64,000 bases of DNA from Myxococcales bacterium (lineage in GTDB: Bacteria; Lernaellota; Lernaellaia; Lernaellales; Lernaellaceae): NCBI GenBank assembly GCA_012517325.1, contig JAAYVF010000060.1, positions 1 to 64,000 of the forward strand, written 5' to 3'. Below, one piece after another: positions 1 through 64,000 of the stretch; the first letter of the stretch is position 1; every line of letters starts with the position of its first letter. The notes under the pieces were generated by a model. The model was not told where the DNA came from. It made no database searches and was given only the letters and a program-made list of their open reading frames with translations. The translations under genes were made by a program, and so were the position numbers.

Positions 1-216
1 CGCAAGCACGTCATCGAGGAATCCACAGTCGCCGATGCTCTGCGCCAACTGGACCCGCTCTGGGACGAGTTATTCCCCGCCGAGCAAGCGCGGATCGTGC
101 AGTTGCTGATCGAGCGCGTGGTGCTGGCCGAGGACGGCATCGAGGTACGCTTCCGGCCCGATGGCTTGAATGCCCTGGCGACCGAACTGGAAGAGAAGGA
201 GTGCGCCAATGATTAA
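1..216 (+). CDS. Large serine recombinase, C-terminal fragment (cut by window edge)
   Basis: Frame 1 is open from the window start and encodes 71 residues. They include LDPLWDELFPAEQARIVQLL and then IERVVLAEDGIEVRFRPDGL. This pattern, an LxPLWDxLxPxExxRIxxLLIExV block followed by a short beta segment, is characteristic of the extreme C terminus of large serine site-specific recombinases. The catalytic resolvase domain and zinc ribbon would lie to the left, outside the window. Its stop overlaps the start of the next gene (ATGATTAA), so the two are translationally coupled. It marks the edge of an integrative element. Family assignment is by remembered motif, not by a search. Confidence 0.8.
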   Translation, partial: RKHVIEESTVADALRQLDPLWDELFPAEQARIVQLLIERVVLAEDGIEVRFRPDGLNALATELEEKECAND

Positions 217-646
217 CACACCGCCCGGCAAACCGACGATCCGGCGTGACGGCGACTGCATCGTCGTTCACATCCCCATGACCTTCAAACGGCGCGGCGG
301 TCGCAAGGAAATCATCGTGCCGCAGGAATACGAGGGGAAGACGCCGACGAAGCAGCAGGCGCAGAACGCCTTGGTCATGGCCGTCGTGCGCGGCCACATC
401 TGGCGCGATCTGCTGGAGTCAGGGAAGGCCAAGTCCATCGCCGAGATCGCGCGGGCGAACAAAGTGGACGGCTCCTACGTGAGCCGCATGCTCGATCTCA
501 CGCTGCTTGCGCCCGACATCATCGAGGCAATTCTGGACGGTAACGAGCCGTCTGGATTGTCACTCACCACGCTCACTCGTCGCCAACCACCGGAGCTTTG
601 GGAAGACCAGCGGCGGGCTTTCGGATTCCCCGAAAAAGCGTTGTAA
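209..646 (+). CDS. Small HTH protein coupled to the serine recombinase
   Basis: 145 residues from the ATG that overlaps the recombinase stop codon. A purine-rich GAGAAGGAG lies just upstream, so this start is preferred over an ATG 39 bases earlier. The N-terminal third is basic (MTFKRRGGRKEIIVPQEYEG). Residues about 76-100 (KSIAEIARANKVDGSYVSRM) form a clear helix-turn-helix of the ParB/KorB or sigma-like kind. The C terminus (LTTLTRRQPPELWEDQRRAF) is short. Small HTH genes commonly sit directly behind large serine recombinases in phage-derived elements, where they may act as directionality factor or regulator. That role here is an inference; no experimental function is known to me for this family. 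Confidence 0.75.
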   Translation: MINTPPGKPTIRRDGDCIVVHIPMTFKRRGGRKEIIVPQEYEGKTPTKQQAQNALVMAVVRGHIWRDLLESGKAKSIAEIARANKVDGSYVSRMLDLTLLAPDIIEAILDGNEPSGLSLTTLTRRQPPELWEDQRRAFGFPEKAL

Positions 647-702
647 AATATCCATCTCCAATCGCGACTCTGCTTCTGGCCCTTACCAAGAGCCATTCCC
701 GG

Positions 703-730
703 CATTGTGACATGACACATTGTGACATGA
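703..730 (+). repeat. Tandem 13-bp repeat, operator-like
   Basis: CATTGTGACATGA occurs at 703-715 and again at 718-730, a 15-base period. The junction TGTGACATGACACA is also a near-palindrome (12 of 14 positions match its reverse complement). It lies about 25-50 bases upstream of the extended -10 element of the exported-protein gene, a reasonable position for a regulator site. Possible ligands include the HTH protein encoded just upstream, but this is only inference. Confidence 0.45.
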
Positions 731-753
731 GTCTCCTCCGAATGTGGGAAATA

Positions 754-762
754 TGCTATGAT
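754..762 (+). promoter_or_regulatory. Extended -10 promoter element for the exported protein gene
   Basis: TGCTATGAT is a match to the extended -10 form TGnTATAAT with one difference. No good -35 hexamer lies 16-18 bases upstream, which is usual for extended -10 promoters. The start codon of the downstream gene is 59 bases away. Confidence 0.4.
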
Positions 763-821
763 CCTTACAAGAAGGAATCGAGGCTGCCGAAGCACCAAAC
801 AACTTCACGGAGGGGACTTCC

Positions 822-1472
822 ATGAAACGGGCGCAATTTTCCATCGTGGTCGGCGTGGTGTTGGCACTGACCGTGGTGACAGCACTCGCCGCCGACACCT
901 CGACCAAGGCGGGCATCAACCTGACCAAGGAGTTCACGGTCCTGGGAAAGAAGGTCGTCGTCGACATCGCGAGTCCGGGTCGTGTAGAGATTACTGTGGA
1001 TGGCAAGCTCCGGTACACGGGCGGGCCGGGGTTTCCTACGGAGACTCACGGAGGCTACAAGAGCCATAAGGCACCTGGGTCTCCCGATGTGGAAGGCGTC
1101 TGCGTCGCTGCGGATTTCGCCGACGTGGTCCACCTCAAGGATCACTCGGTCCTCGTCTTCGAAACCTGGTACAAAGTCGAGAACGGCCTCCTGGGCCGGG
1201 TCTGGCTGGAGAGCGTATGGCCGACTGACGAAAAAGGCGTGGTGGACGGCTATCTCATGAATCACGATGGAACGTACCATGACTGCATCGAAACGCTACC
1301 CGCCGGGACGGACCCCATGAAAGCTCAAACAGCCGTGAAGACAGTTTCCAAGAAGGGTGATACGGAATTTCAATACCGCTGCGGTGGGTGGGGCGAACAC
1401 CCTGCAAGCACGGCGGTCTACAAACGGGTGCTTCAATACGACATCGTGGAGCCGCCGATTTCGGATAAATAG
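822..1472 (+). CDS. Exported protein of unknown function
   Basis: 216 residues starting at an ATG with a CGGAGGGG ribosome site 6-10 bases upstream. Residues 1-23 are a classical signal peptide ending at ALAADTS, so the protein is periplasmic or secreted. The mature part has a beta-rich look (KVVVDIASPGRVEITVDGKL) and two cysteines (C90, C166) that could pair, plus further single cysteines; no catalytic motif is obvious. I do not recognise the family. It stands alone behind the repeat and extended -10 element, close to the recombinase, so it is probably cargo of the mobile element. Confidence 0.75.
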   Translation: MKRAQFSIVVGVVLALTVVTALAADTSTKAGINLTKEFTVLGKKVVVDIASPGRVEITVDGKLRYTGGPGFPTETHGGYKSHKAPGSPDVEGVCVAADFADVVHLKDHSVLVFETWYKVENGLLGRVWLESVWPTDEKGVVDGYLMNHDGTYHDCIETLPAGTDPMKAQTAVKTVSKKGDTEFQYRCGGWGEHPASTAVYKRVLQYDIVEPPISDK

Positions 1473-2227
1473 CTTTAGCTGGTTATTAATTGCATTTTTA
1501 TGGCGTAAAGTGGCGAATTTGCGGTGCCTCGGCCTGGGTTGCTCCGTAAGTAAAATAATCTTCGCCATCCTCGTTCCGGCTTCGCGCTTTCTCTATTCTG
1601 CGTAAAAATCCAGATATCGCTTTATTATCAGCGGCTTACGCCATGACTTCGCGCACCGCATTTCGACGCCAGTCCCGCTTGCTACTCCAACCAAGCGTTT
1701 CTCGGAAAGAGCGTGCCTGCCTCGCAAGCCATTGATATTCCACATTTTCTTTGCGATCGGACTTGATGGGCAAAGTCCGAACGACATGGAGAAAGAGAGA
1801 GAAAAGGGGGCCTTTTGGGGGCAAAATAGGGGTTTTGGGGTGAGAGTCAGTCCGATCAGAGCAGGCCGCCCGGAGCGGTGCGGACCTTGGAAAATCCTTT
1901 TATTTCCTGCACTTATACGCCACAAACGGCAGTCGCCCCGAGGTGGGGCTACAGAACTGAGAGACCGTCCTTTTCAGGGGAAAGTGGTGGAGCAAACAAG
2001 AGTCGAACCTTCCTCCGAGTCTCGTTTCGCTCCGCGCAAATATCGATGTTGAAAAATCAAAGGCGTGATTGAGATGGTAGAGTACAAGAAAAAATTAGTT
2101 TGTCAAGTAAGGTGAGAGATTTCTAAATTATTCGATTGGAGATTGTCGTGTCGAAAAGGTGAAAGACGGACCGTCGGCTTTCACTTTTGTGCCGGGGGCT
2201 GGGGAGATTTTTAAAGCGAGAAGCGCC
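1473..2227. other. Gene-poor stretch at the right side of the mobile region
   Basis: About 750 bases without a convincing gene; open frames on either strand lack ribosome sites and family resemblance. It holds a perfect 7-bp inverted repeat (CGGACTT at 1758-1764 and AAGTCCG at 1773-1779), a G-run-rich segment around 1805-1845, the tRNA-like 3' end described separately, and an AT-rich end (2041-2160). The texture suits a junction between inserted DNA and the chromosome. Confidence 0.5.
1985..2035 (-). pseudogene. tRNA/tmRNA-like 3' end (possible attachment-site remnant)
   Basis: Read on the minus strand, this ends in TTCGACT, then TTGTTTGCTCC, then ACCA. That is the layout of a T loop, acceptor strand, discriminator A and encoded CCA. 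The 5' half of a tRNA is absent and the T stem pairs poorly, so it is not a functional tRNA. Instead the segment folds as a long imperfect hairpin: GGAGC..AAACGAG pairs with CTTGTTT..GCTCC, and TCGGA pairs with TTCGA. Integrases often use tRNA or tmRNA 3' ends and leave such partial copies. With a serine recombinase 1.8 kb away this is a plausible att remnant, but it could be coincidence. Confidence 0.25.
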
Positions 2228-3007
2228 CTATTCGCCGATGGTGATCGTGGCGGGGGTGAGCTTCTGGAAGAGCGACTCGTTGAGTTCGGCCGCGAGGTCG
2301 GAGCTGGGCGAGAAGTAATCGGGGTACAGGCCGGAGTTGGTCAGCACGGCGAAAATCTTGTATTCGCCCGGTTCCAGGTCGAAGTTGTCGATGATCCAGG
2401 TCAGGCTGAACTGTTGCACCTCGCCGGGATTAAGCGTCACTTCCTGCGCCTGGGAACCCTGCCCCGGGAACAGGCCGCCGACGACGGTCGTGCCCTCGTA
2501 ACGCACCGCGAAGGCCGCCATCGGGCTGGTCAGCGAGTAGAGCGTGATCGGCTCGTCCGTGACGTTCAACGCCTCGAGGGTGATGAAAACCGTGTCGCCG
2601 TAGGTGTAGGTCAGCTTGTCGGGCAACACGTCGAAGACGATCTGCTGGGTCAGCTCCATGTTGTCCAATTCGGTTTCGGGGATTCCCTTGACGACCGTGA
2701 ACGACTGCTCGCTCGAGGAAAAGAACGGATAGGAAGCGCGCAGGGTCCACTCGCCGTCGGCCAGTTCGTTGAGCAGCGAAAACTTGCCTTCGGCATCGGT
2801 AATGAGGTTGATGTCGATTTCCTCGAGTTCCACCGAAATACCGCTGTGCTCGGTCATGTTTTCCAACAATGCCCGGCCCTGCACCTCGGGCGGCGTGGTG
2901 CTCTCGTTCACCTCGTCGAAACCGACTTTAATTACGCCGTCATCGCCGCAAGCCAGGGGCAGAAGAACGGCGGCAATGAGCAGAATGAATGTAAATACGC
3001 GTGCCAC
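2228..3007 (-). CDS. Lipoprotein with a BsuPI-like C-terminal domain
   Basis: 259 residues from a GTG start chosen because GGAG lies 8 bases upstream. An upstream TTG in the same frame has no ribosome site and sits inside a hairpin. A hydrophobic N terminus ends in LLPLAC at Cys20, an approximate lipobox, followed by GDDG. Residues about 50-115 look like a carboxypeptidase-regulatory-like beta sandwich (ITDAEGKFSLLNELADGEWT segment). Residues about 135-230 (TYTYGDTVFITLEALNVTDE, later PGEYKIFAVLTNSG) resemble the intracellular proteinase inhibitor BsuPI fold. It is last in the minus-strand run behind the barrel protein gene. Function unknown; probably anchored in the inner or outer membrane. 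Confidence 0.8.
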   Translation of the reverse strand: MARVFTFILLIAAVLLPLACGDDGVIKVGFDEVNESTTPPEVQGRALLENMTEHSGISVELEEIDINLITDAEGKFSLLNELADGEWTLRASYPFFSSSEQSFTVVKGIPETELDNMELTQQIVFDVLPDKLTYTYGDTVFITLEALNVTDEPITLYSLTSPMAAFAVRYEGTTVVGGLFPGQGSQAQEVTLNPGEVQQFSLTWIIDNFDLEPGEYKIFAVLTNSGLYPDYFSPSSDLAAELNESLFQKLTPATITIGE

Positions 3008-3022
3008 CGAAACGTCTCCTTC

Positions 3023-3041
3023 AAAACCCAGACGGGTTTTT
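3023..3041 (-). terminator. Symmetric hairpin between barrel gene and lipoprotein gene
   Basis: AAAACCC at 3023-3029 and GGGTTTT at 3034-3040 form a perfect 7-bp stem with a four-base loop, with T residues on the 3' side in either direction. It lies about 130 bases after the barrel-protein stop and 4 bases before the lipoprotein ribosome site. It may end part of the upstream transcripts or act as an attenuator. Confidence 0.4.
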
Positions 3042-3172
3042 ACAACCAATCAAATAAGAAAGCAAGTTCCATGCCGTTTCCAAAATGCCGCGATAATCGG
3101 CAGTTACGCCACTCATGGAACCTCGCTCGTCAACTTTCCGTGACGCTTTTTCAAGAATTCGGCACTCCGTGC

Positions 3173-4270
3173 CTAAAAATCAACCGTTAAACCCAGGGCA
3201 TACAAGTTTTTCGTAAAGCTCAGATCGGCAAAGGACGAATCGCTCCAATACCGGTGATAGCCGGCGAACAGGCTCAGGTAATCGTTGAAGCCGTGCGTCA
3301 GCCGCAACTCGATCTGGTTGTAGTTCTCGTCGTCCTCCTCGATCGAGTAGCTGTGCGGGATCAAGACCTTTTCGGCCGAGTTCCGGAACTGGAACACGCC
3401 CAGAAAATGCACGCTGGTATCCTGGAAGATGTACTGCGACAGCCCCAGCATGACGCGGTGGTTGTTGTAGGAGTCGCCGTACGAGTTGGAATCGTTGACC
3501 TGATAGGTGTAGGTGAGATTGGCCAGGAACGGCAGCGTCTCGAAAAAGGTCTTCTGATAGCGCCCGCTCAGGCTGAATTCGTGCAGGTGATCGACGCGCA
3601 GATCGTTCTCCTCCACCAGAACGATGTCGCTCGCGCCGATGTCCTTCAGCGCCTTATACGGATAGGTCTTGATTTCGTAGTCGTAACCCAGGCCGACCGA
3701 GAAAACGCGCTCGTAATCGTAGCGCGCCTCGGCGCCGTAAAGCTGGGTCCAGTAGTCGTACCAGCTCGAACCGCGGTAATCGAACTCGCTGTACTCGGCG
3801 TGCACGCCGGTGTACAGGCTTTGCAGAAACGTCTTGCCGGCGAACGCCCGGCCGGTCCACTTCAAATAGTCTTCCTGCGCGTCGGCGACGTTGCGCAACT
3901 TGACCGACCCGAGCACTCCCATCTGGACCGTGGGAAGCGACGAATTGGTGTAGCCCAGTTGCAACTGGTTGATGACGGCGCTTTCGTCGGACTCGTGAAA
4001 ATAGAGTTTGCCCCCCACCTGGTAATTGGTCAGTAAGAGATTGGCCGGCGTGATGGCCCAATGCAAACCAAAGTCGTAGAACAACCGGCCCAGTTCGTCG
4101 AGCGTCCGGTCGCGGTTGGTCTTGTAGACGTTGTCGTCGTACTCGAGCGAAATCGCCGCGCGATTGCTCAGCTCCACCTCGCCGGCCCGGGCCCACGGCG
4201 GCGCCGCGAGCCAGACCAGGAACAGGAGCAGCAACCATCGCCCCCCAGGCCGGATGCGTCTTGGTTTCAT
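3173..4270 (-). CDS. Outer-membrane beta-barrel protein
   Basis: 365 residues. The ATG overlaps the stop of the preceding gene (ATGA), so it is translationally coupled. A basic and hydrophobic signal peptide ends near PPWARAGEVELS. The mature chain is full of alternating aromatic beta strands (LEYDDNVYKTNRDRTLDE, VMLGLSQYIFQDTSVHFLGV) and ends in Phe, as outer-membrane barrels usually do. The start of the mature part resembles barrels of the outer-membrane BBP2-like group, but I cannot name a family. It is the outer-membrane partner in a two-component/coiled-coil/barrel operon. A longer frame upstream in the same register is noise from the GC-rich sequence. Confidence 0.8.
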   Translation of the reverse strand: MKPRRIRPGGRWLLLLFLVWLAAPPWARAGEVELSNRAAISLEYDDNVYKTNRDRTLDELGRLFYDFGLHWAITPANLLLTNYQVGGKLYFHESDESAVINQLQLGYTNSSLPTVQMGVLGSVKLRNVADAQEDYLKWTGRAFAGKTFLQSLYTGVHAEYSEFDYRGSSWYDYWTQLYGAEARYDYERVFSVGLGYDYEIKTYPYKALKDIGASDIVLVEENDLRVDHLHEFSLSGRYQKTFFETLPFLANLTYTYQVNDSNSYGDSYNNHRVMLGLSQYIFQDTSVHFLGVFQFRNSAEKVLIPHSYSIEEDDENYNQIELRLTHGFNDYLSLFAGYHRYWSDSSFADLSFTKNLYALGLTVDF

Positions 4271-5322
4271 GTGCTCATCCATCCGCAACGATTTTCGTCC
4301 GCGGGGTCCACGTGCCGGAACGATTCGCGGCGGCGCAGCTCGCGGGCTTTTTTTCGCAACTCGTCCGCCTTGGCCGCAAACTGGCTTTCCAGGCGGTCGA
4401 GCAAGGCTCGTTCGTGTTTCAAGCGCCGGAGGTCGGCGTCGACCGATCGCGCCGCCCGCTCGCCGACCGGCGGCTTTTCGGGTTCGAGGGTCAGCGGCGG
4501 CACGTGGGTGCCGGCCTCGGTGCCCTCGGTCGGCGGCGAAACAGTGGGTTCGTTGCTCTTGGTGGTCTCGCGCAGGAATTTGGTGCCTTCCTCGAAGAGG
4601 TTCATTTCCTTGACCATGTGGTTCATTTCCTGCGACAGCTTGGCTTCCCGCTGCAACCGCTGGATTTCGCGATCCAGCTCGCGCTTCGCCAGGCGGATCT
4701 TGCCGACCAGGTCGGTCAGGATGTCGGCCTTGGCAAGCAATTCGTCGGGGCCGTCGCTCTCGCTTTCGACGACCGCCAGCCCGCTGAAATCGTTTTCGAT
4801 CGACAGTTGGGTCCACCACGGCGCGCGGTTCTGTTCGAGCACGTAGAAGCGGTGCACCAGCCCGGTCGCGGCCTTGCGGTCGGGCGTTTCCCGCAACTGG
4901 CGCACGACCAGCTCCATTTCCGCCGTATAGGCGCGGTAGACGACATCGCGCTTGGCCTGGCGGGCGAGCGCGTTTTGCGACAGGCGCTGGGCGACCTCGC
5001 CGAGTTGGTTGGAAAGCTCGAGGTTGCGGGCCAGCAGTTTTTCGAGGCGCAGCCGGCCCAGCAGGCCCGGATTGGATTCCTGGATGCTTTCGATCTCGTC
5101 GGCGATTTTCGCCTGCTGCCCCAGTAGTGATTTTTGCATTTCGACGAGGCTGCGGTATTCGTCGACCAATTGCTGGTACTGCGCCTTCAGCAGGCGGACG
5201 GTCGGCGGATCGAACGGCTCGACTTGGGCGAATGCCGGCCCGGCCAGCGCCAGGAAAAGCAAGGCGAACGCCGCCGCAAGCCAGCGGCGAAGGCGATCGG
5301 TTCCGGCAAAACGCTTTTGCAT
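4267..5322 (-). CDS. Periplasmic coiled-coil protein
   Basis: 351 residues with a signal peptide (about 1-32, ending AGPAFAQVEP). Most of the mature chain is charged alpha-helix with heptad character: residues about 40-125, 205-255 (AKRELDREIQRLQREAKLSQ) and 295-340. A Pro/Thr/Glu-rich linker (about 260-290) separates the last helix. No enzyme motif. It begins 6 bases after the NtrC-family gene stop and overlaps the barrel gene by 4 bases. It may be a periplasmic scaffold or adaptor bridging to the outer-membrane barrel; this is inference from architecture and neighbours. Confidence 0.8.
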   Translation of the reverse strand: MQKRFAGTDRLRRWLAAAFALLFLALAGPAFAQVEPFDPPTVRLLKAQYQQLVDEYRSLVEMQKSLLGQQAKIADEIESIQESNPGLLGRLRLEKLLARNLELSNQLGEVAQRLSQNALARQAKRDVVYRAYTAEMELVVRQLRETPDRKAATGLVHRFYVLEQNRAPWWTQLSIENDFSGLAVVESESDGPDELLAKADILTDLVGKIRLAKRELDREIQRLQREAKLSQEMNHMVKEMNLFEEGTKFLRETTKSNEPTVSPPTEGTEAGTHVPPLTLEPEKPPVGERAARSVDADLRRLKHERALLDRLESQFAAKADELRKKARELRRRESFRHVDPADENRCGWMST

Positions 5323-5328
5323 CGGGGT

Positions 5329-6708
5329 TCAGATCAATCCGTATTTTTCGAGTTTGTAATACAGGGCGCTGGTCTTGACGCCCAGAATCCGGGCCGTTTC
5401 GGTTTTCACGCCGCCGGCCAGGCGGAACGCTTCCTTGACCAGATCCCGCTCGATGTCGTCGAGCAGTTCGGGCAGCGGCTTGCTGCCCAATTCGGGGCGC
5501 CACGACGGCTCTTTGCATTCGCCGGTGATGAAGCTGGGCAGATCGGCGGCGGTGATCGTTTCGCCCTCGCAGAGCACCATCGTCTGCTCGATGACGTTTT
5601 CCAGTTCGCGGATGTTTCCCGGCCAACTGTAGGCGCTGAGTTGGCGCATGGCGGCGTCGTCGAGGGCGCGGATCTGCTTGCGCGTGCGCGCCGCCAGCTT
5701 GGTCAGGAAATGGTGGATCAAGAGCGGCAGGTCGTCGAGCCGTTCGCGGAGCGGCGGCACCTCGAGCGGGATGATGTGCATGCGGTAATACAGATCCTCG
5801 CGGAACGTACCCTTCTTGATCTCTTCCTTCAGATCCTTGTTCGTGGCGGTCACCATGCGGACGTCGACCTTGATCGTCGTCGTGCCGCCGACCCGCTCGA
5901 ATTCGCGCTCCTGCATCACCCGCAACAGCTTCAACTGGATCATCGGACTGATGTCGCCGATTTCGTCGAGAAACAGCGTGCCTTTGTCGGCCAGTTCGAA
6001 CCGCCCCAGCCGCCGCTTGTAGGCGCCGGTGAACGAGCCCTTTTCGTGGCCGAACAATTCGCTTTCCAGTACGCCCTCGGCAAGCGCCGCGCAGTTGAGC
6101 TTGATGAAGGGCCCCTCGGCCCGCGAACTGGCCTCGTGAATCGCGCGGGCGATCAGTTCCTTGCCGGTGCCGCTTTCGCCGTGGATGAACACGGTGGAGT
6201 CGCCGACGGCGATTTTCTTGATCGTTTCCTTGATGCGCCGCATGCTTTCCGAGTTGCCGATCATCTCCTCGGGGCGAAATTCGGCGCGCTCGGCCTCGCG
6301 CAGGTAGGCGTTTTCGTGTTCGAGGCGGCTTTTCTCCTTGGCCAACTGGTGGTGTTCCAGCGCCTTTTCGACCCGGAAGCGCAGTTCGTCCTGCGAGAAC
6401 GGCTTGGTGATGAAATCGAAGGCGCCCTTGCGCATCGCCTCGACCGCGGTTTCGATGGTGCCGTAGGCGGTGATCAGCATGACGACGCAATCGGGATTGC
6501 GCGACTTGACCTCCTCCAACACCTCGAGGCCGTCCATGCCCTCCATGCGCAGATCGGTCAGCACCAGGTCGATGTGATTCATCTCGAAGATTTGCAGGCC
6601 CTCCGGCCCGTTGCCGGCGGCGAACGCCTTGTGCCCCAGTTTGGCGATGATGACCGCCATGCCCTCGCGCATGGTCTGGTTGTCGTCGATGATCAGTATC
6701 TGGCTCAT
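5329..6708 (-). CDS. Sigma-54-dependent response regulator, NtrC family
   Basis: 459 residues with three domains. The receiver (1-120) has phosphoacceptor D52, acidic pair D8/D9, T80 and K102. The AAA+ ATPase (about 147-385) has Walker A GESGTGKE at 177-184, a GSFTGA sigma-54 contact loop (Ser in place of the usual Ala) and Walker B LFLDEIGD. The Fis-type HTH is at the C terminus ([20 protein letters not shown]). It should activate sigma-54 promoters after phosphorylation by the kinase whose gene overlaps it by 4 bases. The downstream coiled-coil and barrel genes are candidate co-regulated partners, but no -24/-12 site was verified here. Confidence 0.95.
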
Positions 6709-8150
6709 TTCTTCTCCTCGACCGGCGGTTGCGGGAACACCAGACAGACGCGGGTGCCTTCGCCGACCCGGCTGTCCAGCCCGACCCGGCCGCCGTGCGA
6801 TTCCATGATTTTTCTTGCAAACGGCAGGCCGAGACCGGTCCCTTTTTCCTTGGTGGTGAAAAACGGCGTGAACAGGTTGGCGCGGATCTCCTCCGGAATG
6901 CCCTTGCCCGAATCGGCCACGCAGATTTGCAGTTCCCCCGACGGCAGGTGCGCGCTCACGGTCAGCTTGCCGCCCTCGGGCATGGCCTGGATGGCATTGA
7001 GCAACAGGTTATGTAACGCCCGGCGCACCAGGTCCGGATCGAAGTAGGCCTCCTGGATCGCCTCGTCCACCTGCTTGTACAGGGCGATGCCGAGCGGCTC
7101 GGCCATCCCCGCGTAGACCAGCAGCAATTCGGTGATGAATTCGTCCAGCGGCACCTTTTTCGGATCGGGCGTCTGTTCGCGCGTGAAGTCGAGAAACTCG
7201 TTGAGGACCGCCCCCAGGGATTTGACCTCCTGCCGGATTTTGTCGACGTGCGGCACCAGGTCCGGCCGGGAGCCCAATTCGTCGCCGAGGATGTCGCAAT
7301 ACAGCGACATGCCGCCGAGCGGATTGCGCACCTCGTGGGCGATGCCGCGCAGCATCATCTGCAGGTAGCGGTCGCGCTCCACGATGCGCTGACGCATGTC
7401 GTTGAGCGTGTCGGCCAGCACCTCGATCTCGTCGCCGGTATCCTCCGCGATCGGCAAGCCGTAATCGCCGTCGCCGATGCGCGCCGCCATGCCGGCCAGG
7501 CGGCGCAACGGGCGCACCAGGCGGCGGGCGAAGAGGATCACGGCCAGGGCGAACAGCAGCAAGCCGAACAGGCTGAACAGGAACAGGTTGCGGCGGACGC
7601 GGCGTAGCGGCTCGAAAAACCGCACGTCGGCGTCGACGCCGACCAGCGCCACCGGCGCGCCGTCGACCAGTAGCGGCGCGTAACCCGTTTTGTAAAACAA
7701 GCCGTCCCGGGCCAGAAACATGGTCGAGGCGGTCGCCAGGCCTTGCTGCACCTGCCGGAGTTCACGGCGATGGCCGGTCAATTGGTACATCTGCTGGCCG
7801 ATGCGGCTTTGGTCGTCGGTGTCGAAAAGGATCGACTGATCCAGGCGGGTCACGAAAATCCGCGAAGCCTCGTTGTCGTGGGCCAGGCGGCGCATTTTCT
7901 CGACCAGCCCGCGATAGGCATGACCGTTTTCGTCGCCGAATTGGAACAACAGCACCTGCGAAATCTCCACTTCCGCCGCGGCGCTGCGCGCCAGGCCGAC
8001 CAGCCGCCGGCCCATCTCGTCCTCGAGGTTGGTGCGGGCCTGGAAATAGAAATAGACGCTGATCACTGCCAGCAGCAGCGTGGCCGGGGCCAGGGTAATG
8101 AGCAGCATTTTGGTCAGGATGCTGCGGCGCAGGAGCGAACGTCGCGCCAT
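6705..8150 (-). CDS. Sensor histidine kinase
   Basis: 481 residues. Transmembrane segments lie at about 13-36 and 187-207 and flank an extracytoplasmic sensor region of roughly 150 residues. A HAMP linker follows ([20 protein letters not shown]), then HisKA with the phospho-acceptor H272 in [12 protein letters not shown], and a HATPase domain with N box ([14 protein letters not shown]), DSGKGIP, and a GTGLGL G2 box. The order fits NtrB/ZraS-like kinases that pair with NtrC-family regulators, and the ATGA overlap with the regulator gene supports this pairing. The stop of yraN is one base before its ATG, so kinase and regulator belong to the rnhB-yraN transcript. The sensed signal cannot be read from the sequence. 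Confidence 0.95.
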
Positions 8151-8151
8151 T

Positions 8152-8568
8152 TTATTCCCCCGCCAGCCAGGCGCCGCGCGTCCATTCGACGGCGGGCGGC
8201 TCCGACCAGACGACTTCGAAAATATCGAAGCGGATCTCCGGCGGATCGATTTTTTGCTGCCGGCAATACAACAAGGCCAGTTGCTCCAGTTTGCGCCGTT
8301 TGCGCCGATGCACCGCCTCGGCCGGACGGCCGAATTCCGTCGCCGCGCGGCTTTTCACCTCGACGAACGCCAGCGCCTGGCGATCGACCACGATCAGGTC
8401 GACCTCGCCCGCCGGGCAGCGCCAGTTGCGCGCCGCCACCCGTCCGCCCCGCCGGCGAATATGGCGGCAAGCCAACTCCTCGGCCTGCCGTCCCCGTTGC
8501 CCGCGCCCGTCGGCGGCGGCCGTTTCGCCGGTCGAACCGGTCAACAGGCGGCGGATCCATTCTCTCAT
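8152..8568 (-). CDS. yraN: YraN family (UPF0102) endonuclease-like protein
   Basis: 138 residues. The ATG overlaps the rnhB stop by 4 bases. The core GEVDLIVVDRQALAFVEVKSR carries the D-x(n)-ExK arrangement of the restriction-endonuclease-like fold, preceded by the family's RGxxxARNWRCPxGE segment. The pair rnhB-yraN is a widespread bacterial arrangement. A DNA-repair or recombination role is assumed for the family but is not well established. The N-terminal 25 residues are poorly conserved. Confidence 0.92.
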   Translation of the reverse strand: MREWIRRLLTGSTGETAAADGRGQRGRQAEELACRHIRRRGGRVAARNWRCPAGEVDLIVVDRQALAFVEVKSRAATEFGRPAEAVHRRKRRKLEQLALLYCRQQKIDPPEIRFDIFEVVWSEPPAVEWTRGAWLAGE

Positions 8569-9209
8569 GGTTCGCCGTTTCCGACGCCATGAAACGTTTG
8601 CCGATGCAAGCAGCACGGCCCGTGCCGGCGCAGGGCGGCGAGGTGCTCGGGCGTGCCGTAGCCCTTGTTTTCGCGCCAATGATAAACGTCGAAGCGTTCG
8701 TGCAACCGCAGCATGATGTCGTCGCGCGTCACCTTGGCGACGATCGACGCCGCGGCGATCGACAGGCTCAACCGATCGCCCTTCACGATCGTCCGCTGTT
8801 CGAGCACGGTCGGCAGCCGCTGGTTGCCGTCGATCAACAGAAAATCGGGCCGGACCGGCAGATGCGCGACCGCCGCCAGCATGGCCTGTTTGGTTTCCGC
8901 GAGGATGTTCGTCCGGTCGATGCGCCGCGCGCTGCGCACGCCGACGCCGACGCCCAGGGCGGCGCGAAGAATCCGCGGCAACAGCTCGCGACGTTCCCGG
9001 TCGGTCAGCAGCTTGGAATCGGTCACGCCGGGCAGGTCGGCGTCCGGCGGCAGCACGACCGCCGCAGCCACCACCGGTCCGGCCAGACAACCCCGGCCGG
9101 CCTCGTCGATGCCCGCCACGCACAAACGACGCCGCCACAACAGCCGCTCGTGCAACAGCATGTCCGCCACCCGGTCGGCGGGCTCCAGTTCCAGGCCCGG
9201 TTGATTCAA
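8565..9209 (-). CDS. rnhB: Ribonuclease HII
   Basis: 214 residues from a TTG start. This start is chosen because a strong GGAGG lies 10 bases upstream and the resulting length matches the family (about 200-215); an in-frame ATG 96 bases earlier has no ribosome site. Catalytic acidic residues appear in GIDEAGRG, TDSKLL and LLIDGN, together with the GxxxGPVVAAAVVL stretch. The enzyme removes misincorporated ribonucleotides and RNA primers from DNA. It heads the rnhB-yraN-kinase-regulator run by stop/start overlaps. Confidence 0.95.
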   Translation of the reverse strand: MNQPGLELEPADRVADMLLHERLLWRRRLCVAGIDEAGRGCLAGPVVAAAVVLPPDADLPGVTDSKLLTDRERRELLPRILRAALGVGVGVRSARRIDRTNILAETKQAMLAAVAHLPVRPDFLLIDGNQRLPTVLEQRTIVKGDRLSLSIAAASIVAKVTRDDIMLRLHERFDVYHWRENKGYGTPEHLAALRRHGPCCLHRQTFHGVGNGEP

Positions 9210-9374
9210 ACCCGCGTTTCCTCCCCCGCCGACGAGCGGCCGGCCTCGCTCGAGGTTTCGGCCCGCGGACCCGATTCCGCCAAAATTACCGGCCGTTATC
9301 GGCACATGAATGCCGTTAGCTTACCGGTTTTAGCGGCGGGTGTCAAAAATTCGCTAGTCGCCGGCGAGGAATTT

Positions 9375-9962
9375 TTAAGGAAAGGTTTGCCAGGAACCGC
9401 CCCACCACGATTTGGTGGGCCTGGTGAATAGCTGAGTGAAAAGCTGGACATCGAACAAAAATCGCAAACCGACCTGGTGCCGCAATTGCAAGCCCTCGGC
9501 GTTGTCGCCCACCGGCGCATCCAGCCGGTAAAAAACGCCCGCCAGATGAACCTTGCCCTCGCGTGGCGTCGCGCCGGTTTCGATGGGGTAGTCGAACGCG
9601 ACCGCCGGGCCGATGGAGACGACCGAAAACTTGCCGATCGTCACCGCGAAGCTCGGGCCCAGGGTGAGATACTTGAAGCCGAGCCGCGCCTCGCCGCGCA
9701 GTTGGCCGGTTTGGGAAACCGGCATGGCACCGCCCTCCGCCTGCAGCATGAACGAAAAATCGCCAATGTGGCCGCAGCCCAGCCCGCCGCCGAGATAGGC
9801 GTCGGTGCTGTCGGAGATGTCGTCTTTTTCCGGTAGGAACTGCCCGGCGGCCGTCAGAAACGGCCCGAACGACAGCCAATAGTTCTCGCCGGCCGGCGTC
9901 GCCCACGCCGCCGCCGCGCAGCCGAGTATAAGAATCGTCGCCAGCCGGATCGCTCTCATCAT
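9375..9962 (-). CDS. Exported beta-rich protein, possibly a small outer-membrane barrel
   Basis: 195 residues with a signal peptide (residues 1-22, MMRAIRLATILILG through AWATPAG). The mature chain consists of Gly- and aromatic-rich strands (LRGEARLGFKYLTLGPSFAV, SIGPAVAFDYPIETG), like a small outer-membrane barrel, although it ends in Pro instead of a terminal aromatic. Two ATGs occur in tandem at the start and only a weak AGGTAAT lies upstream. It stands between rnhB and the cytochrome genes without overlaps. I do not recognise the family. Confidence 0.7.
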   Translation of the reverse strand: MMRAIRLATILILGCAAAAWATPAGENYWLSFGPFLTAAGQFLPEKDDISDSTDAYLGGGLGCGHIGDFSFMLQAEGGAMPVSQTGQLRGEARLGFKYLTLGPSFAVTIGKFSVVSIGPAVAFDYPIETGATPREGKVHLAGVFYRLDAPVGDNAEGLQLRHQVGLRFLFDVQLFTQLFTRPTKSWWGGSWQTFP

Positions 9963-10075
9963 GGATTACCTGCAAGCTGATTTCGCCGAATTATAATCGC
10001 GGTTCGGCCGACATGCCAGCAAGTGGGATTCGCCCGCCAGGTCTTGCCCAAGCAAACGTCGGTCGCGCCTATAAA

Positions 10076-10102
10076 AAAACCCGGGGACAAGCCCCGGGTT
10101 TT
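10076..10102 (-). terminator. Rho-independent terminator after the c3 cytochrome gene
   Basis: An 11-bp perfect stem (AAAACCCGGGG with CCCCGGGTTTT) around a five-base loop is followed, on the minus strand, by a run of T residues (A at 10073-10079 on the plus strand). It starts about 20 bases after the cytochrome stop codon and is the cleanest terminator in the window. Confidence 0.9.
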
Positions 10103-10120
10103 AGCAAAACTAAAAATCAA

Positions 10121-10453
10121 TCAACCGGCGTGGCAACCCGCACAAGAGGTCGGGCCTTTGCCGGCGGCCGTGTGGCAAGCTTTGCACTGTTTGTGGAAAG
10201 CGTCTTTGCCTTTCAGACCGTTGGCTTTCGAGCCGGTGGCGTCATGGCAGCCTTTGCAATTGGTGTTTTGACCGGTGTGGTGGCATTTCTTGCAATCGTT
10301 GGCGGCATAACCGGCATGCGCCTTGTGCGTGAACTTCACCACTTTGGCCGCGCCGCCCTTCGACATCTCGATGACGTCGGTGACGGCCAGCGCCGCGCCG
10401 GCGATAGCCATGACAAAGGCCACCGCGATGATCCCTGCCAATGCTCTCTTCAT
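10121..10453 (-). CDS. Tetraheme cytochrome c3, PpcA-like
   Basis: 110 residues from an ATG with AAAGGAGG 5 bases upstream. The signal peptide is residues 1-23 (cut after GAALA), leaving a mature protein of about 87 residues. Four CXXCH haem sites are present (CKKCH, CKGCH, CKACH, CAGCH). There are exactly four further histidines (FTHKAH, the second H of CHH, and AFH), enough for bis-His ligation of all four haems. VKFTHKAH and DCKKCH recall the triheme c7 PpcA family of Geobacter, but an extra haem motif (CKGCH) is inserted, as in class III c3. Probably a periplasmic electron shuttle for the membrane c/b fusion encoded just upstream. Confidence 0.93.
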   Translation of the reverse strand: MKRALAGIIAVAFVMAIAGAALAVTDVIEMSKGGAAKVVKFTHKAHAGYAANDCKKCHHTGQNTNCKGCHDATGSKANGLKGKDAFHKQCKACHTAAGKGPTSCAGCHAG

Positions 10454-10525
10454 GTGTTCCTCCTTTATCGACAAACCAATACAGACTTGCTAATGCAAGG
10501 GTTGCATCCCCGATACCGGTATTCA

Positions 10526-12562
10526 TTATTGCATATTCAAGTCGGCTTGGCTAGCGCTTTTTCTGCGGGCGATTTCCGCTTCCCGTTTGATCCGCTCCAG
10601 TTCAAGCGGATGCTCGTGCTCCATCTGCTCCTCGGTCATTTTGCCGGTCAGCCAGTGCGTGGCCATCGGCGCGACATCCGGATTGCACAATACGGAATAG
10701 AAATGCCAGATGATGATGGCCAGTGTCGCGAGAATGGCTTCCATGTAATGGACGATATTGGCGACGTCAATGGCCCAAAGTGGAAGGAATTTCAGGAATA
10801 ATTCCTCGAACCACAACATCAGGCCGGTGAGCACCATGACCACCGTCCCCCAGACCATCGCCAGATATTCCATCTTTTCGATATAGGAAAAACGATCGAA
10901 TTTTGGCTTCTTTTTCCAGAGGCCCAGGTTGTAGGCGAGCATGTAAACCATGTCGTAGGCGTCTTTCATGTTCGGCAACATGCCCGTGAAATAACCCCGG
11001 CCGCGGCGGGTCAAGGCCACCCAATAGGTATGATAAATCGCCCAGATGATCATCAAAATCGCGGCGAAGCGGTGCACGTAGGCGCGGATCGTCTCATTCA
11101 GTTCGCCCGATAAACCGGGAATCGTCCAGCCGAAGACCAGAGCGAAACCGGAAATAACCAACAGGCTGAAACTGAACATCAGCAAGAGGTGTTGGTAGCG
11201 TTCGTTCCGGCTCAGGCGATCATATTCGCCCATCGCTTTCATCCGCCGGACGTGCGCCCGAATTTTTTTCAGCCAGTCGAGCAGGTTGTGCAACAGCATG
11301 AAGCCGAGCACCGACGGGATCAGCGCGAGGTAGGCCCAGCGGACCCAGTACTGAACCTTCTCGCCGATCGTGCCGGCGTTTTCGCCGATCGACGGGTGAA
11401 CCTTGCCCACGGCCGCGCCTTTGCCGATTCCCGGGTGGCACGCGCCGCACGTGGCGACGAGATTGTTCGGGTGGATGGAACTGCGCGGATCGGCGCTGGA
11501 AAGAATGGCGTGCGCGCCGTGACAACTGGCGCAACCGGCGGCGCGCAAGTCGCCCTTTTTCATCGCCAGGCCGTGGAAGCTGCCGGTGTAACTTTGCGTC
11601 GTGGAGCGGATGCCGAAACGATCGTTGATCCGCTCGGCCTGGTGGCATTCGCCGCAGACGTTTTCCACGCTCCGGTAACCGTAAACCTGCGAGTTTTTAT
11701 CTTTGACCGCGCGGATGTTGTGGCTGCCGTGGCAATCGTTGCAGGTCGGGCTGGACAAGTTGCCGCGCTTGATCGCGGCGCCGTGCACGCTCAGTTCGAA
11801 ATCCTGCCGTTCCTTTTGGTGGCACTTGCCGCAATTCTCGGCAAGATTGGCCTTGCCGGTTTTGCCGCCGTAGATTTGCGCTTCGTGGCTGTCGTGGCAG
11901 TCGTTGCAGGTGGCGTTGATTTTCTTGCCGTCCTTGCGCTGGGCGTGAATGCTTTGCGCCCATTCGTCGAACGCCTGATTGCGGGGCTGGTCGGGCATTT
12001 TGCCCTTGGCGTGACAGGCGCCGCAATTCTGCGCCATCTTCTCCCGGTTGGTACGGGAATTCGCGTCGGTCGAGGAAAGAATCGCGTGTCCGCCGTGGCA
12101 ATCGGCGCAGACGGGGCCCAGCGAATTGCCGGCCTGACGGGCGCTGAAATGCGCCGACCGTTCGTAGGCCTTGGCCGAGTCGTCGTGGCACTGGGCGCAA
12201 TGCACGCCGGAAAGTTTGGCCGCGTGATTGAGTTTGGCGATGTCGGCGTGGCACAGCAGGCAATCCGCGCCGTGCACGGATTTTTTCAGCGCTTCCAGAT
12301 CGGTTTTCATCGCCACGCCGGCGCGCGCCGGGTCCGCCTTGGGATAAGCCGGCCGCCAGTCGGGCGGCACCGCGTCCACCATACCGGCGCGATCTTCCGG
12401 TCCGGCGCCGTCGATCGTGCCGTCGTGACAGCCCATGCATTCGGCGGCGGTCGGCTTCGGAGGCGGCGCTGCCTGGCCCCAGGCGTGGGCGGGTGTGAAG
12501 AGCGCCAACACGATTCCACAAAGGATCGCGTAAACACCTAAAAATAAGCCCGTTTTCCGCAT
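10526..12562 (-). CDS. Multiheme c/b fusion, CbcL-like quinone-cytochrome oxidoreductase
   Basis: 678 residues from an ATG with GAGGG 9 bases upstream; an ATG 30 bases earlier lacks a site. After a signal sequence (1-30) there are eleven CXXCH haem c motifs between residues 42 and 376, then a membrane domain with five hydrophobic helices. These carry histidines suited to two b haems (LLHNLL, VHRFAA, IYHTYW, VHYMEA, IWHFYS), as in formate-dehydrogenase-gamma/HydC-type cytochrome b. This architecture matches CbcL of Geobacter, which has nine c haems and passes quinol electrons to periplasmic cytochromes during low-potential metal reduction. Eleven haems is an expansion. It is followed 72 bases later by the c3 gene. 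The respiratory role is inferred from architecture. Confidence 0.92.
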   Translation of the reverse strand: MRKTGLFLGVYAILCGIVLALFTPAHAWGQAAPPPKPTAAECMGCHDGTIDGAGPEDRAGMVDAVPPDWRPAYPKADPARAGVAMKTDLEALKKSVHGADCLLCHADIAKLNHAAKLSGVHCAQCHDDSAKAYERSAHFSARQAGNSLGPVCADCHGGHAILSSTDANSRTNREKMAQNCGACHAKGKMPDQPRNQAFDEWAQSIHAQRKDGKKINATCNDCHDSHEAQIYGGKTGKANLAENCGKCHQKERQDFELSVHGAAIKRGNLSSPTCNDCHGSHNIRAVKDKNSQVYGYRSVENVCGECHQAERINDRFGIRSTTQSYTGSFHGLAMKKGDLRAAGCASCHGAHAILSSADPRSSIHPNNLVATCGACHPGIGKGAAVGKVHPSIGENAGTIGEKVQYWVRWAYLALIPSVLGFMLLHNLLDWLKKIRAHVRRMKAMGEYDRLSRNERYQHLLLMFSFSLLVISGFALVFGWTIPGLSGELNETIRAYVHRFAAILMIIWAIYHTYWVALTRRGRGYFTGMLPNMKDAYDMVYMLAYNLGLWKKKPKFDRFSYIEKMEYLAMVWGTVVMVLTGLMLWFEELFLKFLPLWAIDVANIVHYMEAILATLAIIIWHFYSVLCNPDVAPMATHWLTGKMTEEQMEHEHPLELERIKREAEIARRKSASQADLNMQ

Positions 12563-12659
12563 GCGGGTTCGCCCTCTCGATGAGTGAAACATTGCTGGAA
12601 GGGTACGGGGCTGTACTCAAAAAGTCAACAAATTGATGAATTTTATTTTACGCACCCGG

Positions 12660-13850
12660 TCACAATTCAAGTAAAGCGCGCCGGATCCGTTCCAGTCCTT
12701 TTTCAATCTGATCCATCGAGGTCGCATAACTGAGCCGGATGTTGGCATCCTGCCCGAAACCGATGCCCGGCACGGCGGCCACTTGCACCGCGTCGAGCAA
12801 GTACTCGCACATCGCCAGGGAACCGTCGATCGTCTTCCCCTGGTAGGTCTTGCCGTAGTAGGAACTGACTTTCGGAAAGACGTAGAAAGCGCCCTCGGGA
12901 TTGAAACATTCCACCCCCGGAATGTTCCGCAGAAACTCGACCATCACGTTGCGCCGTTTCGCGAACATCGCCACCATCTCCCGAATGATATCCGGCGAAC
13001 CCTTCAGCGCCGCGATCGCGCCGGCCTGGGCGAAACTCGTGGCGTTGCTGGTGGATTGGCTGAGCAGGCGGCTCATCATCTCGATCAGCGGTTCCGGCCC
13101 GACGGCCCACCCGATGCGCCAGCCGGTCATCGCGTAGGTTTTCGAGGCGCCGGAAACGATGATCGTGCGTTCGAACAGATCATTGCCGACGGTGGGGAAG
13201 CTGACGAATTCAAAGCCGTCGTAGACCAGGTATTCATAAATTTCGTCGGCGATCACCCACAGGTTTTTCTCGCGCGCGACTTCGGCGAGCGCTTCGAGTT
13301 CGCGCCGCGAGTAGGTCGCGCCGGTCGGGTTGCTGGGGCTGTTGAGCACGAGCACCTTGGTGCGCGGCGTGATGGCGGCGCGCAATTGTTCGGCCGACAA
13401 GCGGAACGAAGTGCTCTCGTCGGTCGGCAGAATCACGGCCTCGCCTTCCGCCAGCCAGACCATTTCGGGGTAGCTCACCCAGTAGGGCGCGGGGATGATC
13501 ACCTCGTCGCCCGGATCGAGCAGCAATTGAAAAACATTGTACAACGCGTGCTTGGCGCCGCAGCAGATCGCCACGTTTTTCGGGCTCGCCGGCAGGCCGT
13601 ACCGGCTTTGGTAGAAGTCCGCCACCGCCTGGCGCAATTGCGGCATGCCCGCCGCCGGCGTGTAACGAGTCAGGCCCTCGTTCAAGCCCTTGATGGCCGC
13701 GTCGCGGATGTGCGGCGGGGTGTCGAAATCCGGTTCGCCGGCTCCGAAGCCCACCACGTCCAACCCTTGCGCCTTGAGCGCCTTGGCCTTGGCGTCGACG
13801 GCCAGGGTGATCGATGGATTCAATTTGGCGATGCGTTTGGCGAATGGCAT
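12660..13850 (-). CDS. aspC: Aspartate aminotransferase (PLP class I, bacterial Ib type)
   Basis: 396 residues, typical length. Characteristic elements are GAGEPDFDTP near the N terminus, the NSPSNPTG loop, ADEIYEYLVYDG, the PLP lysine K237 in SGASKTYAMTGWR, and the Arg that binds the substrate carboxylate in NIRLSYATS. It transfers the amino group between aspartate/glutamate and their keto acids. Some members of this subgroup also accept prephenate, so the exact substrate is not certain. The gene is third in the rsmD-coaD-aminotransferase run, 16 bases after coaD. Confidence 0.95.
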   Translation of the reverse strand: MPFAKRIAKLNPSITLAVDAKAKALKAQGLDVVGFGAGEPDFDTPPHIRDAAIKGLNEGLTRYTPAAGMPQLRQAVADFYQSRYGLPASPKNVAICCGAKHALYNVFQLLLDPGDEVIIPAPYWVSYPEMVWLAEGEAVILPTDESTSFRLSAEQLRAAITPRTKVLVLNSPSNPTGATYSRRELEALAEVAREKNLWVIADEIYEYLVYDGFEFVSFPTVGNDLFERTIIVSGASKTYAMTGWRIGWAVGPEPLIEMMSRLLSQSTSNATSFAQAGAIAALKGSPDIIREMVAMFAKRRNVMVEFLRNIPGVECFNPEGAFYVFPKVSSYYGKTYQGKTIDGSLAMCEYLLDAVQVAAVPGIGFGQDANIRLSYATSMDQIEKGLERIRRALLEL

Positions 13851-13866
13851 GGCGCGCTCCTTGTGC

Positions 13867-14367
13867 CTAGGACAGGTGTTCCTGCTGCACCTGATCGACT
13901 TTTTCTTTCAGCCGTTGCAGGACATTCGGCGGCACCATGCTGGAGACGTCGCCGCCGAAGAAAACGATTTCCTTGACCATGCGGGAAGACAGGTAAATGT
14001 ACGGTTCGCTGGCCATCAGGCAAAGGGTTTCGACGTTGGGCTGCAGATTGCGGTTGGTGATGGCCATCTGGAATTCGTAGTCGAAATCGGAAATCGCGCG
14101 CAGCCCGCGGATCACCACCTTGGCGCCGACGCGGTTCAGGTAATGGATCAACAGATCGTCGAAGCTCTCGACGCGGATTTTTGTGTTGCCCAACGCTTCC
14201 CGGATCAATTCGATCCGTTCGGCGGCGGTGAACAAGGTCTTTTTGCGTGGATTGACGGCCACGGCGACGATCAGGTTTTCGAACACGCAATGCGCGCGCT
14301 TGATCAGATCGACGTGCCCGTTGGTGATCGGATCGAAGCTTCCCGGATAAACGGCTAGCTTGGACAT
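13867..14367 (-). CDS. coaD: Phosphopantetheine adenylyltransferase
   Basis: 166 residues. The N-terminal YPGSFDPITNGHVDLI has the TxGH nucleotidyltransferase motif, and later segments (VVIRGLRAISDFDYEFQMA, YIYLSSRMVKEI) are diagnostic for CoaD. It makes dephospho-CoA from 4'-phosphopantetheine and ATP in coenzyme A synthesis. It overlaps the end of rsmD by 13 bases, a neighbour pair seen in very many bacteria. Confidence 0.97.
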   Translation of the reverse strand: MSKLAVYPGSFDPITNGHVDLIKRAHCVFENLIVAVAVNPRKKTLFTAAERIELIREALGNTKIRVESFDDLLIHYLNRVGAKVVIRGLRAISDFDYEFQMAITNRNLQPNVETLCLMASEPYIYLSSRMVKEIVFFGGDVSSMVPPNVLQRLKEKVDQVQQEHLS

Positions 14368-14924
14368 GTTTCCCCTTCCATTCGCAATTTGAAAAAGGTC
14401 ACCATGGAATCGCCGTAGCGGCGCTCGTCATACACCGCAAACGCCGCCGGGGCGGTCAACGCCTCTTTCGGATGCCGCTTGACGATCACCAGCCCCTCCG
14501 GCTTGACCAGCCGGCCGGCGGCGGTCGCCTGGAGCGCTTCGACCAGCAGGTGTTTCGGATACGGCGGATCCAGAAAAACCAGGTCGAACGGACCATCCTT
14601 TCCCAAGTGGTGTGCGGCGCGGATGAAATCCGCGGTCATCACCCGGGCGCGGTCGGCCAGCCGCCATTCCGCGAGCAACTCCTCCAGATAGCCGGCGGTG
14701 GGCCGATGCTGCTCCACGAAAACCACTTCGGCCGCGCCGCGCGACAGGCACTCCAGGCCCAACAACCCCGTTCCGGCAAAGGCGTCCAGCACCCGGGCGT
14801 CGGGCAGGCGCGACAACAGAATGCTGAAAATAGCCTCGCGAACCCGTTCCAGCGCCGGCCGCAAATGTCGAGACGCGGGTGTGTGAATCCGCCTGCCCCG
14901 CAAACTCCCGCCGGTGATGCGCAA
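14355..14924 (-). CDS. rsmD: 16S rRNA (guanine966-N2)-methyltransferase
   Basis: 189 residues from a TTG start selected because GGGAGG lies 8 bases upstream and the family begins with LRITGGSLRGR. An ATG 45 bases earlier would add a non-conserved leader. The SAM-binding motif DAFAGTGLLGLECLSRGA and the catalytic DPPYPK motif (in VFLDPPYP) are both present. Acts on the small ribosomal subunit. First gene of the run with coaD, behind a good promoter. Confidence 0.95.
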   Translation of the reverse strand: MRITGGSLRGRRIHTPASRHLRPALERVREAIFSILLSRLPDARVLDAFAGTGLLGLECLSRGAAEVVFVEQHRPTAGYLEELLAEWRLADRARVMTADFIRAAHHLGKDGPFDLVFLDPPYPKHLLVEALQATAAGRLVKPEGLVIVKRHPKEALTAPAAFAVYDERRYGDSMVTFFKLRMEGETCPS

Positions 14925-14984
14925 TGCTTCGTCCTCCCGGCGAACCGGCCCCTCAGCCCATTGTACCATCCGTTGGTTCCGCGC

Positions 14985-15013
14985 ATCTTAATCAAAGTCG
15001 GACGGCGTTTCAA
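14985..15013 (-). promoter_or_regulatory. Sigma-70-type promoter for rsmD-coaD-aspC
   Basis: On the minus strand, TTGAAA (15008-15013), a 17-base spacer and TAAGAT (14985-14990) form a near-consensus promoter about 60 bases ahead of the rsmD start. An 8-bp inverted repeat (CGGACGGC at 14999-15006 and GCCGTCCG at 15047-15054) overlaps the spacer and may be an operator. Confidence 0.65.
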
Positions 15014-15097
15014 CATAATCCTTATCGCATTTGGAAATGCTCGCAGGCCGTCCGCATGCGAAGAACTTATGACGCTATGTATAATCAGGCTGATCTG

Positions 15098-16084
15098 TCA
15101 GAGGCATGTCTCTCCAGGGTAGTATAACTCGGTGCCCGGGTTGCCTCCCTGTCCGTGGCAGAAGCCGTTCGGGTCGTCTTCGGTCGTGTCACCCGCGCAC
15201 AGGCCGTAGATGTTGAGCACCATGAAGGTCGGATCGTCGACCGATCCGTAGCATGGAGTCGCAAACTCCGGTGTAACGGTGTCCAGGTTCATGGTCGCGC
15301 CGGCGGGGATCATCGCAAAGACCAGCGCGGGTAAAAGAACGGTATACGATGAAAAGGTCGGCGTTACGAACAGGGAGATCGAATCGCCGTAGGCCACATT
15401 TTCGGCAACCTTGTCCGGCGTGATGGTTCGGAAGTTGATTTGATCCGTTTCAGCCGGCCACAGATATACGTCCATCGCCTGGGGCCTGATGTCCTGCAGC
15501 AGGTTGAGGATATTCAACGGCCACTGAACGTCCGGCGCGGTTGTCGTCAGAGGAAAGAACGACATATCCGGACCGTTGACTTCGTGCAATACATTGCTGA
15601 CCATACTTGTCGTATTCACCGCCAGGTCGAACTCGAGGGTGTCCCGGCTGGCGTCTTCGATCACCAGCGTCGCCGTGTAGTGTCCGGCCGGCAGGTGCAT
15701 CCAGCAGGCTCCTTCATTGCCGCTCGGCACCCGCAAATGCAGATCGGCACCGTCGAGCAGCATTTCGTAAGCGGATTCCGGATCGAACTTGAAAAACCTG
15801 GTGCGAAGTGTTGCTTTATCGGCCACGGGTTGCCAACTGTCGTTCTGGGCCGCATGGTTTGTGCAAGCGTCCATGTAAATATCGGGTGTAGTGTCGTCGT
15901 TATCGTCGTCGGTATCATTGTCATCGTCGGGCGATGAATCGTCGTCATCGACAGGCGAATCGTCGTCCGACCCGGTGCAATCGCATTTGCAACAATCGCA
16001 GTCGTCTTCACGGGAGCAGCCGAGGAAAAAAAGAAAAGCGAGGAGAGCGGCGCACACCAGAACGTAAATTATCAAATAGCGCAT
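15098..16084 (-). CDS. Lipoprotein with Cys cluster and Asp-rich linker
   Basis: 328 residues from an ATG with AAGGACGG upstream. A hydrophobic N terminus ends at FLGC (Cys23). It is followed immediately by a cluster of five more cysteines in EDDCDCCKCDCTG, then about 30 residues almost entirely Asp, Ser, Pro and Asn. The globular part has beta-strand character. DIRPQAMDVYLWPAETD recalls the start of DUF4397-like beta sandwiches, and two further Cys pairs lie near the C terminus. Probably surface or periplasm-facing and tethered by the acidic linker, which could bind calcium. The Cys cluster could bind a metal. Function unknown. Confidence 0.8.
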   Translation of the reverse strand: MRYLIIYVLVCAALLAFLFFLGCSREDDCDCCKCDCTGSDDDSPVDDDDSSPDDDNDTDDDNDDTTPDIYMDACTNHAAQNDSWQPVADKATLRTRFFKFDPESAYEMLLDGADLHLRVPSGNEGACWMHLPAGHYTATLVIEDASRDTLEFDLAVNTTSMVSNVLHEVNGPDMSFFPLTTTAPDVQWPLNILNLLQDIRPQAMDVYLWPAETDQINFRTITPDKVAENVAYGDSISLFVTPTFSSYTVLLPALVFAMIPAGATMNLDTVTPEFATPCYGSVDDPTFMVLNIYGLCAGDTTEDDPNGFCHGQGGNPGTELYYPGETCL

Positions 16085-16503
16085 GATTACCGTCCTTTTG
16101 TGCCGGTTCAGCCTGAAATGGACTGAAGCCGTTTTTTGCTAGCGCAAAGGCGCATTCCTTTGCACCGGCGTTTTTCGCACGTCGAGCCTGGGTTTTCTGA
16201 AGCATCGAGGGTCTATCGTCCGATGGGATTTCGGACGGGACCGTGGAAGCCCGCGCCTCCACGCTCCACTTATCGGCTCGATGATCCACGCTGAGTTACC
16301 CATTGGTGGGTTGCTCTCCACGCTTTTTAAAGCTCAGGATGTAGTGAGACCGTCGAAACACAGCAGAACCCACCTCATTATCGCCTGTCGCTCGTCACCT
16401 CACCGCCATCGCAAGGATCGACTTTCAACTGGCACTCCAGGAAAAGACGGATTGAATTATACCATTAAGGAAAATTATTCTCGCACAAATTGTTGATGCC
16501 CTT
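16085..16503. other. Intergenic stretch without a supported gene
   Basis: About 420 bases ahead of the lipoprotein gene. The short frames that exist have neither ribosome sites nor recognisable sequence. The part from 16440 to 16500 is AT-rich. I see no terminator or RNA gene in it. Confidence 0.5.
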
Positions 16504-16972
16504 TCAACCCTTTGTCAATCTCATGTTTTCCTCAATCCGCTTTTTCAAGAACCGATAGACCGTGGACAGGTCCTTCGCCATCATCTCCTTGGGCTTGAGC
16601 TTACCAATCCCGAACTACTTGATTTTTACTTCGAGTTCCTCGCCCTTGAGCATGAAATGCGGCTTGGCGGGGTTGGGTTCGAGCTTCTCCAGTTCCGCAG
16701 GGATTCGACCTTGCTCACCCCGCCCTGAGTCCATTCGAAGGGCCATGAATTGCGACTTCGTCTTGGCGATGGAGATGCCGTGCTTCTTCATAATCGATGG
16801 GGGGATTCTACTTGCCAGGAAGCTTGATGAAGTCGCCATTGGTCCGATAAATCGAAATGCAGCGCTTTTTGCGCGCGTCTTGCAGAAGAGGCCGCCGCCT
16901 CTCCTGAATACGATCCGACAACCTGATCCGCTGTAACTCCCGGGGAGCCATCGAAATCATGTCCTTCTTCAT
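16504..16972 (-). pseudogene. Decayed insertion-sequence-like remnant
   Basis: From an ATG at 16972 a 54-residue piece reads MISMAPRELQRIRLSDRIQE and onward. This resembles the start of ISNCY-type transposases, which begin with an MxxKELxRLxVLxRVxxG-like helix. It stops at 16808. A second frame begins further along (MKKHGISIAKTKSQFMALRM) and is interrupted by an in-frame TAG at 16615. It then continues to a TGA at 16504 with LSTVYRFLKKRIEENMRLTK. Broken frames plus the repeats just upstream suggest a degraded mobile element. The family call is tentative. Confidence 0.45.
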
Positions 16973-16973
16973 G

Positions 16974-17018
16974 GGGGACATAATCGCTAAGCAGTTACAG
17001 GGGACAAAGTCGCTAAGC
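16974..17018. repeat. Two 19-bp direct repeats, IS-end-like
   Basis: GGGGACATAATCGCTAAGC (16974-16992) and GGGGACAAAGTCGCTAAGC (17000-17018) differ at two positions and are spaced 26 bases apart. They abut the start of the remnant reading frame. Multiple short repeats with a GGGGACA..TCGCTAA core are typical of the ends of some transposases of the ISNCY kind, where they bind transposase. Confidence 0.6.
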
Positions 17019-17099
17019 TAATACAATGCTCGATTTCTCTCTTGCGTCGCCGGTCCCATTTCGCTAGGGTGGATAAAAATCAAAACCAGGAGAGTGATC

Positions 17100-17372
17100 G
17101 TGGGCGTCGGCGGAAGTCCCAGAGAATTGGCCAAAGCCATCGCGGACGGTTTTTTTCAGTTGAACATCACCAATTTGAAGAAATACGGCACCTCGGATCA
17201 GTTGCGCAACATGCTGAACAATCTGATGAACCTGGAGCGCGAAATCCGCAACGAGGTCATCAGCGAGGACGATTTCGAAGGCACGCGGAAAAAACATTTT
17301 CGCCTGGGAAACATCAAAAAAGCGCGTCTGGTTATCCAAGGCTTCGCCAAATCGCATCGCATCGGGCTCTGA
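17100..17372 (+). CDS. Small protein of unknown function
   Basis: 90 residues from a GTG with AGGAG 7 bases upstream; a GTG two codons earlier is too close to that site. The sequence (MGVGGSPRELAKAIADGFFQ, then LRNMLNNLMNLEREIRNEVI) is charged and predicted mostly helical, with no signal peptide or membrane segment and a basic C terminus. I do not recognise the family. It sits 116 bases ahead of the lytic transglycosylase gene, and there is no clear evidence of co-transcription. Confidence 0.6.
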   Translation: MGVGGSPRELAKAIADGFFQLNITNLKKYGTSDQLRNMLNNLMNLEREIRNEVISEDDFEGTRKKHFRLGNIKKARLVIQGFAKSHRIGL

Positions 17373-17488
17373 GGCCGTTTGTGCCGGCTCGGCGCGATCG
17401 GCCCGCCGGTGGCGATCGCCGCGACGGACCCACTCGACTTCCCTGACAATTCAAGCGGCGGAATGCGCCGCCGGGCAACCATTCGACC

Positions 17489-19705
17489 ATGAATCGACAA
17501 CGCTTCGCGAACCGCCGTTTGCCGCGACATCCGGCGGTCGTTTTACTCGGTTTGCTGCTGATCCTGGCCGTCGCCGCCGCCTGGCTCCTCGATGCTTCGC
17601 CGCGCGCCGGCCAGCGGGCCCGTTCCCATCATCCCGGCCATTCCGCCCCCGACCCGAGCGGCGCCGCGCCGGCGACCGCCGCCGGCAAAACCCAGGCGCG
17701 CCAGTTGGTCGCCCAGGCCCGTGAAAAAGAGACGGTCGGCGATTACGCTGCCGCCGCGCAAATGTTTTTACTCGCCGCCCGCGCCTGTCCCGCGATCGCC
17801 GACGGCGCGTTGGATGAAGCGGCGCGGTCGCAATTCGCCCTCAAGGACTACGGCGGCGCCCTCCAATCGCTGTCCGCGCTGCGGCGCGATCACGGGGGAA
17901 GCGCCGTGGCTCGCGATGTCCTGAAGCGCACCGCCCGGGCCTACGCCAAAACCGGCCAATACGAACAAGCCCTGTTTCTGCACAAACAAGCCGCCGCCAA
18001 CGCCGACGATCCGGACCGGCGCGCCGAGCAATGGATCGAGGCCGCGAGCGACCTGCGGCAACTGGGCCGCACCGAGGAAGCCGCGGCGATATTGCAACAG
18101 GTGCTCAACGGCATGGGGCCGAACCTCTATACGGTGCGCGCCCTGCGGCTGTACCTGGATTGGACCGTGCCGAACGACTGGCCAAAGCAGGCGCAGTACG
18201 CCGGCAAACTCGGCCTCGCCTGGCATCAAAGCGGCGCTTTCGAGCAGTCCGGCCCGGCGCTCGACCTGGCGGTCAAGGCGCGCCAGCGGGCGGGCGACAC
18301 CGTTTCGCCGGCGGACGAGGTGTTTCGCAAAGCCGGATTTTCGCTGTACCGCACGCATCACAACGAACTGGCCTTGCCTTATTACGAAGCGATGGTCGCC
18401 GCGGGAACCGCGGGCGAATCGGCGGAAGCGCATTACGATCTGGCCAAATTGTACACCCGGTTGGGACAGGCCGACGGCGCCCGGTCGGCTTATCGCTGGA
18501 TCGCGAAAAACGGCGGCGCCTACCAGCAGACAGCCGGCTATCAACTGGCCTGGCTGGCGATCGAGGACGGCAATTATCAACAGGCCTTCGGCCATTTCAG
18601 CCATCGCTGCCAGCAGACCGGCGGCCGCAACGAACTGGCTTGCTGGCTGGCCGCCTGGACGGCCTATCGCGGCGATCAGCCCAAAACGGCGCTCACCCGG
18701 CTGGCCGGCATGAGCAAGGTCCGCCGCCTCAAGGACGCGGATCGCTATCGCTACTGGCAAGGCCGCCTGTTGCTCGAAACCGGACAAACCGCGGCGGGCC
18801 TGAAGCTCCTGCGCCAACTCAACAGCCAGGCGCCCGCCGAATATTTCGGCTGGCAGGCCGGCGAATTACTCAAGACCCGGAAAAGCGCCTATACCGATCT
18901 GGCAAGCCAACTGGACCGCGCCAACCCGCAGAACGCGCCGCTCGCAAACGTCCCGCCAGGATGGTGGCGGGAATACGACGAGTTGACCAGCCGCTTCGGG
19001 CACCTCGTGGATCTGGCGGAGGTCGGCCTCTGGCGGGCGGCCGCCGCCGAATTCGATTGGGTTTCCCTCCCCGATAAGCTGTCGCCCGATCACGCCGTCG
19101 AATTGGCGCGGTTGTGCCGGGACTCGCGCCGTTACGACCTGGCCCGCAACATCGCCGGCCGCAACGGCGTCTTGAGCTATCTGAAAAGCGGTTCGGAATC
19201 CCTGCTGACCACCTATTATCCGCTCGTCATGCCGGTCGGCTACCCCGATCTGGTCGCGCGGTACGCCCGGCAGTTCCAGGTGCCCCCGGCGCTGGTCTTC
19301 GCGGTGATCCTGCACGAGTCCGGCTATCGGCCCAAAGTGGTTTCGCCCGCCTACGCGGTCGGCCTGATGCAAATCATGCCGCAAACCGGTGAGGCCGTCG
19401 CCGCGGCGTTGGGCGAGCCCTTCGACGAGGACTCGTTGTACGACCCGGAGACGAATATCCGCTTCGGCTGCTGGTATCTCCACCACCTGCTGGAGCAACT
19501 CGGCGGCGAGCCCGCCTACGCCGTCGCGGCCTACAACGCCGGCCCCAAAGCGGTCGCCAAATGGCTGCGCAACAAACCGGGTAGCGCGGAAAGCGTCTTC
19601 GTGGCGGAGATTCCCTACCAGGAAACCAATCGTTACGTGCGCAAGGTACTGACTTCGATGAAAAAATACGAGGTCCTGTTGCGGAACGCGACCGCCTTGC
19701 ATTAA
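17489..19705 (+). CDS. Soluble lytic transglycosylase with N-terminal TPR-like region
   Basis: 738 residues. A hydrophobic anchor or signal (about 12-32) is followed by a long alpha-helical region of TPR-like repeats (about 65-580), then an SLT domain. The catalytic Glu is E610 in VFAVILHESGYRP. The other hallmarks are VGLMQIMPQTGEAVA, DPETNIRFGCWYLHHLL and AVAAYNAGPKAVAKWL. The enzyme cleaves peptidoglycan between MurNAc and GlcNAc with formation of the 1,6-anhydro product, and this arrangement matches Slt70-type periplasmic enzymes. No obvious ribosome site precedes the ATG, so the start is moderately uncertain. The HEAT gene follows within 60 bases. Confidence 0.93.
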   Translation: MNRQRFANRRLPRHPAVVLLGLLLILAVAAAWLLDASPRAGQRARSHHPGHSAPDPSGAAPATAAGKTQARQLVAQAREKETVGDYAAAAQMFLLAARACPAIADGALDEAARSQFALKDYGGALQSLSALRRDHGGSAVARDVLKRTARAYAKTGQYEQALFLHKQAAANADDPDRRAEQWIEAASDLRQLGRTEEAAAILQQVLNGMGPNLYTVRALRLYLDWTVPNDWPKQAQYAGKLGLAWHQSGAFEQSGPALDLAVKARQRAGDTVSPADEVFRKAGFSLYRTHHNELALPYYEAMVAAGTAGESAEAHYDLAKLYTRLGQADGARSAYRWIAKNGGAYQQTAGYQLAWLAIEDGNYQQAFGHFSHRCQQTGGRNELACWLAAWTAYRGDQPKTALTRLAGMSKVRRLKDADRYRYWQGRLLLETGQTAAGLKLLRQLNSQAPAEYFGWQAGELLKTRKSAYTDLASQLDRANPQNAPLANVPPGWWREYDELTSRFGHLVDLAEVGLWRAAAAEFDWVSLPDKLSPDHAVELARLCRDSRRYDLARNIAGRNGVLSYLKSGSESLLTTYYPLVMPVGYPDLVARYARQFQVPPALVFAVILHESGYRPKVVSPAYAVGLMQIMPQTGEAVAAALGEPFDEDSLYDPETNIRFGCWYLHHLLEQLGGEPAYAVAAYNAGPKAVAKWLRNKPGSAESVFVAEIPYQETNRYVRKVLTSMKKYEVLLRNATALH

Positions 19706-19760
19706 AATGATTGACAATCGTGGGAGCGCCGAATTACATCAAAATAACCATGGGTGTCAC

Positions 19761-22352
19761 ATGGACAAGCTATCGGCCGAGTTGCTTGATCTCATCGTCG
19801 AATCGGTTCATGCCATCGGCGGCACCATCATCAACATCAAACGCTACCCGCCGGGCTCGACGATCGTGAAGGTCGCCCTGGAGCGCGGGATGGAAGTCTT
19901 CGCTCTGATCTTCAAGGAAATCGATTCCTTTACCCTGAGCGAAAGCGAGCGGCAACTGCTGGTCAACGACCAGCGACTGTCGGAAAAATCCCAGGCCCTC
20001 GCCTATGTCGCCAAGTTCGTGCACTCGATGATCGAGCGCAATATCCGGAGCATGACGTTTCAGCGCGGGCTGCAGGCGAGCGAATTGCAGCAGTTCATCG
20101 AATTGCTCGGCAGCACCCCCGAGGAACTCAAAAAGCTGGGCAACCTGGCGGAATTGCTCAAAGCCAAGAACGTCGAAAACATCACCCTCGACGAAAAGGT
20201 GTTCGTCGCCCTACGCAAGGATCAGGTCGTCGCGGAGATCGCGGCGCTCGAAGGAATGATGGACCGGGGCAGCGTTTCACCCGAGTCTTTTCAGGACGGC
20301 ACGTTCGTCAAGTACCTGCTGGGCAAGGTGCAACACGGCGAGTTCGACCTCACGAAGGAGCGGCTCGCCAGCCTGAAAAAGCAGATCAACTTCGACGAGG
20401 TGAAAGACAAGAACGTCGTCGACTACCTGAAGTTCGGCCCGGCGCTCGCCGACGCGCTCGAAAAAATCGGCGAGGAGGAAGCGCGCGACGAGGTGCAGGC
20501 CACCTATGCCGAACGGCCGGCGACGGCCGGCGGCGTCGCCTTCAACCTCAGCCCCGACCTGCAACAGGCCGTCGAATCCGAGGAACGCGTCGTGCGCGCC
20601 GACGCGCTGGATGCCGCCCGCGAGGAGCGGGCCGAAAAGCTGACGAAAACCTTCGAGGAAATCAGCCACGTCATTCTCTCGTTCAAGCAGCCGGAAATCC
20701 GCAGCAAGCTGACCGGCGACCTGCTGAAAATCATCGCCAACTTCAAGATCCACACTCTCTCGCGGATCATGGCGACCTCGCTGGCCGACGAGGCGCCGGC
20801 GGACGCCAACCTTAAAAACCAGATTCTCACCACCCTGTCGATCCGCAAAAAATCGGCGATCATCGATTTCTTCCTGCAGAAATACAATTCGCTGGTCGAA
20901 GGCCTCTCGCCCCGCGATTTCGAAACCAGTCCCGAGTACCTGGCGCAATCGGAACATACGCTGAAACTGATCCTCGATCACATCCGGCAGCACCAGCCGT
21001 CGCCGGAACTGGAAGAAAAAGCGAGCCGCGCCATCAGCATGGCCCGCAACATCATCAAGGAAGCGCCCGACCCGGAAAAGCTGCTCATCCTGAAAGTCCG
21101 CCGGCTGCTGGCGAAGGAACCTTCGTACCTGCTGGACGACAAGGTGCAGGTCTTTTTGCCCGATCTCATCGTCCGATTGATCGATTTCAAGCGCCCCGAC
21201 GTGGCGAAAAAACTGCTCGAACGCCTGTTTCAGAATTTCAACAGCGAATCGCCCGAGGTCCGCATTAAAATCGCCGGGACCATCGTCCGCATCAGCCAGA
21301 CGCTGCTGGACATGAAAAACGTCACGCTCCATTCCACCCTCTACGCCTTCCTGCTGCGCGGCTTCCGCCAGGAGAAAGAAACGAAAGTCTATGCGGCCTA
21401 TCTCGCCACCCTGGTGATCGATCTGAACCGCCTGATCGACGAAGGCCAGATGAACGTCGTGATCCAGATCTTCAAGAACCTGGAGACGCTGAAAAAGAGC
21501 GAGTCGGATCCCGCCAAGGAAAAATTCCTGAGTATGGCCCAGGATAAAATTTTGGCGCACGAAGGCATGATGGAACACCTCATCGAAAAATTCGCCGGCG
21601 CCGACGAAGTGCAGTCCGATCACGCCCTGCAGGTTCTGCTGGTGGTCGATCCGCAGCGGATCGCGCCGCTGATGCTGACCCTGATGAAAGATTCCGAGGA
21701 AATGCGCATCCGGAAGAAGACCTTCTCGGTGCTCAACCGCATGGCCGAATCGGCGGCGCCGCTGGTGCGCGATTTCCTCAACGCGCCCAATCTGCCTTGG
21801 TATTTCGTGCGCAACCTGATCATGCTGGTCGGCGACCTGCAGGACACCTACGCCGAAAGCGTCGTGGCGCGCCATCTGAAGGACGAGAACGTCCAGGTCC
21901 GCAAGGCCTGCTACGCGACCCTGATGAAATTGGGCACGCCCAGCGCCAACGAAGCCCTGGCGCAAGCCCTGCCCGACATGGACGCGGCCGCGCAGCGCTC
22001 GCTGTTCATGCACTTCGCGTTGACGCGATCCGCCGCCGGCTTGGAATTCATGCTGGCGAAAACGGAACCCGACATGATCAACAAGGACGAGGCCTACGCG
22101 GCCGATCTGATCGCGGCGCTCGGCAAAATACCCGACCCGCGCGTCCTGCCGGCGCTGAAAAAAATCCTCAAACCGGGCGGCTTCTCGGGCCTGTTCAAAG
22201 CCAAGCAAAACGACCGGATCACCCTGGCCGTCATTCGCGCCCTCGGCGAGATCGGCGGCGACGAGGCCAAAGCCTTGATCGGCAAGCACGTGCGCGACGG
22301 CAACGCGGATATCGCCCGGGCGGCGCAACTGGCCATGCAAAAAATGGGCTGA
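19761..22352 (+). CDS. Large HEAT-repeat protein
   Basis: 863 residues from the ATG of MDKLSAELLDLIVES; an ATG 54 bases earlier has no ribosome site and adds an atypical leader. The protein is cytoplasmic in character. The N-terminal part (about 1-160, with LLVNDQRLSEKSQALAYVAK and IRSMTFQRGL) is a conserved block seen in HEAT-repeat proteins of deltaproteobacteria-like genomes. The middle is helical. The C-terminal third has HEAT units such as DENVQVRKACYATLMKLGTP and the final AKALIGKHVRDGNADIARAA. HEAT solenoids are protein-interaction scaffolds; the partner is unknown. It ends 14 bases from the convergent waaA stop. Confidence 0.85.
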   Translation: MDKLSAELLDLIVESVHAIGGTIINIKRYPPGSTIVKVALERGMEVFALIFKEIDSFTLSESERQLLVNDQRLSEKSQALAYVAKFVHSMIERNIRSMTFQRGLQASELQQFIELLGSTPEELKKLGNLAELLKAKNVENITLDEKVFVALRKDQVVAEIAALEGMMDRGSVSPESFQDGTFVKYLLGKVQHGEFDLTKERLASLKKQINFDEVKDKNVVDYLKFGPALADALEKIGEEEARDEVQATYAERPATAGGVAFNLSPDLQQAVESEERVVRADALDAAREERAEKLTKTFEEISHVILSFKQPEIRSKLTGDLLKIIANFKIHTLSRIMATSLADEAPADANLKNQILTTLSIRKKSAIIDFFLQKYNSLVEGLSPRDFETSPEYLAQSEHTLKLILDHIRQHQPSPELEEKASRAISMARNIIKEAPDPEKLLILKVRRLLAKEPSYLLDDKVQVFLPDLIVRLIDFKRPDVAKKLLERLFQNFNSESPEVRIKIAGTIVRISQTLLDMKNVTLHSTLYAFLLRGFRQEKETKVYAAYLATLVIDLNRLIDEGQMNVVIQIFKNLETLKKSESDPAKEKFLSMAQDKILAHEGMMEHLIEKFAGADEVQSDHALQVLLVVDPQRIAPLMLTLMKDSEEMRIRKKTFSVLNRMAESAAPLVRDFLNAPNLPWYFVRNLIMLVGDLQDTYAESVVARHLKDENVQVRKACYATLMKLGTPSANEALAQALPDMDAAAQRSLFMHFALTRSAAGLEFMLAKTEPDMINKDEAYAADLIAALGKIPDPRVLPALKKILKPGGFSGLFKAKQNDRITLAVIRALGEIGGDEAKALIGKHVRDGNADIARAAQLAMQKMG

Positions 22353-22366
22353 GGCGTATTCGCGGA

Positions 22367-23629
22367 TTACGACAAAAAGGGTTGTAGTGCGGCCAGCGTG
22401 CGTGCGGTCGCACCCTGGTGCTTTTGAACCGTCAGCCGGGCGGTTTCCCCCCGGGCGAACCGCCGGGAATCATCGGCCAGCCACTCGTGAAATACCGCCG
22501 CCAATTCCGCGCCGTCCTTCACCTGCCGCAGCACGCCGGCCTGCCGCAACGCTTCCACTTCCTGGCGAAAATTGGGCGTCAGCGGACCGACCGCCACGGG
22601 CACGCCGAGCGCCGCCGGCTCGAGCACGTTGTGGCCGCCCGCCGGCGCGAACGAACCGCCGACGAACGCCGCCTCGCCCAGACCGTAAGCCCAGGACAAC
22701 TCACCGAAGACGTCGATCAGCAACACGTCCGCCGCGGCGACGTTCTCCGGCCGGGCTTGCGACCGGCGAACGACGCGGCAACCCGCCGCTTCCAGGTCGC
22801 GCGCCGCTTCGTCGCACCGCTTCAAATGCCGCGGCGCGACGATCAGCGCCAGGTTCGGCCAGGTCGGGCGCAACCGCCGCAACGTTTCCGCCAACCGGCT
22901 CTCTTCGCCGGCGTGGGTTGACCCGGCGACCAGCAGCCGCCGGCCCGCGCCGAAGCCTCGATAAAGCGCGCGAACGTCCTCGTCCGGCGCGCCGGCCGTT
23001 TCCACGTCGAATTTCAAGCTGCCCGAAACACCGGCCCGTTCCGGCGCGGCGCCCAACGCCACGAACCGCGAAACGAATTCCTCGTTCTGCGCCAGCACGA
23101 GGTTCAGCCGCGCCAGCGACGGCGTCAGCAGGCCGCGCAGAAGTCGATACGATTTGAAACTCCGATCGGAAAGCCGCCCGTTGACCACGGCCACCGGAAT
23201 GTCGCGGCGCCGGGCCGACCGAATGAACCAGGGCCACATTTCGGTCTCGAACAAAATCACCAGACGCGGCTGTTGGCGGCGCAGCCAGCCGGCGACCACC
23301 GGCGCAATGTCGAGCGGCGCCAGGCAAACCGTCGCCGACTCGCCGAACAATTCCCGCGCCCGCGCCAGGCCACTGGGCGTGAAAACGGTGACCGTCACCG
23401 GGGCCGCGCCGGCCGCCAGCAGGGCACGGATCAAATGCTGGGCGGTGTTCACCTCGCCAACCGAGGCGCACCAGACGACGATCGGCCGCGCCGCAGTGCG
23501 CGGCGCCCAACCGAAGCGCGCCGCCACGCCCGGCCGCCAATCGGGCTTGAGCAGGCAGCCGACCAGCACGACCAGCCCGGCGACCGGCAGCAGAACTATT
23601 CCCAAAACGGCGTACAACGACAAAATCAA
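22367..23629 (-). CDS. waaA: 3-deoxy-D-manno-octulosonic acid (Kdo) transferase
   Basis: 420 residues. An N-terminal membrane anchor (about 1-27) is followed by a GT-B fold of the WaaA/KdtA type. Diagnostic segments are VVWCASVGEVNTAQ (catalytic Glu), ILFETEMWPWFIRSARRRDI, VNGRLSDRSFKSYRL, GSTHAGEESRLAETL and the C-terminal GGHNVLEPAALGVPV loop that binds CMP-Kdo. It adds Kdo to lipid IVA at the cytoplasmic face of the inner membrane. Whether it is mono- or bifunctional cannot be read. It is the last gene of the envelope cluster. Confidence 0.96.
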   Translation of the reverse strand: MILSLYAVLGIVLLPVAGLVVLVGCLLKPDWRPGVAARFGWAPRTAARPIVVWCASVGEVNTAQHLIRALLAAGAAPVTVTVFTPSGLARARELFGESATVCLAPLDIAPVVAGWLRRQQPRLVILFETEMWPWFIRSARRRDIPVAVVNGRLSDRSFKSYRLLRGLLTPSLARLNLVLAQNEEFVSRFVALGAAPERAGVSGSLKFDVETAGAPDEDVRALYRGFGAGRRLLVAGSTHAGEESRLAETLRRLRPTWPNLALIVAPRHLKRCDEAARDLEAAGCRVVRRSQARPENVAAADVLLIDVFGELSWAYGLGEAAFVGGSFAPAGGHNVLEPAALGVPVAVGPLTPNFRQEVEALRQAGVLRQVKDGAELAAVFHEWLADDSRRFARGETARLTVQKHQGATARTLAALQPFLS

Positions 23630-23639
23630 CCGGCAGCCC

Positions 23640-25175
23640 CTACTTGCCTCGCGCCTCGCGTTTTTTGGCGCGCCAGATGTGGTGCGTCACGGCGTCTTCC
23701 ATGTACTCGACTTCCGGCCCCGCCATGTGGAAGCCCTTGGCCCAGATCAAATGATAGGTCGCGATGCCCTTCTTGCCGCGGCGGCGACCGTAGGATCCCA
23801 GATCGACGATCTCGGAAAAATGCCGCTTGTACTTGCCGGGCATAAAACCCTCGTCGACGAACAGCACATCCTTGCCGACGAGTTTTTCATAATCCTGCCA
23901 CAGCGAAAACTGGCTGCCGCGATGGGCGAAATCGGCCATGTAAAAATCCGGCCGGTCGGGCAGATGATAGAGCAGTTCGGCGGCCGTCTGGTAATTGCGC
24001 GCCGCCAGCGGGATCTCGGGGCGGCCGATCGACACGCGCGTCTGCGCGACGAAGCGGGTCAGGCCGCGCCAATCGTAAAACTGATCGGTGATATCCGGCT
24101 TCAGCGGCAGCGCGCCGGTAAAGACCTGCGCGTAAAACAACAGCGTCGTCAGCAGCGCCAGGCCGACACCGGCGCCGAGGCACCAACGCGCGGCGCGCGG
24201 CCGCCGCTCGCGCCACCGGAAGGCCAGATCCACGCCCAGCGGCACCAGCAGCAGCCAGGCGATCGCCGGCCAATTGGCCTGGATCTTGGCGCGCAGGGAA
24301 TTGACGAGAAAATAGGCCAGTATCGTCAACGCCGGCGCGACCAGCAGCAGGCGCGCGGCTGTTTCCGGCCCCCGCCGCCGGAGGACCGCCCAGGCCGCCG
24401 CCAGCGCCAGGACCGCCAGCACCGGGGTCACGACGCCCAACTGGCCGCCGAGAAAATCCAGCAGCGAAACCAGGCGCTGCCAGTCGACGACGTCCGGGTC
24501 GAACGACAACCGGCGCACCGCGTAGTAAGCCACCCAGCGATGGTTCGCGTTCCAGGTCAAAACCGGCAAAAACAGCACGAGGCCGAGCATCGCGCCGAGG
24601 TAGGGTTGCCAGGCGCGCAGATGCCGCCGCCCGGTCGGATGCAGCAGCGTCGCCAGCGCCAACCCGACGAAGAGGATCGCCGCGCTGAACTTGGCGTACA
24701 GGGCCAGCGCCGCCAGCCCGCCGAACGGCAGCCAAAGTTTCGGCCGGTCTTCCAACAGCGTTTGCAACCAGACGTCGACGGCCCAGACCGCGAAAACCAG
24801 CAGCAGGCTGTCGTGCAGAATCAGCGTCGCGCCGGCCGAGAAGAGCGGCACGACTTGCAGGACTAGCACGCTCCAGAAAGCCGTCCGCTCCGGCAGGACG
24901 CGCCGCAGCAGCCGGTACAGCAGCAGTGACACGAGCAGCGAACAGCCGACCGCCAGGGCGCGCAGGCTGGCCAGGCCGCTGCCGAAGAGCAAGCCCCACA
25001 GATAATGCGCCCAGGCGATACCGCCCGGCTGGTCCCAATAACAGGCCGCCGGCCGGAGGCTCCAGGCCCAATAATATGCCTCGTCGGGAATCAGGTCCGC
25101 GCCCAGGCCGGCCGCCCAGCGTAGGGCCGACAGCCCGGTCAGCAAGATCGCCAGCAGGAGAAACGGGCGTCGCAC
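23640..25175 (-). CDS. ArnT-like GT-C glycosyltransferase (GT83/PMT_2)
   Basis: 511 residues with about ten to twelve membrane helices. The first periplasmic loop has the DEAYYWAWSLRP motif typical of GT-C lipid-A or phospholipid glycosyltransferases, in which the Asp-Glu pair is catalytic. DQPGGIAWAHYLW in the same region matches. Enzymes of this family take a polyprenyl-phosphate sugar and modify lipid A or proteins at the periplasmic face. Its place between msbA and waaA suggests lipid A decoration, but the donor sugar is unknown. Confidence 0.88.
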   Translation of the reverse strand: MRRPFLLLAILLTGLSALRWAAGLGADLIPDEAYYWAWSLRPAACYWDQPGGIAWAHYLWGLLFGSGLASLRALAVGCSLLVSLLLYRLLRRVLPERTAFWSVLVLQVVPLFSAGATLILHDSLLLVFAVWAVDVWLQTLLEDRPKLWLPFGGLAALALYAKFSAAILFVGLALATLLHPTGRRHLRAWQPYLGAMLGLVLFLPVLTWNANHRWVAYYAVRRLSFDPDVVDWQRLVSLLDFLGGQLGVVTPVLAVLALAAAWAVLRRRGPETAARLLLVAPALTILAYFLVNSLRAKIQANWPAIAWLLLVPLGVDLAFRWRERRPRAARWCLGAGVGLALLTTLLFYAQVFTGALPLKPDITDQFYDWRGLTRFVAQTRVSIGRPEIPLAARNYQTAAELLYHLPDRPDFYMADFAHRGSQFSLWQDYEKLVGKDVLFVDEGFMPGKYKRHFSEIVDLGSYGRRRGKKGIATYHLIWAKGFHMAGPEVEYMEDAVTHHIWRAKKREARGK

Positions 25176-25181
25176 GGTCGT

Positions 25182-26960
25182 CTATTCCTGGAATTGCAGG
25201 TTGTACAGGCGGGCGTATTCGCCGCCCAGCGCCAGCAATTCCTCGTGGCTGCCGTCTTCCACGAGTTGCCCGGCCTTGAGCACGACGATCCGGTCGGCGC
25301 GTCTAATGGTCGACAGGCGGTGCGCGATCACGATGGTCGTGCGGCCCTCCATCAGGTTTTCCAGCGCGCGTTGCACCTCGCGCTCGGATTCCGAATCGAG
25401 GCTGCTGGTGGCTTCGTCGAGGATGAGGATCGGCGCGTTTTTATACAGGGCGCGGGCGATGGCCAGCCGCTGCCGCTGGCCGCCGGACAGCCGCACGCCC
25501 AGCTCGCCGATCGAGGTGTCGTAGCCCCGCGGGAACGACAAAATGAACTCGTGGGCGTAGGCCATCTTCGCCGCCGCGACCACCCGCTCCAGGTCCGCCT
25601 CGCTCTGCCCGTAGGCGATGTTGTTGCGGATGCTGTCGTCGAACAGGAAGGTGTCCTGGGTCACCATGGCGATCCGCTGGCGCAGGCTGGACATGGTGAA
25701 GCGCCGGATGTCGGTGCCGTCGACCGTGACCCGCCCCTGGTTCGGGTCGTAAAACCGCGGGAAGAAGTTGATCAGCGTGGTCTTGCCCGAGCCGCTGCCG
25801 CCGACGATCGCCACCGTCTGGCCGACCTTCACTTCCAGGTCGACGCCGCAAAGCACCTCGTCGTTCTTCTCGCCCGGATACCGGAAATGCACGCTTTCGA
25901 GGGCCAGCTTTTCGCGGATCGGCGGCATCTCGATCGCGTCGGGCTCGTCGACGATGGTCGACATGGTATCGAGCACCTGGAAGACGCGGTCGGACGCGCC
26001 GAGCGCGCCCTGGAAATCGTTGTACATGCGGCTGGTACGCTTCATCGGCTCGTACATCATGCCCATCGAGGCGACGAAGCTGAAAAATTCGCCGCTCGAA
26101 ATCGTGCCGTTGACCACCTGCATGCCGCCGTAAAAAATGACGGCCGCCGCCGCCAGACTGCCGAGTGCTTCCATCGCCGGGGCGCTGATTTCGTCGAAGA
26201 CGACCCGTTTGACGTTGGTTTCGTACAGCCGCTGGTTTTCGCGCCGGAAGCGCATCGTCTCGTAGGCTTCCATCGCGAACGCCTTGATGACGCGGATGCC
26301 GGAAAAGTTTTCCTTCAGGATCGAATTCAGCACGCCCATGCGCTCCTGGCCGCGCCGGGTGTATTTGCGGACCTTACCGCCGAAGCGCGCCACGGGATAG
26401 GCGCTGACCGCGAAAATGACGATGACGATCAAGGCCATCTGCCACCACATGTAAATGGCGACGCCGGCGAGAAAGGCGATCTGCAAGGGCTCGCGGAAGA
26501 GGTTGGTCAGCGCGGGGACGGCGCGTTCCATGATCGTCACGTCGTTGGTGATCCGGCTCATCATCACGCCGGTGTTGGTGTCGGTGTAGTAATCGACCGA
26601 AAGCGCCTGGTAGTGCTCGTAGAGCAGGTTGCGGATTTCGCGGATCACCCGCTGGCCGACGATGCGCAGAATGTAATTCTGCAGAAACCGGAAAATGCCC
26701 TTGAACACGAAAATGGCGATCACCGCGAGGGGAATCAGCGCCAGGTAGATTCGCGCCGCGTCCTTGTCGGGGTTGGCAAAAATCTTGTTCATCGTCGGCT
26801 CGACCAGGTAGGTGGTCGCGCCGCCGGAACTGCCGACGATCAGCGCGCAGACGAACGCGATCGCGATCAGTTTCCAGTAGGGCTTGAAATAGATCAGCAA
26901 GCGCCGGAACTGTTGCCAGCCCTCGCCCTTCCAGAATTTGATCCGCACTTTATTCGCCAT
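25182..26960 (-). CDS. msbA: Lipid A flippase, MsbA-type ABC exporter
   Basis: 592 residues, the usual length. Six membrane helices (about 20-320) are fused to an ABC domain. Walker A is GGSGSGKTTL with K393, Q loop in MVTQDTFLFDD, signature LSGGQRQRLAIARALY, Walker B LILDEATSSLD and the switch histidine in IVIAHRLST. Close family members flip lipid A-core from the cytoplasmic to the periplasmic leaflet. It overlaps lpxB by 11 bases, so the two are coupled, and this placement next to lipid A synthesis supports the MsbA call over other exporters of the family. Confidence 0.94.
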   Translation of the reverse strand: MANKVRIKFWKGEGWQQFRRLLIYFKPYWKLIAIAFVCALIVGSSGGATTYLVEPTMNKIFANPDKDAARIYLALIPLAVIAIFVFKGIFRFLQNYILRIVGQRVIREIRNLLYEHYQALSVDYYTDTNTGVMMSRITNDVTIMERAVPALTNLFREPLQIAFLAGVAIYMWWQMALIVIVIFAVSAYPVARFGGKVRKYTRRGQERMGVLNSILKENFSGIRVIKAFAMEAYETMRFRRENQRLYETNVKRVVFDEISAPAMEALGSLAAAAVIFYGGMQVVNGTISSGEFFSFVASMGMMYEPMKRTSRMYNDFQGALGASDRVFQVLDTMSTIVDEPDAIEMPPIREKLALESVHFRYPGEKNDEVLCGVDLEVKVGQTVAIVGGSGSGKTTLINFFPRFYDPNQGRVTVDGTDIRRFTMSSLRQRIAMVTQDTFLFDDSIRNNIAYGQSEADLERVVAAAKMAYAHEFILSFPRGYDTSIGELGVRLSGGQRQRLAIARALYKNAPILILDEATSSLDSESEREVQRALENLMEGRTTIVIAHRLSTIRRADRIVVLKAGQLVEDGSHEELLALGGEYARLYNLQFQE

Positions 26961-28809
26961 GAACCGTCTTTCCCGTCGGCCGTTCGGCCGCCATCGACAA
27001 CGCCAGCTCGGCGACCCGTGTGCTGACCTCGCCCGGCGCCAGGAGCCGCCGCAATTCGCCGCACGCCTGCCGGACGGCTTCGCGTTCCGGCCCCTCCCGC
27101 AACGCCAGCACCGACTCGACGATGATTTCCGGTCGACACTCGTCCTGGATCAGTTCGCGGAACGCCGTTCGACCGAGAATGATATTCGCCAGACCGATTT
27201 TGTCCACCTGCACCACCCGCCGGGCGATCGCGTAATTGAGCGGGTGCCCGCGATAGACGATCACGTGCGGCAACCCGGCCAGCGCGGCTTCCAGCGTCGC
27301 GGTGCCGCTGGTGATGACGCCCAGATCGGCCCCGGCCAGCAGATCGTTGAAATCGCCGCGCGTGTAAGTGATTTCCACGCCGGCCGCCGCGAAAATCCCG
27401 CGCACCCAGCCTTCGTCCACCGTCGGCGCCAGCGGCACGGCGAATTGCAGCCGCGGCTCGCGTGCCGCCAACAGCCGCGCCGTCTCGGCCAACACCGGCG
27501 CCAGGTACTTGATTTCGTTTTTCCGGCTGCCGGGCGCCAGCACCGCCACGGGACGGTCGAGCGCCAGGCCGAACGCCTGCCGGGCTTCCTCGCGGGAAGC
27601 GTATTGCGGTCGGTTGATCTCCAGCAGCGGGTGGCCGAAATAGCTTACCGGCACGTGCCGCCGCTCGTAGAGGTCCTTTTCGAACGGTAGGGCCGGCACC
27701 AGGTGATCGATCCGATCGGCGATCGTCGCGATCCGCCCGGTGCGCCAGGCCCAAACCTGCGGGCTGATGTAGTACAGCACCGGAATGCCCCGGCCCTTCG
27801 CTTGATTGGCCAGCGCCAGGTTGAAGTCGGGCAGATCCAGGCAGACGAGCAGATCCGGCCGGTCGGCGTCCATCACCCGGAGCAACCCGAGGTAGATGCG
27901 TCGCAGGGCGAACAGGCCGGTCAGCACGCCGGTGAACCCGACGATCGCGATTTCCTCGGCCTTGCCGATCGGTCGCAGGCCCGCCGCGATCGTCCGCTCG
28001 CCGCCGACGCCGACGAACCGCGCCCCGGGCCGCAGCCGCCGCACCGCCGCGATCAGGTTCGCGGCATAGGCGTCGGCGCTGGCCTCGCCCGCCACCAGCA
28101 TCACCAACGGCTGACCGGGAGGCGAGACGGACGGACGCCGCCGGGCGGGCCGGCGCAGGCCCAGGCCGGTATACGGCCGCCACCAGGCCAGCAACACCAC
28201 CGAGTTCACCGCGCCGATCGCCCCGCCGACGAGCACGTCGAGCGGAAAATGCACGCCGACGTAAATCCGGCTCAGGCCCACCAGCGCCGCCGGGACAAGC
28301 AGCAGCCAGGACCACCAGCGGCGATACACGTAGATGAGCGCGGCGGCCGCGCCGAAGGCGGCGGCGGCATGGCCGCTCGGATATGACCGCCAGCCGTATT
28401 TCGGGCCGACGATGTGCAATTCGGCAAACCGGCCGGCGATCACCCGCGGATCGAGCGGCTGGAGCGGGATCGTCCAGCGCGGCAGCCAACCGAGCACCTG
28501 CGTCTTCACTGCCTCGGCCTCGATCGCGCCGAGGCCCGGGTCGTGCAGCGGGCGCGGCCGGGCGACCCACGATTTGATCAGGTGCACGAACCAGTTGCCC
28601 AGCAGCATGACGGCGGCGATGACGAGAAAATTTTTCGGAAAATTCTTGCGGTCGAAGAGATAGAGGCCCGCCAAACCCAGCAAGGTGATCAGCCAGCCCT
28701 GGCCCAGGTTCGTGAACAGGCCGAAAAACAAATCGAGGGGTGGCCGCGACCACCCCTCGTTGATGGAACAGAATAGGTAACGATCCAGACCGGCTAAATT
28801 TTCCAGCAC
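26950..28809 (-). CDS. lpxB: PAP2 phosphatase fused to lipid-A-disaccharide synthase (LpxB)
   Basis: 619 residues with two domains. Residues about 1-215 are a multi-helix PAP2-type phosphatase with the full catalytic signature: K79-x6-R86-P87, P144-SGH-147, and S180-R-x5-H187-x3-D191. Residues about 235-610 are a complete LpxB: MLVAGEASADAYAANL, YYISPQVWAWRTGRI, LPFEKDLYERRHVP, GSRKNEIKYL and SGTATLEAALAG. LpxB joins UDP-diacylglucosamine and lipid X at the cytoplasmic face of the membrane. The PAP2 half is usually periplasmic in such enzymes and could dephosphorylate lipid A (as LpxE does) or another lipid. The fusion is unusual. It overlaps msbA by 11 bases and is preceded by a porin-like gene. 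Confidence 0.93.
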   Translation of the reverse strand: MLENLAGLDRYLFCSINEGWSRPPLDLFFGLFTNLGQGWLITLLGLAGLYLFDRKNFPKNFLVIAAVMLLGNWFVHLIKSWVARPRPLHDPGLGAIEAEAVKTQVLGWLPRWTIPLQPLDPRVIAGRFAELHIVGPKYGWRSYPSGHAAAAFGAAAALIYVYRRWWSWLLLVPAALVGLSRIYVGVHFPLDVLVGGAIGAVNSVVLLAWWRPYTGLGLRRPARRRPSVSPPGQPLVMLVAGEASADAYAANLIAAVRRLRPGARFVGVGGERTIAAGLRPIGKAEEIAIVGFTGVLTGLFALRRIYLGLLRVMDADRPDLLVCLDLPDFNLALANQAKGRGIPVLYYISPQVWAWRTGRIATIADRIDHLVPALPFEKDLYERRHVPVSYFGHPLLEINRPQYASREEARQAFGLALDRPVAVLAPGSRKNEIKYLAPVLAETARLLAAREPRLQFAVPLAPTVDEGWVRGIFAAAGVEITYTRGDFNDLLAGADLGVITSGTATLEAALAGLPHVIVYRGHPLNYAIARRVVQVDKIGLANIILGRTAFRELIQDECRPEIIVESVLALREGPEREAVRQACGELRRLLAPGEVSTRVAELALSMAAERPTGKTVHGE

Positions 28810-28810
28810 G

Positions 28811-30469
28811 TCACCAAACCAGTTTCCATTCGAAGTAGACCTGCGCGGCGTCGTGGGCGTCCGGGCGGAAATATTCGCCCGTCATGAACAGGTGGCCGCC
28901 GTAAATGGAAAAGACGACATTGTTGCTGAACAGGTAATCGACGCGCGCGTCCATTTCCCAGCCGATTTCCGCGTCGTCCGTTTCCGGGTTCGGCCGCGCG
29001 GCGCGAAGATAGCCCCAACTCACGTAATAGTGGTGGTTGTCCTGGAAGCCCAGATCGGCGCCGAGATTGGCGAAAATCGTGTTTTCCAGGCCGCCCGTGC
29101 CCCAGTTGTCGCGCAGGTGGCCGGGGACGCCGGCGCCCGGCGCCAGATGCTCGTACACCGAGAAGTAGCCGCGCTGGATGTATTCGTCCATGTATTCGTC
29201 GCGGATGCCGAAATCGTTGTCCGGCGCGAAAAAGCCCTCGTAGTCGACGGTTTTCGGATCGTCGCCCGAGCCGTAGCCCAGCGAAAGCGCGACGGTGTCC
29301 TTGTCATCGATTTTATAATCGGTCTTCAAAAACGCCGCGTTGCCCTTGAAATTGATGTCTTCCACGTCAGGCACGTCGTCGTTGGCGATGATCCGCCCGA
29401 ACTGCTGATCGATTTCGGCGTTGACGGTCACCGGGCCGAACCGGCCGACGTAGTTCGCGCCGACATCCCACTGCTGGCTGTCCTGGCTCGTGTACTTTTC
29501 CTGGGTGAAGGCCGGCAATTTGAACAAGGGGCTGTCGGGATCGGGGCGGTTGGGATACCGCGTGACTTTCCAGTCGTTGGCCCAACCGAAAACCGACAGG
29601 AAGTGGTCGTCGGTCATCCGGCTGTTGATCCAGCCGAAGAAGGTGTCCTCGTCGTCGTTGGTGCGCATGCTCATTTCATAATTTTCGCCCTCGTACTGGC
29701 GCACCGCGCCCGCTCCGAATTCCAGCCATTTCGGGCCGAAATAGGTGTACGCGCCGTCGTGCTCGTTGCCCATGATCAGGCGGTTGCCGAGGTTGACCGG
29801 CATGTGGCCGAAAACGAGGTACATCGGAATCGGGTCGAGGTTGATCCGCGTGTAGAGTTCGCGGAAAAACAGATCGACCTGGTCGAACTTCTGCTGATGG
29901 CGGGCGGTATAACCCAGCACCGGCGCGTGCGAACCCCAAACGATGTCGCCGAGTTGCAGCATGATGATCAAATCGGCGGTCGAACCGAAGTTGAACACGG
30001 TCCGCATCTGGAAGCGCTGGTCCCACCAGCCGTAATCGTTCGCCAAGGTCGATTTCGGGTTGTAGGCATAGACCCGCTCGCCGGCGAAATTCGTGTAACC
30101 GTTCAGCGTGTTGGCCTCGACCAGCGCGCGGCTGCGGAACTCGCCGTGGCAGGTGACGTACCAGCCGTTGGGCAGCGCGAAGCCCTCGCGGTCCTTTTCC
30201 CAGTCGAGCTTGCCGATCCGCGCCGGCTTGGGATTGGGGTTGTCGAGGCGCTTTTCGAGTTCCTGGATCTGCTTTTCCAGTTCGGCGATTTTGGCCGCCA
30301 GTTGCGGATCGCCCGGCACGGCCGGCGGCACGGGCGGCGGCACCGGCGTCGCCGCCGGCGGATTGTCGCCGCCTTCCTGCCCCTGGCTGCCGCCGCTGTC
30401 CTCGGCCCAGGCCGGAAGGGTAAAGCCGATCGCCACCATCAATACGATTAGCCACCAACCGTAGCGCAT
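28811..30469 (-). CDS. Porin-like outer-membrane protein (alginate-export-like)
   Basis: 552 residues from the second of two adjacent ATGs; GGGAG lies 6 bases before it and only 3 bases before the first. The signal peptide ends at PAWAEDSG. Then come a Pro-rich segment, a short coiled coil (AAKIAELEKQIQELEKRLDN, like OprB or S-layer porins) and a beta barrel ending in FEWKLVW, with a terminal aromatic. The barrel (LIIMLQLGDIVWGSH, GNRLIMGNEHDGAYTYFGPK) resembles the AlgE/alginate-export-like family. Its location between lpxI and the PAP2-lpxB gene is not usual. The transported substrate is unknown. Confidence 0.85.
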   Translation of the reverse strand: MRYGWWLIVLMVAIGFTLPAWAEDSGGSQGQEGGDNPPAATPVPPPVPPAVPGDPQLAAKIAELEKQIQELEKRLDNPNPKPARIGKLDWEKDREGFALPNGWYVTCHGEFRSRALVEANTLNGYTNFAGERVYAYNPKSTLANDYGWWDQRFQMRTVFNFGSTADLIIMLQLGDIVWGSHAPVLGYTARHQQKFDQVDLFFRELYTRINLDPIPMYLVFGHMPVNLGNRLIMGNEHDGAYTYFGPKWLEFGAGAVRQYEGENYEMSMRTNDDEDTFFGWINSRMTDDHFLSVFGWANDWKVTRYPNRPDPDSPLFKLPAFTQEKYTSQDSQQWDVGANYVGRFGPVTVNAEIDQQFGRIIANDDVPDVEDINFKGNAAFLKTDYKIDDKDTVALSLGYGSGDDPKTVDYEGFFAPDNDFGIRDEYMDEYIQRGYFSVYEHLAPGAGVPGHLRDNWGTGGLENTIFANLGADLGFQDNHHYYVSWGYLRAARPNPETDDAEIGWEMDARVDYLFSNNVVFSIYGGHLFMTGEYFRPDAHDAAQVYFEWKLVW

Positions 30470-30485
30470 CATCGTCTCCCGCCGC

Positions 30486-31307
30486 TTATCGCCGGCGCGT
30501 CACGCCGACGATCGAAATGTTCAAGCGCGCGGCTTCCGCGCGGCAGATTTCCTGGTCCAGCCACAAGGTCCAGCCGGCTTCCAGCGCCAGGCAGGACGCG
30601 CCGGCTTTGCCCATCTGGCGCAGTGTCGCCGGTCCGACGGCCGGCACGTCGAACCGCGTATCCTGCCGGCTACGCGCGGCTTTGCAGATCACCTGCCCCT
30701 TGCCCGCCAATCGCGCGGCCCGCCGGATGCAGGCGTCGGTATGCTCGAACGCCTCGACGGCGACCACCACGCCCTGCTTGACCGCGACGGTCTGGCCGAT
30801 GTCGTAATCGGCCACCACCGAGGCGACCGAAAATCCCAGCGCGATATCCGCCGCGATCCGCTCGCTCGGCACGGGCCCGGCGAGGTGCCCTTCCGGCGCA
30901 AGCAGCGACGAGAGCACGTCGGTCTGCCGGGCCACGTGCATGTCGTGGCTTTCGAAAATGTCCGCGACCGCGGCGAAAATCGACGAATCCTGGCGGCCGG
31001 CCATCGTGGCCAGCACTTCCAGGGCCAGGGCGTCGAATTCGATCTCGGCGAAGTTCAGCTTTTTTTCGACCTTGCCGACCACCAGCACCTCGGCGACGCC
31101 GTGTTGCCGGTAGAAATCGACGATCGCGCCGACCTTGCCCAGGCTCAGCGTCGTGCCGGCGGCGCAATGCCGTAACAGGCCTTTCTGGCCGGTTTCGGCC
31201 AGTTGCAGGCCGACGACGGGCCGGCCGGCGGCCGCGACGGCTTGCGCGGCCAGAATGGGCAGCCGGCCGCCGCCGGCGAGCAACCCGAGGGGCGCCGGTT
31301 GTTTCAT
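30486..31307 (-). CDS. lpxI: UDP-2,3-diacylglucosamine pyrophosphatase LpxI
   Basis: 273 residues, the normal length. The N-terminal LGLLAGGGRLPILAAQAVAA is the nucleotide-binding domain. Family segments KVGAIVDFYRQHGVAEVLVVGKV, DDxxx-like KAARSRQDTRFDVPAVGPAT and the ending LNISIVGV also match the DUF1009/LpxI family. It hydrolyses UDP-2,3-diacylglucosamine to lipid X, replacing LpxH in alpha- and deltaproteobacteria and some others. It follows the Gfo/Idh gene by one base and is the step before LpxB. Confidence 0.95.
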   Translation of the reverse strand: MKQPAPLGLLAGGGRLPILAAQAVAAAGRPVVGLQLAETGQKGLLRHCAAGTTLSLGKVGAIVDFYRQHGVAEVLVVGKVEKKLNFAEIEFDALALEVLATMAGRQDSSIFAAVADIFESHDMHVARQTDVLSSLLAPEGHLAGPVPSERIAADIALGFSVASVVADYDIGQTVAVKQGVVVAVEAFEHTDACIRRAARLAGKGQVICKAARSRQDTRFDVPAVGPATLRQMGKAGASCLALEAGWTLWLDQEICRAEAARLNISIVGVTRRR

Positions 31308-31308
31308 G

Positions 31309-32274
31309 CTAACGGCCCCGCAGAATCTGCAAAACCTGCAACGACATGTTGAGGCTGCGCAGTTCGTTTTCGACGCTCACCAGCCGTTCGCCGTTGCCCT
31401 GCACGTTGTCGAGAAAATGCATGATCTCGAACTTGAGCGGGTTGCCCTTGTGCACGTAAACGCGCTCCAGGATGCTTTCCTGGCGGTACTTCAAGTGACT
31501 GGGCGTCATCTGGTAGCTGCTGGACGCGCGGCGGTGGATCTGGATGTCCTGGTTCGCGTAGTCGAGCATGATGAAGGCGTCTTTCTGGTGCACGGTCAGC
31601 GTCCGGGTTTTTTCCTCGGTGACGCGACTGGCCAGCAGGGTCGCCAGGGTGCCGGATTCGAACTCGAGTTGCAGCGTGACCAGATCCTCGTAATCGCTGC
31701 ACACCTTGCGGCCGAACACCTGGATGTCGCGGACCGGCTTGTCGACCAGATTCAGCACGATGTCGATGTCGTGGATCATCAGGTCCATCACCACGCCGAC
31801 CTCGACGCTGCGGCCCGTCCACGGCCCGATCCGGCGGCTTTCGACCAGATACGGATCGAAGACGATCTTTTTCAGTTCCTGCACCGCGCCGTTGAAACGC
31901 TCGACGTGACCGATGTGCAACACCAGGTTGCGCCGGGCGGCGATGGCGAACAATTCCTCGGCCTGTTTAAGGTCGGGGCACATCGGCTTTTCCAGCAGCA
32001 CGTGAATGTCGTGTTCGAGGAAATCCTTGGTCACCGCGTAGTGCAGTTCGGTCGGCACGGCGATCGAGACGACGTCGACCTTGCCGAACAATTCGCGGTA
32101 GTCCGTGAAGGCTTGCAATTCGAACGGCGCCGCGGCCTGCTCGGCTTTGGCGGGGTCGTTGTCGCACACGCCGACGATTTCCACCTGATGCAATTCGCTG
32201 TAGGCGCCGACATGGTAACGGCCCATGTGGCCCACGCCGACGATGCCGGCGCGGATTTGCTTGACGTGATTCAA
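31309..32274 (-). CDS. Gfo/Idh/MocA family oxidoreductase
   Basis: 321 residues. The N-terminal Rossmann fold has GIVGVGHMGRYHVGAYSEL (GxGxxG) and VSIAVPTELHYAVT; the EKPMCPDLKQAEEL segment carries the conserved EKP. The C-terminal alpha/beta domain is standard. Its ATG overlaps the lpxA stop by four bases. A GnnA-type oxidoreductase located by lpxA makes the 3-keto sugar for 3-amino lipid A precursors in some bacteria, so this may be GnnA-like. The partner aminotransferase GnnB is not next to it, so the substrate remains uncertain. Confidence 0.9.
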   Translation of the reverse strand: MNHVKQIRAGIVGVGHMGRYHVGAYSELHQVEIVGVCDNDPAKAEQAAAPFELQAFTDYRELFGKVDVVSIAVPTELHYAVTKDFLEHDIHVLLEKPMCPDLKQAEELFAIAARRNLVLHIGHVERFNGAVQELKKIVFDPYLVESRRIGPWTGRSVEVGVVMDLMIHDIDIVLNLVDKPVRDIQVFGRKVCSDYEDLVTLQLEFESGTLATLLASRVTEEKTRTLTVHQKDAFIMLDYANQDIQIHRRASSSYQMTPSHLKYRQESILERVYVHKGNPLKFEIMHFLDNVQGNGERLVSVENELRSLNMSLQVLQILRGR

Positions 32275-33056
32275 TTCTCTTTCCTCCTGGCGATGCCGCG
32301 CTTGCTGCCGGCGACGAATTCGAGCACGTGTTCGACCTCGGGCAGCGACGGCACCTCGGCGCGGATTTTCTCCAGCGCGTTGGGCAGACTCAGCTTGAGC
32401 AGAAACAGAATGCGATAGACTTCGTGCAGCGCCTCGCGGGCTTCCGCGCTAACGCCGTTGCGTTGCATGCCGATGACGTTCAGGCCCCGCGGCCGCGCCG
32501 GAATGCCCTGGACGATGGCGTAGGGCACGATGTCCTGTCCGGCCAGCGCGCCGCCGCCGAGCATCGCCATCGTGCCGATGCGCACGCCCTGGTGCGCGCC
32601 GGAAAACGCGGCGAGCAGGGCGCGGTCCTCGACGGTGCAGTGACCCGCCAGGCCGGCGTAGTTGGTCATGATGACCCGGTTGCCGACGTGGCAGTCGTGG
32701 CCGACGTGGGTGTAGGCCATGAAATAGTTGTGGTCGCCGATGACCGTGGTCAGCGACGGGTTGCTGGCCCGGTGCAGGGTGACGTACTCGCCGATCCAGT
32801 TGCCGTTGCCGACGCGCAGCTCGGTCTTGGCGCCCCGGTAATCGAGATGCTGCGGATCGCCGCCCAGGATCGCGCCGGGCAGCAGGTTGTTGTCGGCGCC
32901 GAGGGTCGTCCAGCGGCGCACCATGGCCCGCGTCTGCAGGACCGTGCGCGGACCGATGACCGTTTCGCCTTCGACGATACAGAAGGGGCCGATTTCAACG
33001 TCTTCCCCCAAATCGGCGCTGGGGTCCACGATTGCGGTGGGATGAATGCGAATCAC
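32271..33056 (-). CDS. lpxA: UDP-N-acetylglucosamine O-acyltransferase
   Basis: 261 residues, the usual length. A left-handed beta-helix of hexapeptide repeats (DPSADLGEDVEIGPFCIVEG at the start) carries the catalytic His in YTHVGHDCHVGNRVIMTNYA, followed by the LAGHCTVEDRALL stretch. The helical C terminus (NGVSAEAREALHEVYRILFL) is family-typical. It starts lipid A synthesis by adding a 3-hydroxyacyl chain from ACP to the sugar. It lies 3 bases after the lpxD stop, with no fabZ between. Confidence 0.97.
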   Translation of the reverse strand: MIRIHPTAIVDPSADLGEDVEIGPFCIVEGETVIGPRTVLQTRAMVRRWTTLGADNNLLPGAILGGDPQHLDYRGAKTELRVGNGNWIGEYVTLHRASNPSLTTVIGDHNYFMAYTHVGHDCHVGNRVIMTNYAGLAGHCTVEDRALLAAFSGAHQGVRIGTMAMLGGGALAGQDIVPYAIVQGIPARPRGLNVIGMQRNGVSAEAREALHEVYRILFLLKLSLPNALEKIRAEVPSLPEVEHVLEFVAGSKRGIARRKEN

Positions 33057-33059
33057 GGG

Positions 33060-34079
33060 TTACTGCTCACTTTCCAGCGCGGCAACGCGCTCCTTCAATC
33101 GCTGCAATTCACGCAAGGCCTCGGGAAGCCGGCCCAGCGCGACCATTTCGCGTTTCCAAGCCATGTGATGTTTGGCGGGAATGCCGCCGACCATGGCGTC
33201 GGCGGGCAAATCCCGCATCACCCCCGCGTTGGCCCCGACCACGCTGCCGCGGCCGATGCGGATGTGGGGGATGACGGCGGCGCGCGCCGCCAGGATGACG
33301 TCGTCGCCGACGACCACCGACCCGGCGAGGCCCGTCTGCGAGACGACCAGGCACCGCCGGCCGATCAGGCAGTTGTGGGCGATCTGCACCAGGTTGTCGA
33401 TCTTGGTGCCGGCGCCGATCACCGTGCGGCCGAAAGTGGCGCGATCGATGCAACTGTTGGCGCCGATCTCGACGTCGTCCTCGATCACGACAAGGCCCTT
33501 CTGCGGCACCTTGACCTGCACGTCGCCCTGCCGGAAATAGCCGAAGCCGTCCGCGCCGATCGACACGTTGTGATGGCAGATCACCCGGTCGCCCAGCCGG
33601 CAGCGTTCGCCGATCCGCGTTCCCGGATGCAAGCGGCAACCGCCGCCGACGCTAGCGCCGGGGCCGATGTAAACCTGCGGCATCACCACGGTGCGCGGCC
33701 CGATTTCCGCCCCCGGACCGACGTAGGCGAACGCGCCGACCGTCGCCTCGGGCGAAACCCGCGCCGTCGGATCGACCAGGGCCAGCGGCGAGACGCCCGG
33801 CGCCTCGGCCGTTTCCGGCGTCAGGGCCAGGGCCGTTTGCACGGCGGCGAGGCGCGGATCGGCCACCACGATTTGCGTCACGGGTTGATCGGGGAAATAG
33901 GCCGCGGTCAGCACGACCGCCGGGTTTTTACCGGCCAGCCGCGCCCAATACTTGGGGTCGTCGACAAACGTCGCTTCATCGTCGCGAACGTCGTCCGCCT
34001 GGGCGATGCCGCGAATCTCGCGATCGGTTTCGCCATGCACCCGACCGCCGACCAGTTTCGCCAAATCCAGCAGCTTCAA
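33060..34079 (-). CDS. lpxD: UDP-3-O-acylglucosamine N-acyltransferase
   Basis: 339 residues. An N-terminal uridine-binding domain (residues about 1-100, DDVRDDEATFVDDPKYW) is followed by hexapeptide repeats and a C-terminal helix. The catalytic His is in IAHNCLIGRRCLVVSQTGLA, the usual position. The enzyme adds the second acyl chain to the amine at C2 of the precursor. It is directly ahead of lpxA in a run with skp and bamA. Confidence 0.97.
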   Translation of the reverse strand: MKLLDLAKLVGGRVHGETDREIRGIAQADDVRDDEATFVDDPKYWARLAGKNPAVVLTAAYFPDQPVTQIVVADPRLAAVQTALALTPETAEAPGVSPLALVDPTARVSPEATVGAFAYVGPGAEIGPRTVVMPQVYIGPGASVGGGCRLHPGTRIGERCRLGDRVICHHNVSIGADGFGYFRQGDVQVKVPQKGLVVIEDDVEIGANSCIDRATFGRTVIGAGTKIDNLVQIAHNCLIGRRCLVVSQTGLAGSVVVGDDVILAARAAVIPHIRIGRGSVVGANAGVMRDLPADAMVGGIPAKHHMAWKREMVALGRLPEALRELQRLKERVAALESEQ

Positions 34080-34169
34080 GGGTTTCTCCCGTATACGGCG
34101 GGCGCGGCGCGCCCCACCGCGTTCGGGTCGGCGACGCCGCCGGCCGCGGCCGGACCGCCGTCACCCGGT

Positions 34170-34691
34170 CTACTGGTTCATCTGCCGAATGATCTGGTCG
34201 GTCAGATCGACCGAGGACGCGCCGTACAACACGACCGATCCTTCCGTCATGACGTCTTCGACCTTGAGCAACACCAGATCGTAGCCATTGGCCACGGCGA
34301 GTTTCGACGAAATATCCTTCACCTGGGCGATCACCTTTTTGAACAACTCCAGCTTCGCCGATTCCAGGTCGTAGCCGGCCTTTTGCTGCAACTGGTAGTA
34401 TTCGCCCATCTTGGTCTGCAGTTCCTCGTACTTCGCCTTTTTGGCGGCCTCGGAAAGGGCGGCCTCGCTCTTTTGGAGCTGATCGCGCAGCGTAATGACC
34501 TCGAGTTCCTTTTTCTTCACCTCGATTTTCAATTCGTCGGTGCGGGCGGCGATCTGCTTGCTGATTTCCTTGCCCATCTTGGTCAGATCGAGCACTTTTT
34601 GCAGATCGACGAAACCGACCTTACCGGCGAAGGCCGGCGCCGCGGCCAACACGACCGCCAGACAAATGACCGCTACCGTTATCCTGCGCAT
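34170..34691 (-). CDS. skp: Periplasmic chaperone Skp/OmpH
   Basis: 173 residues from an ATG with GAGAGGAG 8 bases upstream; a GTG nine bases earlier lies inside that site. Signal peptide (1-23, cut after AAPAFA) is followed by KVGFVDLQKVLDLTKMGKEI and a long charged helical hairpin rich in Lys and Glu, the tentacle of Skp. It holds unfolded outer-membrane proteins on their way to BamA. The neighbouring bamA and lpxD are the common partners of this gene. Confidence 0.93.
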   Translation of the reverse strand: MRRITVAVICLAVVLAAAPAFAGKVGFVDLQKVLDLTKMGKEISKQIAARTDELKIEVKKKELEVITLRDQLQKSEAALSEAAKKAKYEELQTKMGEYYQLQQKAGYDLESAKLELFKKVIAQVKDISSKLAVANGYDLVLLKVEDVMTEGSVVLYGASSVDLTDQIIRQMNQ

Positions 34692-34706
34692 GAGGACCAC
34701 TCCTCT

Positions 34707-37004
34707 CTAGAAGAAGGTGCCGATACCAAATTCGAAGACCTGATTTTCCTCGCCCTTGCGATGGTACAGGGGGAAGCCCCACTCGAAGCGCAACGGACCG
34801 ATCGGACTGATCCAACGCACGCCGAAACCCCAACTTTGTCGCAAGAGGGTGAAATCATACCATTGTTCTTCGATAAACGCATTGCCGGCATCGTAGAACA
34901 GCACGCCCTTGATGCCGAGTTGTTTGACGATCGGGATGAGCAGTTCGACGTTGCCCTGCATGTACTTGTTGCCGCCGATGACGCTTTCCACGTCCTGGGT
35001 GGTGCTGGCCGGATCCTCGTAGTTCCGCGGGATCGTGCTGAACTCGCGGGGACCGAGGGAGCGCGAATAGAAACCGCGCACGCTGTTGAGGCCGCCCAGG
35101 AAGTACCGCTCGGTGATCGGCAGGCGACCCGGATCCAGGTTGTCGGCGTAGCCGACCTCGCCGTTGAGCATCAGGGAAATGCCCCAATAAATCGGGATGT
35201 AACGCCGGGCGAGGCCGGTGTATTTGATGAAATTCAGGTCGCCGCCGAAGGATTCGCTGGCCCACTCCGCCGAGGCCGAAAGGCGCGAGCCGTCGGTCGG
35301 GTCGAACGGATGGTTGACCGTGTCGCGCATCAGGGTCCACCGCAGGCTGCTGGTGGTTTTCCGGCCTTCCTGCAAAACGAGGAACAGCGACGCGTTGTTG
35401 GCGACGTTGGAAATTTCGACGTTGGAGTAGTTGTAGGCCAGGTGGGCCTGGATGTCGAGGTATAGCGGCCGGCCGAAGCTGATCGTGCCCGCCTGGTCGC
35501 GGCGCAGGAAGGAAAAGAAGTCGCGCTCGGTGTTGGTCAGGGTCAGGCCGAAGATCCAGCGCGTGTCGAACAGGTACGGCTCCTGGAACTGCAAAACGAT
35601 GTTCTTCCGATAGCTGCCCAACTCGCCCTGCAACTGGAATTTCCAGCCGTAGCCGAACAGGTTGTTGTGGCTGACCTGCGCCGTGCCGACGAAGTTCTCC
35701 AGGCTCGAGAAGCCGACGCCGACGATGAACTGGCCCTGCATCTTCTCCTTGACCTCGAGGACCACGATCACCTGTTCCTCGCTGGAGCCCTTGTGCCATT
35801 TGATCGCCACTTCGTCGAAATAGCCCTTGCGCATCAGGTATTCCTTCGACTGGCGAATGCCCGGGCCGGAAAACAGGTCGCCTTCCTTGATCAGCAATTC
35901 GCGCCGCACGACCTTGTCGCGCGTCCGGTCGTTGCCGGAAATCTCGATGCGCTCGATGTAGGCCAGCTTGCCCTTGTTGACGTTGAACTTGATCTTCACC
36001 CGGCGGGTGTCCTGGTTGGGATCGACCACCGGCTCGATCTCGGCGAACGCGTAGCCGACGTCGGTATAGCGGTTCTTGAGCGCGTCCAGCGAGGCGTCGA
36101 ATTTATCGCGGGCGAAGACGTCGCCCTGCTTGACGGTGACCAGCTTCATCAGCTCGTCTTTCGGGAACAGCAGGTCGCCGCCGATGTCGACGCTTTCGAC
36201 GTAGAATTGCGGACCTTCCTTGACCGAGACCGACACGTACATCCAGCGTTTGTCGGCCGAAAGCGTCACCACCGGCCGGCCGATCTGGGCGAAATAGCCG
36301 TGGTTGGCGTAAAAGCGCCGCAGCAGTTCGAGGTCCTGGGCGAACATCGTTTCACGATAGACGCCCTTGCTGGTCATGAAGCTCATCACGTGGCCGGCTT
36401 TGGTCTGGATCGCGCCGCGCAGCTCTTCCTCGGTGAAGGCCTGGTTGCCGACGAAATCGATGCGCTTCAGGTAGATCTTGCGGTATTCGGTGACGCGGAT
36501 GATCACCTTGACCCGGTTGTTCGGCAGCGGCTCGATTTCGTAATTGATATCGACCATGAAGAAGCCCTCGGCCTCGTAGAGCTGCCGGATCTTCTCTATG
36601 TTTTCCTTGATTTTGGCGATCGAGAGGATCGTGTTGGGCTTGAGGTCGGTGACTTCCTCGATCTTGTCTTTTTTGATCTTGTCGTTGCCCTCGTAGACGA
36701 ATTCCTTGACGGCCGGCTTTTCCTCGACGACGAAAACGACGGTCTTGCCGCCGGGGGCGTCTTCCAGTTCGACGCGCACGTCGGAGAAATAGCCGAGCGC
36801 GAAGACGGCCCGCAGGTCGGCGTCGAGGCGGTCGAGTTCCAGCGCGTCGCCCTGGCGGGTGGCGATGACGGCGGTGACGGCGTCGTCCTCGATGCGCTTG
36901 GTGCCGTCGATGCGGACGCCGGCGACGAGGGTTTCCGCCGCGGCCGTCGCCGCGAAACCGGCCAGCCAAAGAAGAATCAGGCCCAGCAGCACGCCGCGCT
37001 TCAT
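34707..37004 (-). CDS. bamA: Outer-membrane protein assembly factor BamA
   Basis: 765 residues. Signal peptide (1-23, ending AAAETLVA) is followed by POTRA domains (about residues 27-415) with the repeated pattern of beta-alpha-alpha-beta-beta, then a C-terminal 16-stranded barrel. The conserved VRGFYSRSLGPR segment in the L6 loop region and the terminal FEFGIGTFF match. It folds other barrels into the outer membrane. Its ATG overlaps the lolD stop by 4 bases, and the skp gene follows 15 bases downstream. Confidence 0.96.
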   Translation of the reverse strand: MKRGVLLGLILLWLAGFAATAAAETLVAGVRIDGTKRIEDDAVTAVIATRQGDALELDRLDADLRAVFALGYFSDVRVELEDAPGGKTVVFVVEEKPAVKEFVYEGNDKIKKDKIEEVTDLKPNTILSIAKIKENIEKIRQLYEAEGFFMVDINYEIEPLPNNRVKVIIRVTEYRKIYLKRIDFVGNQAFTEEELRGAIQTKAGHVMSFMTSKGVYRETMFAQDLELLRRFYANHGYFAQIGRPVVTLSADKRWMYVSVSVKEGPQFYVESVDIGGDLLFPKDELMKLVTVKQGDVFARDKFDASLDALKNRYTDVGYAFAEIEPVVDPNQDTRRVKIKFNVNKGKLAYIERIEISGNDRTRDKVVRRELLIKEGDLFSGPGIRQSKEYLMRKGYFDEVAIKWHKGSSEEQVIVVLEVKEKMQGQFIVGVGFSSLENFVGTAQVSHNNLFGYGWKFQLQGELGSYRKNIVLQFQEPYLFDTRWIFGLTLTNTERDFFSFLRRDQAGTISFGRPLYLDIQAHLAYNYSNVEISNVANNASLFLVLQEGRKTTSSLRWTLMRDTVNHPFDPTDGSRLSASAEWASESFGGDLNFIKYTGLARRYIPIYWGISLMLNGEVGYADNLDPGRLPITERYFLGGLNSVRGFYSRSLGPREFSTIPRNYEDPASTTQDVESVIGGNKYMQGNVELLIPIVKQLGIKGVLFYDAGNAFIEEQWYDFTLLRQSWGFGVRWISPIGPLRFEWGFPLYHRKGEENQVFEFGIGTFF

Positions 37005-37684
37005 TCCGGGTTCTCCAACCGGCCGTTCGCCAGACGGCGCAACCGCGGCAGGCGAGCCGCCAACCGCTCGTTATGCGTGACGACGATGAAGGTCGTACCC
37101 CGCTGTTTGTTCACCTCGAACATCAGATCCCAGATCTTTTCGCCGGTCGCCGTGTCCAGGTTGCCGGTCGGTTCGTCGGCCAGGATCAGGCGCGGCCGCA
37201 TGACCAGCGAACGGGCGAATGCCACGCGCTGCTGCTCGCCGCCGGACAATTCGCCCGGCTTGTGGTGCAGCCGCTCGGCCAGGCCCACGTCCGTCAGGAT
37301 CTGCCGGGCGCGTTCGCCGGCTTCCCGGCGCGAGAGCCCCGCGATCATCGCCGGCATCATCGCGTTTTCGAGGGTGTCGAATTCCGGGATCAGGCCGTGA
37401 AACTGAAACACGAACCCGACCTCGCGATTCCGGAATTCGGCCAGGGCCGGATCGGACGGCGCCGGGTGAAACACCGGCTTGCCGTCGAACCAGACCTCGC
37501 CGCCCGAGGGGCGTTCCAGCGCGCCCAGGATATACAGCAGCGTCGATTTGCCCGCGCCCGAATCGCCCACGATGCCGACCATTTCGCCGGCCTCGACCGT
37601 CAATTCGAGATCCTGGAGCACCGGCAGGGGCGCGCCGACCTCGTAATAGGTTTTGGCCAGCGCTTTGACATCGAGCAAGGGCAT
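37001..37684 (-). CDS. lolD: Lipoprotein-releasing ABC ATPase LolD
   Basis: 227 residues. Walker A GDSGAGKSTLLYILGALERP, signature LSGGEQQRVAFARSL, Walker B LILADEPTGNLD and the EFRNREVGFVFQFHGLIPEF stretch are typical of LolD/MacB ATPases. It powers extraction of lipoproteins from the inner membrane with the LolC/E subunit encoded just upstream (4 bases apart). It overlaps bamA by 4 bases. Confidence 0.94.
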   Translation of the reverse strand: MPLLDVKALAKTYYEVGAPLPVLQDLELTVEAGEMVGIVGDSGAGKSTLLYILGALERPSGGEVWFDGKPVFHPAPSDPALAEFRNREVGFVFQFHGLIPEFDTLENAMMPAMIAGLSRREAGERARQILTDVGLAERLHHKPGELSGGEQQRVAFARSLVMRPRLILADEPTGNLDTATGEKIWDLMFEVNKQRGTTFIVVTHNERLAARLPRLRRLANGRLENPE

Positions 37685-37688
37685 TTGG

Positions 37689-38954
37689 TTACTCGTACCG
37701 CAATGTTTTGACCGGGTCCAGCTTGCTGGCGATGCGCGCCGGAATCACCGTTGCGACGAAATTCAGCGCCAGCGACGACGCGAAGATCAACGCGAAGTCC
37801 GCCACTTTAAACGTCATCGGCAGCGTGTCAATGAAATAGACGCGCGGGTCGAGCGCCACCAAATGGTAGCGCATCTGCAACAGGCAGATGCCGATGCCTA
37901 GCCCCGCGCCGATCAGGCTGCCCAGCACGCCGATGAACATCCCCTGCACCATGAACAGGCGCCGGATCTGCCCCGCCGACGCGCCCATCGCCCGCAGCAT
38001 CGCGATGCTCTTCTGCTTGTCCATCACCATCATGTACAGCACCGAAAAGATGTTCAGCGAGGCGACGAAGATGATCAGGCACAGAATGATGAACATCACC
38101 AGTTTTTCCAGCTTGAGCGCCGAAAACAGGTTGCTGTTCATCGTTTTCCAATCCTTGGTGAAGAACGGCCAGCCCAGCAGCGCGTGCAGCCTGGCGCCCA
38201 CCGCGTCAGCCTGCCAGATATCTTTCAGCCGCAGTTCGATGCCGCTGACCGTGTTTTCCGAACTGAAGAACTGTTGCGCGACGCCCAGGTCGATGTAGGC
38301 GAACTTCGCGTCGAACTCGTAGAGCCCGCTCTGAAACTCGCCGACCACGACGAACTTTTTCGTCTTGGGCGCCACGCCGAACGGCCCCACGTCGCCGATC
38401 GGATTGACGATCGTCAGTTCCTCGCCGGGGAAAACCCGCAGGGTGACCATCAGGTCGTGGCCCAGGATGATGCCCGGATATTTTACCGGTTCGCCGCCGC
38501 CCTCGAGCGGCGGTTGCAACGGCGCCTGTTCGCCGCGCAGCAACTCCAGCTTGCCCTGCTTGATGCTGCTGACGATGCTGGTGACGCCGGCGGCGGTCGC
38601 CGGATCGATGCCGCGCAGGATCATGCCGCTGGCGTTTTCGGCCGTTGCGGCCATGACCTCGCCGTAAACGAACGGCGTCGCGGCCTCGATACCCTCGACG
38701 CCCCGGATTTTATCGACCAGTGGCTCCCAATCCTCGATGCGCCCGTTGTGCGACAAGACCAGCATGTGGCTGAGCGTGCCCAGAATCTTGTTGGTCATGT
38801 CCTCCTGAAAGCCGGTGATGACCGACAGCACGACGATCAACGTGGCGACGCCGACGGCCACGCCGGTCAGGGCGATCAGGCTGATGATGGACAACAGCAT
38901 CTGCCGCCGTTTCGGGCGCATGAAGCGCAGACCGACGAACCGGGCGAAACGCAT
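37689..38954 (-). CDS. lolC: Lipoprotein-releasing permease LolC/E
   Basis: 421 residues with four membrane helices (about 22-48, 278-302, 325-350, 375-400) and a large periplasmic domain between the first and second. FAVGxRFMRPKRRQ at the start, LSVITGFQEDMTNKILGTLS and a C-terminal MARAMGAS-like stretch are family hallmarks. A single LolC/E-type gene is present instead of the LolC plus LolE pair of E. coli, so a homodimeric LolF-like exporter is likely. Its stop is 4 bases from the lolD start. Confidence 0.9.
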   Translation of the reverse strand: MRFARFVGLRFMRPKRRQMLLSIISLIALTGVAVGVATLIVVLSVITGFQEDMTNKILGTLSHMLVLSHNGRIEDWEPLVDKIRGVEGIEAATPFVYGEVMAATAENASGMILRGIDPATAAGVTSIVSSIKQGKLELLRGEQAPLQPPLEGGGEPVKYPGIILGHDLMVTLRVFPGEELTIVNPIGDVGPFGVAPKTKKFVVVGEFQSGLYEFDAKFAYIDLGVAQQFFSSENTVSGIELRLKDIWQADAVGARLHALLGWPFFTKDWKTMNSNLFSALKLEKLVMFIILCLIIFVASLNIFSVLYMMVMDKQKSIAMLRAMGASAGQIRRLFMVQGMFIGVLGSLIGAGLGIGICLLQMRYHLVALDPRVYFIDTLPMTFKVADFALIFASSLALNFVATVIPARIASKLDPVKTLRYE

Positions 38955-38958
38955 GGGA

Positions 38959-40449
38959 CTAGGACTGTTCCTTTCTGAGCAGCGGGAACAGGATCACGTC
39001 GCGGATGCTGGGCTGATTGGCGAGGAGCATCACCAGGCGATCGATCCCGATGCCCTCGCCCGCCGCGGGCGGCATGCCGTATTCCAAGGCGCGAATGTAA
39101 TCCGCGTCGTACTCGTGTGCTTCTTCATCGCCGGCCTGCCGCGATTCGAGCTGCTTGAGGAAGCGGCCCCGCTGATCTTCCGGATCGGCCAACTCGTTGA
39201 AGGCATTGGCGATCTCGCGGCCGTAGATGAACAATTCGAACCGGTCCACCACGTCCGGGTTCGCGTCGTTGCGCCGGGCCAGCGGACTGACCTCGGTGGG
39301 ATACTGGTAAATGAAGGTCGGCTGAATCAGCCGCGGTTCGACCTTGGCCTCGAAAATGTCGGTCAGCAGCCGGCCCACGCCCGCTTCGCCGACCAGCGGA
39401 ATCTCGTGCTTTTCGCAGAAACTCGCCAACCGCTCGCGCTGCGAAAGATCCTCCGCCTTCAGGTCGGTGTGCATCAACACCGAATCGGCCATGCGCAGGC
39501 GCGCCCAGGGCCGGGCGAAACTGATCGTCGCGTCCTGGTAGGTGAATTCCTGTTTTTGAAACAGGCTGTCGGCCAGGAAGCAGAACAGCTCCTCGGTCAG
39601 ATCCATCAACCGTTCGTATTGCGCGTAGGCCCAGTAAAACTCCAGCATCGTGAATTCGGGATTGTGCTTGATGCTGATGCCTTCGTTGCGGAAATTGCGG
39701 TTGATTTCAAACACCCGTTCGAAACCGCCGACCAGCAGACGCTTCAGGTACAGTTCCGGCGCGATGCGCAGATACAGGTCCATTTCCAGGGCGTTGTGGT
39801 GCGTGATGAAAGGCCGGGCCAGCGCGCCGCCGGCCAGGGCCTGCATCATCGGCGTCTCCACCTCGATGAAATCGAGCTCGGTGAAGAACACGCGGATTAA
39901 GCGAATGATTTCGCTCCGGGTGCGAAAAACGTCCATGACTTCCGGATTGGCGATCAAATCGGCGTAACGCTGCCGGTAGCGTGTTTCCTGGTCGGTCAAC
40001 CCGTGCCATTTTTCCGGCAGCGGGCGCACGTTTTTCGAAAGCAGGTTCAGATCGTAGGCCGCCAGCGTGAATTCGCCGGTCCGCGTTTTGGCGGGTTGTC
40101 CGGTGAAGGCGAAAATGTCGCCGACATCGCTGAACTTTTTGAAAAACGCATGTTTATCCGGACCGACGAGCTTTTTAATGAGCAGAACCTGGATCTTGCC
40201 GGCGCGGTCGAAAACGTCGGCGAACACGGCGTTGCCGAAGTCGCGCACCGCCTTGATCCGGCCGGCGATCGTTACCCGGTCCGGGCAGGTTTCCAGTTCC
40301 TCGGCCGATTTCTCGCCGTAAAGTTCGCGCAATTGCGCCGTCGTGTGGGTGACCGACACCGACAACGGGTATGGATTGACCCCGGTTTCGCGGAGCGCCT
40401 GGATCTTTTCCTTGCGCTGTTCGATTAGTCGATTGGTATCCTCGGACAT
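38959..40449 (-). CDS. lysS: Lysyl-tRNA synthetase, class II
   Basis: 496 residues, standard length. OB-fold anticodon domain at the N terminus ([20 protein letters not shown]) and the class II catalytic core: motif 2 [21 protein letters not shown] and motif 3 [20 protein letters not shown]. The conserved VEDGxx-type stretch and [21 protein letters not shown] also match. It charges tRNA-Lys. It precedes lolC by 4 bases and follows the prfB terminator. Confidence 0.97.
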
Positions 40450-40467
40450 CGTTCTTCTTAACCTCTT

Positions 40468-40502
40468 AAAAATCCAGTTACCCTAGTGACAACCGGGGTA
40501 AC
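40468..40502 (-). terminator. Terminator-like hairpin after prfB
   Basis: On the minus strand, GTTACCC (40496-40502 reversed) pairs with GGGTAAC (40477-40483 reversed) across a 12-base loop, followed by TGGATTTTT. The T run (A at 40468-40472 on the plus strand) makes a usable Rho-independent terminator between prfB and lysS, so the envelope operon may have its own promoter here or depend on read-through. Confidence 0.55.
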
Positions 40503-40513
40503 CTGTCAAGCGA

Positions 40514-41612
40514 TCACTTTTTTTGTGAAAGCAGGTAAGCCTCGATAAATCGGTCCAGATCGCCGTCCAAAACCGCGTCGACATTGCCCATTTCCACGTC
40601 GGTGCGCAGGTCCTTGACCAACCGGTAGGGCTGCAAGACGTACGACCGGATCTGACTGCCCCAGGCGATCTCCCGTTTCTGGGCGTTGATCGCCTGTTTT
40701 TCCTCTTCCTTTTCCTGCAATTTTCGCTGATACAACCGCGCCTTGAGCACCTTCATGGCGGTCGCTTTGTTGCGGTGCTGGCTGCGCTCGTTCTGGCACT
40801 GCACGACGATGCCGGTCGGCAAGTGGGTCAGCCGCACGGCGCTGCTGGTCTTGTTGACATGCTGTCCGCCGGCGCCGCCCGCGCGGTAAGTGTCGATTCT
40901 CAAATCGTTTTCATCGACCTCGACCTCGATGGTCTCCTCGATGTCGGGGTAAACGAAGACACTGGCGAACGAGGTGTGCCGCCGGGCGTTGGCGTCGAAC
41001 GGGCTGATCCGCACCAACCGATGGATGCCGTTTTCGGCTTTCAGCAGACCGTAGGCGTTCCGGCCGTGGATTTCGACCGTGGCGCTCTTGATCCCCGCTT
41101 CCTCGCCCGGCAGTTCGTCGATGCTCTCGGTCTGGAACTCGTGCCGCTCCGCCCAGCGTAGGTACATGCGCAGGAGCATCGAGGCCCAGTCGGCGGCTTC
41201 GGTGCCGCCGGCGCCGGAGTGGATTTCCAGGATCGCGTCGGCGGAGTCGGCCTCCTCGGAAAAGAGCATTTGCAGCTCCTTTTCCCGCAGGTCGGTCTCG
41301 GCTTTGACGATTTTATCCGGGATTTCCGCGGCTAGTTCGGGATCCTGGCTTTCCCGCGCGAGTTCAAAAGTGACCTCGAGTTCCTCGATTTCGGCGACGA
41401 GCGCGTTCCACTCGTCGATTTCCTTTTGAATATCGCTTTTTTCCTTGAGCAGGGCCTTGGCTTTGTCGCTGTTGGTCCAGAGGTCTTCGGCGGCGGTCAG
41501 CTTTTCCAGTTCGGCGAGCCGCGCTTGCTTGGGTTCGAGATCAAAGATACCTCCGAAGTTCGTCCAATTTCTTTCGGATGGCTTCGGCTCGACTTTCAAA
41601 TTCCTCGATCAT
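40514..41612 (-). CDS. prfB: Peptide chain release factor 2, with programmed +1 frameshift
   Basis: 365 residues made from two frames. Translation begins at ATG 41612 (AAGGAG 8 bases upstream) as [20 protein letters not shown] and reaches CTT TGA at codons 23-24. A +1 slip then gives [15 protein letters not shown] in the next frame, which continues to the stop. The site (GGAGG, then TAT CTT TGA) matches the classic autoregulatory RF2 frameshift. Catalytic GGQ ([13 protein letters not shown]) and the stop-codon tripeptide SPF ([12 protein letters not shown]) are both present. RF2 reads UGA and UAA. Reading only the long frame would give a false N terminus. Confidence 0.95.
41541..41554 (-). 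promoter_or_regulatory. RF2 recoding site (Shine-Dalgarno plus CUU-UGA)
   Basis: The minus strand reads GGAGG-TAT-CTT-TGA, with the internal Shine-Dalgarno three bases from the slippery CTT and the UGA directly behind it. When RF2 is scarce the ribosome pauses at UGA and slips from CUU to UUU, making full-length RF2. Spacing and codons are those of the well-studied E. coli site. Confidence 0.93.
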
Positions 41613-41617
41613 GTCCA

Positions 41618-43339
41618 CTACTCCTTGCCCCGGCGCCGCGACAGTGCCAACCCGACGGCCAGGGCAATCAGGTAAACGGCATGGGCGGCATAGGCCGCGA
41701 CGTCGCCGATTCGTTCGTAAAGGGAATGAAGTTCCATGACGCCGACCGAACCGACCAACTCCGCCTCGCGGTACAGGTCGGTCGCCATCAACGTCCGGCC
41801 CAGGGGATCGATGATCCCCGAAATTCCCGTGTTGGCGGCGCGCGCCACGTACCGGCGGTTTTCGATGGCGCGGATCGCCACCTGCGCCCAGTGCTGATAA
41901 GGCGCGCTGGTGTTGCCGAACCAGGCATCGTTGGTGATGGTCACCAGGAACCGGGCACCCAGCCGGTTCAGGCGGCGCACGGTCGAAGGATACACCGCCT
42001 CGTAGCAGATGAACACCGCGAACGGCGCGCCCGGAAACGGCATGAGGGCGTAGCGGCCGCTCGGCTCGAAATTCAGCGTCCCGGTGATGTTGCGCCCGGC
42101 GATCCTCTCCAGCCAGTGCTTTTTAGGGATGTATTCGCCGAAGGGCACCAGGCGGTTCTTGTCGTACCATTGCAAGTCATCGCCCTGGGGTGAAATCAAC
42201 ACCGCGCTGTTGTACCGGATGTCCGGCCCGCGCGGGTCGTCGACGTTGGTTCGGATCGCCTTGCTCGGCACCCCGGTCAGCACGTAGCGCTCGGTGTCGG
42301 TGGCGTAGCGGCTGATTTCGGGATGCAGGCTCATCATGCGGTCCTGCCGCCGCGGGATCGCGGTTTCCGGCATGATGATCAACTCGGCGCCGTCGTTTTT
42401 GGTTTCCTCGGCCAGCCGCGCGTAGTTTTCCATGATCTCTTCGCGGAAGCCCGCTTTCCATTTGATGGATTGATCGACGTTGCCCTGCAGCATCCCGACC
42501 TTGACGGTCCGGCCGGCGCGCATCGCGCGTTCGATCTGCGGCGTCCGCACCGCGCCGTAAAGGAAACCCGCCACCACCAAGGCGGCGAGCGCCGCCGCGA
42601 AAGCCGTGGGAAACGGCCGTTCCTTGCGGACAAATCGCCACAGCTCGACGGCGACCACGTTGCCGAACGCGAACACCCAACCCAGACCGAACGAACCGAC
42701 CAGATCGAGGGTCTGGTTGTAAACCGGGATGTGAAAGGCGGCGTCGCCCAGCACTTCCCAAGGGAATCCGCCGAGGAACCAGATCAGGAAGAAATCCCAG
42801 CACACCCAGCCGGCCGGGAAAACCAGCCACAGCGGCAGTCGCCGCTCGCGCACCGCCCAATGCAGCAGCCGGAATTGCAGTCCCCAGAACAAGCCCAGGG
42901 TCGAGCAAAGCAACAGCAGAATGAGCACCGCCACCGGGAAGGGAATCGGCGAAAAATAGGAAATCGTATAAACGAGCCAGTACAACTTGCCTAGGTTGCC
43001 GACGGTGCCGGCCAGGAAGCCCAGCCACAACGCGCGGCGCCCCGAATCGCGTAGCGCGGCGTACAAAACCGGCGCCAGGCAGACGAATCCCAGGAAACCC
43101 AGCCGCGCGTGCGGGAAACAAAGGACGTAGAGCAGCCCCGTCAGCAGCGCCGGCCAATCCTCCGCTTTTACCCAGCGGTAAACACCCAGCAAGAGCGGCG
43201 AGATCAGCAACCAGTTGAGAAATGGGAAAAATGCGAACCCGACCAGGTAGAAAAGAATCGCCAGCGCGCCCGGCCAATGGGCGGTCAGTCCGGCCGGCAA
43301 TCGCGACCGCCAATCCTTGTTCGTCATCGTCTTCGTCAT
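41618..43339 (-). CDS. lnt: Apolipoprotein N-acyltransferase
   Basis: 573 residues with about eight membrane helices, then a nitrilase-like periplasmic domain. The catalytic triad is visible as Glu in LIIMPETAIPR, Lys in WYDKNRLVPFGEY and Cys in VFICYEAVYP. It adds the third acyl chain to the N-terminal Cys of lipoproteins, at the periplasmic face of the inner membrane. It lies just ahead of prfB, whose ribosome site overlaps its stop codon, and starts the long minus-strand cluster of lipoprotein-handling and lipid A genes. Confidence 0.94.
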   Translation of the reverse strand: MTKTMTNKDWRSRLPAGLTAHWPGALAILFYLVGFAFFPFLNWLLISPLLLGVYRWVKAEDWPALLTGLLYVLCFPHARLGFLGFVCLAPVLYAALRDSGRRALWLGFLAGTVGNLGKLYWLVYTISYFSPIPFPVAVLILLLLCSTLGLFWGLQFRLLHWAVRERRLPLWLVFPAGWVCWDFFLIWFLGGFPWEVLGDAAFHIPVYNQTLDLVGSFGLGWVFAFGNVVAVELWRFVRKERPFPTAFAAALAALVVAGFLYGAVRTPQIERAMRAGRTVKVGMLQGNVDQSIKWKAGFREEIMENYARLAEETKNDGAELIIMPETAIPRRQDRMMSLHPEISRYATDTERYVLTGVPSKAIRTNVDDPRGPDIRYNSAVLISPQGDDLQWYDKNRLVPFGEYIPKKHWLERIAGRNITGTLNFEPSGRYALMPFPGAPFAVFICYEAVYPSTVRRLNRLGARFLVTITNDAWFGNTSAPYQHWAQVAIRAIENRRYVARAANTGISGIIDPLGRTLMATDLYREAELVGSVGVMELHSLYERIGDVAAYAAHAVYLIALAVGLALSRRRGKE

Positions 43340-43373
43340 CGGCTCTTTGCTCTCGGGTGTTCAAAGTCGGCGG

Positions 43374-43379
43374 ATAATA
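43374..43379 (-). promoter_or_regulatory. Possible -10 element ahead of lnt
   Basis: TATTAT on the minus strand lies 35 bases before the lnt start, in an AT-rich gap that follows the upstream stop. The -35 region 17 bases away is only a T run, so support is weak. Confidence 0.3.
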
Positions 43380-43420
43380 GCAAAAGCGTTTGAAAAAAAA
43401 CAGCTATTCGCGGAGAAAGA

Positions 43421-45547
43421 TTAGGGTTGCGGCCGGAAGTGGTAAAGCTCGAAATCCGGCCCGGCGGCCAATCGCGAAAACCGTTCCGGATGCTCGCGGG
43501 CCCAGGCGCATTCGGGCGGGAAACCGTCCGGCTCATGGGCCAGATAAACCGCTTCGGTCGCCGCCAGTTTTTCCGCGAAAAACATCGTCACCCCCGCTGC
43601 TTCCAAGGCCGCCCGCCAAGCCTCGTAACTCGGATTGTGCTCGCGCCAGGGAGCTTTTTCCCGCGAGCGATCCAACAACCCGCCCTTTCGCAGACGCCGG
43701 ACGTAATCGTGCAGCCGGCAATCCAGGCAGCCGTCCGAGGGAACCGAAACGACCCGGTTCGTCCCGTCGCGCCCCGCGAGGTAATAGGGCCGATTAGTCC
43801 CGGCATAGGCCACCACCTGCCCGCGCTCGCGCCAGATCGGCAGGTAACCGGCGAGCGGCAAATCGCCGAACGTGGAGATTTCGGTTTTGACAAACGCCCC
43901 GCCGTGCGGCGAAGCGAAGATGGTCGCCAGCGTCGCCGCCAGAGCGAAAGCCAGAACCCACGGGGTCGGTGAACCCGCCCCCCGCCACCGGCCGATCCAT
44001 AAAACCAGGGCCGCGACGGCAAACACTAGCAAACCGACGCCCCAGCCCTCGCCCGACAGCAGCCCGCGCGCCCGTACCGGCAGGAGGCCAAGGGAAAAAT
44101 CCGTCCCCGGCCCGATCAAAGTCAGACCGATTCCCGCCAAAGCCGCCGCCGCCAGAACCTTCGGCCAGGGGCCGCGTTCCGGCCAGGCCGCCAGCGGTAA
44201 AAACGCCAGCGCCACCACCCACAGTAAAAACCGGTCCTGGGAACTGAACGGCACGAAGAGGAAATGCCAGACCAGCGCCACCGGCGCGATCCAGGCGAAC
44301 GGCCGCCAGGCGGGCTGCCGCCAGGCCGCAACCATTCCGGCGACGATCCCGGCCAGGCCCAGCGGCGCCAGCCAAAGCCCGCAGGCGTGCGTCGCCACCG
44401 CCAGTGCCGCTCCCGGTCCCGGAACGTGGAAGGCGCTTTGCAGCATGGCCTGACGCGTATAGGCCCCGGCGAAGAGGTGCCGGCTGAAGGCCGAAACATC
44501 GAGGGGGAAAAGCGGATTGCCGGTCAGCGCCCAATTGCGCAGATACCAGGGCAGGCCAAACGCCAGCAGCGGCAGCAGCCAGGCGAAAAGCGCCCGGCCG
44601 TCGCGCCGCCCGGCGGCGAAGACGAGAAACGGCAGTGCGATCAGCGGCGCGTAAGCCGGAACCACGGCCTTGACGCCGAACGCCAGGCCTAAACTCAACC
44701 CCGCCAGCGCGGCCGCGGCCCGCCGGCCGGACATTCGATAATCTTGCGACCAGGCCAGCGACGAAAGAAAGAACGAGGCCATGAACAGATCGACAGCCGG
44801 CGCGGACGCCTGGCGGCCGGCCCACGGCACGAAACAGAAAAGCAGCGCCGGCCAATAGACGGCCGCCGAACGCCCGCCCAGCGAACGCCCCAGCCACAGC
44901 AGCGCGGCGATCGCCAAGCCCAGAAACGGCAATTGCCCGATCTTGGCGACGGCGTCGACGCCGCTCAGCTTGAATTGCGTCAGGTTCGTCACGGCCCCGC
45001 GCCAAGGCGCCATCAACCACCCGAACCACACCTCGCCCCAGGCCGGCGCGTACGCCGGCGCCGCGTCGCCGTACGGCGTGTCGATCAGAAAAATCCGGCC
45101 CGCGTTCAGCCACTGCGCGGGAAAGTGAAGATGGTAGGTCAGCGCGTCGTATTCGACGACCGGTTGCGCCAGCCGGGCCCCCACCGCGCCGGCGACGATC
45201 GCCAGCGCGAGCAGGCCGACGAACCGCATCCAGGCCGGCGCGGCCGGCCAGGCGGGATCCTCGCCGCCGGATCGGGGGCGCTCGCAACGGCCCAGGAGGA
45301 CCGCGGCGATCAGCGTCGCCAGCGCGACGAACCCGAAACCGAAAAGCGAAAAACAACCGCACCAACCGAGCAGGCCGCCGGTCCCGGCCACCAGGGCGAA
45401 GGCCATCAACAGGGCGGCCATCAGGGTTTGCAGTGAATCGGCGCCGGGCAGCAATCGACGGCTCAGCCGCCGCGCCAGCCAGAAAGGCGGCACCAGACAG
45501 GCGACAGCGATCAGCGGATGAACCAAATGAAGCGTCATCGGCGGCAT
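43421..45547 (-). CDS. Large polytopic membrane protein, GT-C-like
   Basis: 708 residues with roughly a dozen membrane helices. The first large extracytoplasmic loop has an acidic-aromatic stretch VEYDALTYHLHFPAQWLNAG, which resembles the catalytic Asp loop of polyprenyl-phosphate sugar transferases (PMT/GT39-like). The segment AVVPAYAPLIALPFLVFA and a C-terminal soluble region with scattered Cys follow. It may transfer a sugar in surface polymer or glycoprotein assembly. It starts 75 bases from the divergent plus-strand operon of related proteins, a likely shared control region. Family call is tentative. Confidence 0.7.
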   Translation of the reverse strand: MPPMTLHLVHPLIAVACLVPPFWLARRLSRRLLPGADSLQTLMAALLMAFALVAGTGGLLGWCGCFSLFGFGFVALATLIAAVLLGRCERPRSGGEDPAWPAAPAWMRFVGLLALAIVAGAVGARLAQPVVEYDALTYHLHFPAQWLNAGRIFLIDTPYGDAAPAYAPAWGEVWFGWLMAPWRGAVTNLTQFKLSGVDAVAKIGQLPFLGLAIAALLWLGRSLGGRSAAVYWPALLFCFVPWAGRQASAPAVDLFMASFFLSSLAWSQDYRMSGRRAAAALAGLSLGLAFGVKAVVPAYAPLIALPFLVFAAGRRDGRALFAWLLPLLAFGLPWYLRNWALTGNPLFPLDVSAFSRHLFAGAYTRQAMLQSAFHVPGPGAALAVATHACGLWLAPLGLAGIVAGMVAAWRQPAWRPFAWIAPVALVWHFLFVPFSSQDRFLLWVVALAFLPLAAWPERGPWPKVLAAAALAGIGLTLIGPGTDFSLGLLPVRARGLLSGEGWGVGLLVFAVAALVLWIGRWRGAGSPTPWVLAFALAATLATIFASPHGGAFVKTEISTFGDLPLAGYLPIWRERGQVVAYAGTNRPYYLAGRDGTNRVVSVPSDGCLDCRLHDYVRRLRKGGLLDRSREKAPWREHNPSYEAWRAALEAAGVTMFFAEKLAATEAVYLAHEPDGFPPECAWAREHPERFSRLAAGPDFELYHFRPQP

Positions 45548-45622
45548 CTTGCCACGCGATCCGGTCGACTCACAAGACGGGAATCACTATGTTATAGTGA
45601 AACAAACGATCTCGGGGGAAGT

Positions 45623-47341
45623 ATGTCGCCGGCGAAACGGCACAACATCACGGGGCCGGTTTGGCTCTTGTTGTTTCTGCTCTTGGCGTTACCGGCCACG
45701 CGGGTCGCGGGCAGCAACGTCATGAGCCGCTTCGCCACCGCCGTGCAGGCCATCGATCTGGGCGATCTGGATTTGGGTCCGTACGCCAAGCGGACGAACG
45801 ACGCCGCGGTTTACGACGGCCGGGTTTACAGCGACAAAGCCCCCGGCGTCACGCTGGCGTTGATGCCGGCCTATTTCCTCGTCCGGCCGCTCGGCTTGCC
45901 GTTCGACGCCGCGCGCCACCTCTGCCGCCTGCTGACGCTGACGCTCTTCACCTTGCTGACGATGCGGCAACTGAACCGGCGATTGCCGCAACTGGGCGTG
46001 GAGCCGCTCATGGCCGCCGCGACGGTCGCGGCCTACGGCGTCGGCACCGTGGCGTATCCCTATTTCTTCATGCTGTACGGGCACGGGTTCGCCGCCAACG
46101 CGGTGACGCTCGGCGTCCTGTACCTGATCGCCTACCGGCGCGAGCCCGAAAAACTCGACGCCTTGGCGTTGAGCGGCTTCTTCTTCGGCCTGGCCATCCT
46201 ATTCGAATATCCGACCGCACTGCTCGGACTGTTCGCCGGGCTTTACCTGCTGACGTTCGAGCGGCGTCTCGGCCGCGTCGCCGCCTTCGCCGCACTCGGC
46301 GCCCTGCTGCCGCTGGCCGTTATCGGCGCTTACAACCTCGCGGCGTTCGGCGCACCGTTTCGCTTCGGGTACGACCTCGCGAAAAAAGACGCCCATTACA
46401 CGGCGGCGATGGCGTCGGGCTTCATGGGCATCGGCCGGCCGACGCTCGGCAACCTGCTGCTCCTGACCTTTTCGCCGAGCAAGGGATTGTTTTTCTGGAG
46501 CCCCTTGCTGCTGCTGGGCGCGGCGGGCCTCGGGCCGACGATCCGCCGCCAACCGCGCGAGGGCTGGCTGCTGGCGGCGATGGCGGCGGGCTACCTGGCG
46601 CTGTTCGCGGGCTACTTCGAGGCCGGCGGCGGCGCCTGCCTGGGCCCGCGCCACGTGACGCCGATCATCGGGCCGTTGCTGCTGGCCGGAGCGCTCTTCG
46701 CCTCCGGCGCGAAACCGCTTTGGCGCGGGGCCTACCTCGGCCTGGCGGTCCTCTCGAGCCTGCTGGTCTGGGCCGGCGCGTTTTCCGATCCGCAAATGCA
46801 GGACCGGCTCGTCAATCCGCTGTGGGATTTCGCGGCGCCGATGCTGCGCGAGGGAATCGGTCCGGGCAATCTGCTGGGTCTGCCCGACCGGGTCGCGACC
46901 GGGCTGGCCCTGGCGCTCTTGCTGGCCGTCTGGGCGGGCGTGCTTTTCGCCGTCCGCCGGGAAGAACCGCCGGCGCGCCGCCAACTCTCTCTCGCGGCCG
47001 GCGGGTGGCTCGCGGCCGGATTGATTTTCTACCTCGGCGTGACCCCGCTGCTGCCGCGCACCGAGCCCGGGCTGGTGCATCAAATCCTGGGCAACCATTT
47101 CGTCCTGCAAAAGAATTTCGCCCGCGCCGCCGAGGAATACGAAACGGCCTGGACGACCCGGAAAGACCCCTGGATTCTCTACTATCAGGCCAAGGCCTAC
47201 CGGCACCTGGGCGACGAAGCGCGCGCGACGGCGACGCTGGAAAAGTTGGCGGCAGCGGACCCGGCGATTTTGCCGCCGGCCGAAACGAAGGGTGAGGCGG
47301 ATTCCCCGCCGGAACCAGTCGCGGGAGGCGGCCAACCTTGA
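45623..47341 (+). CDS. GT-C-like membrane protein with C-terminal TPR
   Basis: 572 residues from ATG 45623, with GGGGG 4 bases upstream; an in-frame ATG 105 bases earlier lacks such a site. After a first membrane helix comes VYDGRVYSDKAPGVTLALMP, reminiscent of the Asp-Lys-Pro loop of GT-C transferases that use polyprenyl-phosphate sugars. About ten more helices follow. Residues about 490-545 (FARAAEEYETAWTTRKD, AKAYRHLGDEARATATLEKL) form one to two TPR units in the cytoplasm or periplasm. The stop overlaps the TTG start of the next gene (TTGA), so it is coupled to it. Confidence 0.72.
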   Translation: MSPAKRHNITGPVWLLLFLLLALPATRVAGSNVMSRFATAVQAIDLGDLDLGPYAKRTNDAAVYDGRVYSDKAPGVTLALMPAYFLVRPLGLPFDAARHLCRLLTLTLFTLLTMRQLNRRLPQLGVEPLMAAATVAAYGVGTVAYPYFFMLYGHGFAANAVTLGVLYLIAYRREPEKLDALALSGFFFGLAILFEYPTALLGLFAGLYLLTFERRLGRVAAFAALGALLPLAVIGAYNLAAFGAPFRFGYDLAKKDAHYTAAMASGFMGIGRPTLGNLLLLTFSPSKGLFFWSPLLLLGAAGLGPTIRRQPREGWLLAAMAAGYLALFAGYFEAGGGACLGPRHVTPIIGPLLLAGALFASGAKPLWRGAYLGLAVLSSLLVWAGAFSDPQMQDRLVNPLWDFAAPMLREGIGPGNLLGLPDRVATGLALALLLAVWAGVLFAVRREEPPARRQLSLAAGGWLAAGLIFYLGVTPLLPRTEPGLVHQILGNHFVLQKNFARAAEEYETAWTTRKDPWILYYQAKAYRHLGDEARATATLEKLAAADPAILPPAETKGEADSPPEPVAGGGQP

Positions 47342-49071
47342 AACGCGCGATCACCCTCGCCTTGCTGGCGGCCGTTCTCCTGGTGGCGGTCTGGCCCCTG
47401 CTGCGGCCCTATCAGGTGGCCGGCCACAGCACCTACGTCGATCTCGTGCGGATCGTGGCGTTTCACGAGGCCGCCCACAACGGCGACTACACGCCGCGCT
47501 GGTTGCCCGATTTTTACTTTCATTACGGTAGCCCGTTGTTCAATTTTTACGCGCCGCTGACCTATTACGTGATCGAACTGTTGCACGTGATCGGCGGCAG
47601 CGCCTTCTGGGCGTTGAAGCTGGCCTACCTGCTCTTCTGGCTGGCGGCGGCGGCGGGCATGTATTTTCTGGCCCGCGCGGTGTTCGATCCGGACGGCGCG
47701 TTCGCGGCCGCGGCGGTTTACGGCCTGGCGCCCTACCTGCTGACCGACATTTACGTGCGGCACGGCATCGCCGAATTCGCCGCCTTCGCCTGGATGCCGT
47801 GGATCCTGCTCGGCCTGTGGCGCACCCAGCGCGCCGAGGGACGCTACGGCCCCGTGCTGGCCGCGTTGGCCTACGCCGGCTTGATTCTGACGCACAACAT
47901 CACCGCGATGATCGCCAGCCCGTTTCTACTGCTGTTCGTCATGGTCCGACCGGAAAGCCGGCGTCAGGCCGTCCGCGCCGCCGCCTCGTTGATGTACGGC
48001 ATCGGCCTCAGCGCGTTTTTCTGGCTCCCGGCCATGTGGGAAGTGAAATACGTGCAAGCCGCGCCGAGCCTGACCGGCGGTTTTTTCGAGTACCGCCACC
48101 ACTTCCTGGCCTTCTGGCAGCTTTTACGGCGACACTGGGATTACGGCAGCAGCCAGGCCGGTTTCAACGACCGGATGGGATTCATGTACGGCGAATGGCT
48201 TTGGCTGTCGTTGATCGCGGCGCTGTTGATTCTGGCGCTTCCCTCGGTGCGCAAGAAGCTGACCGCCAATCGCCCGGCGATCTTCTTCCTCGCCGCCGCG
48301 GCCGCCTGCCTGTTCATGACGGTCGGCGCGTCCGCCTGGCTGTGGGGATGGTTCCCGCTGCTCTCGTTCGTGCAATTCCCCTGGCGGTTCCTGCTGCCGG
48401 CCTCGGCTTTCGGCGCGGTTCTGGCGGCGTATCCGTTCGGCCTGGCCGCGGAAAAAACCCGGCCCTACCTTAGCTGGCTGCTCGTGCTTCTGGCGTTGCT
48501 GGCCTCGGTTTCCTTCTGCCGCGCGCGCTACGTTTTTCAGGACACGGCGAAAAATTCCTTCGCCTTCGTCTTCGCGCCGGAAGCCGCGGCCGCCGCCCGC
48601 GACTCCAACCTGGTCCGTCCCGACCGGTTTCTGGACATTGAGACGATCCGCCGGCTGGGCGTGACCAGCACCGCCAGCAACGATTACCTGCCGAAAACCT
48701 GCGTCAAGGTGCCCGACCACCTGCCCGACAACGCCGCCGAGTCAGGCGGCGACGAACTGACCGTGCTCAGCTCGCGCTGGGGTTACGGGCAGATGATCGC
48801 CGAGGTGCAGGCCAACGTTCAGCAGGACGTTTTATTCAATCATTTTTATTTCCCGGGTTGGGAAGCGAAAGTCGACGGCGTGGCGACGCTGGTGCGCCCG
48901 GAGCCGGAAACCGGCCGGATGACGGTCACCGTCGAGCCGGGGCGGCACTTCGTCGAACTGCATTTCGCCGACACGCCGATCCGCCTGATCGGCCAGTTGA
49001 TCGCCGTGGCCACCGCGCTGACGCTGTTGTTGTGGGCGGTTTTCGTGCTGCGCTACGAGGAAGAGTCTTGA
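47338..49071 (+). CDS. Polytopic membrane protein of the PTPS-related (PF10131-like) type
   Basis: 577 residues from a TTG start, with GGAGG 9 bases upstream; the start overlaps the previous stop. The segment PLLRPYQVAGHSTYVDLVRI and the DFYFHYGSPLFNFYAPLTYY loop match the membrane family labelled 6-pyruvoyl-tetrahydropterin synthase-related, which in fact is a GT-C-like multi-helix protein without known pterin activity. About ten helices and a long extracytoplasmic C-terminal loop (residues about 400-540) follow. It probably works in glycan assembly with its neighbours. Specific activity unknown. Confidence 0.75.
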   Translation: MKRAITLALLAAVLLVAVWPLLRPYQVAGHSTYVDLVRIVAFHEAAHNGDYTPRWLPDFYFHYGSPLFNFYAPLTYYVIELLHVIGGSAFWALKLAYLLFWLAAAAGMYFLARAVFDPDGAFAAAAVYGLAPYLLTDIYVRHGIAEFAAFAWMPWILLGLWRTQRAEGRYGPVLAALAYAGLILTHNITAMIASPFLLLFVMVRPESRRQAVRAAASLMYGIGLSAFFWLPAMWEVKYVQAAPSLTGGFFEYRHHFLAFWQLLRRHWDYGSSQAGFNDRMGFMYGEWLWLSLIAALLILALPSVRKKLTANRPAIFFLAAAAACLFMTVGASAWLWGWFPLLSFVQFPWRFLLPASAFGAVLAAYPFGLAAEKTRPYLSWLLVLLALLASVSFCRARYVFQDTAKNSFAFVFAPEAAAAARDSNLVRPDRFLDIETIRRLGVTSTASNDYLPKTCVKVPDHLPDNAAESGGDELTVLSSRWGYGQMIAEVQANVQQDVLFNHFYFPGWEAKVDGVATLVRPEPETGRMTVTVEPGRHFVELHFADTPIRLIGQLIAVATALTLLLWAVFVLRYEEES

Positions 49072-51008
49072 CGCGCCGCCGCGACGAGATCCTCGCCTTC
49101 TTCGCGCCGCTGGCGCTGTACCTCGCCACGCTCGTACCCACCATCCACCTGGGCGATTCGGGCGAACTGACCCTCGGCGCGGCCCTGTTGGCGATTCCGC
49201 ACGTGCCGGGCTATCCGCTGCTGGCGACCCTCGGCCACGCCTTCGCGCAAGTGCCGCTGGCGCATCTGGCCTGGCGCGGCAACTTCTTTTCCGCATTTTG
49301 GGGCGCGCTGACGGTCTGGGCGCTTTACCGCTTTCTGCTGGCGCTGACCGGCCGCCGCCGGGCCGCGTTGGCGGCCGCCCTGTTGTTCGCGGTCACCTAC
49401 ACGCTGTGGGAACAGTCGTTGAAAATCCGCGCCTACCCGCTCAACACGTTTTTCGCCGTGGGCGTCCTCTATCTTTCCCTGCGCTGGCGGCAGACTTTCG
49501 ACCGCCGTTATCTGCTGTCCGCCGCGTTTCTCTTCGGCCTGGGGCTCGGTAATCACGAAATCCTGCTGGTCGTCGCCGCCGTGCCGCTGGCCTGGGTGGC
49601 CGCGCATCGCCGCCGGCTGCAAGGTCGGGATTGGCTGCTGGGTATTGTCCTCGTCGCCCTGGGCGTCTCGATCTATCTCTATCTGCCGATCCGCGCCGCG
49701 ACCGGGCCGGCCCTCAACTGGGGCGATCCGAGCACGCCGTCGCGCTTGCTCGATTCACTGTTGCAACGCCAGTACGCCGGCAAAATGTTCAATCCCGATT
49801 GGGGACCGAAGCTCGCCATACTGCGGGTCATCGCCGCCAGCTTCCCGGACGAATTCGGGGCGGCGGCTTTCCTGCTCGGCTGTCTGGGCCTGATCGTCCT
49901 GGCCCGGCGCGACGCGGTTTTCGTGCTCGGCCTGTTCCTGATGGCGCTGCTCAACGTGCTGTTGCGCATCAACTATATCGGCGAGGATGAAATCTTCCAG
50001 GTGCGCCGCTACCTGATCAGTTCCTATCTCGTCGTCGCCGTCGGTCTGGGCGCGGCGCTCGCCGAACTCGAAGCGCGGGCCGAAACCGCCGGTCGTCCCT
50101 GGCTTTCGCGCGTCTTTCAGTTGCTGCTCGTGCTGCTGATCGCCTTTCCCGCGCTGAAGCATTACTCGGCGAATCAGCAAGCAAAAAACTGGGTGGCTTA
50201 CGAGGCCTGGCAGAACGCGCTGAGCCATCCGGCGCCGAGCTACGCCTTGTTCGTCGGCGGCGACAACAATCTCTTTCCGCTCTGGTATCTGCAAATCGGC
50301 GAGCGGCGGCGACCCACCGTGACCGTGCTGCCGCGCGGCGGTTTCCGCGGGGATTGGGTCGTCGAAAAAATGGGCCGCACCCTGCCGCCGGACACCATCC
50401 GGATGCGGCCGGAATACGTCGCGGCCGGCTTGCACGACCCGCTGTTTCTGTCGACGGTGGCCAACCTGCTCGACGATCGCCGGCTGCCGCTCGCCTTCGT
50501 GTTCGATCACGTGGCCAACCCGGCCGACGACGAAGCGTTGCAGGAGTTGCGGCTGCGACAACCGCCGATCTACGACGGCGCCTTGTCCTGGTGGGTCACG
50601 CCGCCGGCCCGGCCGCAAGAGGCCTGGCGCTTTTATCAAACGGCCGCCATTCTCGATCCGGACCTGGTGCGGGACCATCACACGCAGACCGTCGCGACCG
50701 ATTACAGCGTCTATTACGTCCGGCTGGCGCGGTTCGCGGAAAATCAAGCGCAACCGGAATCGGCCGAAACCGCCTATCAAAAAGCCCGCGCGGCCGATCC
50801 GGCCAACGACGCCGCGCTGGCGCAAAACGCCAACTTCTTCGCCCGTCAAAACCGCCTGAACGAGGCCGTCGCCCTTTACCGCCAGGCCATCGCCCTGAAT
50901 CCGCGCGAAGCGCGGCACCATCACAATCTGGCTTTGATTCTGGAAGCGGCCGGCCGGCCGGCCGAGGCGGCCCGCGAGTGGGAACTGGCTAAAGCAGCGA
51001 GACCTTGA
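49068..51008 (+). CDS. DUF2723-like membrane protein with C-terminal TPR
   Basis: 646 residues from a TTG that overlaps the previous stop (TTGA), with GAGGAAGAG ahead of it. The N-terminal part LVPTIHLGDSGELTLGAALL followed by IPHVPGYPLLATLGHAFAQ matches the DUF2723 family, membrane proteins related to eukaryotic TMEM260 mannosyltransferases. About ten helices precede a soluble C-terminal region with TPR units (AETAYQKARAADPANDAALA, AVALYRQAIALNPREARHHH). The last 20 bases overlap the end of the convergent TonB-receptor gene. Likely a protein or lipid glycosyltransferase; donor unknown. Confidence 0.82.
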   Translation: MTRRRDEILAFFAPLALYLATLVPTIHLGDSGELTLGAALLAIPHVPGYPLLATLGHAFAQVPLAHLAWRGNFFSAFWGALTVWALYRFLLALTGRRRAALAAALLFAVTYTLWEQSLKIRAYPLNTFFAVGVLYLSLRWRQTFDRRYLLSAAFLFGLGLGNHEILLVVAAVPLAWVAAHRRRLQGRDWLLGIVLVALGVSIYLYLPIRAATGPALNWGDPSTPSRLLDSLLQRQYAGKMFNPDWGPKLAILRVIAASFPDEFGAAAFLLGCLGLIVLARRDAVFVLGLFLMALLNVLLRINYIGEDEIFQVRRYLISSYLVVAVGLGAALAELEARAETAGRPWLSRVFQLLLVLLIAFPALKHYSANQQAKNWVAYEAWQNALSHPAPSYALFVGGDNNLFPLWYLQIGERRRPTVTVLPRGGFRGDWVVEKMGRTLPPDTIRMRPEYVAAGLHDPLFLSTVANLLDDRRLPLAFVFDHVANPADDEALQELRLRQPPIYDGALSWWVTPPARPQEAWRFYQTAAILDPDLVRDHHTQTVATDYSVYYVRLARFAENQAQPESAETAYQKARAADPANDAALAQNANFFARQNRLNEAVALYRQAIALNPREARHHHNLALILEAAGRPAEAAREWELAKAARP

Positions 51009-53304
51009 TGCCGCCGAAGGGCAGGAACGGCAACTGGTAGATCGGTTTGCGCACCGGCTCGTCGAGCCCCTGTTCGTTCTCGTAATAGTAGCCGTACAGG
51101 TTGCGCTCGTTGTAAACGTTGTAGACCTCGACAAACGCCGCGAGGTCGAGGCGCTTGTGCAAGTGCCAGGTGCGTTCGGCGCGGACGTCGAGCCGGTCGT
51201 ACAGCGGGAACCGGTCGGAATTGAGCGGGCCGCTTTCCGCCTGCCAGAAGCGCAGGAACGTCCGCGGGAATTCCTCTTCCCAGCCCTCCACCGGCGTATT
51301 GGGTCGGCCCGTCGTCAGGCGGAAGCTGGTTGAAAAGACCCAATCCTGCAGGGCGCGGACGTTGGCCACCAGCGCCAGGGTGTGCCGCTGATCCTGTTCC
51401 GGGTAATACCAGCCGTAGCGGCCCATCCCGTCGTTGTAGCGCACCTCGGAGACGGAATAGGCGACCCAGCCGTCCCACCAGCCGGACAGCTTTTTCTGGA
51501 AGAACGCCTCGAGGCCCTGGGCATTGCCGAAACCGGAATTGGTGTAGAGGATGTCGGGGATTTCGTTTTGCAACACGAAGTCGGTCTGTTCGAGAAAGCT
51601 GCCCGCCGAGCCACTCATGTCCTGATAGATCCGGTCGTCGAATTCCTTGTAGTAGGTTTCCAGCCGGACCATCATGTTTTCGCCGACGCCCTGTTCGAGG
51701 CCGACGACGAAATGGGTCGATTTTTCCGCCCGCACGTTCGGGTTGCCCAGTTTTTCGTCCGAAACGAAACTGTTGTAAGGCGGCAGGAAATAGATGCCCC
51801 AGCCGGTTTTAAGGACCGTGCTCTTCGTCAGGTTGGTGGACATACTGGCGCGCGGGCTGAACACCCACCCGTTTTTCGTCGCCATGAAGCGGTCGAGCCG
51901 CGCCCCGATGTTGGTGCGCAGCCGCTCGGGCACGATTTCCGCCTCGTGCTGCACGTAGAACCCATAAAGCTGCTTGGGCTTGGAGTCGGAAAACTCGATG
52001 TTGTAGTACTTGTTTTCGGTCGAGGACCGCGCGCCCGGCGTGTATTCCGACAGGGGGAATTTCGCGCCGATGTCCAGGTCGACCCGGCCGTAGACGCCGC
52101 CGAGCTTGAAGACGTTGCGCGGCACGCTGAACTGCACGTCCTCGTTCACGTAGAAGCCGCCGGCGTCGGCCCGGCCGAAATAGCTGTTGGCGCCCGAGGT
52201 GACGTTGCCGCTGGCGTTGAGCAACTGGTAGCTGGCCGAGGTGCTCGACAAAAACCAGCTATTGGGCAGGAAATTGTAATTCAGGCCGTACACCTGGGTG
52301 ATCTGATTGTAGTAGGCGGAACCCTCGTCGACGATCGACGGGTTGTCCTCGGTGATGTTCGCCCGTGCCCCGTCCTCGCTGCGGATGGCCAGGGCCACCA
52401 GGCGGTGCATGTCGTTGGGTTCCCACGTCGCGCGCAGCATCACGTCGGAAAAAACCGGAATCGGAACGTCGGTCCAGTTGAGCAGGCGCAGCATGTAATC
52501 GTAATAGCTGCGCCGCGCGTTAACGGTCCAGGTCACCTGGTTGCCGGCCGGGCCCGAGGCGAGCGCCGAGGCCGAGAGCAGCGAAACCTCCGCGATGCCA
52601 TCGACGTGATCGCGGTTGCCGTCGCGGTAGGTGATGTCCAGCACGCTGCCGGTGGCGAAGGGATACTGCGCGGGGAAGCCGGCGGCGTAGAAGGTAAAGT
52701 TCTTCACCAGGTCGGTGTTGATGATCGACATGCCGATCCCGAAGTGATACGGGTTGGCCAGCAACTGCCGGTCGAGCACGATCAGGTTTTCGTAGTTTTC
52801 CGAGCCGCGCACGTACATGTCACTGGTGAAATCGGTGTTGGAGACGATGCCGGGCAATTGTTGGATGGCCTTGGTGATGTCTTCCAACGCGCCGGCATTG
52901 CTCTGGATTTCCTCGCGGGTGAACGTGTGGGCGCTGGTCTGCGGGGTTTCGTCGACCGGCGCGCGGTCGGTGATGACGATTTCCTTCTGGGTGAACGTCA
53001 CGCTGAAGCGCAGTTGCACGTCGAGCGTCACGGCCTCGTCCGCTTTGACGCCGACCTGACGCGTCGCGGGATCGTAGCCCTCGGTGTGAAAGCGCAGGTT
53101 GTAGTTGCCGGCCGGCAGGTCGGTCAGTTCGTAGCGGCCGTTCTCATCGGAAAACACCGTCCGGGCCTTGCCGACGATCTTCACCTCGGCGCCCATCACG
53201 GGCGTGCCGTCCTCGTCGGTCACCAGGCCGTTGATCGAGCCGGCCAGCGCCAGGCCCGGCGCCAGCCAGCAAATCAGCAGAATGAAGAAACCGAAACGTC
53301 GCAC
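50989..53304 (-). CDS. TonB-dependent outer-membrane receptor with N-terminal carboxypeptidase-regulatory-like domain
   Basis: 771 residues. Signal peptide (1-21), then a carboxypeptidase-regulatory-like beta-sandwich (about 22-105: GLVTDEDGTPVMGAEVKIVG, YELTDLPAGNYNLRFHTEGY). Next comes a plug (about 125-230, with HTFTREEIQSNAGALEDITK and MYVRGSENYENLIVLD), and a 22-strand type barrel to the end (PFGGIKVSLL, terminal hydrophobics). Such receptors import large or scarce substrates with TonB energy. No siderophore or vitamin motif shows the ligand. It is divergent from the RND exporter gene and convergent by 20 bases with the DUF2723-like gene. Confidence 0.92.
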   Translation of the reverse strand: MRRFGFFILLICWLAPGLALAGSINGLVTDEDGTPVMGAEVKIVGKARTVFSDENGRYELTDLPAGNYNLRFHTEGYDPATRQVGVKADEAVTLDVQLRFSVTFTQKEIVITDRAPVDETPQTSAHTFTREEIQSNAGALEDITKAIQQLPGIVSNTDFTSDMYVRGSENYENLIVLDRQLLANPYHFGIGMSIINTDLVKNFTFYAAGFPAQYPFATGSVLDITYRDGNRDHVDGIAEVSLLSASALASGPAGNQVTWTVNARRSYYDYMLRLLNWTDVPIPVFSDVMLRATWEPNDMHRLVALAIRSEDGARANITEDNPSIVDEGSAYYNQITQVYGLNYNFLPNSWFLSSTSASYQLLNASGNVTSGANSYFGRADAGGFYVNEDVQFSVPRNVFKLGGVYGRVDLDIGAKFPLSEYTPGARSSTENKYYNIEFSDSKPKQLYGFYVQHEAEIVPERLRTNIGARLDRFMATKNGWVFSPRASMSTNLTKSTVLKTGWGIYFLPPYNSFVSDEKLGNPNVRAEKSTHFVVGLEQGVGENMMVRLETYYKEFDDRIYQDMSGSAGSFLEQTDFVLQNEIPDILYTNSGFGNAQGLEAFFQKKLSGWWDGWVAYSVSEVRYNDGMGRYGWYYPEQDQRHTLALVANVRALQDWVFSTSFRLTTGRPNTPVEGWEEEFPRTFLRFWQAESGPLNSDRFPLYDRLDVRAERTWHLHKRLDLAAFVEVYNVYNERNLYGYYYENEQGLDEPVRKPIYQLPFLPFGGIKVSLL

Positions 53305-53488
53305 GCCATGTTCTCCCGGGAATCACCGGTTACCTTAACGGCGGTCGGCGCAAAGTTCAATGCCGGTCCGCGGTTCCTGGGTCTATTCGTCGCCGAAAAT
53401 CCTCGGGAAATCCCGCGATTCGTGCCGAACCCGCCCCTTTTCGCTACGGCGGCAGCTTGATTTATCCCCCACCCTCAAGTAGCTTGAT

Positions 53489-53514
53489 CGCCGATTTGCA
53501 ACAATCGATCGGCG
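53489..53514. promoter_or_regulatory. Inverted repeat in the divergent TonB-receptor/RND control region
   Basis: CGCCGAT (53489-53495) and ATCGGCG (53508-53514) are perfect inverted 7-mers with a 12-base gap, in the 267-base divergent region, about 60 bases ahead of the RND gene. It could be an operator controlling either or both genes. No clear -35/-10 pair was found near it. Confidence 0.35.
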
Positions 53515-53571
53515 GTGCGATTCCGGGCGGAAACGCCGCGCTGTTTTCATCGACCGAGGTGGGATCAGACC

Positions 53572-56487
53572 ATGCAACGGCTAGCGGATTTCATTCTTCG
53601 GCAACGCGCCGCGGTTCTGGCGGCGATCGTCGCGCTCACCCTCCTACTGGGCTACCAGGCGGCCAAGTTGCGCCGCGACAACGATATTTTTCACTTTTTA
53701 CCGGCCGGCGACCCCGACGTCCGCTTCTTCATGGAAACGGGCGAGCGCTTCGGCAGCAATTTCACCAATATGGTCGCCCTGGAAACGGCCGACCTGTTCA
53801 CCGCTGAAAACCTGAAAACCCTGCGCGAACTGACCGCCGCGATCGAACGCGTCGAGGGCGTGACGCAATCGCTCAGCCTGACCAACGTCCTGGACACCCG
53901 GCGCAATGGCGATTCCGTGGAAATCGCGCAGCTCATCCCGCCCGAAGCCTTGCCGACGCAGCCCAACGAATTGACGCTATTGCGCCAGGCGGCGCTGCAC
54001 AATCCGAACCTGGCCGGCAGTCTGGTTTCGGAAGACGGCCGCACGGCGCTGATCGCGGTCAGCCTGGCAGCCGACGCCGACCGCGAGGCGGCAGCGCGGC
54101 AGGTCAAGGCGGTCGCCCGCCAGACCGCGCCCAAGGCCAAATTGTATTTCGGCGGTTACGCCATGGTCATGGATTCCATGCAGGAGATGATCAACGCCGA
54201 CATGACCCGCCTGATCCCCATCACCGTGGCGGTCGTGATTCTCGTGCTTTTCCTGGGCTTCGGCAGCGCGCGGGGCGTGCTGTTGCCGCTGGCGGTCGTG
54301 GCCCTGGCGAACGGATGGACGCTGGGCTTGATGAGCCTGGCGGGCATTCCGCTGACCCTGCTGACCTCGCTGGCGCCGGTGGTGATCGTCGCCACGGGCG
54401 CGTCGGCCGGCATCTACGTGCTCGGACGCTATTATGAAGGATCGGTGGACGCGACCGACCAGCGGGCCGTCGTCGCGGCGGCGCTGGGCAAGGTGAACGG
54501 ACCGATTCTCCTGTCCGGACTGGCCGCAGCGCTGGGCTTCCTGGCCCTGCTGATCGCGCCGATGACCCTGTTCAAGCAGTTCGGCGTCGCGGCGGCCCTG
54601 GGCTCGCTGGTGTCGGCGCTGTTGTCGGTCACCTTCCTGCCCGCGCTGCTTTCCTATCTGCCGCTCCGGCCGGCGCGGCCGTTTCTGCGCCGCCGCCCGT
54701 TCGCCGCGCCCGAAAACGGCCTGCTCGGCCGCCTGGGCCGCCTGGCCTCCGAACGGTCCCTGGCCGTGTTGCTCGTCGCCCTGGCGCTCGTGCTGACAGC
54801 GGGCGCGCTGCTGGCGCGGATTCCGCTTTACGCCGACCTGATGACGTACTTTCCGCCCGCCAGCGAGACCCGCGTTTCCGAGGCGCTATTGCGCGACAAG
54901 TTCGGCGGCTCGCAGTTTTTCTTCGTCAATTTCCAGGCCAAGGACGTGCGCGATCCGGTTGTGCTCGACCAGATGGATCGCCTGATGAAGCGGCTGCGTT
55001 CGGTGCCCGGCGTCAACTACCCGCAGTCGATCGTCGACGTCGTCGCGCTGCTCAACCGGCTGATGCACGGCGAGCCCGGCGTGCCCGATTCGCGCGAGAA
55101 GATCGACAACCTCTGGTTCTTCCTGCAAGGCCAGAAAATGATCGCCCCCTTCATCGACAAGGACACGCAAAACGCCGTCGTCCAGGCGCGCCTGGGCGCC
55201 AGCGATCCCCGTGTCCTCGCGTCGAGCCTGACAACCATTCAAGACCTGCTCGACCGCGAATTCCCGCGTGAGGGTTTCGCCGTCCCCTGGACCGGCCTGA
55301 CCGGCGAGCAGCGGGACGCGCTGCGCCAATACCAGGCCAAACACCTGGCCGAAAAAATCCGCCTCGATCTGCGGCCGGTTTTGCCGGACCTGCCGGCCGA
55401 ATTGCCGGCCGTGGAGCGTTTGTTGGTCGAGGCCATGTCGACGTCGACCGCGCTGGAAAGCGGCCTGCGGCAACCATTCCGGAAAATCGCCGCGCATTAC
55501 CTGAGCGGTGCCGATTGCGACATCCCGCTGCCGGAAAATTTCGACGCCGAGCCACTGGCCGAGGCGCTGTCCCTGGCCGAAACGTTCACCGCCCCCGGTT
55601 TCGCCGTCGTGCTGCAAGCCAAGCTGCCGCCGGCGGTGCTGCAGGAGGATCCGGACAGCGTTTCGTTCGCGGCGGACGCCCTGGCGAACCTGGCGGCGGG
55701 CGCCGCGAACGAACAGCGGTATCAACGAGTCCAATCAAAATTACTCGGTTGGCTGGCCGACGATTACCGTTTCAAGCTCGACCAACCCGGCCGGGAACGC
55801 CTGGCCGCCGATTTGCGCGCCGACCTGTGGGGCGTCAACGCCCAGCACGTCTTCGCCGATCGCGAAAACTACCGCCGGATCCTCGGCCGCGAACCGGCGG
55901 ACGGCGAGGCGGTGCGCTGGGAAATCAAGCTGACCGGCTGGCCGGTCGTTTCCGGCAAGTTCGACGCCCGGCTGCTGCCGGTGCAGCTCGAAATGCTGGC
56001 CCTGGTGCTCGCCGTCCTGTGGATCCTCCTGGCGCTCTACCTCCGCTCGCCCCTCGGCGGCCTGCTGGCCGTGTCGCCGGCGGCGTTGACGGTGCTGATC
56101 CACTTCGGGGTGATGGGCGCGCTCGGGTTTCCGCTCGACAACAGCGCGGTGATGATTTCGGGCATCGCCCTGGGGATCAGCGTCGGCTACGCGATCGTCT
56201 TCACCGCCCGGCTGCGGGAAGAGGCGGCGGCGGGCGCGTCGCCGGCCGGCGCGACGGTGCGCGCCTTGACGACCACCGGACGGGCCATTAGCATGAGCGC
56301 GCTTTCCGTCGCACTGGGGTTCCTGGTGCTGGTTTTTTCAGAAATGACTCCCCAAAAACGGTTTGGGTTGTTGATTGCGTTAGCCCTGGTCGTCGCCGCG
56401 GCGGCGACGTTTACGGTTTATCCGGCGGCGCTCGGGCGGCTTCGCCCCCGCTGGCTCCGCGACGCGGCGCGCGGCTCGAAAAGTTGA
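53572..56487 (+). CDS. RND/MMPL-family exporter
   Basis: 971 residues from the ATG of MQRLADFILRQRAAVLAAIV; an ATG 57 bases earlier adds an atypical leader. Two halves each carry one N-terminal helix, a large periplasmic domain, and a five-helix MMPL block. The first block is LIPITVAVVILVLFLGFGSA to VSALLSVTFLPALL; the second starts at VQLEMLALVLAVLWILLALY. The ALxxxGRAISMSALSVALGF-like region near the C terminus is typical. The driving force is proton transfer across the inner membrane. MMPL proteins of this size export lipids such as hopanoids or glycolipids, and the LolA-like gene 18 bases downstream suggests a lipid or lipoprotein cargo. Confidence 0.92.
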   Translation: MQRLADFILRQRAAVLAAIVALTLLLGYQAAKLRRDNDIFHFLPAGDPDVRFFMETGERFGSNFTNMVALETADLFTAENLKTLRELTAAIERVEGVTQSLSLTNVLDTRRNGDSVEIAQLIPPEALPTQPNELTLLRQAALHNPNLAGSLVSEDGRTALIAVSLAADADREAAARQVKAVARQTAPKAKLYFGGYAMVMDSMQEMINADMTRLIPITVAVVILVLFLGFGSARGVLLPLAVVALANGWTLGLMSLAGIPLTLLTSLAPVVIVATGASAGIYVLGRYYEGSVDATDQRAVVAAALGKVNGPILLSGLAAALGFLALLIAPMTLFKQFGVAAALGSLVSALLSVTFLPALLSYLPLRPARPFLRRRPFAAPENGLLGRLGRLASERSLAVLLVALALVLTAGALLARIPLYADLMTYFPPASETRVSEALLRDKFGGSQFFFVNFQAKDVRDPVVLDQMDRLMKRLRSVPGVNYPQSIVDVVALLNRLMHGEPGVPDSREKIDNLWFFLQGQKMIAPFIDKDTQNAVVQARLGASDPRVLASSLTTIQDLLDREFPREGFAVPWTGLTGEQRDALRQYQAKHLAEKIRLDLRPVLPDLPAELPAVERLLVEAMSTSTALESGLRQPFRKIAAHYLSGADCDIPLPENFDAEPLAEALSLAETFTAPGFAVVLQAKLPPAVLQEDPDSVSFAADALANLAAGAANEQRYQRVQSKLLGWLADDYRFKLDQPGRERLAADLRADLWGVNAQHVFADRENYRRILGREPADGEAVRWEIKLTGWPVVSGKFDARLLPVQLEMLALVLAVLWILLALYLRSPLGGLLAVSPAALTVLIHFGVMGALGFPLDNSAVMISGIALGISVGYAIVFTARLREEAAAGASPAGATVRALTTTGRAISMSALSVALGFLVLVFSEMTPQKRFGLLIALALVVAAAATFTVYPAALGRLRPRWLRDAARGSKS

Positions 56488-56505
56488 TCGAGAAAGGAAA
56501 TCAGC

Positions 56506-57267
56506 ATGTTCAACTGGAAACGGTTGTCTTTGGCGGTTTTGTTGGGCGTCGGGTGCCTGCTGGCGGCGACCGCTCACGCCCAGGAGATGGACGGTAACGC
56601 GATCCTGCGCAAAGCCGACGACGTCGCCAACGCGATGAAAGATCTCAAATTCGACATGACCATGATTCTGGTCGACAAGAGCGGCATCGAGAAAAAACGG
56701 GTCCTGCGCGTCTGGCAGAAGGACAAGAAGCGGATGACCAAGTTCATGGAACCGGCCACCGAGCGCGGCATGGCGGTCTTGGTCATCGACGACCAGACCA
56801 GCTTCACCTACCTGCCCGCCTACAAAAAGGTCCGCCGTATCGCCTCGCACGTGCGCAACCAGTCGCTGATGGGCGCCGATTTCTCGCAGGAAGACCTGTC
56901 CACCACCCACCTCTCCAACGATTACAACGCCGACCTGCTGGAAACGACGGCCGATAATTACCTGCTGAAACTGACGCCCAAGCCGGACAAGATGCTCAGC
57001 TATTCCAAGCTGGAGATCACCCTCCAGCGCAACACGCTGCTCATCACCCAGCTCAAATATTTCGACAAGATCAGCGGCAAGCACGTCAAGACCGAGGACC
57101 GCGAGAACTTCACCACCATCAAGGGCTACACCGCGCCGCGCCACGTCAAAATGACCGACCTGGCTTCCGGCCATTACACGACCATCGACATGACCAACGT
57201 CGAATACGACACGAACATCAGCGAGGACATCTTCACCACGCGCTACCTGCGGCGCCCCGAGAAATAA
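56506..57267 (+). CDS. Outer-membrane lipoprotein-sorting (LolA-like) protein
   Basis: 253 residues. Signal peptide 1-24 (MFNWKRLSLAVLLGVGCLLA). The mature protein starts with NAILRKADDVANAMKDLKFD and continues with LRVWQKDKKRMTKFMEPATE, the pattern of the LolA_like outer-membrane lipoprotein-sorting family, an unclosed half-barrel that holds acyl chains. In such operons it ferries a lipid or lipoprotein between an RND protein and the outer membrane. AAGGAAAT precedes the ATG by 7 bases, and it begins 18 bases after the RND stop. Confidence 0.92.
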   Translation: MFNWKRLSLAVLLGVGCLLAATAHAQEMDGNAILRKADDVANAMKDLKFDMTMILVDKSGIEKKRVLRVWQKDKKRMTKFMEPATERGMAVLVIDDQTSFTYLPAYKKVRRIASHVRNQSLMGADFSQEDLSTTHLSNDYNADLLETTADNYLLKLTPKPDKMLSYSKLEITLQRNTLLITQLKYFDKISGKHVKTEDRENFTTIKGYTAPRHVKMTDLASGHYTTIDMTNVEYDTNISEDIFTTRYLRRPEK

Positions 57268-57270
57268 CGG

Positions 57271-58770
57271 ATGGCCCGTCGCTTCCGGTCCTGGCTTCTT
57301 TTGCTCGCGCCGACGCTCTGCCTGTGGGCGGCCGCGGCCGGCGCCGCGCCCAAGGCCGGTCTGACCTGGAGCGGCTTCTTCGAGTCCATCAACCGCGCCA
57401 CCATCGAGGGCCCCAGCGAATTCAACTACAACGAAAACGTGCTGGGCCTCGAGGTCACCGCCATCCCGACGGGCATGGCGATGGTCTACGGCAGCTTGCA
57501 CCTGGTGAACATCGGCATCGACGAGCGCGTCGACGATCACACCCTGACCATCGACCAGCAGCAGGACCGGTCGCAGACCGATCCCGTGCGGCTGGAACTG
57601 GATGAAGCCTACCTGCAGGTTTCCGGCCTCGGCGTGAAGGACCTGGACCTGAAAATCGGCAAACAGCGCATCCAGTGGGGCACCGGCGACCAGTTCAACC
57701 CGACCGACAACCTCAACCCCGACGACCTGCACGACCCACTACGCTTCGGCGCCAAGGTGCCGACCCCGGCGCTGCAGGCCCAGTACTTTCTCGGCCAGTC
57801 GACATTTACCGCCGTGCTGGTGCCGCTGTTCGAGCCGGCGCTGCTGCCGCGCACCGACGTGCGGCCGATTTTCGAGAAGCAGTTCGCCGAAATGTCGAGC
57901 TCGTTTCAGATCGACACCGGCGACGCGGTGCTCGACAGCCTGTTCGATTCGATGATCGGGCCGGCGCTCGACGGCGCGTCGCTCGGGTCGGTCAACATTC
58001 ACGGCACCCTGCCCGACAAAACGCCGCGCAACATGAACTACGGCCTGAAGTTCGCCAGCAACTTCGGCCCGATCGACTTTTCGATCAGCTACGCCTACGT
58101 GCGCGACGACTTCGGCGTCCCCAAGCGCATCACCATGACGGTCGCGCCGCTGTCGGGCGATTCCGGCAAGCTGATCGACACCGTCGACGTCGACGTCGAA
58201 AACGCGTTCCCGCGCGAGCACGTGATCGGCGGCGACTACTCGGCCAACGTGCCCGCGCTCGACATCGGCGTCTGGGGCGAGGTGGCCTTCTTCATTCCGG
58301 AATCGATGGAAACGACCTACGTGCTCGACGCCGGCACGGAATTCAACCGGCTGTTCGGCGGGATCGCGCGGCGCGATCTGGAAAACGGCGTGGTCATCGC
58401 CAAGGACAAGCCGCTCGAGGACAATTTCTTCAAGGCCGTCGCGGGCCTCGACTACACCTTCCCCGGCGCGATCTACATCAACACGCAGTACGTGCACGGC
58501 TTTCCCAACGAGAGCACGGCCGAGGCGATTTCCGATTACCAGTTTCTCATGATCGACCGGCCGTTCCTCAACGACGCGATCAAACCGCGCCTCAACGCCC
58601 TCTATTGCTACACCGACCAGAGCTTCGTGATTTACCCGGAAGTGTATTTCTTCCCGTACGACGCGATCGAAATCTCACTCGGCACTTTTCACATTTTCGG
58701 TGAGATCGACACCAGCTTCGGCCAGTTCGGCCACGACTTCGCGTTCCTGCGCGCCAAGGCGACGTTCTGA
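57271..58770 (+). CDS. DUF1302-like outer-membrane protein
   Basis: 499 residues with a signal peptide (1-26, ending AAGAAPKAG). GLTWSGFFESINRATIEGPS and the diagnostic GKQRIQWGTGDQFNPTDNLN mark the DUF1302 family of outer-membrane barrels. The chain ends RAKATF with the terminal Phe of a barrel. It begins 3 bases after the LolA-like gene, so all three form an operon. DUF1302 barrels occur with RND and LolA-like or DUF1329 proteins in several proteobacteria, where they likely take part in lipid or lipoprotein placement. Confidence 0.85.
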   Translation: MARRFRSWLLLLAPTLCLWAAAAGAAPKAGLTWSGFFESINRATIEGPSEFNYNENVLGLEVTAIPTGMAMVYGSLHLVNIGIDERVDDHTLTIDQQQDRSQTDPVRLELDEAYLQVSGLGVKDLDLKIGKQRIQWGTGDQFNPTDNLNPDDLHDPLRFGAKVPTPALQAQYFLGQSTFTAVLVPLFEPALLPRTDVRPIFEKQFAEMSSSFQIDTGDAVLDSLFDSMIGPALDGASLGSVNIHGTLPDKTPRNMNYGLKFASNFGPIDFSISYAYVRDDFGVPKRITMTVAPLSGDSGKLIDTVDVDVENAFPREHVIGGDYSANVPALDIGVWGEVAFFIPESMETTYVLDAGTEFNRLFGGIARRDLENGVVIAKDKPLEDNFFKAVAGLDYTFPGAIYINTQYVHGFPNESTAEAISDYQFLMIDRPFLNDAIKPRLNALYCYTDQSFVIYPEVYFFPYDAIEISLGTFHIFGEIDTSFGQFGHDFAFLRAKATF

Positions 58771-58777
58771 TGAAAGT

Positions 58778-58796
58778 GGCGCGGATGAAACGCGCC
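58778..58796. terminator. Possible shared hairpin between convergent genes
   Basis: GGCGCG and CGCGCC (perfect 6-bp stem, seven-base loop) lie just after the stop of the DUF1302-like gene, in the 124-base convergent gap. There is no T run behind it on the plus strand, although an A-rich run is present nearby, so a terminator role is only possible. Confidence 0.3.
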
Positions 58797-58894
58797 CCGA
58801 CGATCAATCAACGTAAAAAAATGTATTGGAATAGGTTCAAGGCCGCCGGATATTGTTCAGACAGTGATTGAATGTTCAATATTGTCGGAACTCA

Positions 58895-60139
58895 TCAATC
58901 CGCCAAAGGAAAAGCAACGTCCGTCAATTCCCAATAGGCGTCGTCGTTGAAATCAATATCAGGCAGCACGACTCTTTTCCATTCACCCTTGTCGAAATGC
59001 AGGATCAAGCCAATGGTTTTATCCATCGGCTCGACAACAGTATACATCGAGGCTCCAACCGCCCACATCTCCATTGCCGAGATCGTCGCCACGCTATTAA
59101 AGTAGCTGCTTGCATGGAGGACGATTTGTTGGATATTCGGCAACTCATCATGCCAGCCGTCTTGGGCGTATCGCGCGGCGACATTTTCCGACTCGACCAG
59201 CCATCCATTTTGCCTATCGATAAATGAGAACGAGGCGGAAAAGCCAAACTCGCCACACGTATTATCCTCACCAACCCAATCCTCTTGTCTCCAAGCGCCA
59301 TCAAAATAATGTAAAATCACCGGCGCATAAAACTCGTTGCCAAAACCCGCCGCCCAACCTTCTGCCTCGTCGTTGAAAACAACCGCGTTCAAAGTCCAAC
59401 TGCCGGCCACCTCCGGTAATTCTTCTTCCTGCCAGGAGACGCCGTCGTAGACGAGCATCAATCCCCTTCGCAAGTCGGGATAAGTGGCGTCGTAGTACCC
59501 GGCGGCATGACCAAATTGATCGGACCAGACGTGAATGCTCTCCAGATGCCAGGCGTTTTCGAGCGCCGGCGCCTCGACGAATTGCCAAGCGCCGTCGATA
59601 TAGTGCATCAGTAAATCGCCGTTCGTCGCGCTATCGCCCCCGATCGCCCAACCTTCCCGCGTGTTCAACATATGGATATCGTGTACGCTCCAGCCGGTTT
59701 CGCGTGCGGGGGTTTCTTCCTGGAGCCACTCGCCGTTCTCGTAACGCAGGATCAGGCCGGCGATGGGCAGGCCGATGTCATCACGGCGCACCGAGCCTAC
59801 CGCCCAGCCCTGGGTTTTCGTCGGAAAGGACAGGGCATACAGATACACGCGCTCCGTTTGCTCCGGTAGCGTTTCCAGGGCCCATTTCTCGTTTTGATAA
59901 TGAGTAACGAACCCGATGCCCGCTCGACAATTGTAACCGGTTGCCCATCCCTCGTTTGGATCGACCGTCGTATCGTTGTTGTCGTTGTTGTCGTCATTGT
60001 CGTCGTCATTGTTATCGTTGTCGTCATCATCATCTTGAGCCTGCCCCGAGGGCGACTCGGGGTCATCATCGTCGGATGAATTTTGGCAACCGGCGAAAAC
60101 GGACAAAAAGAGCAAGAGAAAAAGGCAAATGCGTTTCAT
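58895..60139 (-). CDS. Lipoprotein with Asp/Asn-rich linker and propeller-like repeats
   Basis: 414 residues from the ATG of MKRICLFLLLFLSVFAGC, with AGGAAG 6 bases upstream; an ATG 15 bases earlier lacks a site. Cys18 is the lipidated residue. It is followed by about 45 residues that are almost only Asp and Asn, then a domain of repeated beta units, each with a GWAxG or GHAAG-like turn (EGWATGYNCRAG, QGWAVGSVRRDD, EGWAIGGDSATN, EGWAAGFGNEFY). This arrangement suggests a beta-propeller of the YCF48/BNR kind. Probably outer-membrane-anchored and surface exposed. Its role is unknown. Confidence 0.82.
   Translation of the reverse strand: MKRICLFLLLFLSVFAGCQNSSDDDDPESPSGQAQDDDDDNDNNDDDNDDNNDNNDTTVDPNEGWATGYNCRAGIGFVTHYQNEKWALETLPEQTERVYLYALSFPTKTQGWAVGSVRRDDIGLPIAGLILRYENGEWLQEETPARETGWSVHDIHMLNTREGWAIGGDSATNGDLLMHYIDGAWQFVEAPALENAWHLESIHVWSDQFGHAAGYYDATYPDLRRGLMLVYDGVSWQEEELPEVAGSWTLNAVVFNDEAEGWAAGFGNEFYAPVILHYFDGAWRQEDWVGEDNTCGEFGFSASFSFIDRQNGWLVESENVAARYAQDGWHDELPNIQQIVLHASSYFNSVATISAMEMWAVGASMYTVVEPMDKTIGLILHFDKGEWKRVVLPDIDFNDDAYWELTDVAFPLAD
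59960..60040. repeat. Trinucleotide low-complexity tract (GAC/GAT and AAC/AAT codons)
   Basis: On the plus strand the tract is made of GTC, GTT, ATC and ATT triplets that encode the Asp/Asn linker of the lipoprotein on the other strand. A similar tract lies at 15885-15970 in the other Asp-rich lipoprotein gene. Such triplet tracts can expand or contract by slippage, changing linker length. Confidence 0.7.
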
Positions 60140-60225
60140 GCTTCGCTTCCTCATGATTCGAAATCCATCATCATGACCACTGGCATTGTATCACTCTTTT
60201 AAGTAAACTTCGTTTTCCCGAATTC

Positions 60226-62386
60226 TTAATAAATCGACATTTGTGGATCACCATAGAGCGTGGTAATCAACACTTGATTGTAATTCGCCATGTCTAATCG
60301 ACCGTATATGGGCTCGGTTGCATAGGCTAATGCCAAGCCGATATTCAGGTTCATCCGGATCGCAAAATCAGCCCACCGATATCTGATTTCCTGCATTCCG
60401 TAATCAGTCATACAGGTGTCGAAATTTTTACAATCGTTTGTAGCCCATCCGGTAATCGTGCTGGCAATTGATGCCGCCGACCTCCAACGCAGCATTTTAT
60501 AAGCTAAATTTCCCAGGTCGTCGGGTTTACCCATGTTGCATCCGCCGAAGTAGTGGATGTGCCTAGTCGTCCTTCCACAACTTAAACTACCGTATCCACC
60601 TTGGATATCAGAGGAATAGACAAACGGCAAAGCATTGATTTCTCCATCCGCACAATTCGTCTGACAATTATCACTTTGCGGTGCATTGTCCACTGGCAAA
60701 TCACAAATCCATCTTCTTCGGTTGGAACTGTCGGGACTTCCATGTGAAAATTGCAGCAATACACCAAAGCTTTGATTGTATAATGTTGCTTTATATGTTG
60801 AGTTATTGAGATCCTCGGTACTCGAACCGCTGCAATAGGTATTGCCGTCCCAAGAACAGTTATCATCACTATCGTCATCATCGATGGGTAACATTTCGAT
60901 ACAATCCGCCTCGTTGCAATGATCATACAATCGGTATTGCGCGTTGAAGCCGGCTTCCTGAACGATATCGGTATAAATCGCCTGCGTGGTAAGGGAGCAA
61001 TCAAATTTACTTTCGTAACAATATTCGTTGCAATGTCCATCTACCCTTGTATCGAAAAGTCTTATCATACTGGCCGCGAGAAATACCTTTTGACGGTAGG
61101 CCGTGCCATAGGTTCCTTCTTGGAAGGCAATCGTGCGCGATAAAATGCAATTGAGCGCTTGTGTATCGTATAATGCCGCATAAGTGGAATTGTAATATAC
61201 CGGGATCCGACCCACGATGATGTCTTGCTCGAGTTTCAAACCATAGATATAGGTTTGCCAGCACAATTCACCCAAGGATATTTGGCAATAATCCCCACCG
61301 AATTCCGCCAGATTGCCATTGAGGTTTCGATCCCATAAGTGAGTGGCATCCAAGTCCGAATAATAGCGATCCGAATAACGATAATTGTCGGCATCGCCAT
61401 CGGGAACCGCTTTGATCATCGGGATCCAAACGTCTCCGTTCGATTCCGCTAAGGTGCGAGGATCGCCGATAAACAACATAACCGATATTCAGTGTGTTAA
61501 GATTGCTTCTCAGCCAGCTTTTTATTAAACCCCAACGATATCCAAGCCCGCCCCAATCGCTTTCGGTCGCCACATAAACGGTGATGCCGCGAGACGCCTT
61601 CGAATCGATATAGTCGTCAATGATCCCGGCAGAGTTATCGTAGATGTTGTCGGTCGTGATGATTACCTCGGAAAACGTAACCTTGGCCGATTTATCCGAG
61701 CGTGCCTCGTAAAGCGGAAGAATATCATTAAAATTCCAAATATTTTCGGCGGCTCTGTCAGCCAGAAAATCGCCTTTCATATCCTGCAGCGGGGTTCCAG
61801 TGCGCTAATAATAAATCCGAAAACTAGCGGATGAAGTCAGAAAAAGAGCGCCCTTTTGGATATCATACTGAAATGGACTGACCGCCACCAACGCATAGAC
61901 CCATTGCCGAAGGGTTTCGATGGAAGAAATCTGGATCGGCGCCGCCGGGAAAAGTTTTTCATGGTTGAGTGCGGCATCCTCGCTTGGGGCAAATTCCCCC
62001 TCGCCCGAGGTAATCGGTTTCAGCTCAATGAAGTTTTAGTACGTTTCAGTGTTGTCGGCGTAAATAATAAGATTGACACTTTCCGGATTGATATCGGCCG
62101 GCAGTCCGACGGGAATGAACACCATGGGAAGCGCTGGACCGCCCGTAAAACCATAATTATTGAAACCGGGGATGTTGATAGTACGTTCATTCTCACCGAA
62201 TGTAACATCCGTATCGGGAATTTTAAAGGAAATATCAATATAATTTTCTGTTGTTTCGATTGAAAAGTAGCTGCGCGGATCGCTTGAGAGTTCTTGGGAA
62301 TTGATCCCAAGAGTCCCGCAAAATCCGAAAGAGCTTCCAAAAAGCAGCGAACAAACAGTCACCAAAATAAAAAACAGTTTCCTCAT
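60226..62386 (-). pseudogene. Gingipain-type (peptidase C25) protease gene, inactivated
   Basis: From an ATG at 62386 (GGAGGGG 7 bases upstream; signal peptide MRKLFFILVTVCSLLFGSSF) one frame runs through a propeptide but meets TAA at 62036-62038 and TAG at about 61804-61806. After the first stop the same frame continues with ELKPITSGEGEFAPSED. It then reads on to SEVIITTDNIYDNSAGIIDD and WLRSNLNTLNIGY, where a single-base shift near 61480 moves it to VMLFIGDPRTLAESNGD. The catalytic domain that follows has the SHGSPDSS segment (His) and FGGCNMGKPDD (Cys) and runs to the natural end. Secreted Cys peptidase by family; broken here by two stops and one frameshift. Confidence 0.85.
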
Positions 62387-62482
62387 GATTACCCCTCCTA
62401 GTATACCCAATTGTGTTCGCCCGTCTTCAATATTGATAATTTTTAAGAACAACTATTTTTCAACCGTTTCTATTTAAAGTTA

Positions 62483-62511
62483 TTTAAAATCAACAAATTA
62501 GCGGCTGTCAA
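62483..62511 (-). promoter_or_regulatory. Promoter of the C25 peptidase gene
   Basis: TTGACA (62506-62511, minus strand), 17 bases and TTTAAA (62483-62488) lie in the AT-rich region about 97 bases ahead of the ATG. The -35 element is consensus and the -10 is a modest match. Confidence 0.5.
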
Positions 62512-62601
62512 TATATTTTTTAATCAATATTCATTTTAATCGGGCGGGTTATTCGTTTTTTCACCGAGGAGAAAAAGAATGTGATTCCCAGATGAGGGCG
62601 C

Positions 62602-63099
62602 TTACGACAGCCGTGACTCCAGCCATTGGGCGACGAGAACGGTGTGGCTGACGTTTTCGAGGACGAAGATCGAACGCAGGCGGAGGCCGGCGCATTCCCA
62701 ATCCACTTCCAGGGCCATCCGGCCTTCGATGCGCCGGCGGTCGGACAGCCGAACCTTGACCCCGCGCAGCAGCGTGTAGGGGATCCAGATCGGCCGGCGG
62801 ACGAACGTGCGCTTGAACAGCACGCCGCGGTCGCCGAGGTACAGCACGCCGGGGCGCACGAACAGCAGGCTCCAGCCCAAAAAAGCGGCGCCCTCGCGCT
62901 CCTCGTCCATCCGCCGCGTCAGGTAATAGAAACCGGCGAAATGCTGCATTCCCTCGCCGGGAGTTTCCGGGTTGCCCAGTTCGGCGGGCCAGGGGTATTT
63001 GCGCCGCAGATAGACTCCGAGCCCGAACCACACGCCCGCCAACACGACCAACAGCGATCCCACCAAAATGCTGTTGACGACGATCGGCGTGGCGGTCAT
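62602..63099 (-). CDS. Small membrane-anchored protein of unknown function
   Basis: 165 residues. One N-terminal membrane helix (VNSILVGSLLVVLAGVWFGL, about 8-28) is followed by a short soluble region with a beta-rich patch (SLLFVRPGVLYLGDRGVLFK, RPIWIPYTLLRGVKVRLSDR), resembling a PH-like or bPH domain. Function unknown. It begins 10 bases after the stop of the SurA-like gene and so belongs to its transcript. Confidence 0.75.
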   Translation of the reverse strand: MTATPIVVNSILVGSLLVVLAGVWFGLGVYLRRKYPWPAELGNPETPGEGMQHFAGFYYLTRRMDEEREGAAFLGWSLLFVRPGVLYLGDRGVLFKRTFVRRPIWIPYTLLRGVKVRLSDRRRIEGRMALEVDWECAGLRLRSIFVLENVSHTVLVAQWLESRLS

Positions 63100-63109
63100 G
63101 GCCGGTCGG

Positions 63110-64000
63110 CTATTGCAGGTACTGCTTGATTTGCGGCTCGAAATACACCGTCGGGTAACGGTGCGCCATCAGCGATTGCGCCAGGCCGCGGGTCGCCTGT
63201 TCCTGTTTTTCGTCGGACGCCCGCGCCAGGGCCGCGTCTTTCACCTGTTCGAAACTCGGCGTCTCACCGTCGCTGACGAAATCCTTGACGTGTTTGTCGT
63301 AGTAGGCCTTCGCCTCGGCGATGGTGGCCTTGATCTCGTGGCCGACGATTTCGCCCCGCGTCACGTAGCTGAGCGTCCCGACCTCGACCACCTTCTTGCG
63401 CAGTTCGAACTCGGCTGTTTTATCGAGGCCCTGGAGTTCGGCGTAGTGGTGCACCACGTCCTCGCCGATCACGTATTCGAGCATCTCGCGCGCCAGCTTG
63501 GTTTCCTTCAATTTCGCCTTGGCGTCGCGCGGCATTTCCTCGATCCGTTTGAGCAGTTGCCCGATGGTGTACGTGTAATCGGCGCCCGTAGCGAGCGCCT
63601 CGGTGGCGGCCGGATAATTTTCCGGCTTGTCGCCGGGTTTGATTTTCTCGATCAGTTCGTAGTTGATCTTCACCTGGAACTGGGCCATCAATTCGGTTTT
63701 CTTCGCCGCGTAGGCGTCGTCCAGCGCCTTGGACAGCAATTGATAACGCAGCTTCTCCTTGATGTCGGCGAAGGGCACTTGTTCGGGATGCTTGATCGTT
63801 TGGTCGTAGAATGCCTTCACCTGTTCGTCGGTGACGGTGATGTTCTTGAGCAGTTCGCGGCGGACTTCCTCGTTCAGGGCGCTGTATTGTCGCAGGTCGA
63901 GTATCTTTTTGAATTCGGGCGCCTTGAACAGGCGGCGGCGCACTCCCTCGAGGTAGTAGACCGATTCGATCGCCAGTTTCTCGAGGAAATCACGTTTGCC
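63110..64000 (-). CDS. SurA/PpiC-type periplasmic chaperone, C-terminal part (cut by window edge)
   Basis: The frame is open from position 64000 with no start seen, giving at least 296 residues. The chain is charged and mostly helical: KRDFLEKLAIESVYYLEGV, ELLKNITVTDEQVKAFYDQT, FADIKEKLRYQLLSKALDDA. The TDEQVKAFYD and PEQVPFADIKEKL patterns match the helical chaperone modules that flank PpiC/SurA rotamase domains. A second such module appears further on (ATIAEAKAYYDKHVKDFVSD). No rotamase core is seen in the visible part. It probably assists folding of outer-membrane proteins. Confidence 0.75.
   Translation of the reverse strand, partial: GKRDFLEKLAIESVYYLEGVRRRLFKAPEFKKILDLRQYSALNEEVRRELLKNITVTDEQVKAFYDQTIKHPEQVPFADIKEKLRYQLLSKALDDAYAAKKTELMAQFQVKINYELIEKIKPGDKPENYPAATEALATGADYTYTIGQLLKRIEEMPRDAKAKLKETKLAREMLEYVIGEDVVHHYAELQGLDKTAEFELRKKVVEVGTLSYVTRGEIVGHEIKATIAEAKAYYDKHVKDFVSDGETPSFEQVKDAALARASDEKQEQATRGLAQSLMAHRYPTVYFEPQIKQYLQ

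Follow-up and report, generated by a model that had tools for sequence, protein, structure and literature searches.

What is moved by a pump in the inner membrane, a carrier in the periplasm and a barrel in the outer membrane whose genes follow one another, and does the TonB-dependent receptor that diverges from them belong to the same machine? The locus that raises these questions lies in the window, by which is meant the whole stretch of 64,000 nucleotides analysed here (Table 1). A preliminary description had seen in it a dedicated route for a lipid or lipoprotein to the outer membrane, with a control region shared between the receptor and the three genes. Its account of the layout is borne out by the coordinates and by Pfam: three co-directional genes on the + strand, separated by 18 bases between the RND and LolA-like genes and by 3 bases between the LolA-like and barrel genes. 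The path from inner membrane through periplasm to outer membrane is likewise complete; the MMPL, LolA_like and DUF1302 families all pass their Pfam cut-offs.

Table 1. Features of the locus and their coordinates in the window
Feature	Coordinates	Strand	Remarks
TonB-dependent receptor, CarboxypepD_reg N-terminus and TonB plug (Pfam)	50989..53304	-	771 aa; neighbour only, outside the cassette
Intergenic region between TonB receptor and RND genes	53305..53571		267 bases; no significant repeat
MMPL/HAE3-like RND inner-membrane transporter	53572..56487	+	971 aa; favoured start ATG at 53572, stop at 56487
Periplasmic LolA-like carrier (PF17131)	56506..57267	+	253 aa; signal peptide, half-barrel
DUF1302 outer-membrane beta-barrel	57271..58770	+	499 aa; signal peptide

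The pump belongs to the MMPL family of the RND superfamily, scoring 195.6 bits against PF03176 (cut-off 20.5) in two stretches that correspond to two repeats, with hydrophobic segments that fit 12 transmembrane (TM) helices. HAE3 (TIGR00921) is still its top-scoring RND subfamily at 270.7 bits, although the cut-off is 351.9. It is not an HpnN hopanoid transporter, since it reaches 86 bits against a cut-off of 751.85 for TIGR03480, and its score is also far under the BstA cut-off. The nearest solved structures are exporters: MmpL4/MmpL5, and also MmpL3. The carrier and the barrel both start with ordinary signal peptides without a lipobox, as read from the sequence. The barrel is a weak but sufficient match to DUF1302 (PF06980; 28.4 bits, cut-off 23.2) and a predicted beta-barrel, and its AlphaFold2 model (pLDDT 79.8) finds its best PDB matches in AlgE, at a TM-score of about 0.5. 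Invariant alignment columns define a motif, GKQRI-WGT-D--NPTDNLNP-D (about residues 130-155), that the model places in a long loop following strand five. Given a periplasmic N-terminus, this loop would face outside, and by its topology it may resemble the pore-narrowing third loop of porins.

The carrier has the half-barrel fold and is a LolA_like protein (PF17131; 152.2 bits, cut-off 30), but falls below the cut-offs of both canonical LolA (PF03548; 16.2 against 23.6) and DUF1329 (18.6 against 23.1). Structure prediction, suggested as a check in the preliminary description, gives a half-barrel (AlphaFold2, pLDDT 92.8) that appears closest to 3bk5 and LolA3-type proteins and not to canonical LolA: TM-scores are 0.75-0.80 for PDB entries 3bk5 (a lipoprotein-sorting protein), 3buu, 9tp6 (LolA3 of Porphyromonas gingivalis) and 4z48, and only about 0.4-0.6 for canonical LolA or LolB. 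The likeness to LolA3 is clear in fold and profile (TM 0.80, 23% identity; profile match E 4e-69), but the carrier fails the NCBIfam LolA3 model, with 23.3 bits against 83.

Could the three genes be dedicated to sorting lipoproteins alongside Lol, the RND protein taking the place of LolCDE? The LolA half-barrel fold of the carrier fits, and so does a locus elsewhere in the same genome (L011; G000:C76:25000-43000, positions 3199-8436) in which a LolA_like gene leads into a pair of FtsX-type permeases, an ATPase and a barrel, and which looks like this line with the RND exchanged for an ABC transporter. Lipoprotein cargo is nevertheless the less likely one, because the carrier belongs to PF17131 and not PF03548, and because the genome already has a canonical LolA (at G000:C85, 79.1 bits) together with a LolD-like ATPase and an FtsX/MacB permease, these two encoded within the window itself. 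LolA3 of P. gingivalis, which resembles the carrier, is reported to bind LolB only weakly (PMC13103446), and among the clustered neighbours of the relative loci no gene for a lipoprotein is a constant companion of the triad. Parallel lipoprotein sorting is thus improbable. A further locus of this genome (L009; G000:C127:1-16000, positions 4891-7146) holds a LolA_like and barrel pair with no adjoining RND gene, and sulfatase-like genes on the other strand.

Are the three genes kept together elsewhere? An earlier contig scan with the single barrel protein had returned no match; an alignment-based barrel scan of 84,980 species gave 528 relatives, and the best 80 of these were analysed. They come from candidate phyla and FCB-group lineages: Cloacimonadota, Aminicenantes, KSB1, WOR-3/Stahlbacteria, Neomarinimicrobiota, Elusimicrobia, Calditrichota, Bacteroidota, Zixiibacteriota and others. 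Within this best 80 of 528, 79 loci have a called barrel; all three genes lie close together in 64 of them, even though many of the contigs end inside the operon, the LolA gene is directly upstream of the barrel in 61, and the order RND-LolA-barrel with nothing between is found in 41. The same order appears at the loci inspected in distant genomes, and a search of 60 relative genomes for barrel and carrier placed a LolA-like gene within about 5 kb in about 24 of 30 barrel loci. Distance matrices from 67 complete triads correlate at 0.81 (RND-LolA), 0.80 (RND-barrel) and 0.93 (LolA-barrel), values that none of 2000 permutations reached; because all three matrices carry the same species history, the correlations are evidence of co-inheritance and not of contact. 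The triad, which the preliminary description had proposed to trace across genomes, is a real, co-conserved unit, and the description thereby withstands the refuting condition it had named for relatives, a lack of co-conservation.

The receptor tells a different story. Its divergent position across the intergenic region stands as first described; the functional tie and shared regulation read into it do not. No homologue of the receptor occurs in the 80 loci, and it keeps its place without the triad in two same-family genomes, G001 and G002, whose orthologues are 66% and 58% identical. Both have the same genes upstream of the receptor and keep homologues of the downstream genes, with a FadL-like (Toluene_X) gene where the window has the triad. 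Since the flanks are kept around this gene, the triad occupies the site of another gene in close relatives, which it would have reached either by gain or by replacement. The window's own genome (G000) has no close copy of the FadL-like gene, the best match being 33% over part of its length. The TonB receptor was rejected as a functional partner on these grounds and is a chance neighbour. Presumably the promoters of the receptor and RND genes both lie between them, and a search of 53200-53700 gave neither a sigma-70-like promoter nor a terminator. The inverted repeat once taken for a control element does not survive scrutiny either: the best one within 20 bases is 7 bp (53489-53495 and 53508-53514), and it is no better than chance, being matched by 172 of 500 dinucleotide shuffles, so it was discarded as an operator. 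On the other side, just 3' of the triad, GC falls to 45-50% at 60000-62999 against about 65% around it; this segment has broken open frames without a family match and looks like foreign or decaying DNA, and the open reading frame at 60229-61479 matches nothing in Pfam or PDB.

A FadL-like gene in the triad's place beside the receptor would suit uptake, whereby the barrel would let in a hydrophobe such as an alkane, fatty acid or sterol, which the other parts would pass inwards or load for metabolism. Characterised MMPL/HAE3 proteins, however, are known for outward transport of cargo taken from the inner membrane, and the clustered neighbours of the relatives include no conspicuous catabolic genes, so that uptake is very improbable.

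What does stand out near the relatives is lipid chemistry. Neighbouring genes were clustered and the representatives assigned by Pfam, with loci counted over the 80 (best of 528) and six others. Patatin phospholipases occur in 30 relative loci, PlsC-type acyltransferases in 14, FabH in 10 (about 0.36 genes expected from background density) and FakA/DegV fatty-acid kinase parts in 5. Radical SAM proteins (16 loci), phasin-like proteins (15) and ABC1 kinases (12) recur as well, as does a class I/II aminotransferase in 10 (Pfam Aminotran_1_2) that looks like the acyl-condensing SPT/AONS type. TetR regulators are present in 41 relative loci and directly upstream in 27. For patatin, 33 genes were observed in the 80 loci (625 kb of non-triad sequence) against 0.33 expected from a background density of 100 in 192 Mb of the 60-genome set; the hundredfold excess is large, and its significance is indicative only because the loci are linked by phylogeny and the background comes from other genomes. 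In six loci (L093, L103, L111, L118, L131 and L136) a small phasin-like protein recurs together with an ABC1 (UbiB-type) kinase near the triad, in several of them also with patatin or acyltransferase genes, which offers a clue to the cargo. Beside the window's own triad there is no lipid gene, TetR or MarR, so its cargo is read from relatives at about 30-35% identity. A related triad elsewhere in its genome (L010) has a MarR gene upstream.

The recurrence of the three genes across phyla, often beside lipid-making genes, suggests a dedicated line for lipid-like export. Of the two cargoes first proposed, a lipid is supported indirectly, by the carrier fold, the RND family and the lipid genes enriched near relatives. 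The preferred reading, to which a probability of roughly 60% is given, is that the triad is dedicated to carrying a lipid or other hydrophobe from the inner to the outer membrane, with the TonB receptor as a bystander. The RND protein would take the molecule from the inner membrane and release it into the periplasm, where the LolA3-type half-barrel would ferry it across, shielded from water, and hand it over to the DUF1302 barrel, which may pass it through, or into, the outer membrane. Such a line would be a concrete candidate for a non-LPS lipid path to the outer membrane, a path still poorly known, and the patatin, FabH and acyltransferase neighbours in many uncultured phyla are partner enzymes that could reveal its cargo.

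How would the pump be driven? MmpL3 relies on Asp-Tyr pairs in TM4 and TM10 (PMC7458404). In a residue table of the 67 triads with all three genes, the canonical TM4 Asp is found in none (consensus GSAYGIH), and an Asp one residue on, replacing the Tyr, in three. The TM10 Asp is kept in 64 of 67 (GIGIDYSIH); the exceptions are the window (ISVGYAIV), the locus L054 (VSVPIA) and an incomplete sequence. The window protein has S278/A279 at the TM4 Asp-Tyr site and G872 at the TM10 Asp site; its TM4 segment has no charged residue, that of TM10 has a single Arg at its end, and it therefore lacks the acidic residue in TM4 and/or TM10 by which a proton-coupled RND is recognised. L054 is the sister of the window copy, of the same class, and both lack the two Asp residues; full relay loss is thus seen in a small sample of two genomes. 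Neither reading frame is broken, which suggests that the protein is maintained. The two form a clade with long branches in the RND tree, L054 especially, and together with the missing relay residues this means that the window pump could be weakened. With both acidic residues gone, the RND protein of this lineage would be either powered by another energy source, as proposed for MmpL7, or a passive conduit. A wider proposal is tentative and has somewhat less than an even chance: that the triad represents a phylum-spanning, previously undescribed lipid export system, often TetR-linked, whose relay would be reduced to the TM10 Asp family-wide and lost altogether in the window lineage.

Several known systems share parts with the triad. 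One is AmeABCD of Castellaniella defragrans, which also groups an HAE3-type RND protein, a periplasmic member of the LolA superfamily and a DUF1302 barrel, and is proposed to serve efflux of apolar monoterpenes, its deletion lowering monoterpene tolerance (PMC6394551). By this precedent the triad would expel toxic hydrophobic compounds (solvents, terpenes, fatty acids) instead of building the envelope; the TetR and MarR genes that lie upstream in relatives are a typical mark of inducible efflux, and the window's genome has an Ame-like locus of its own, with DUF1302, DUF1329, Ycf48-like and RND genes in ameABCD order (L012; G000:C83:36000-54000, positions 4303-11128). However, AmeABCD differs in its DUF1329 carrier, in a fourth, COG4447/Ycf48-like protein (AmeC) and in the order barrel-carrier-AmeC-RND, while the window carrier is a PF17131 protein under the DUF1329 cut-off in an operon that has no fourth gene, and the genes near relatives serve lipid synthesis or remodelling and not catabolism. 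Toxic efflux is accordingly an unlikely reading. Convergent with the triad on the opposite strand, 58895-60139 encodes an Asp/Asn-rich lipoprotein with weak Ycf48-like repeats, whose N-terminal part is common to dozens of proteins in the genome; an AmeC-like role is not claimed for it, because the pairwise similarity is only 1e-7 and the genome has many lipoproteins of this kind.

The loss of tolerance on deletion of ameABCD also counts in favour of the preferred reading of a line for a lipid or other hydrophobe. Other systems are partly alike. In P. gingivalis, an operon annotated as TetR, MMPL and lipoprotein-sorting (PF17131-type) protein, with a further hypothetical gene beside PG1180, is strongly upregulated when iron or haem is limiting (PMC10470040, PMC10434189); it resembles the TetR-linked triads, whereas the window copy has no TetR. 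Thalassolituus TOL_3187/TOL_3188 also combine MMPL, LolA-like and porin-like barrel parts, but with the first two in one fused protein and tied to alkane growth: the fused protein and the porin beside it both increase on C28 alkane, which is the other point in favour of uptake (PMC6304351). HpnN and BstABC share the RND-linked movement of lipid to the outer membrane (PMC10942540) that is proposed here, and differ in the partners they have in the periplasm and outer membrane. MmpL7 of Mycobacterium tuberculosis, with Ala-Ala and Pro-Tyr at the relay sites, sets the precedent for relay loss (PMC8427324), and the window protein, with Ser-Ala and Gly-Tyr, is like it in this respect; unlike it, MmpL7 is mycobacterial, carries PDIM and has no LolA-like or DUF1302 partner. 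The loss in one lineage of the triad is thus a second, apparently independent, case that bears on how RND lipid transporters are powered. In the open-access literature, no paper was found that treats the RND-PF17131-DUF1302 triad as a family linked to lipid genes, or that pairs 'outer membrane lipoprotein-sorting protein' with DUF1302. Related cassettes have already been described in AmeABCD and in the iron-limitation operon of P. gingivalis, and what is new here is a variant with an unusual loss of the relay.
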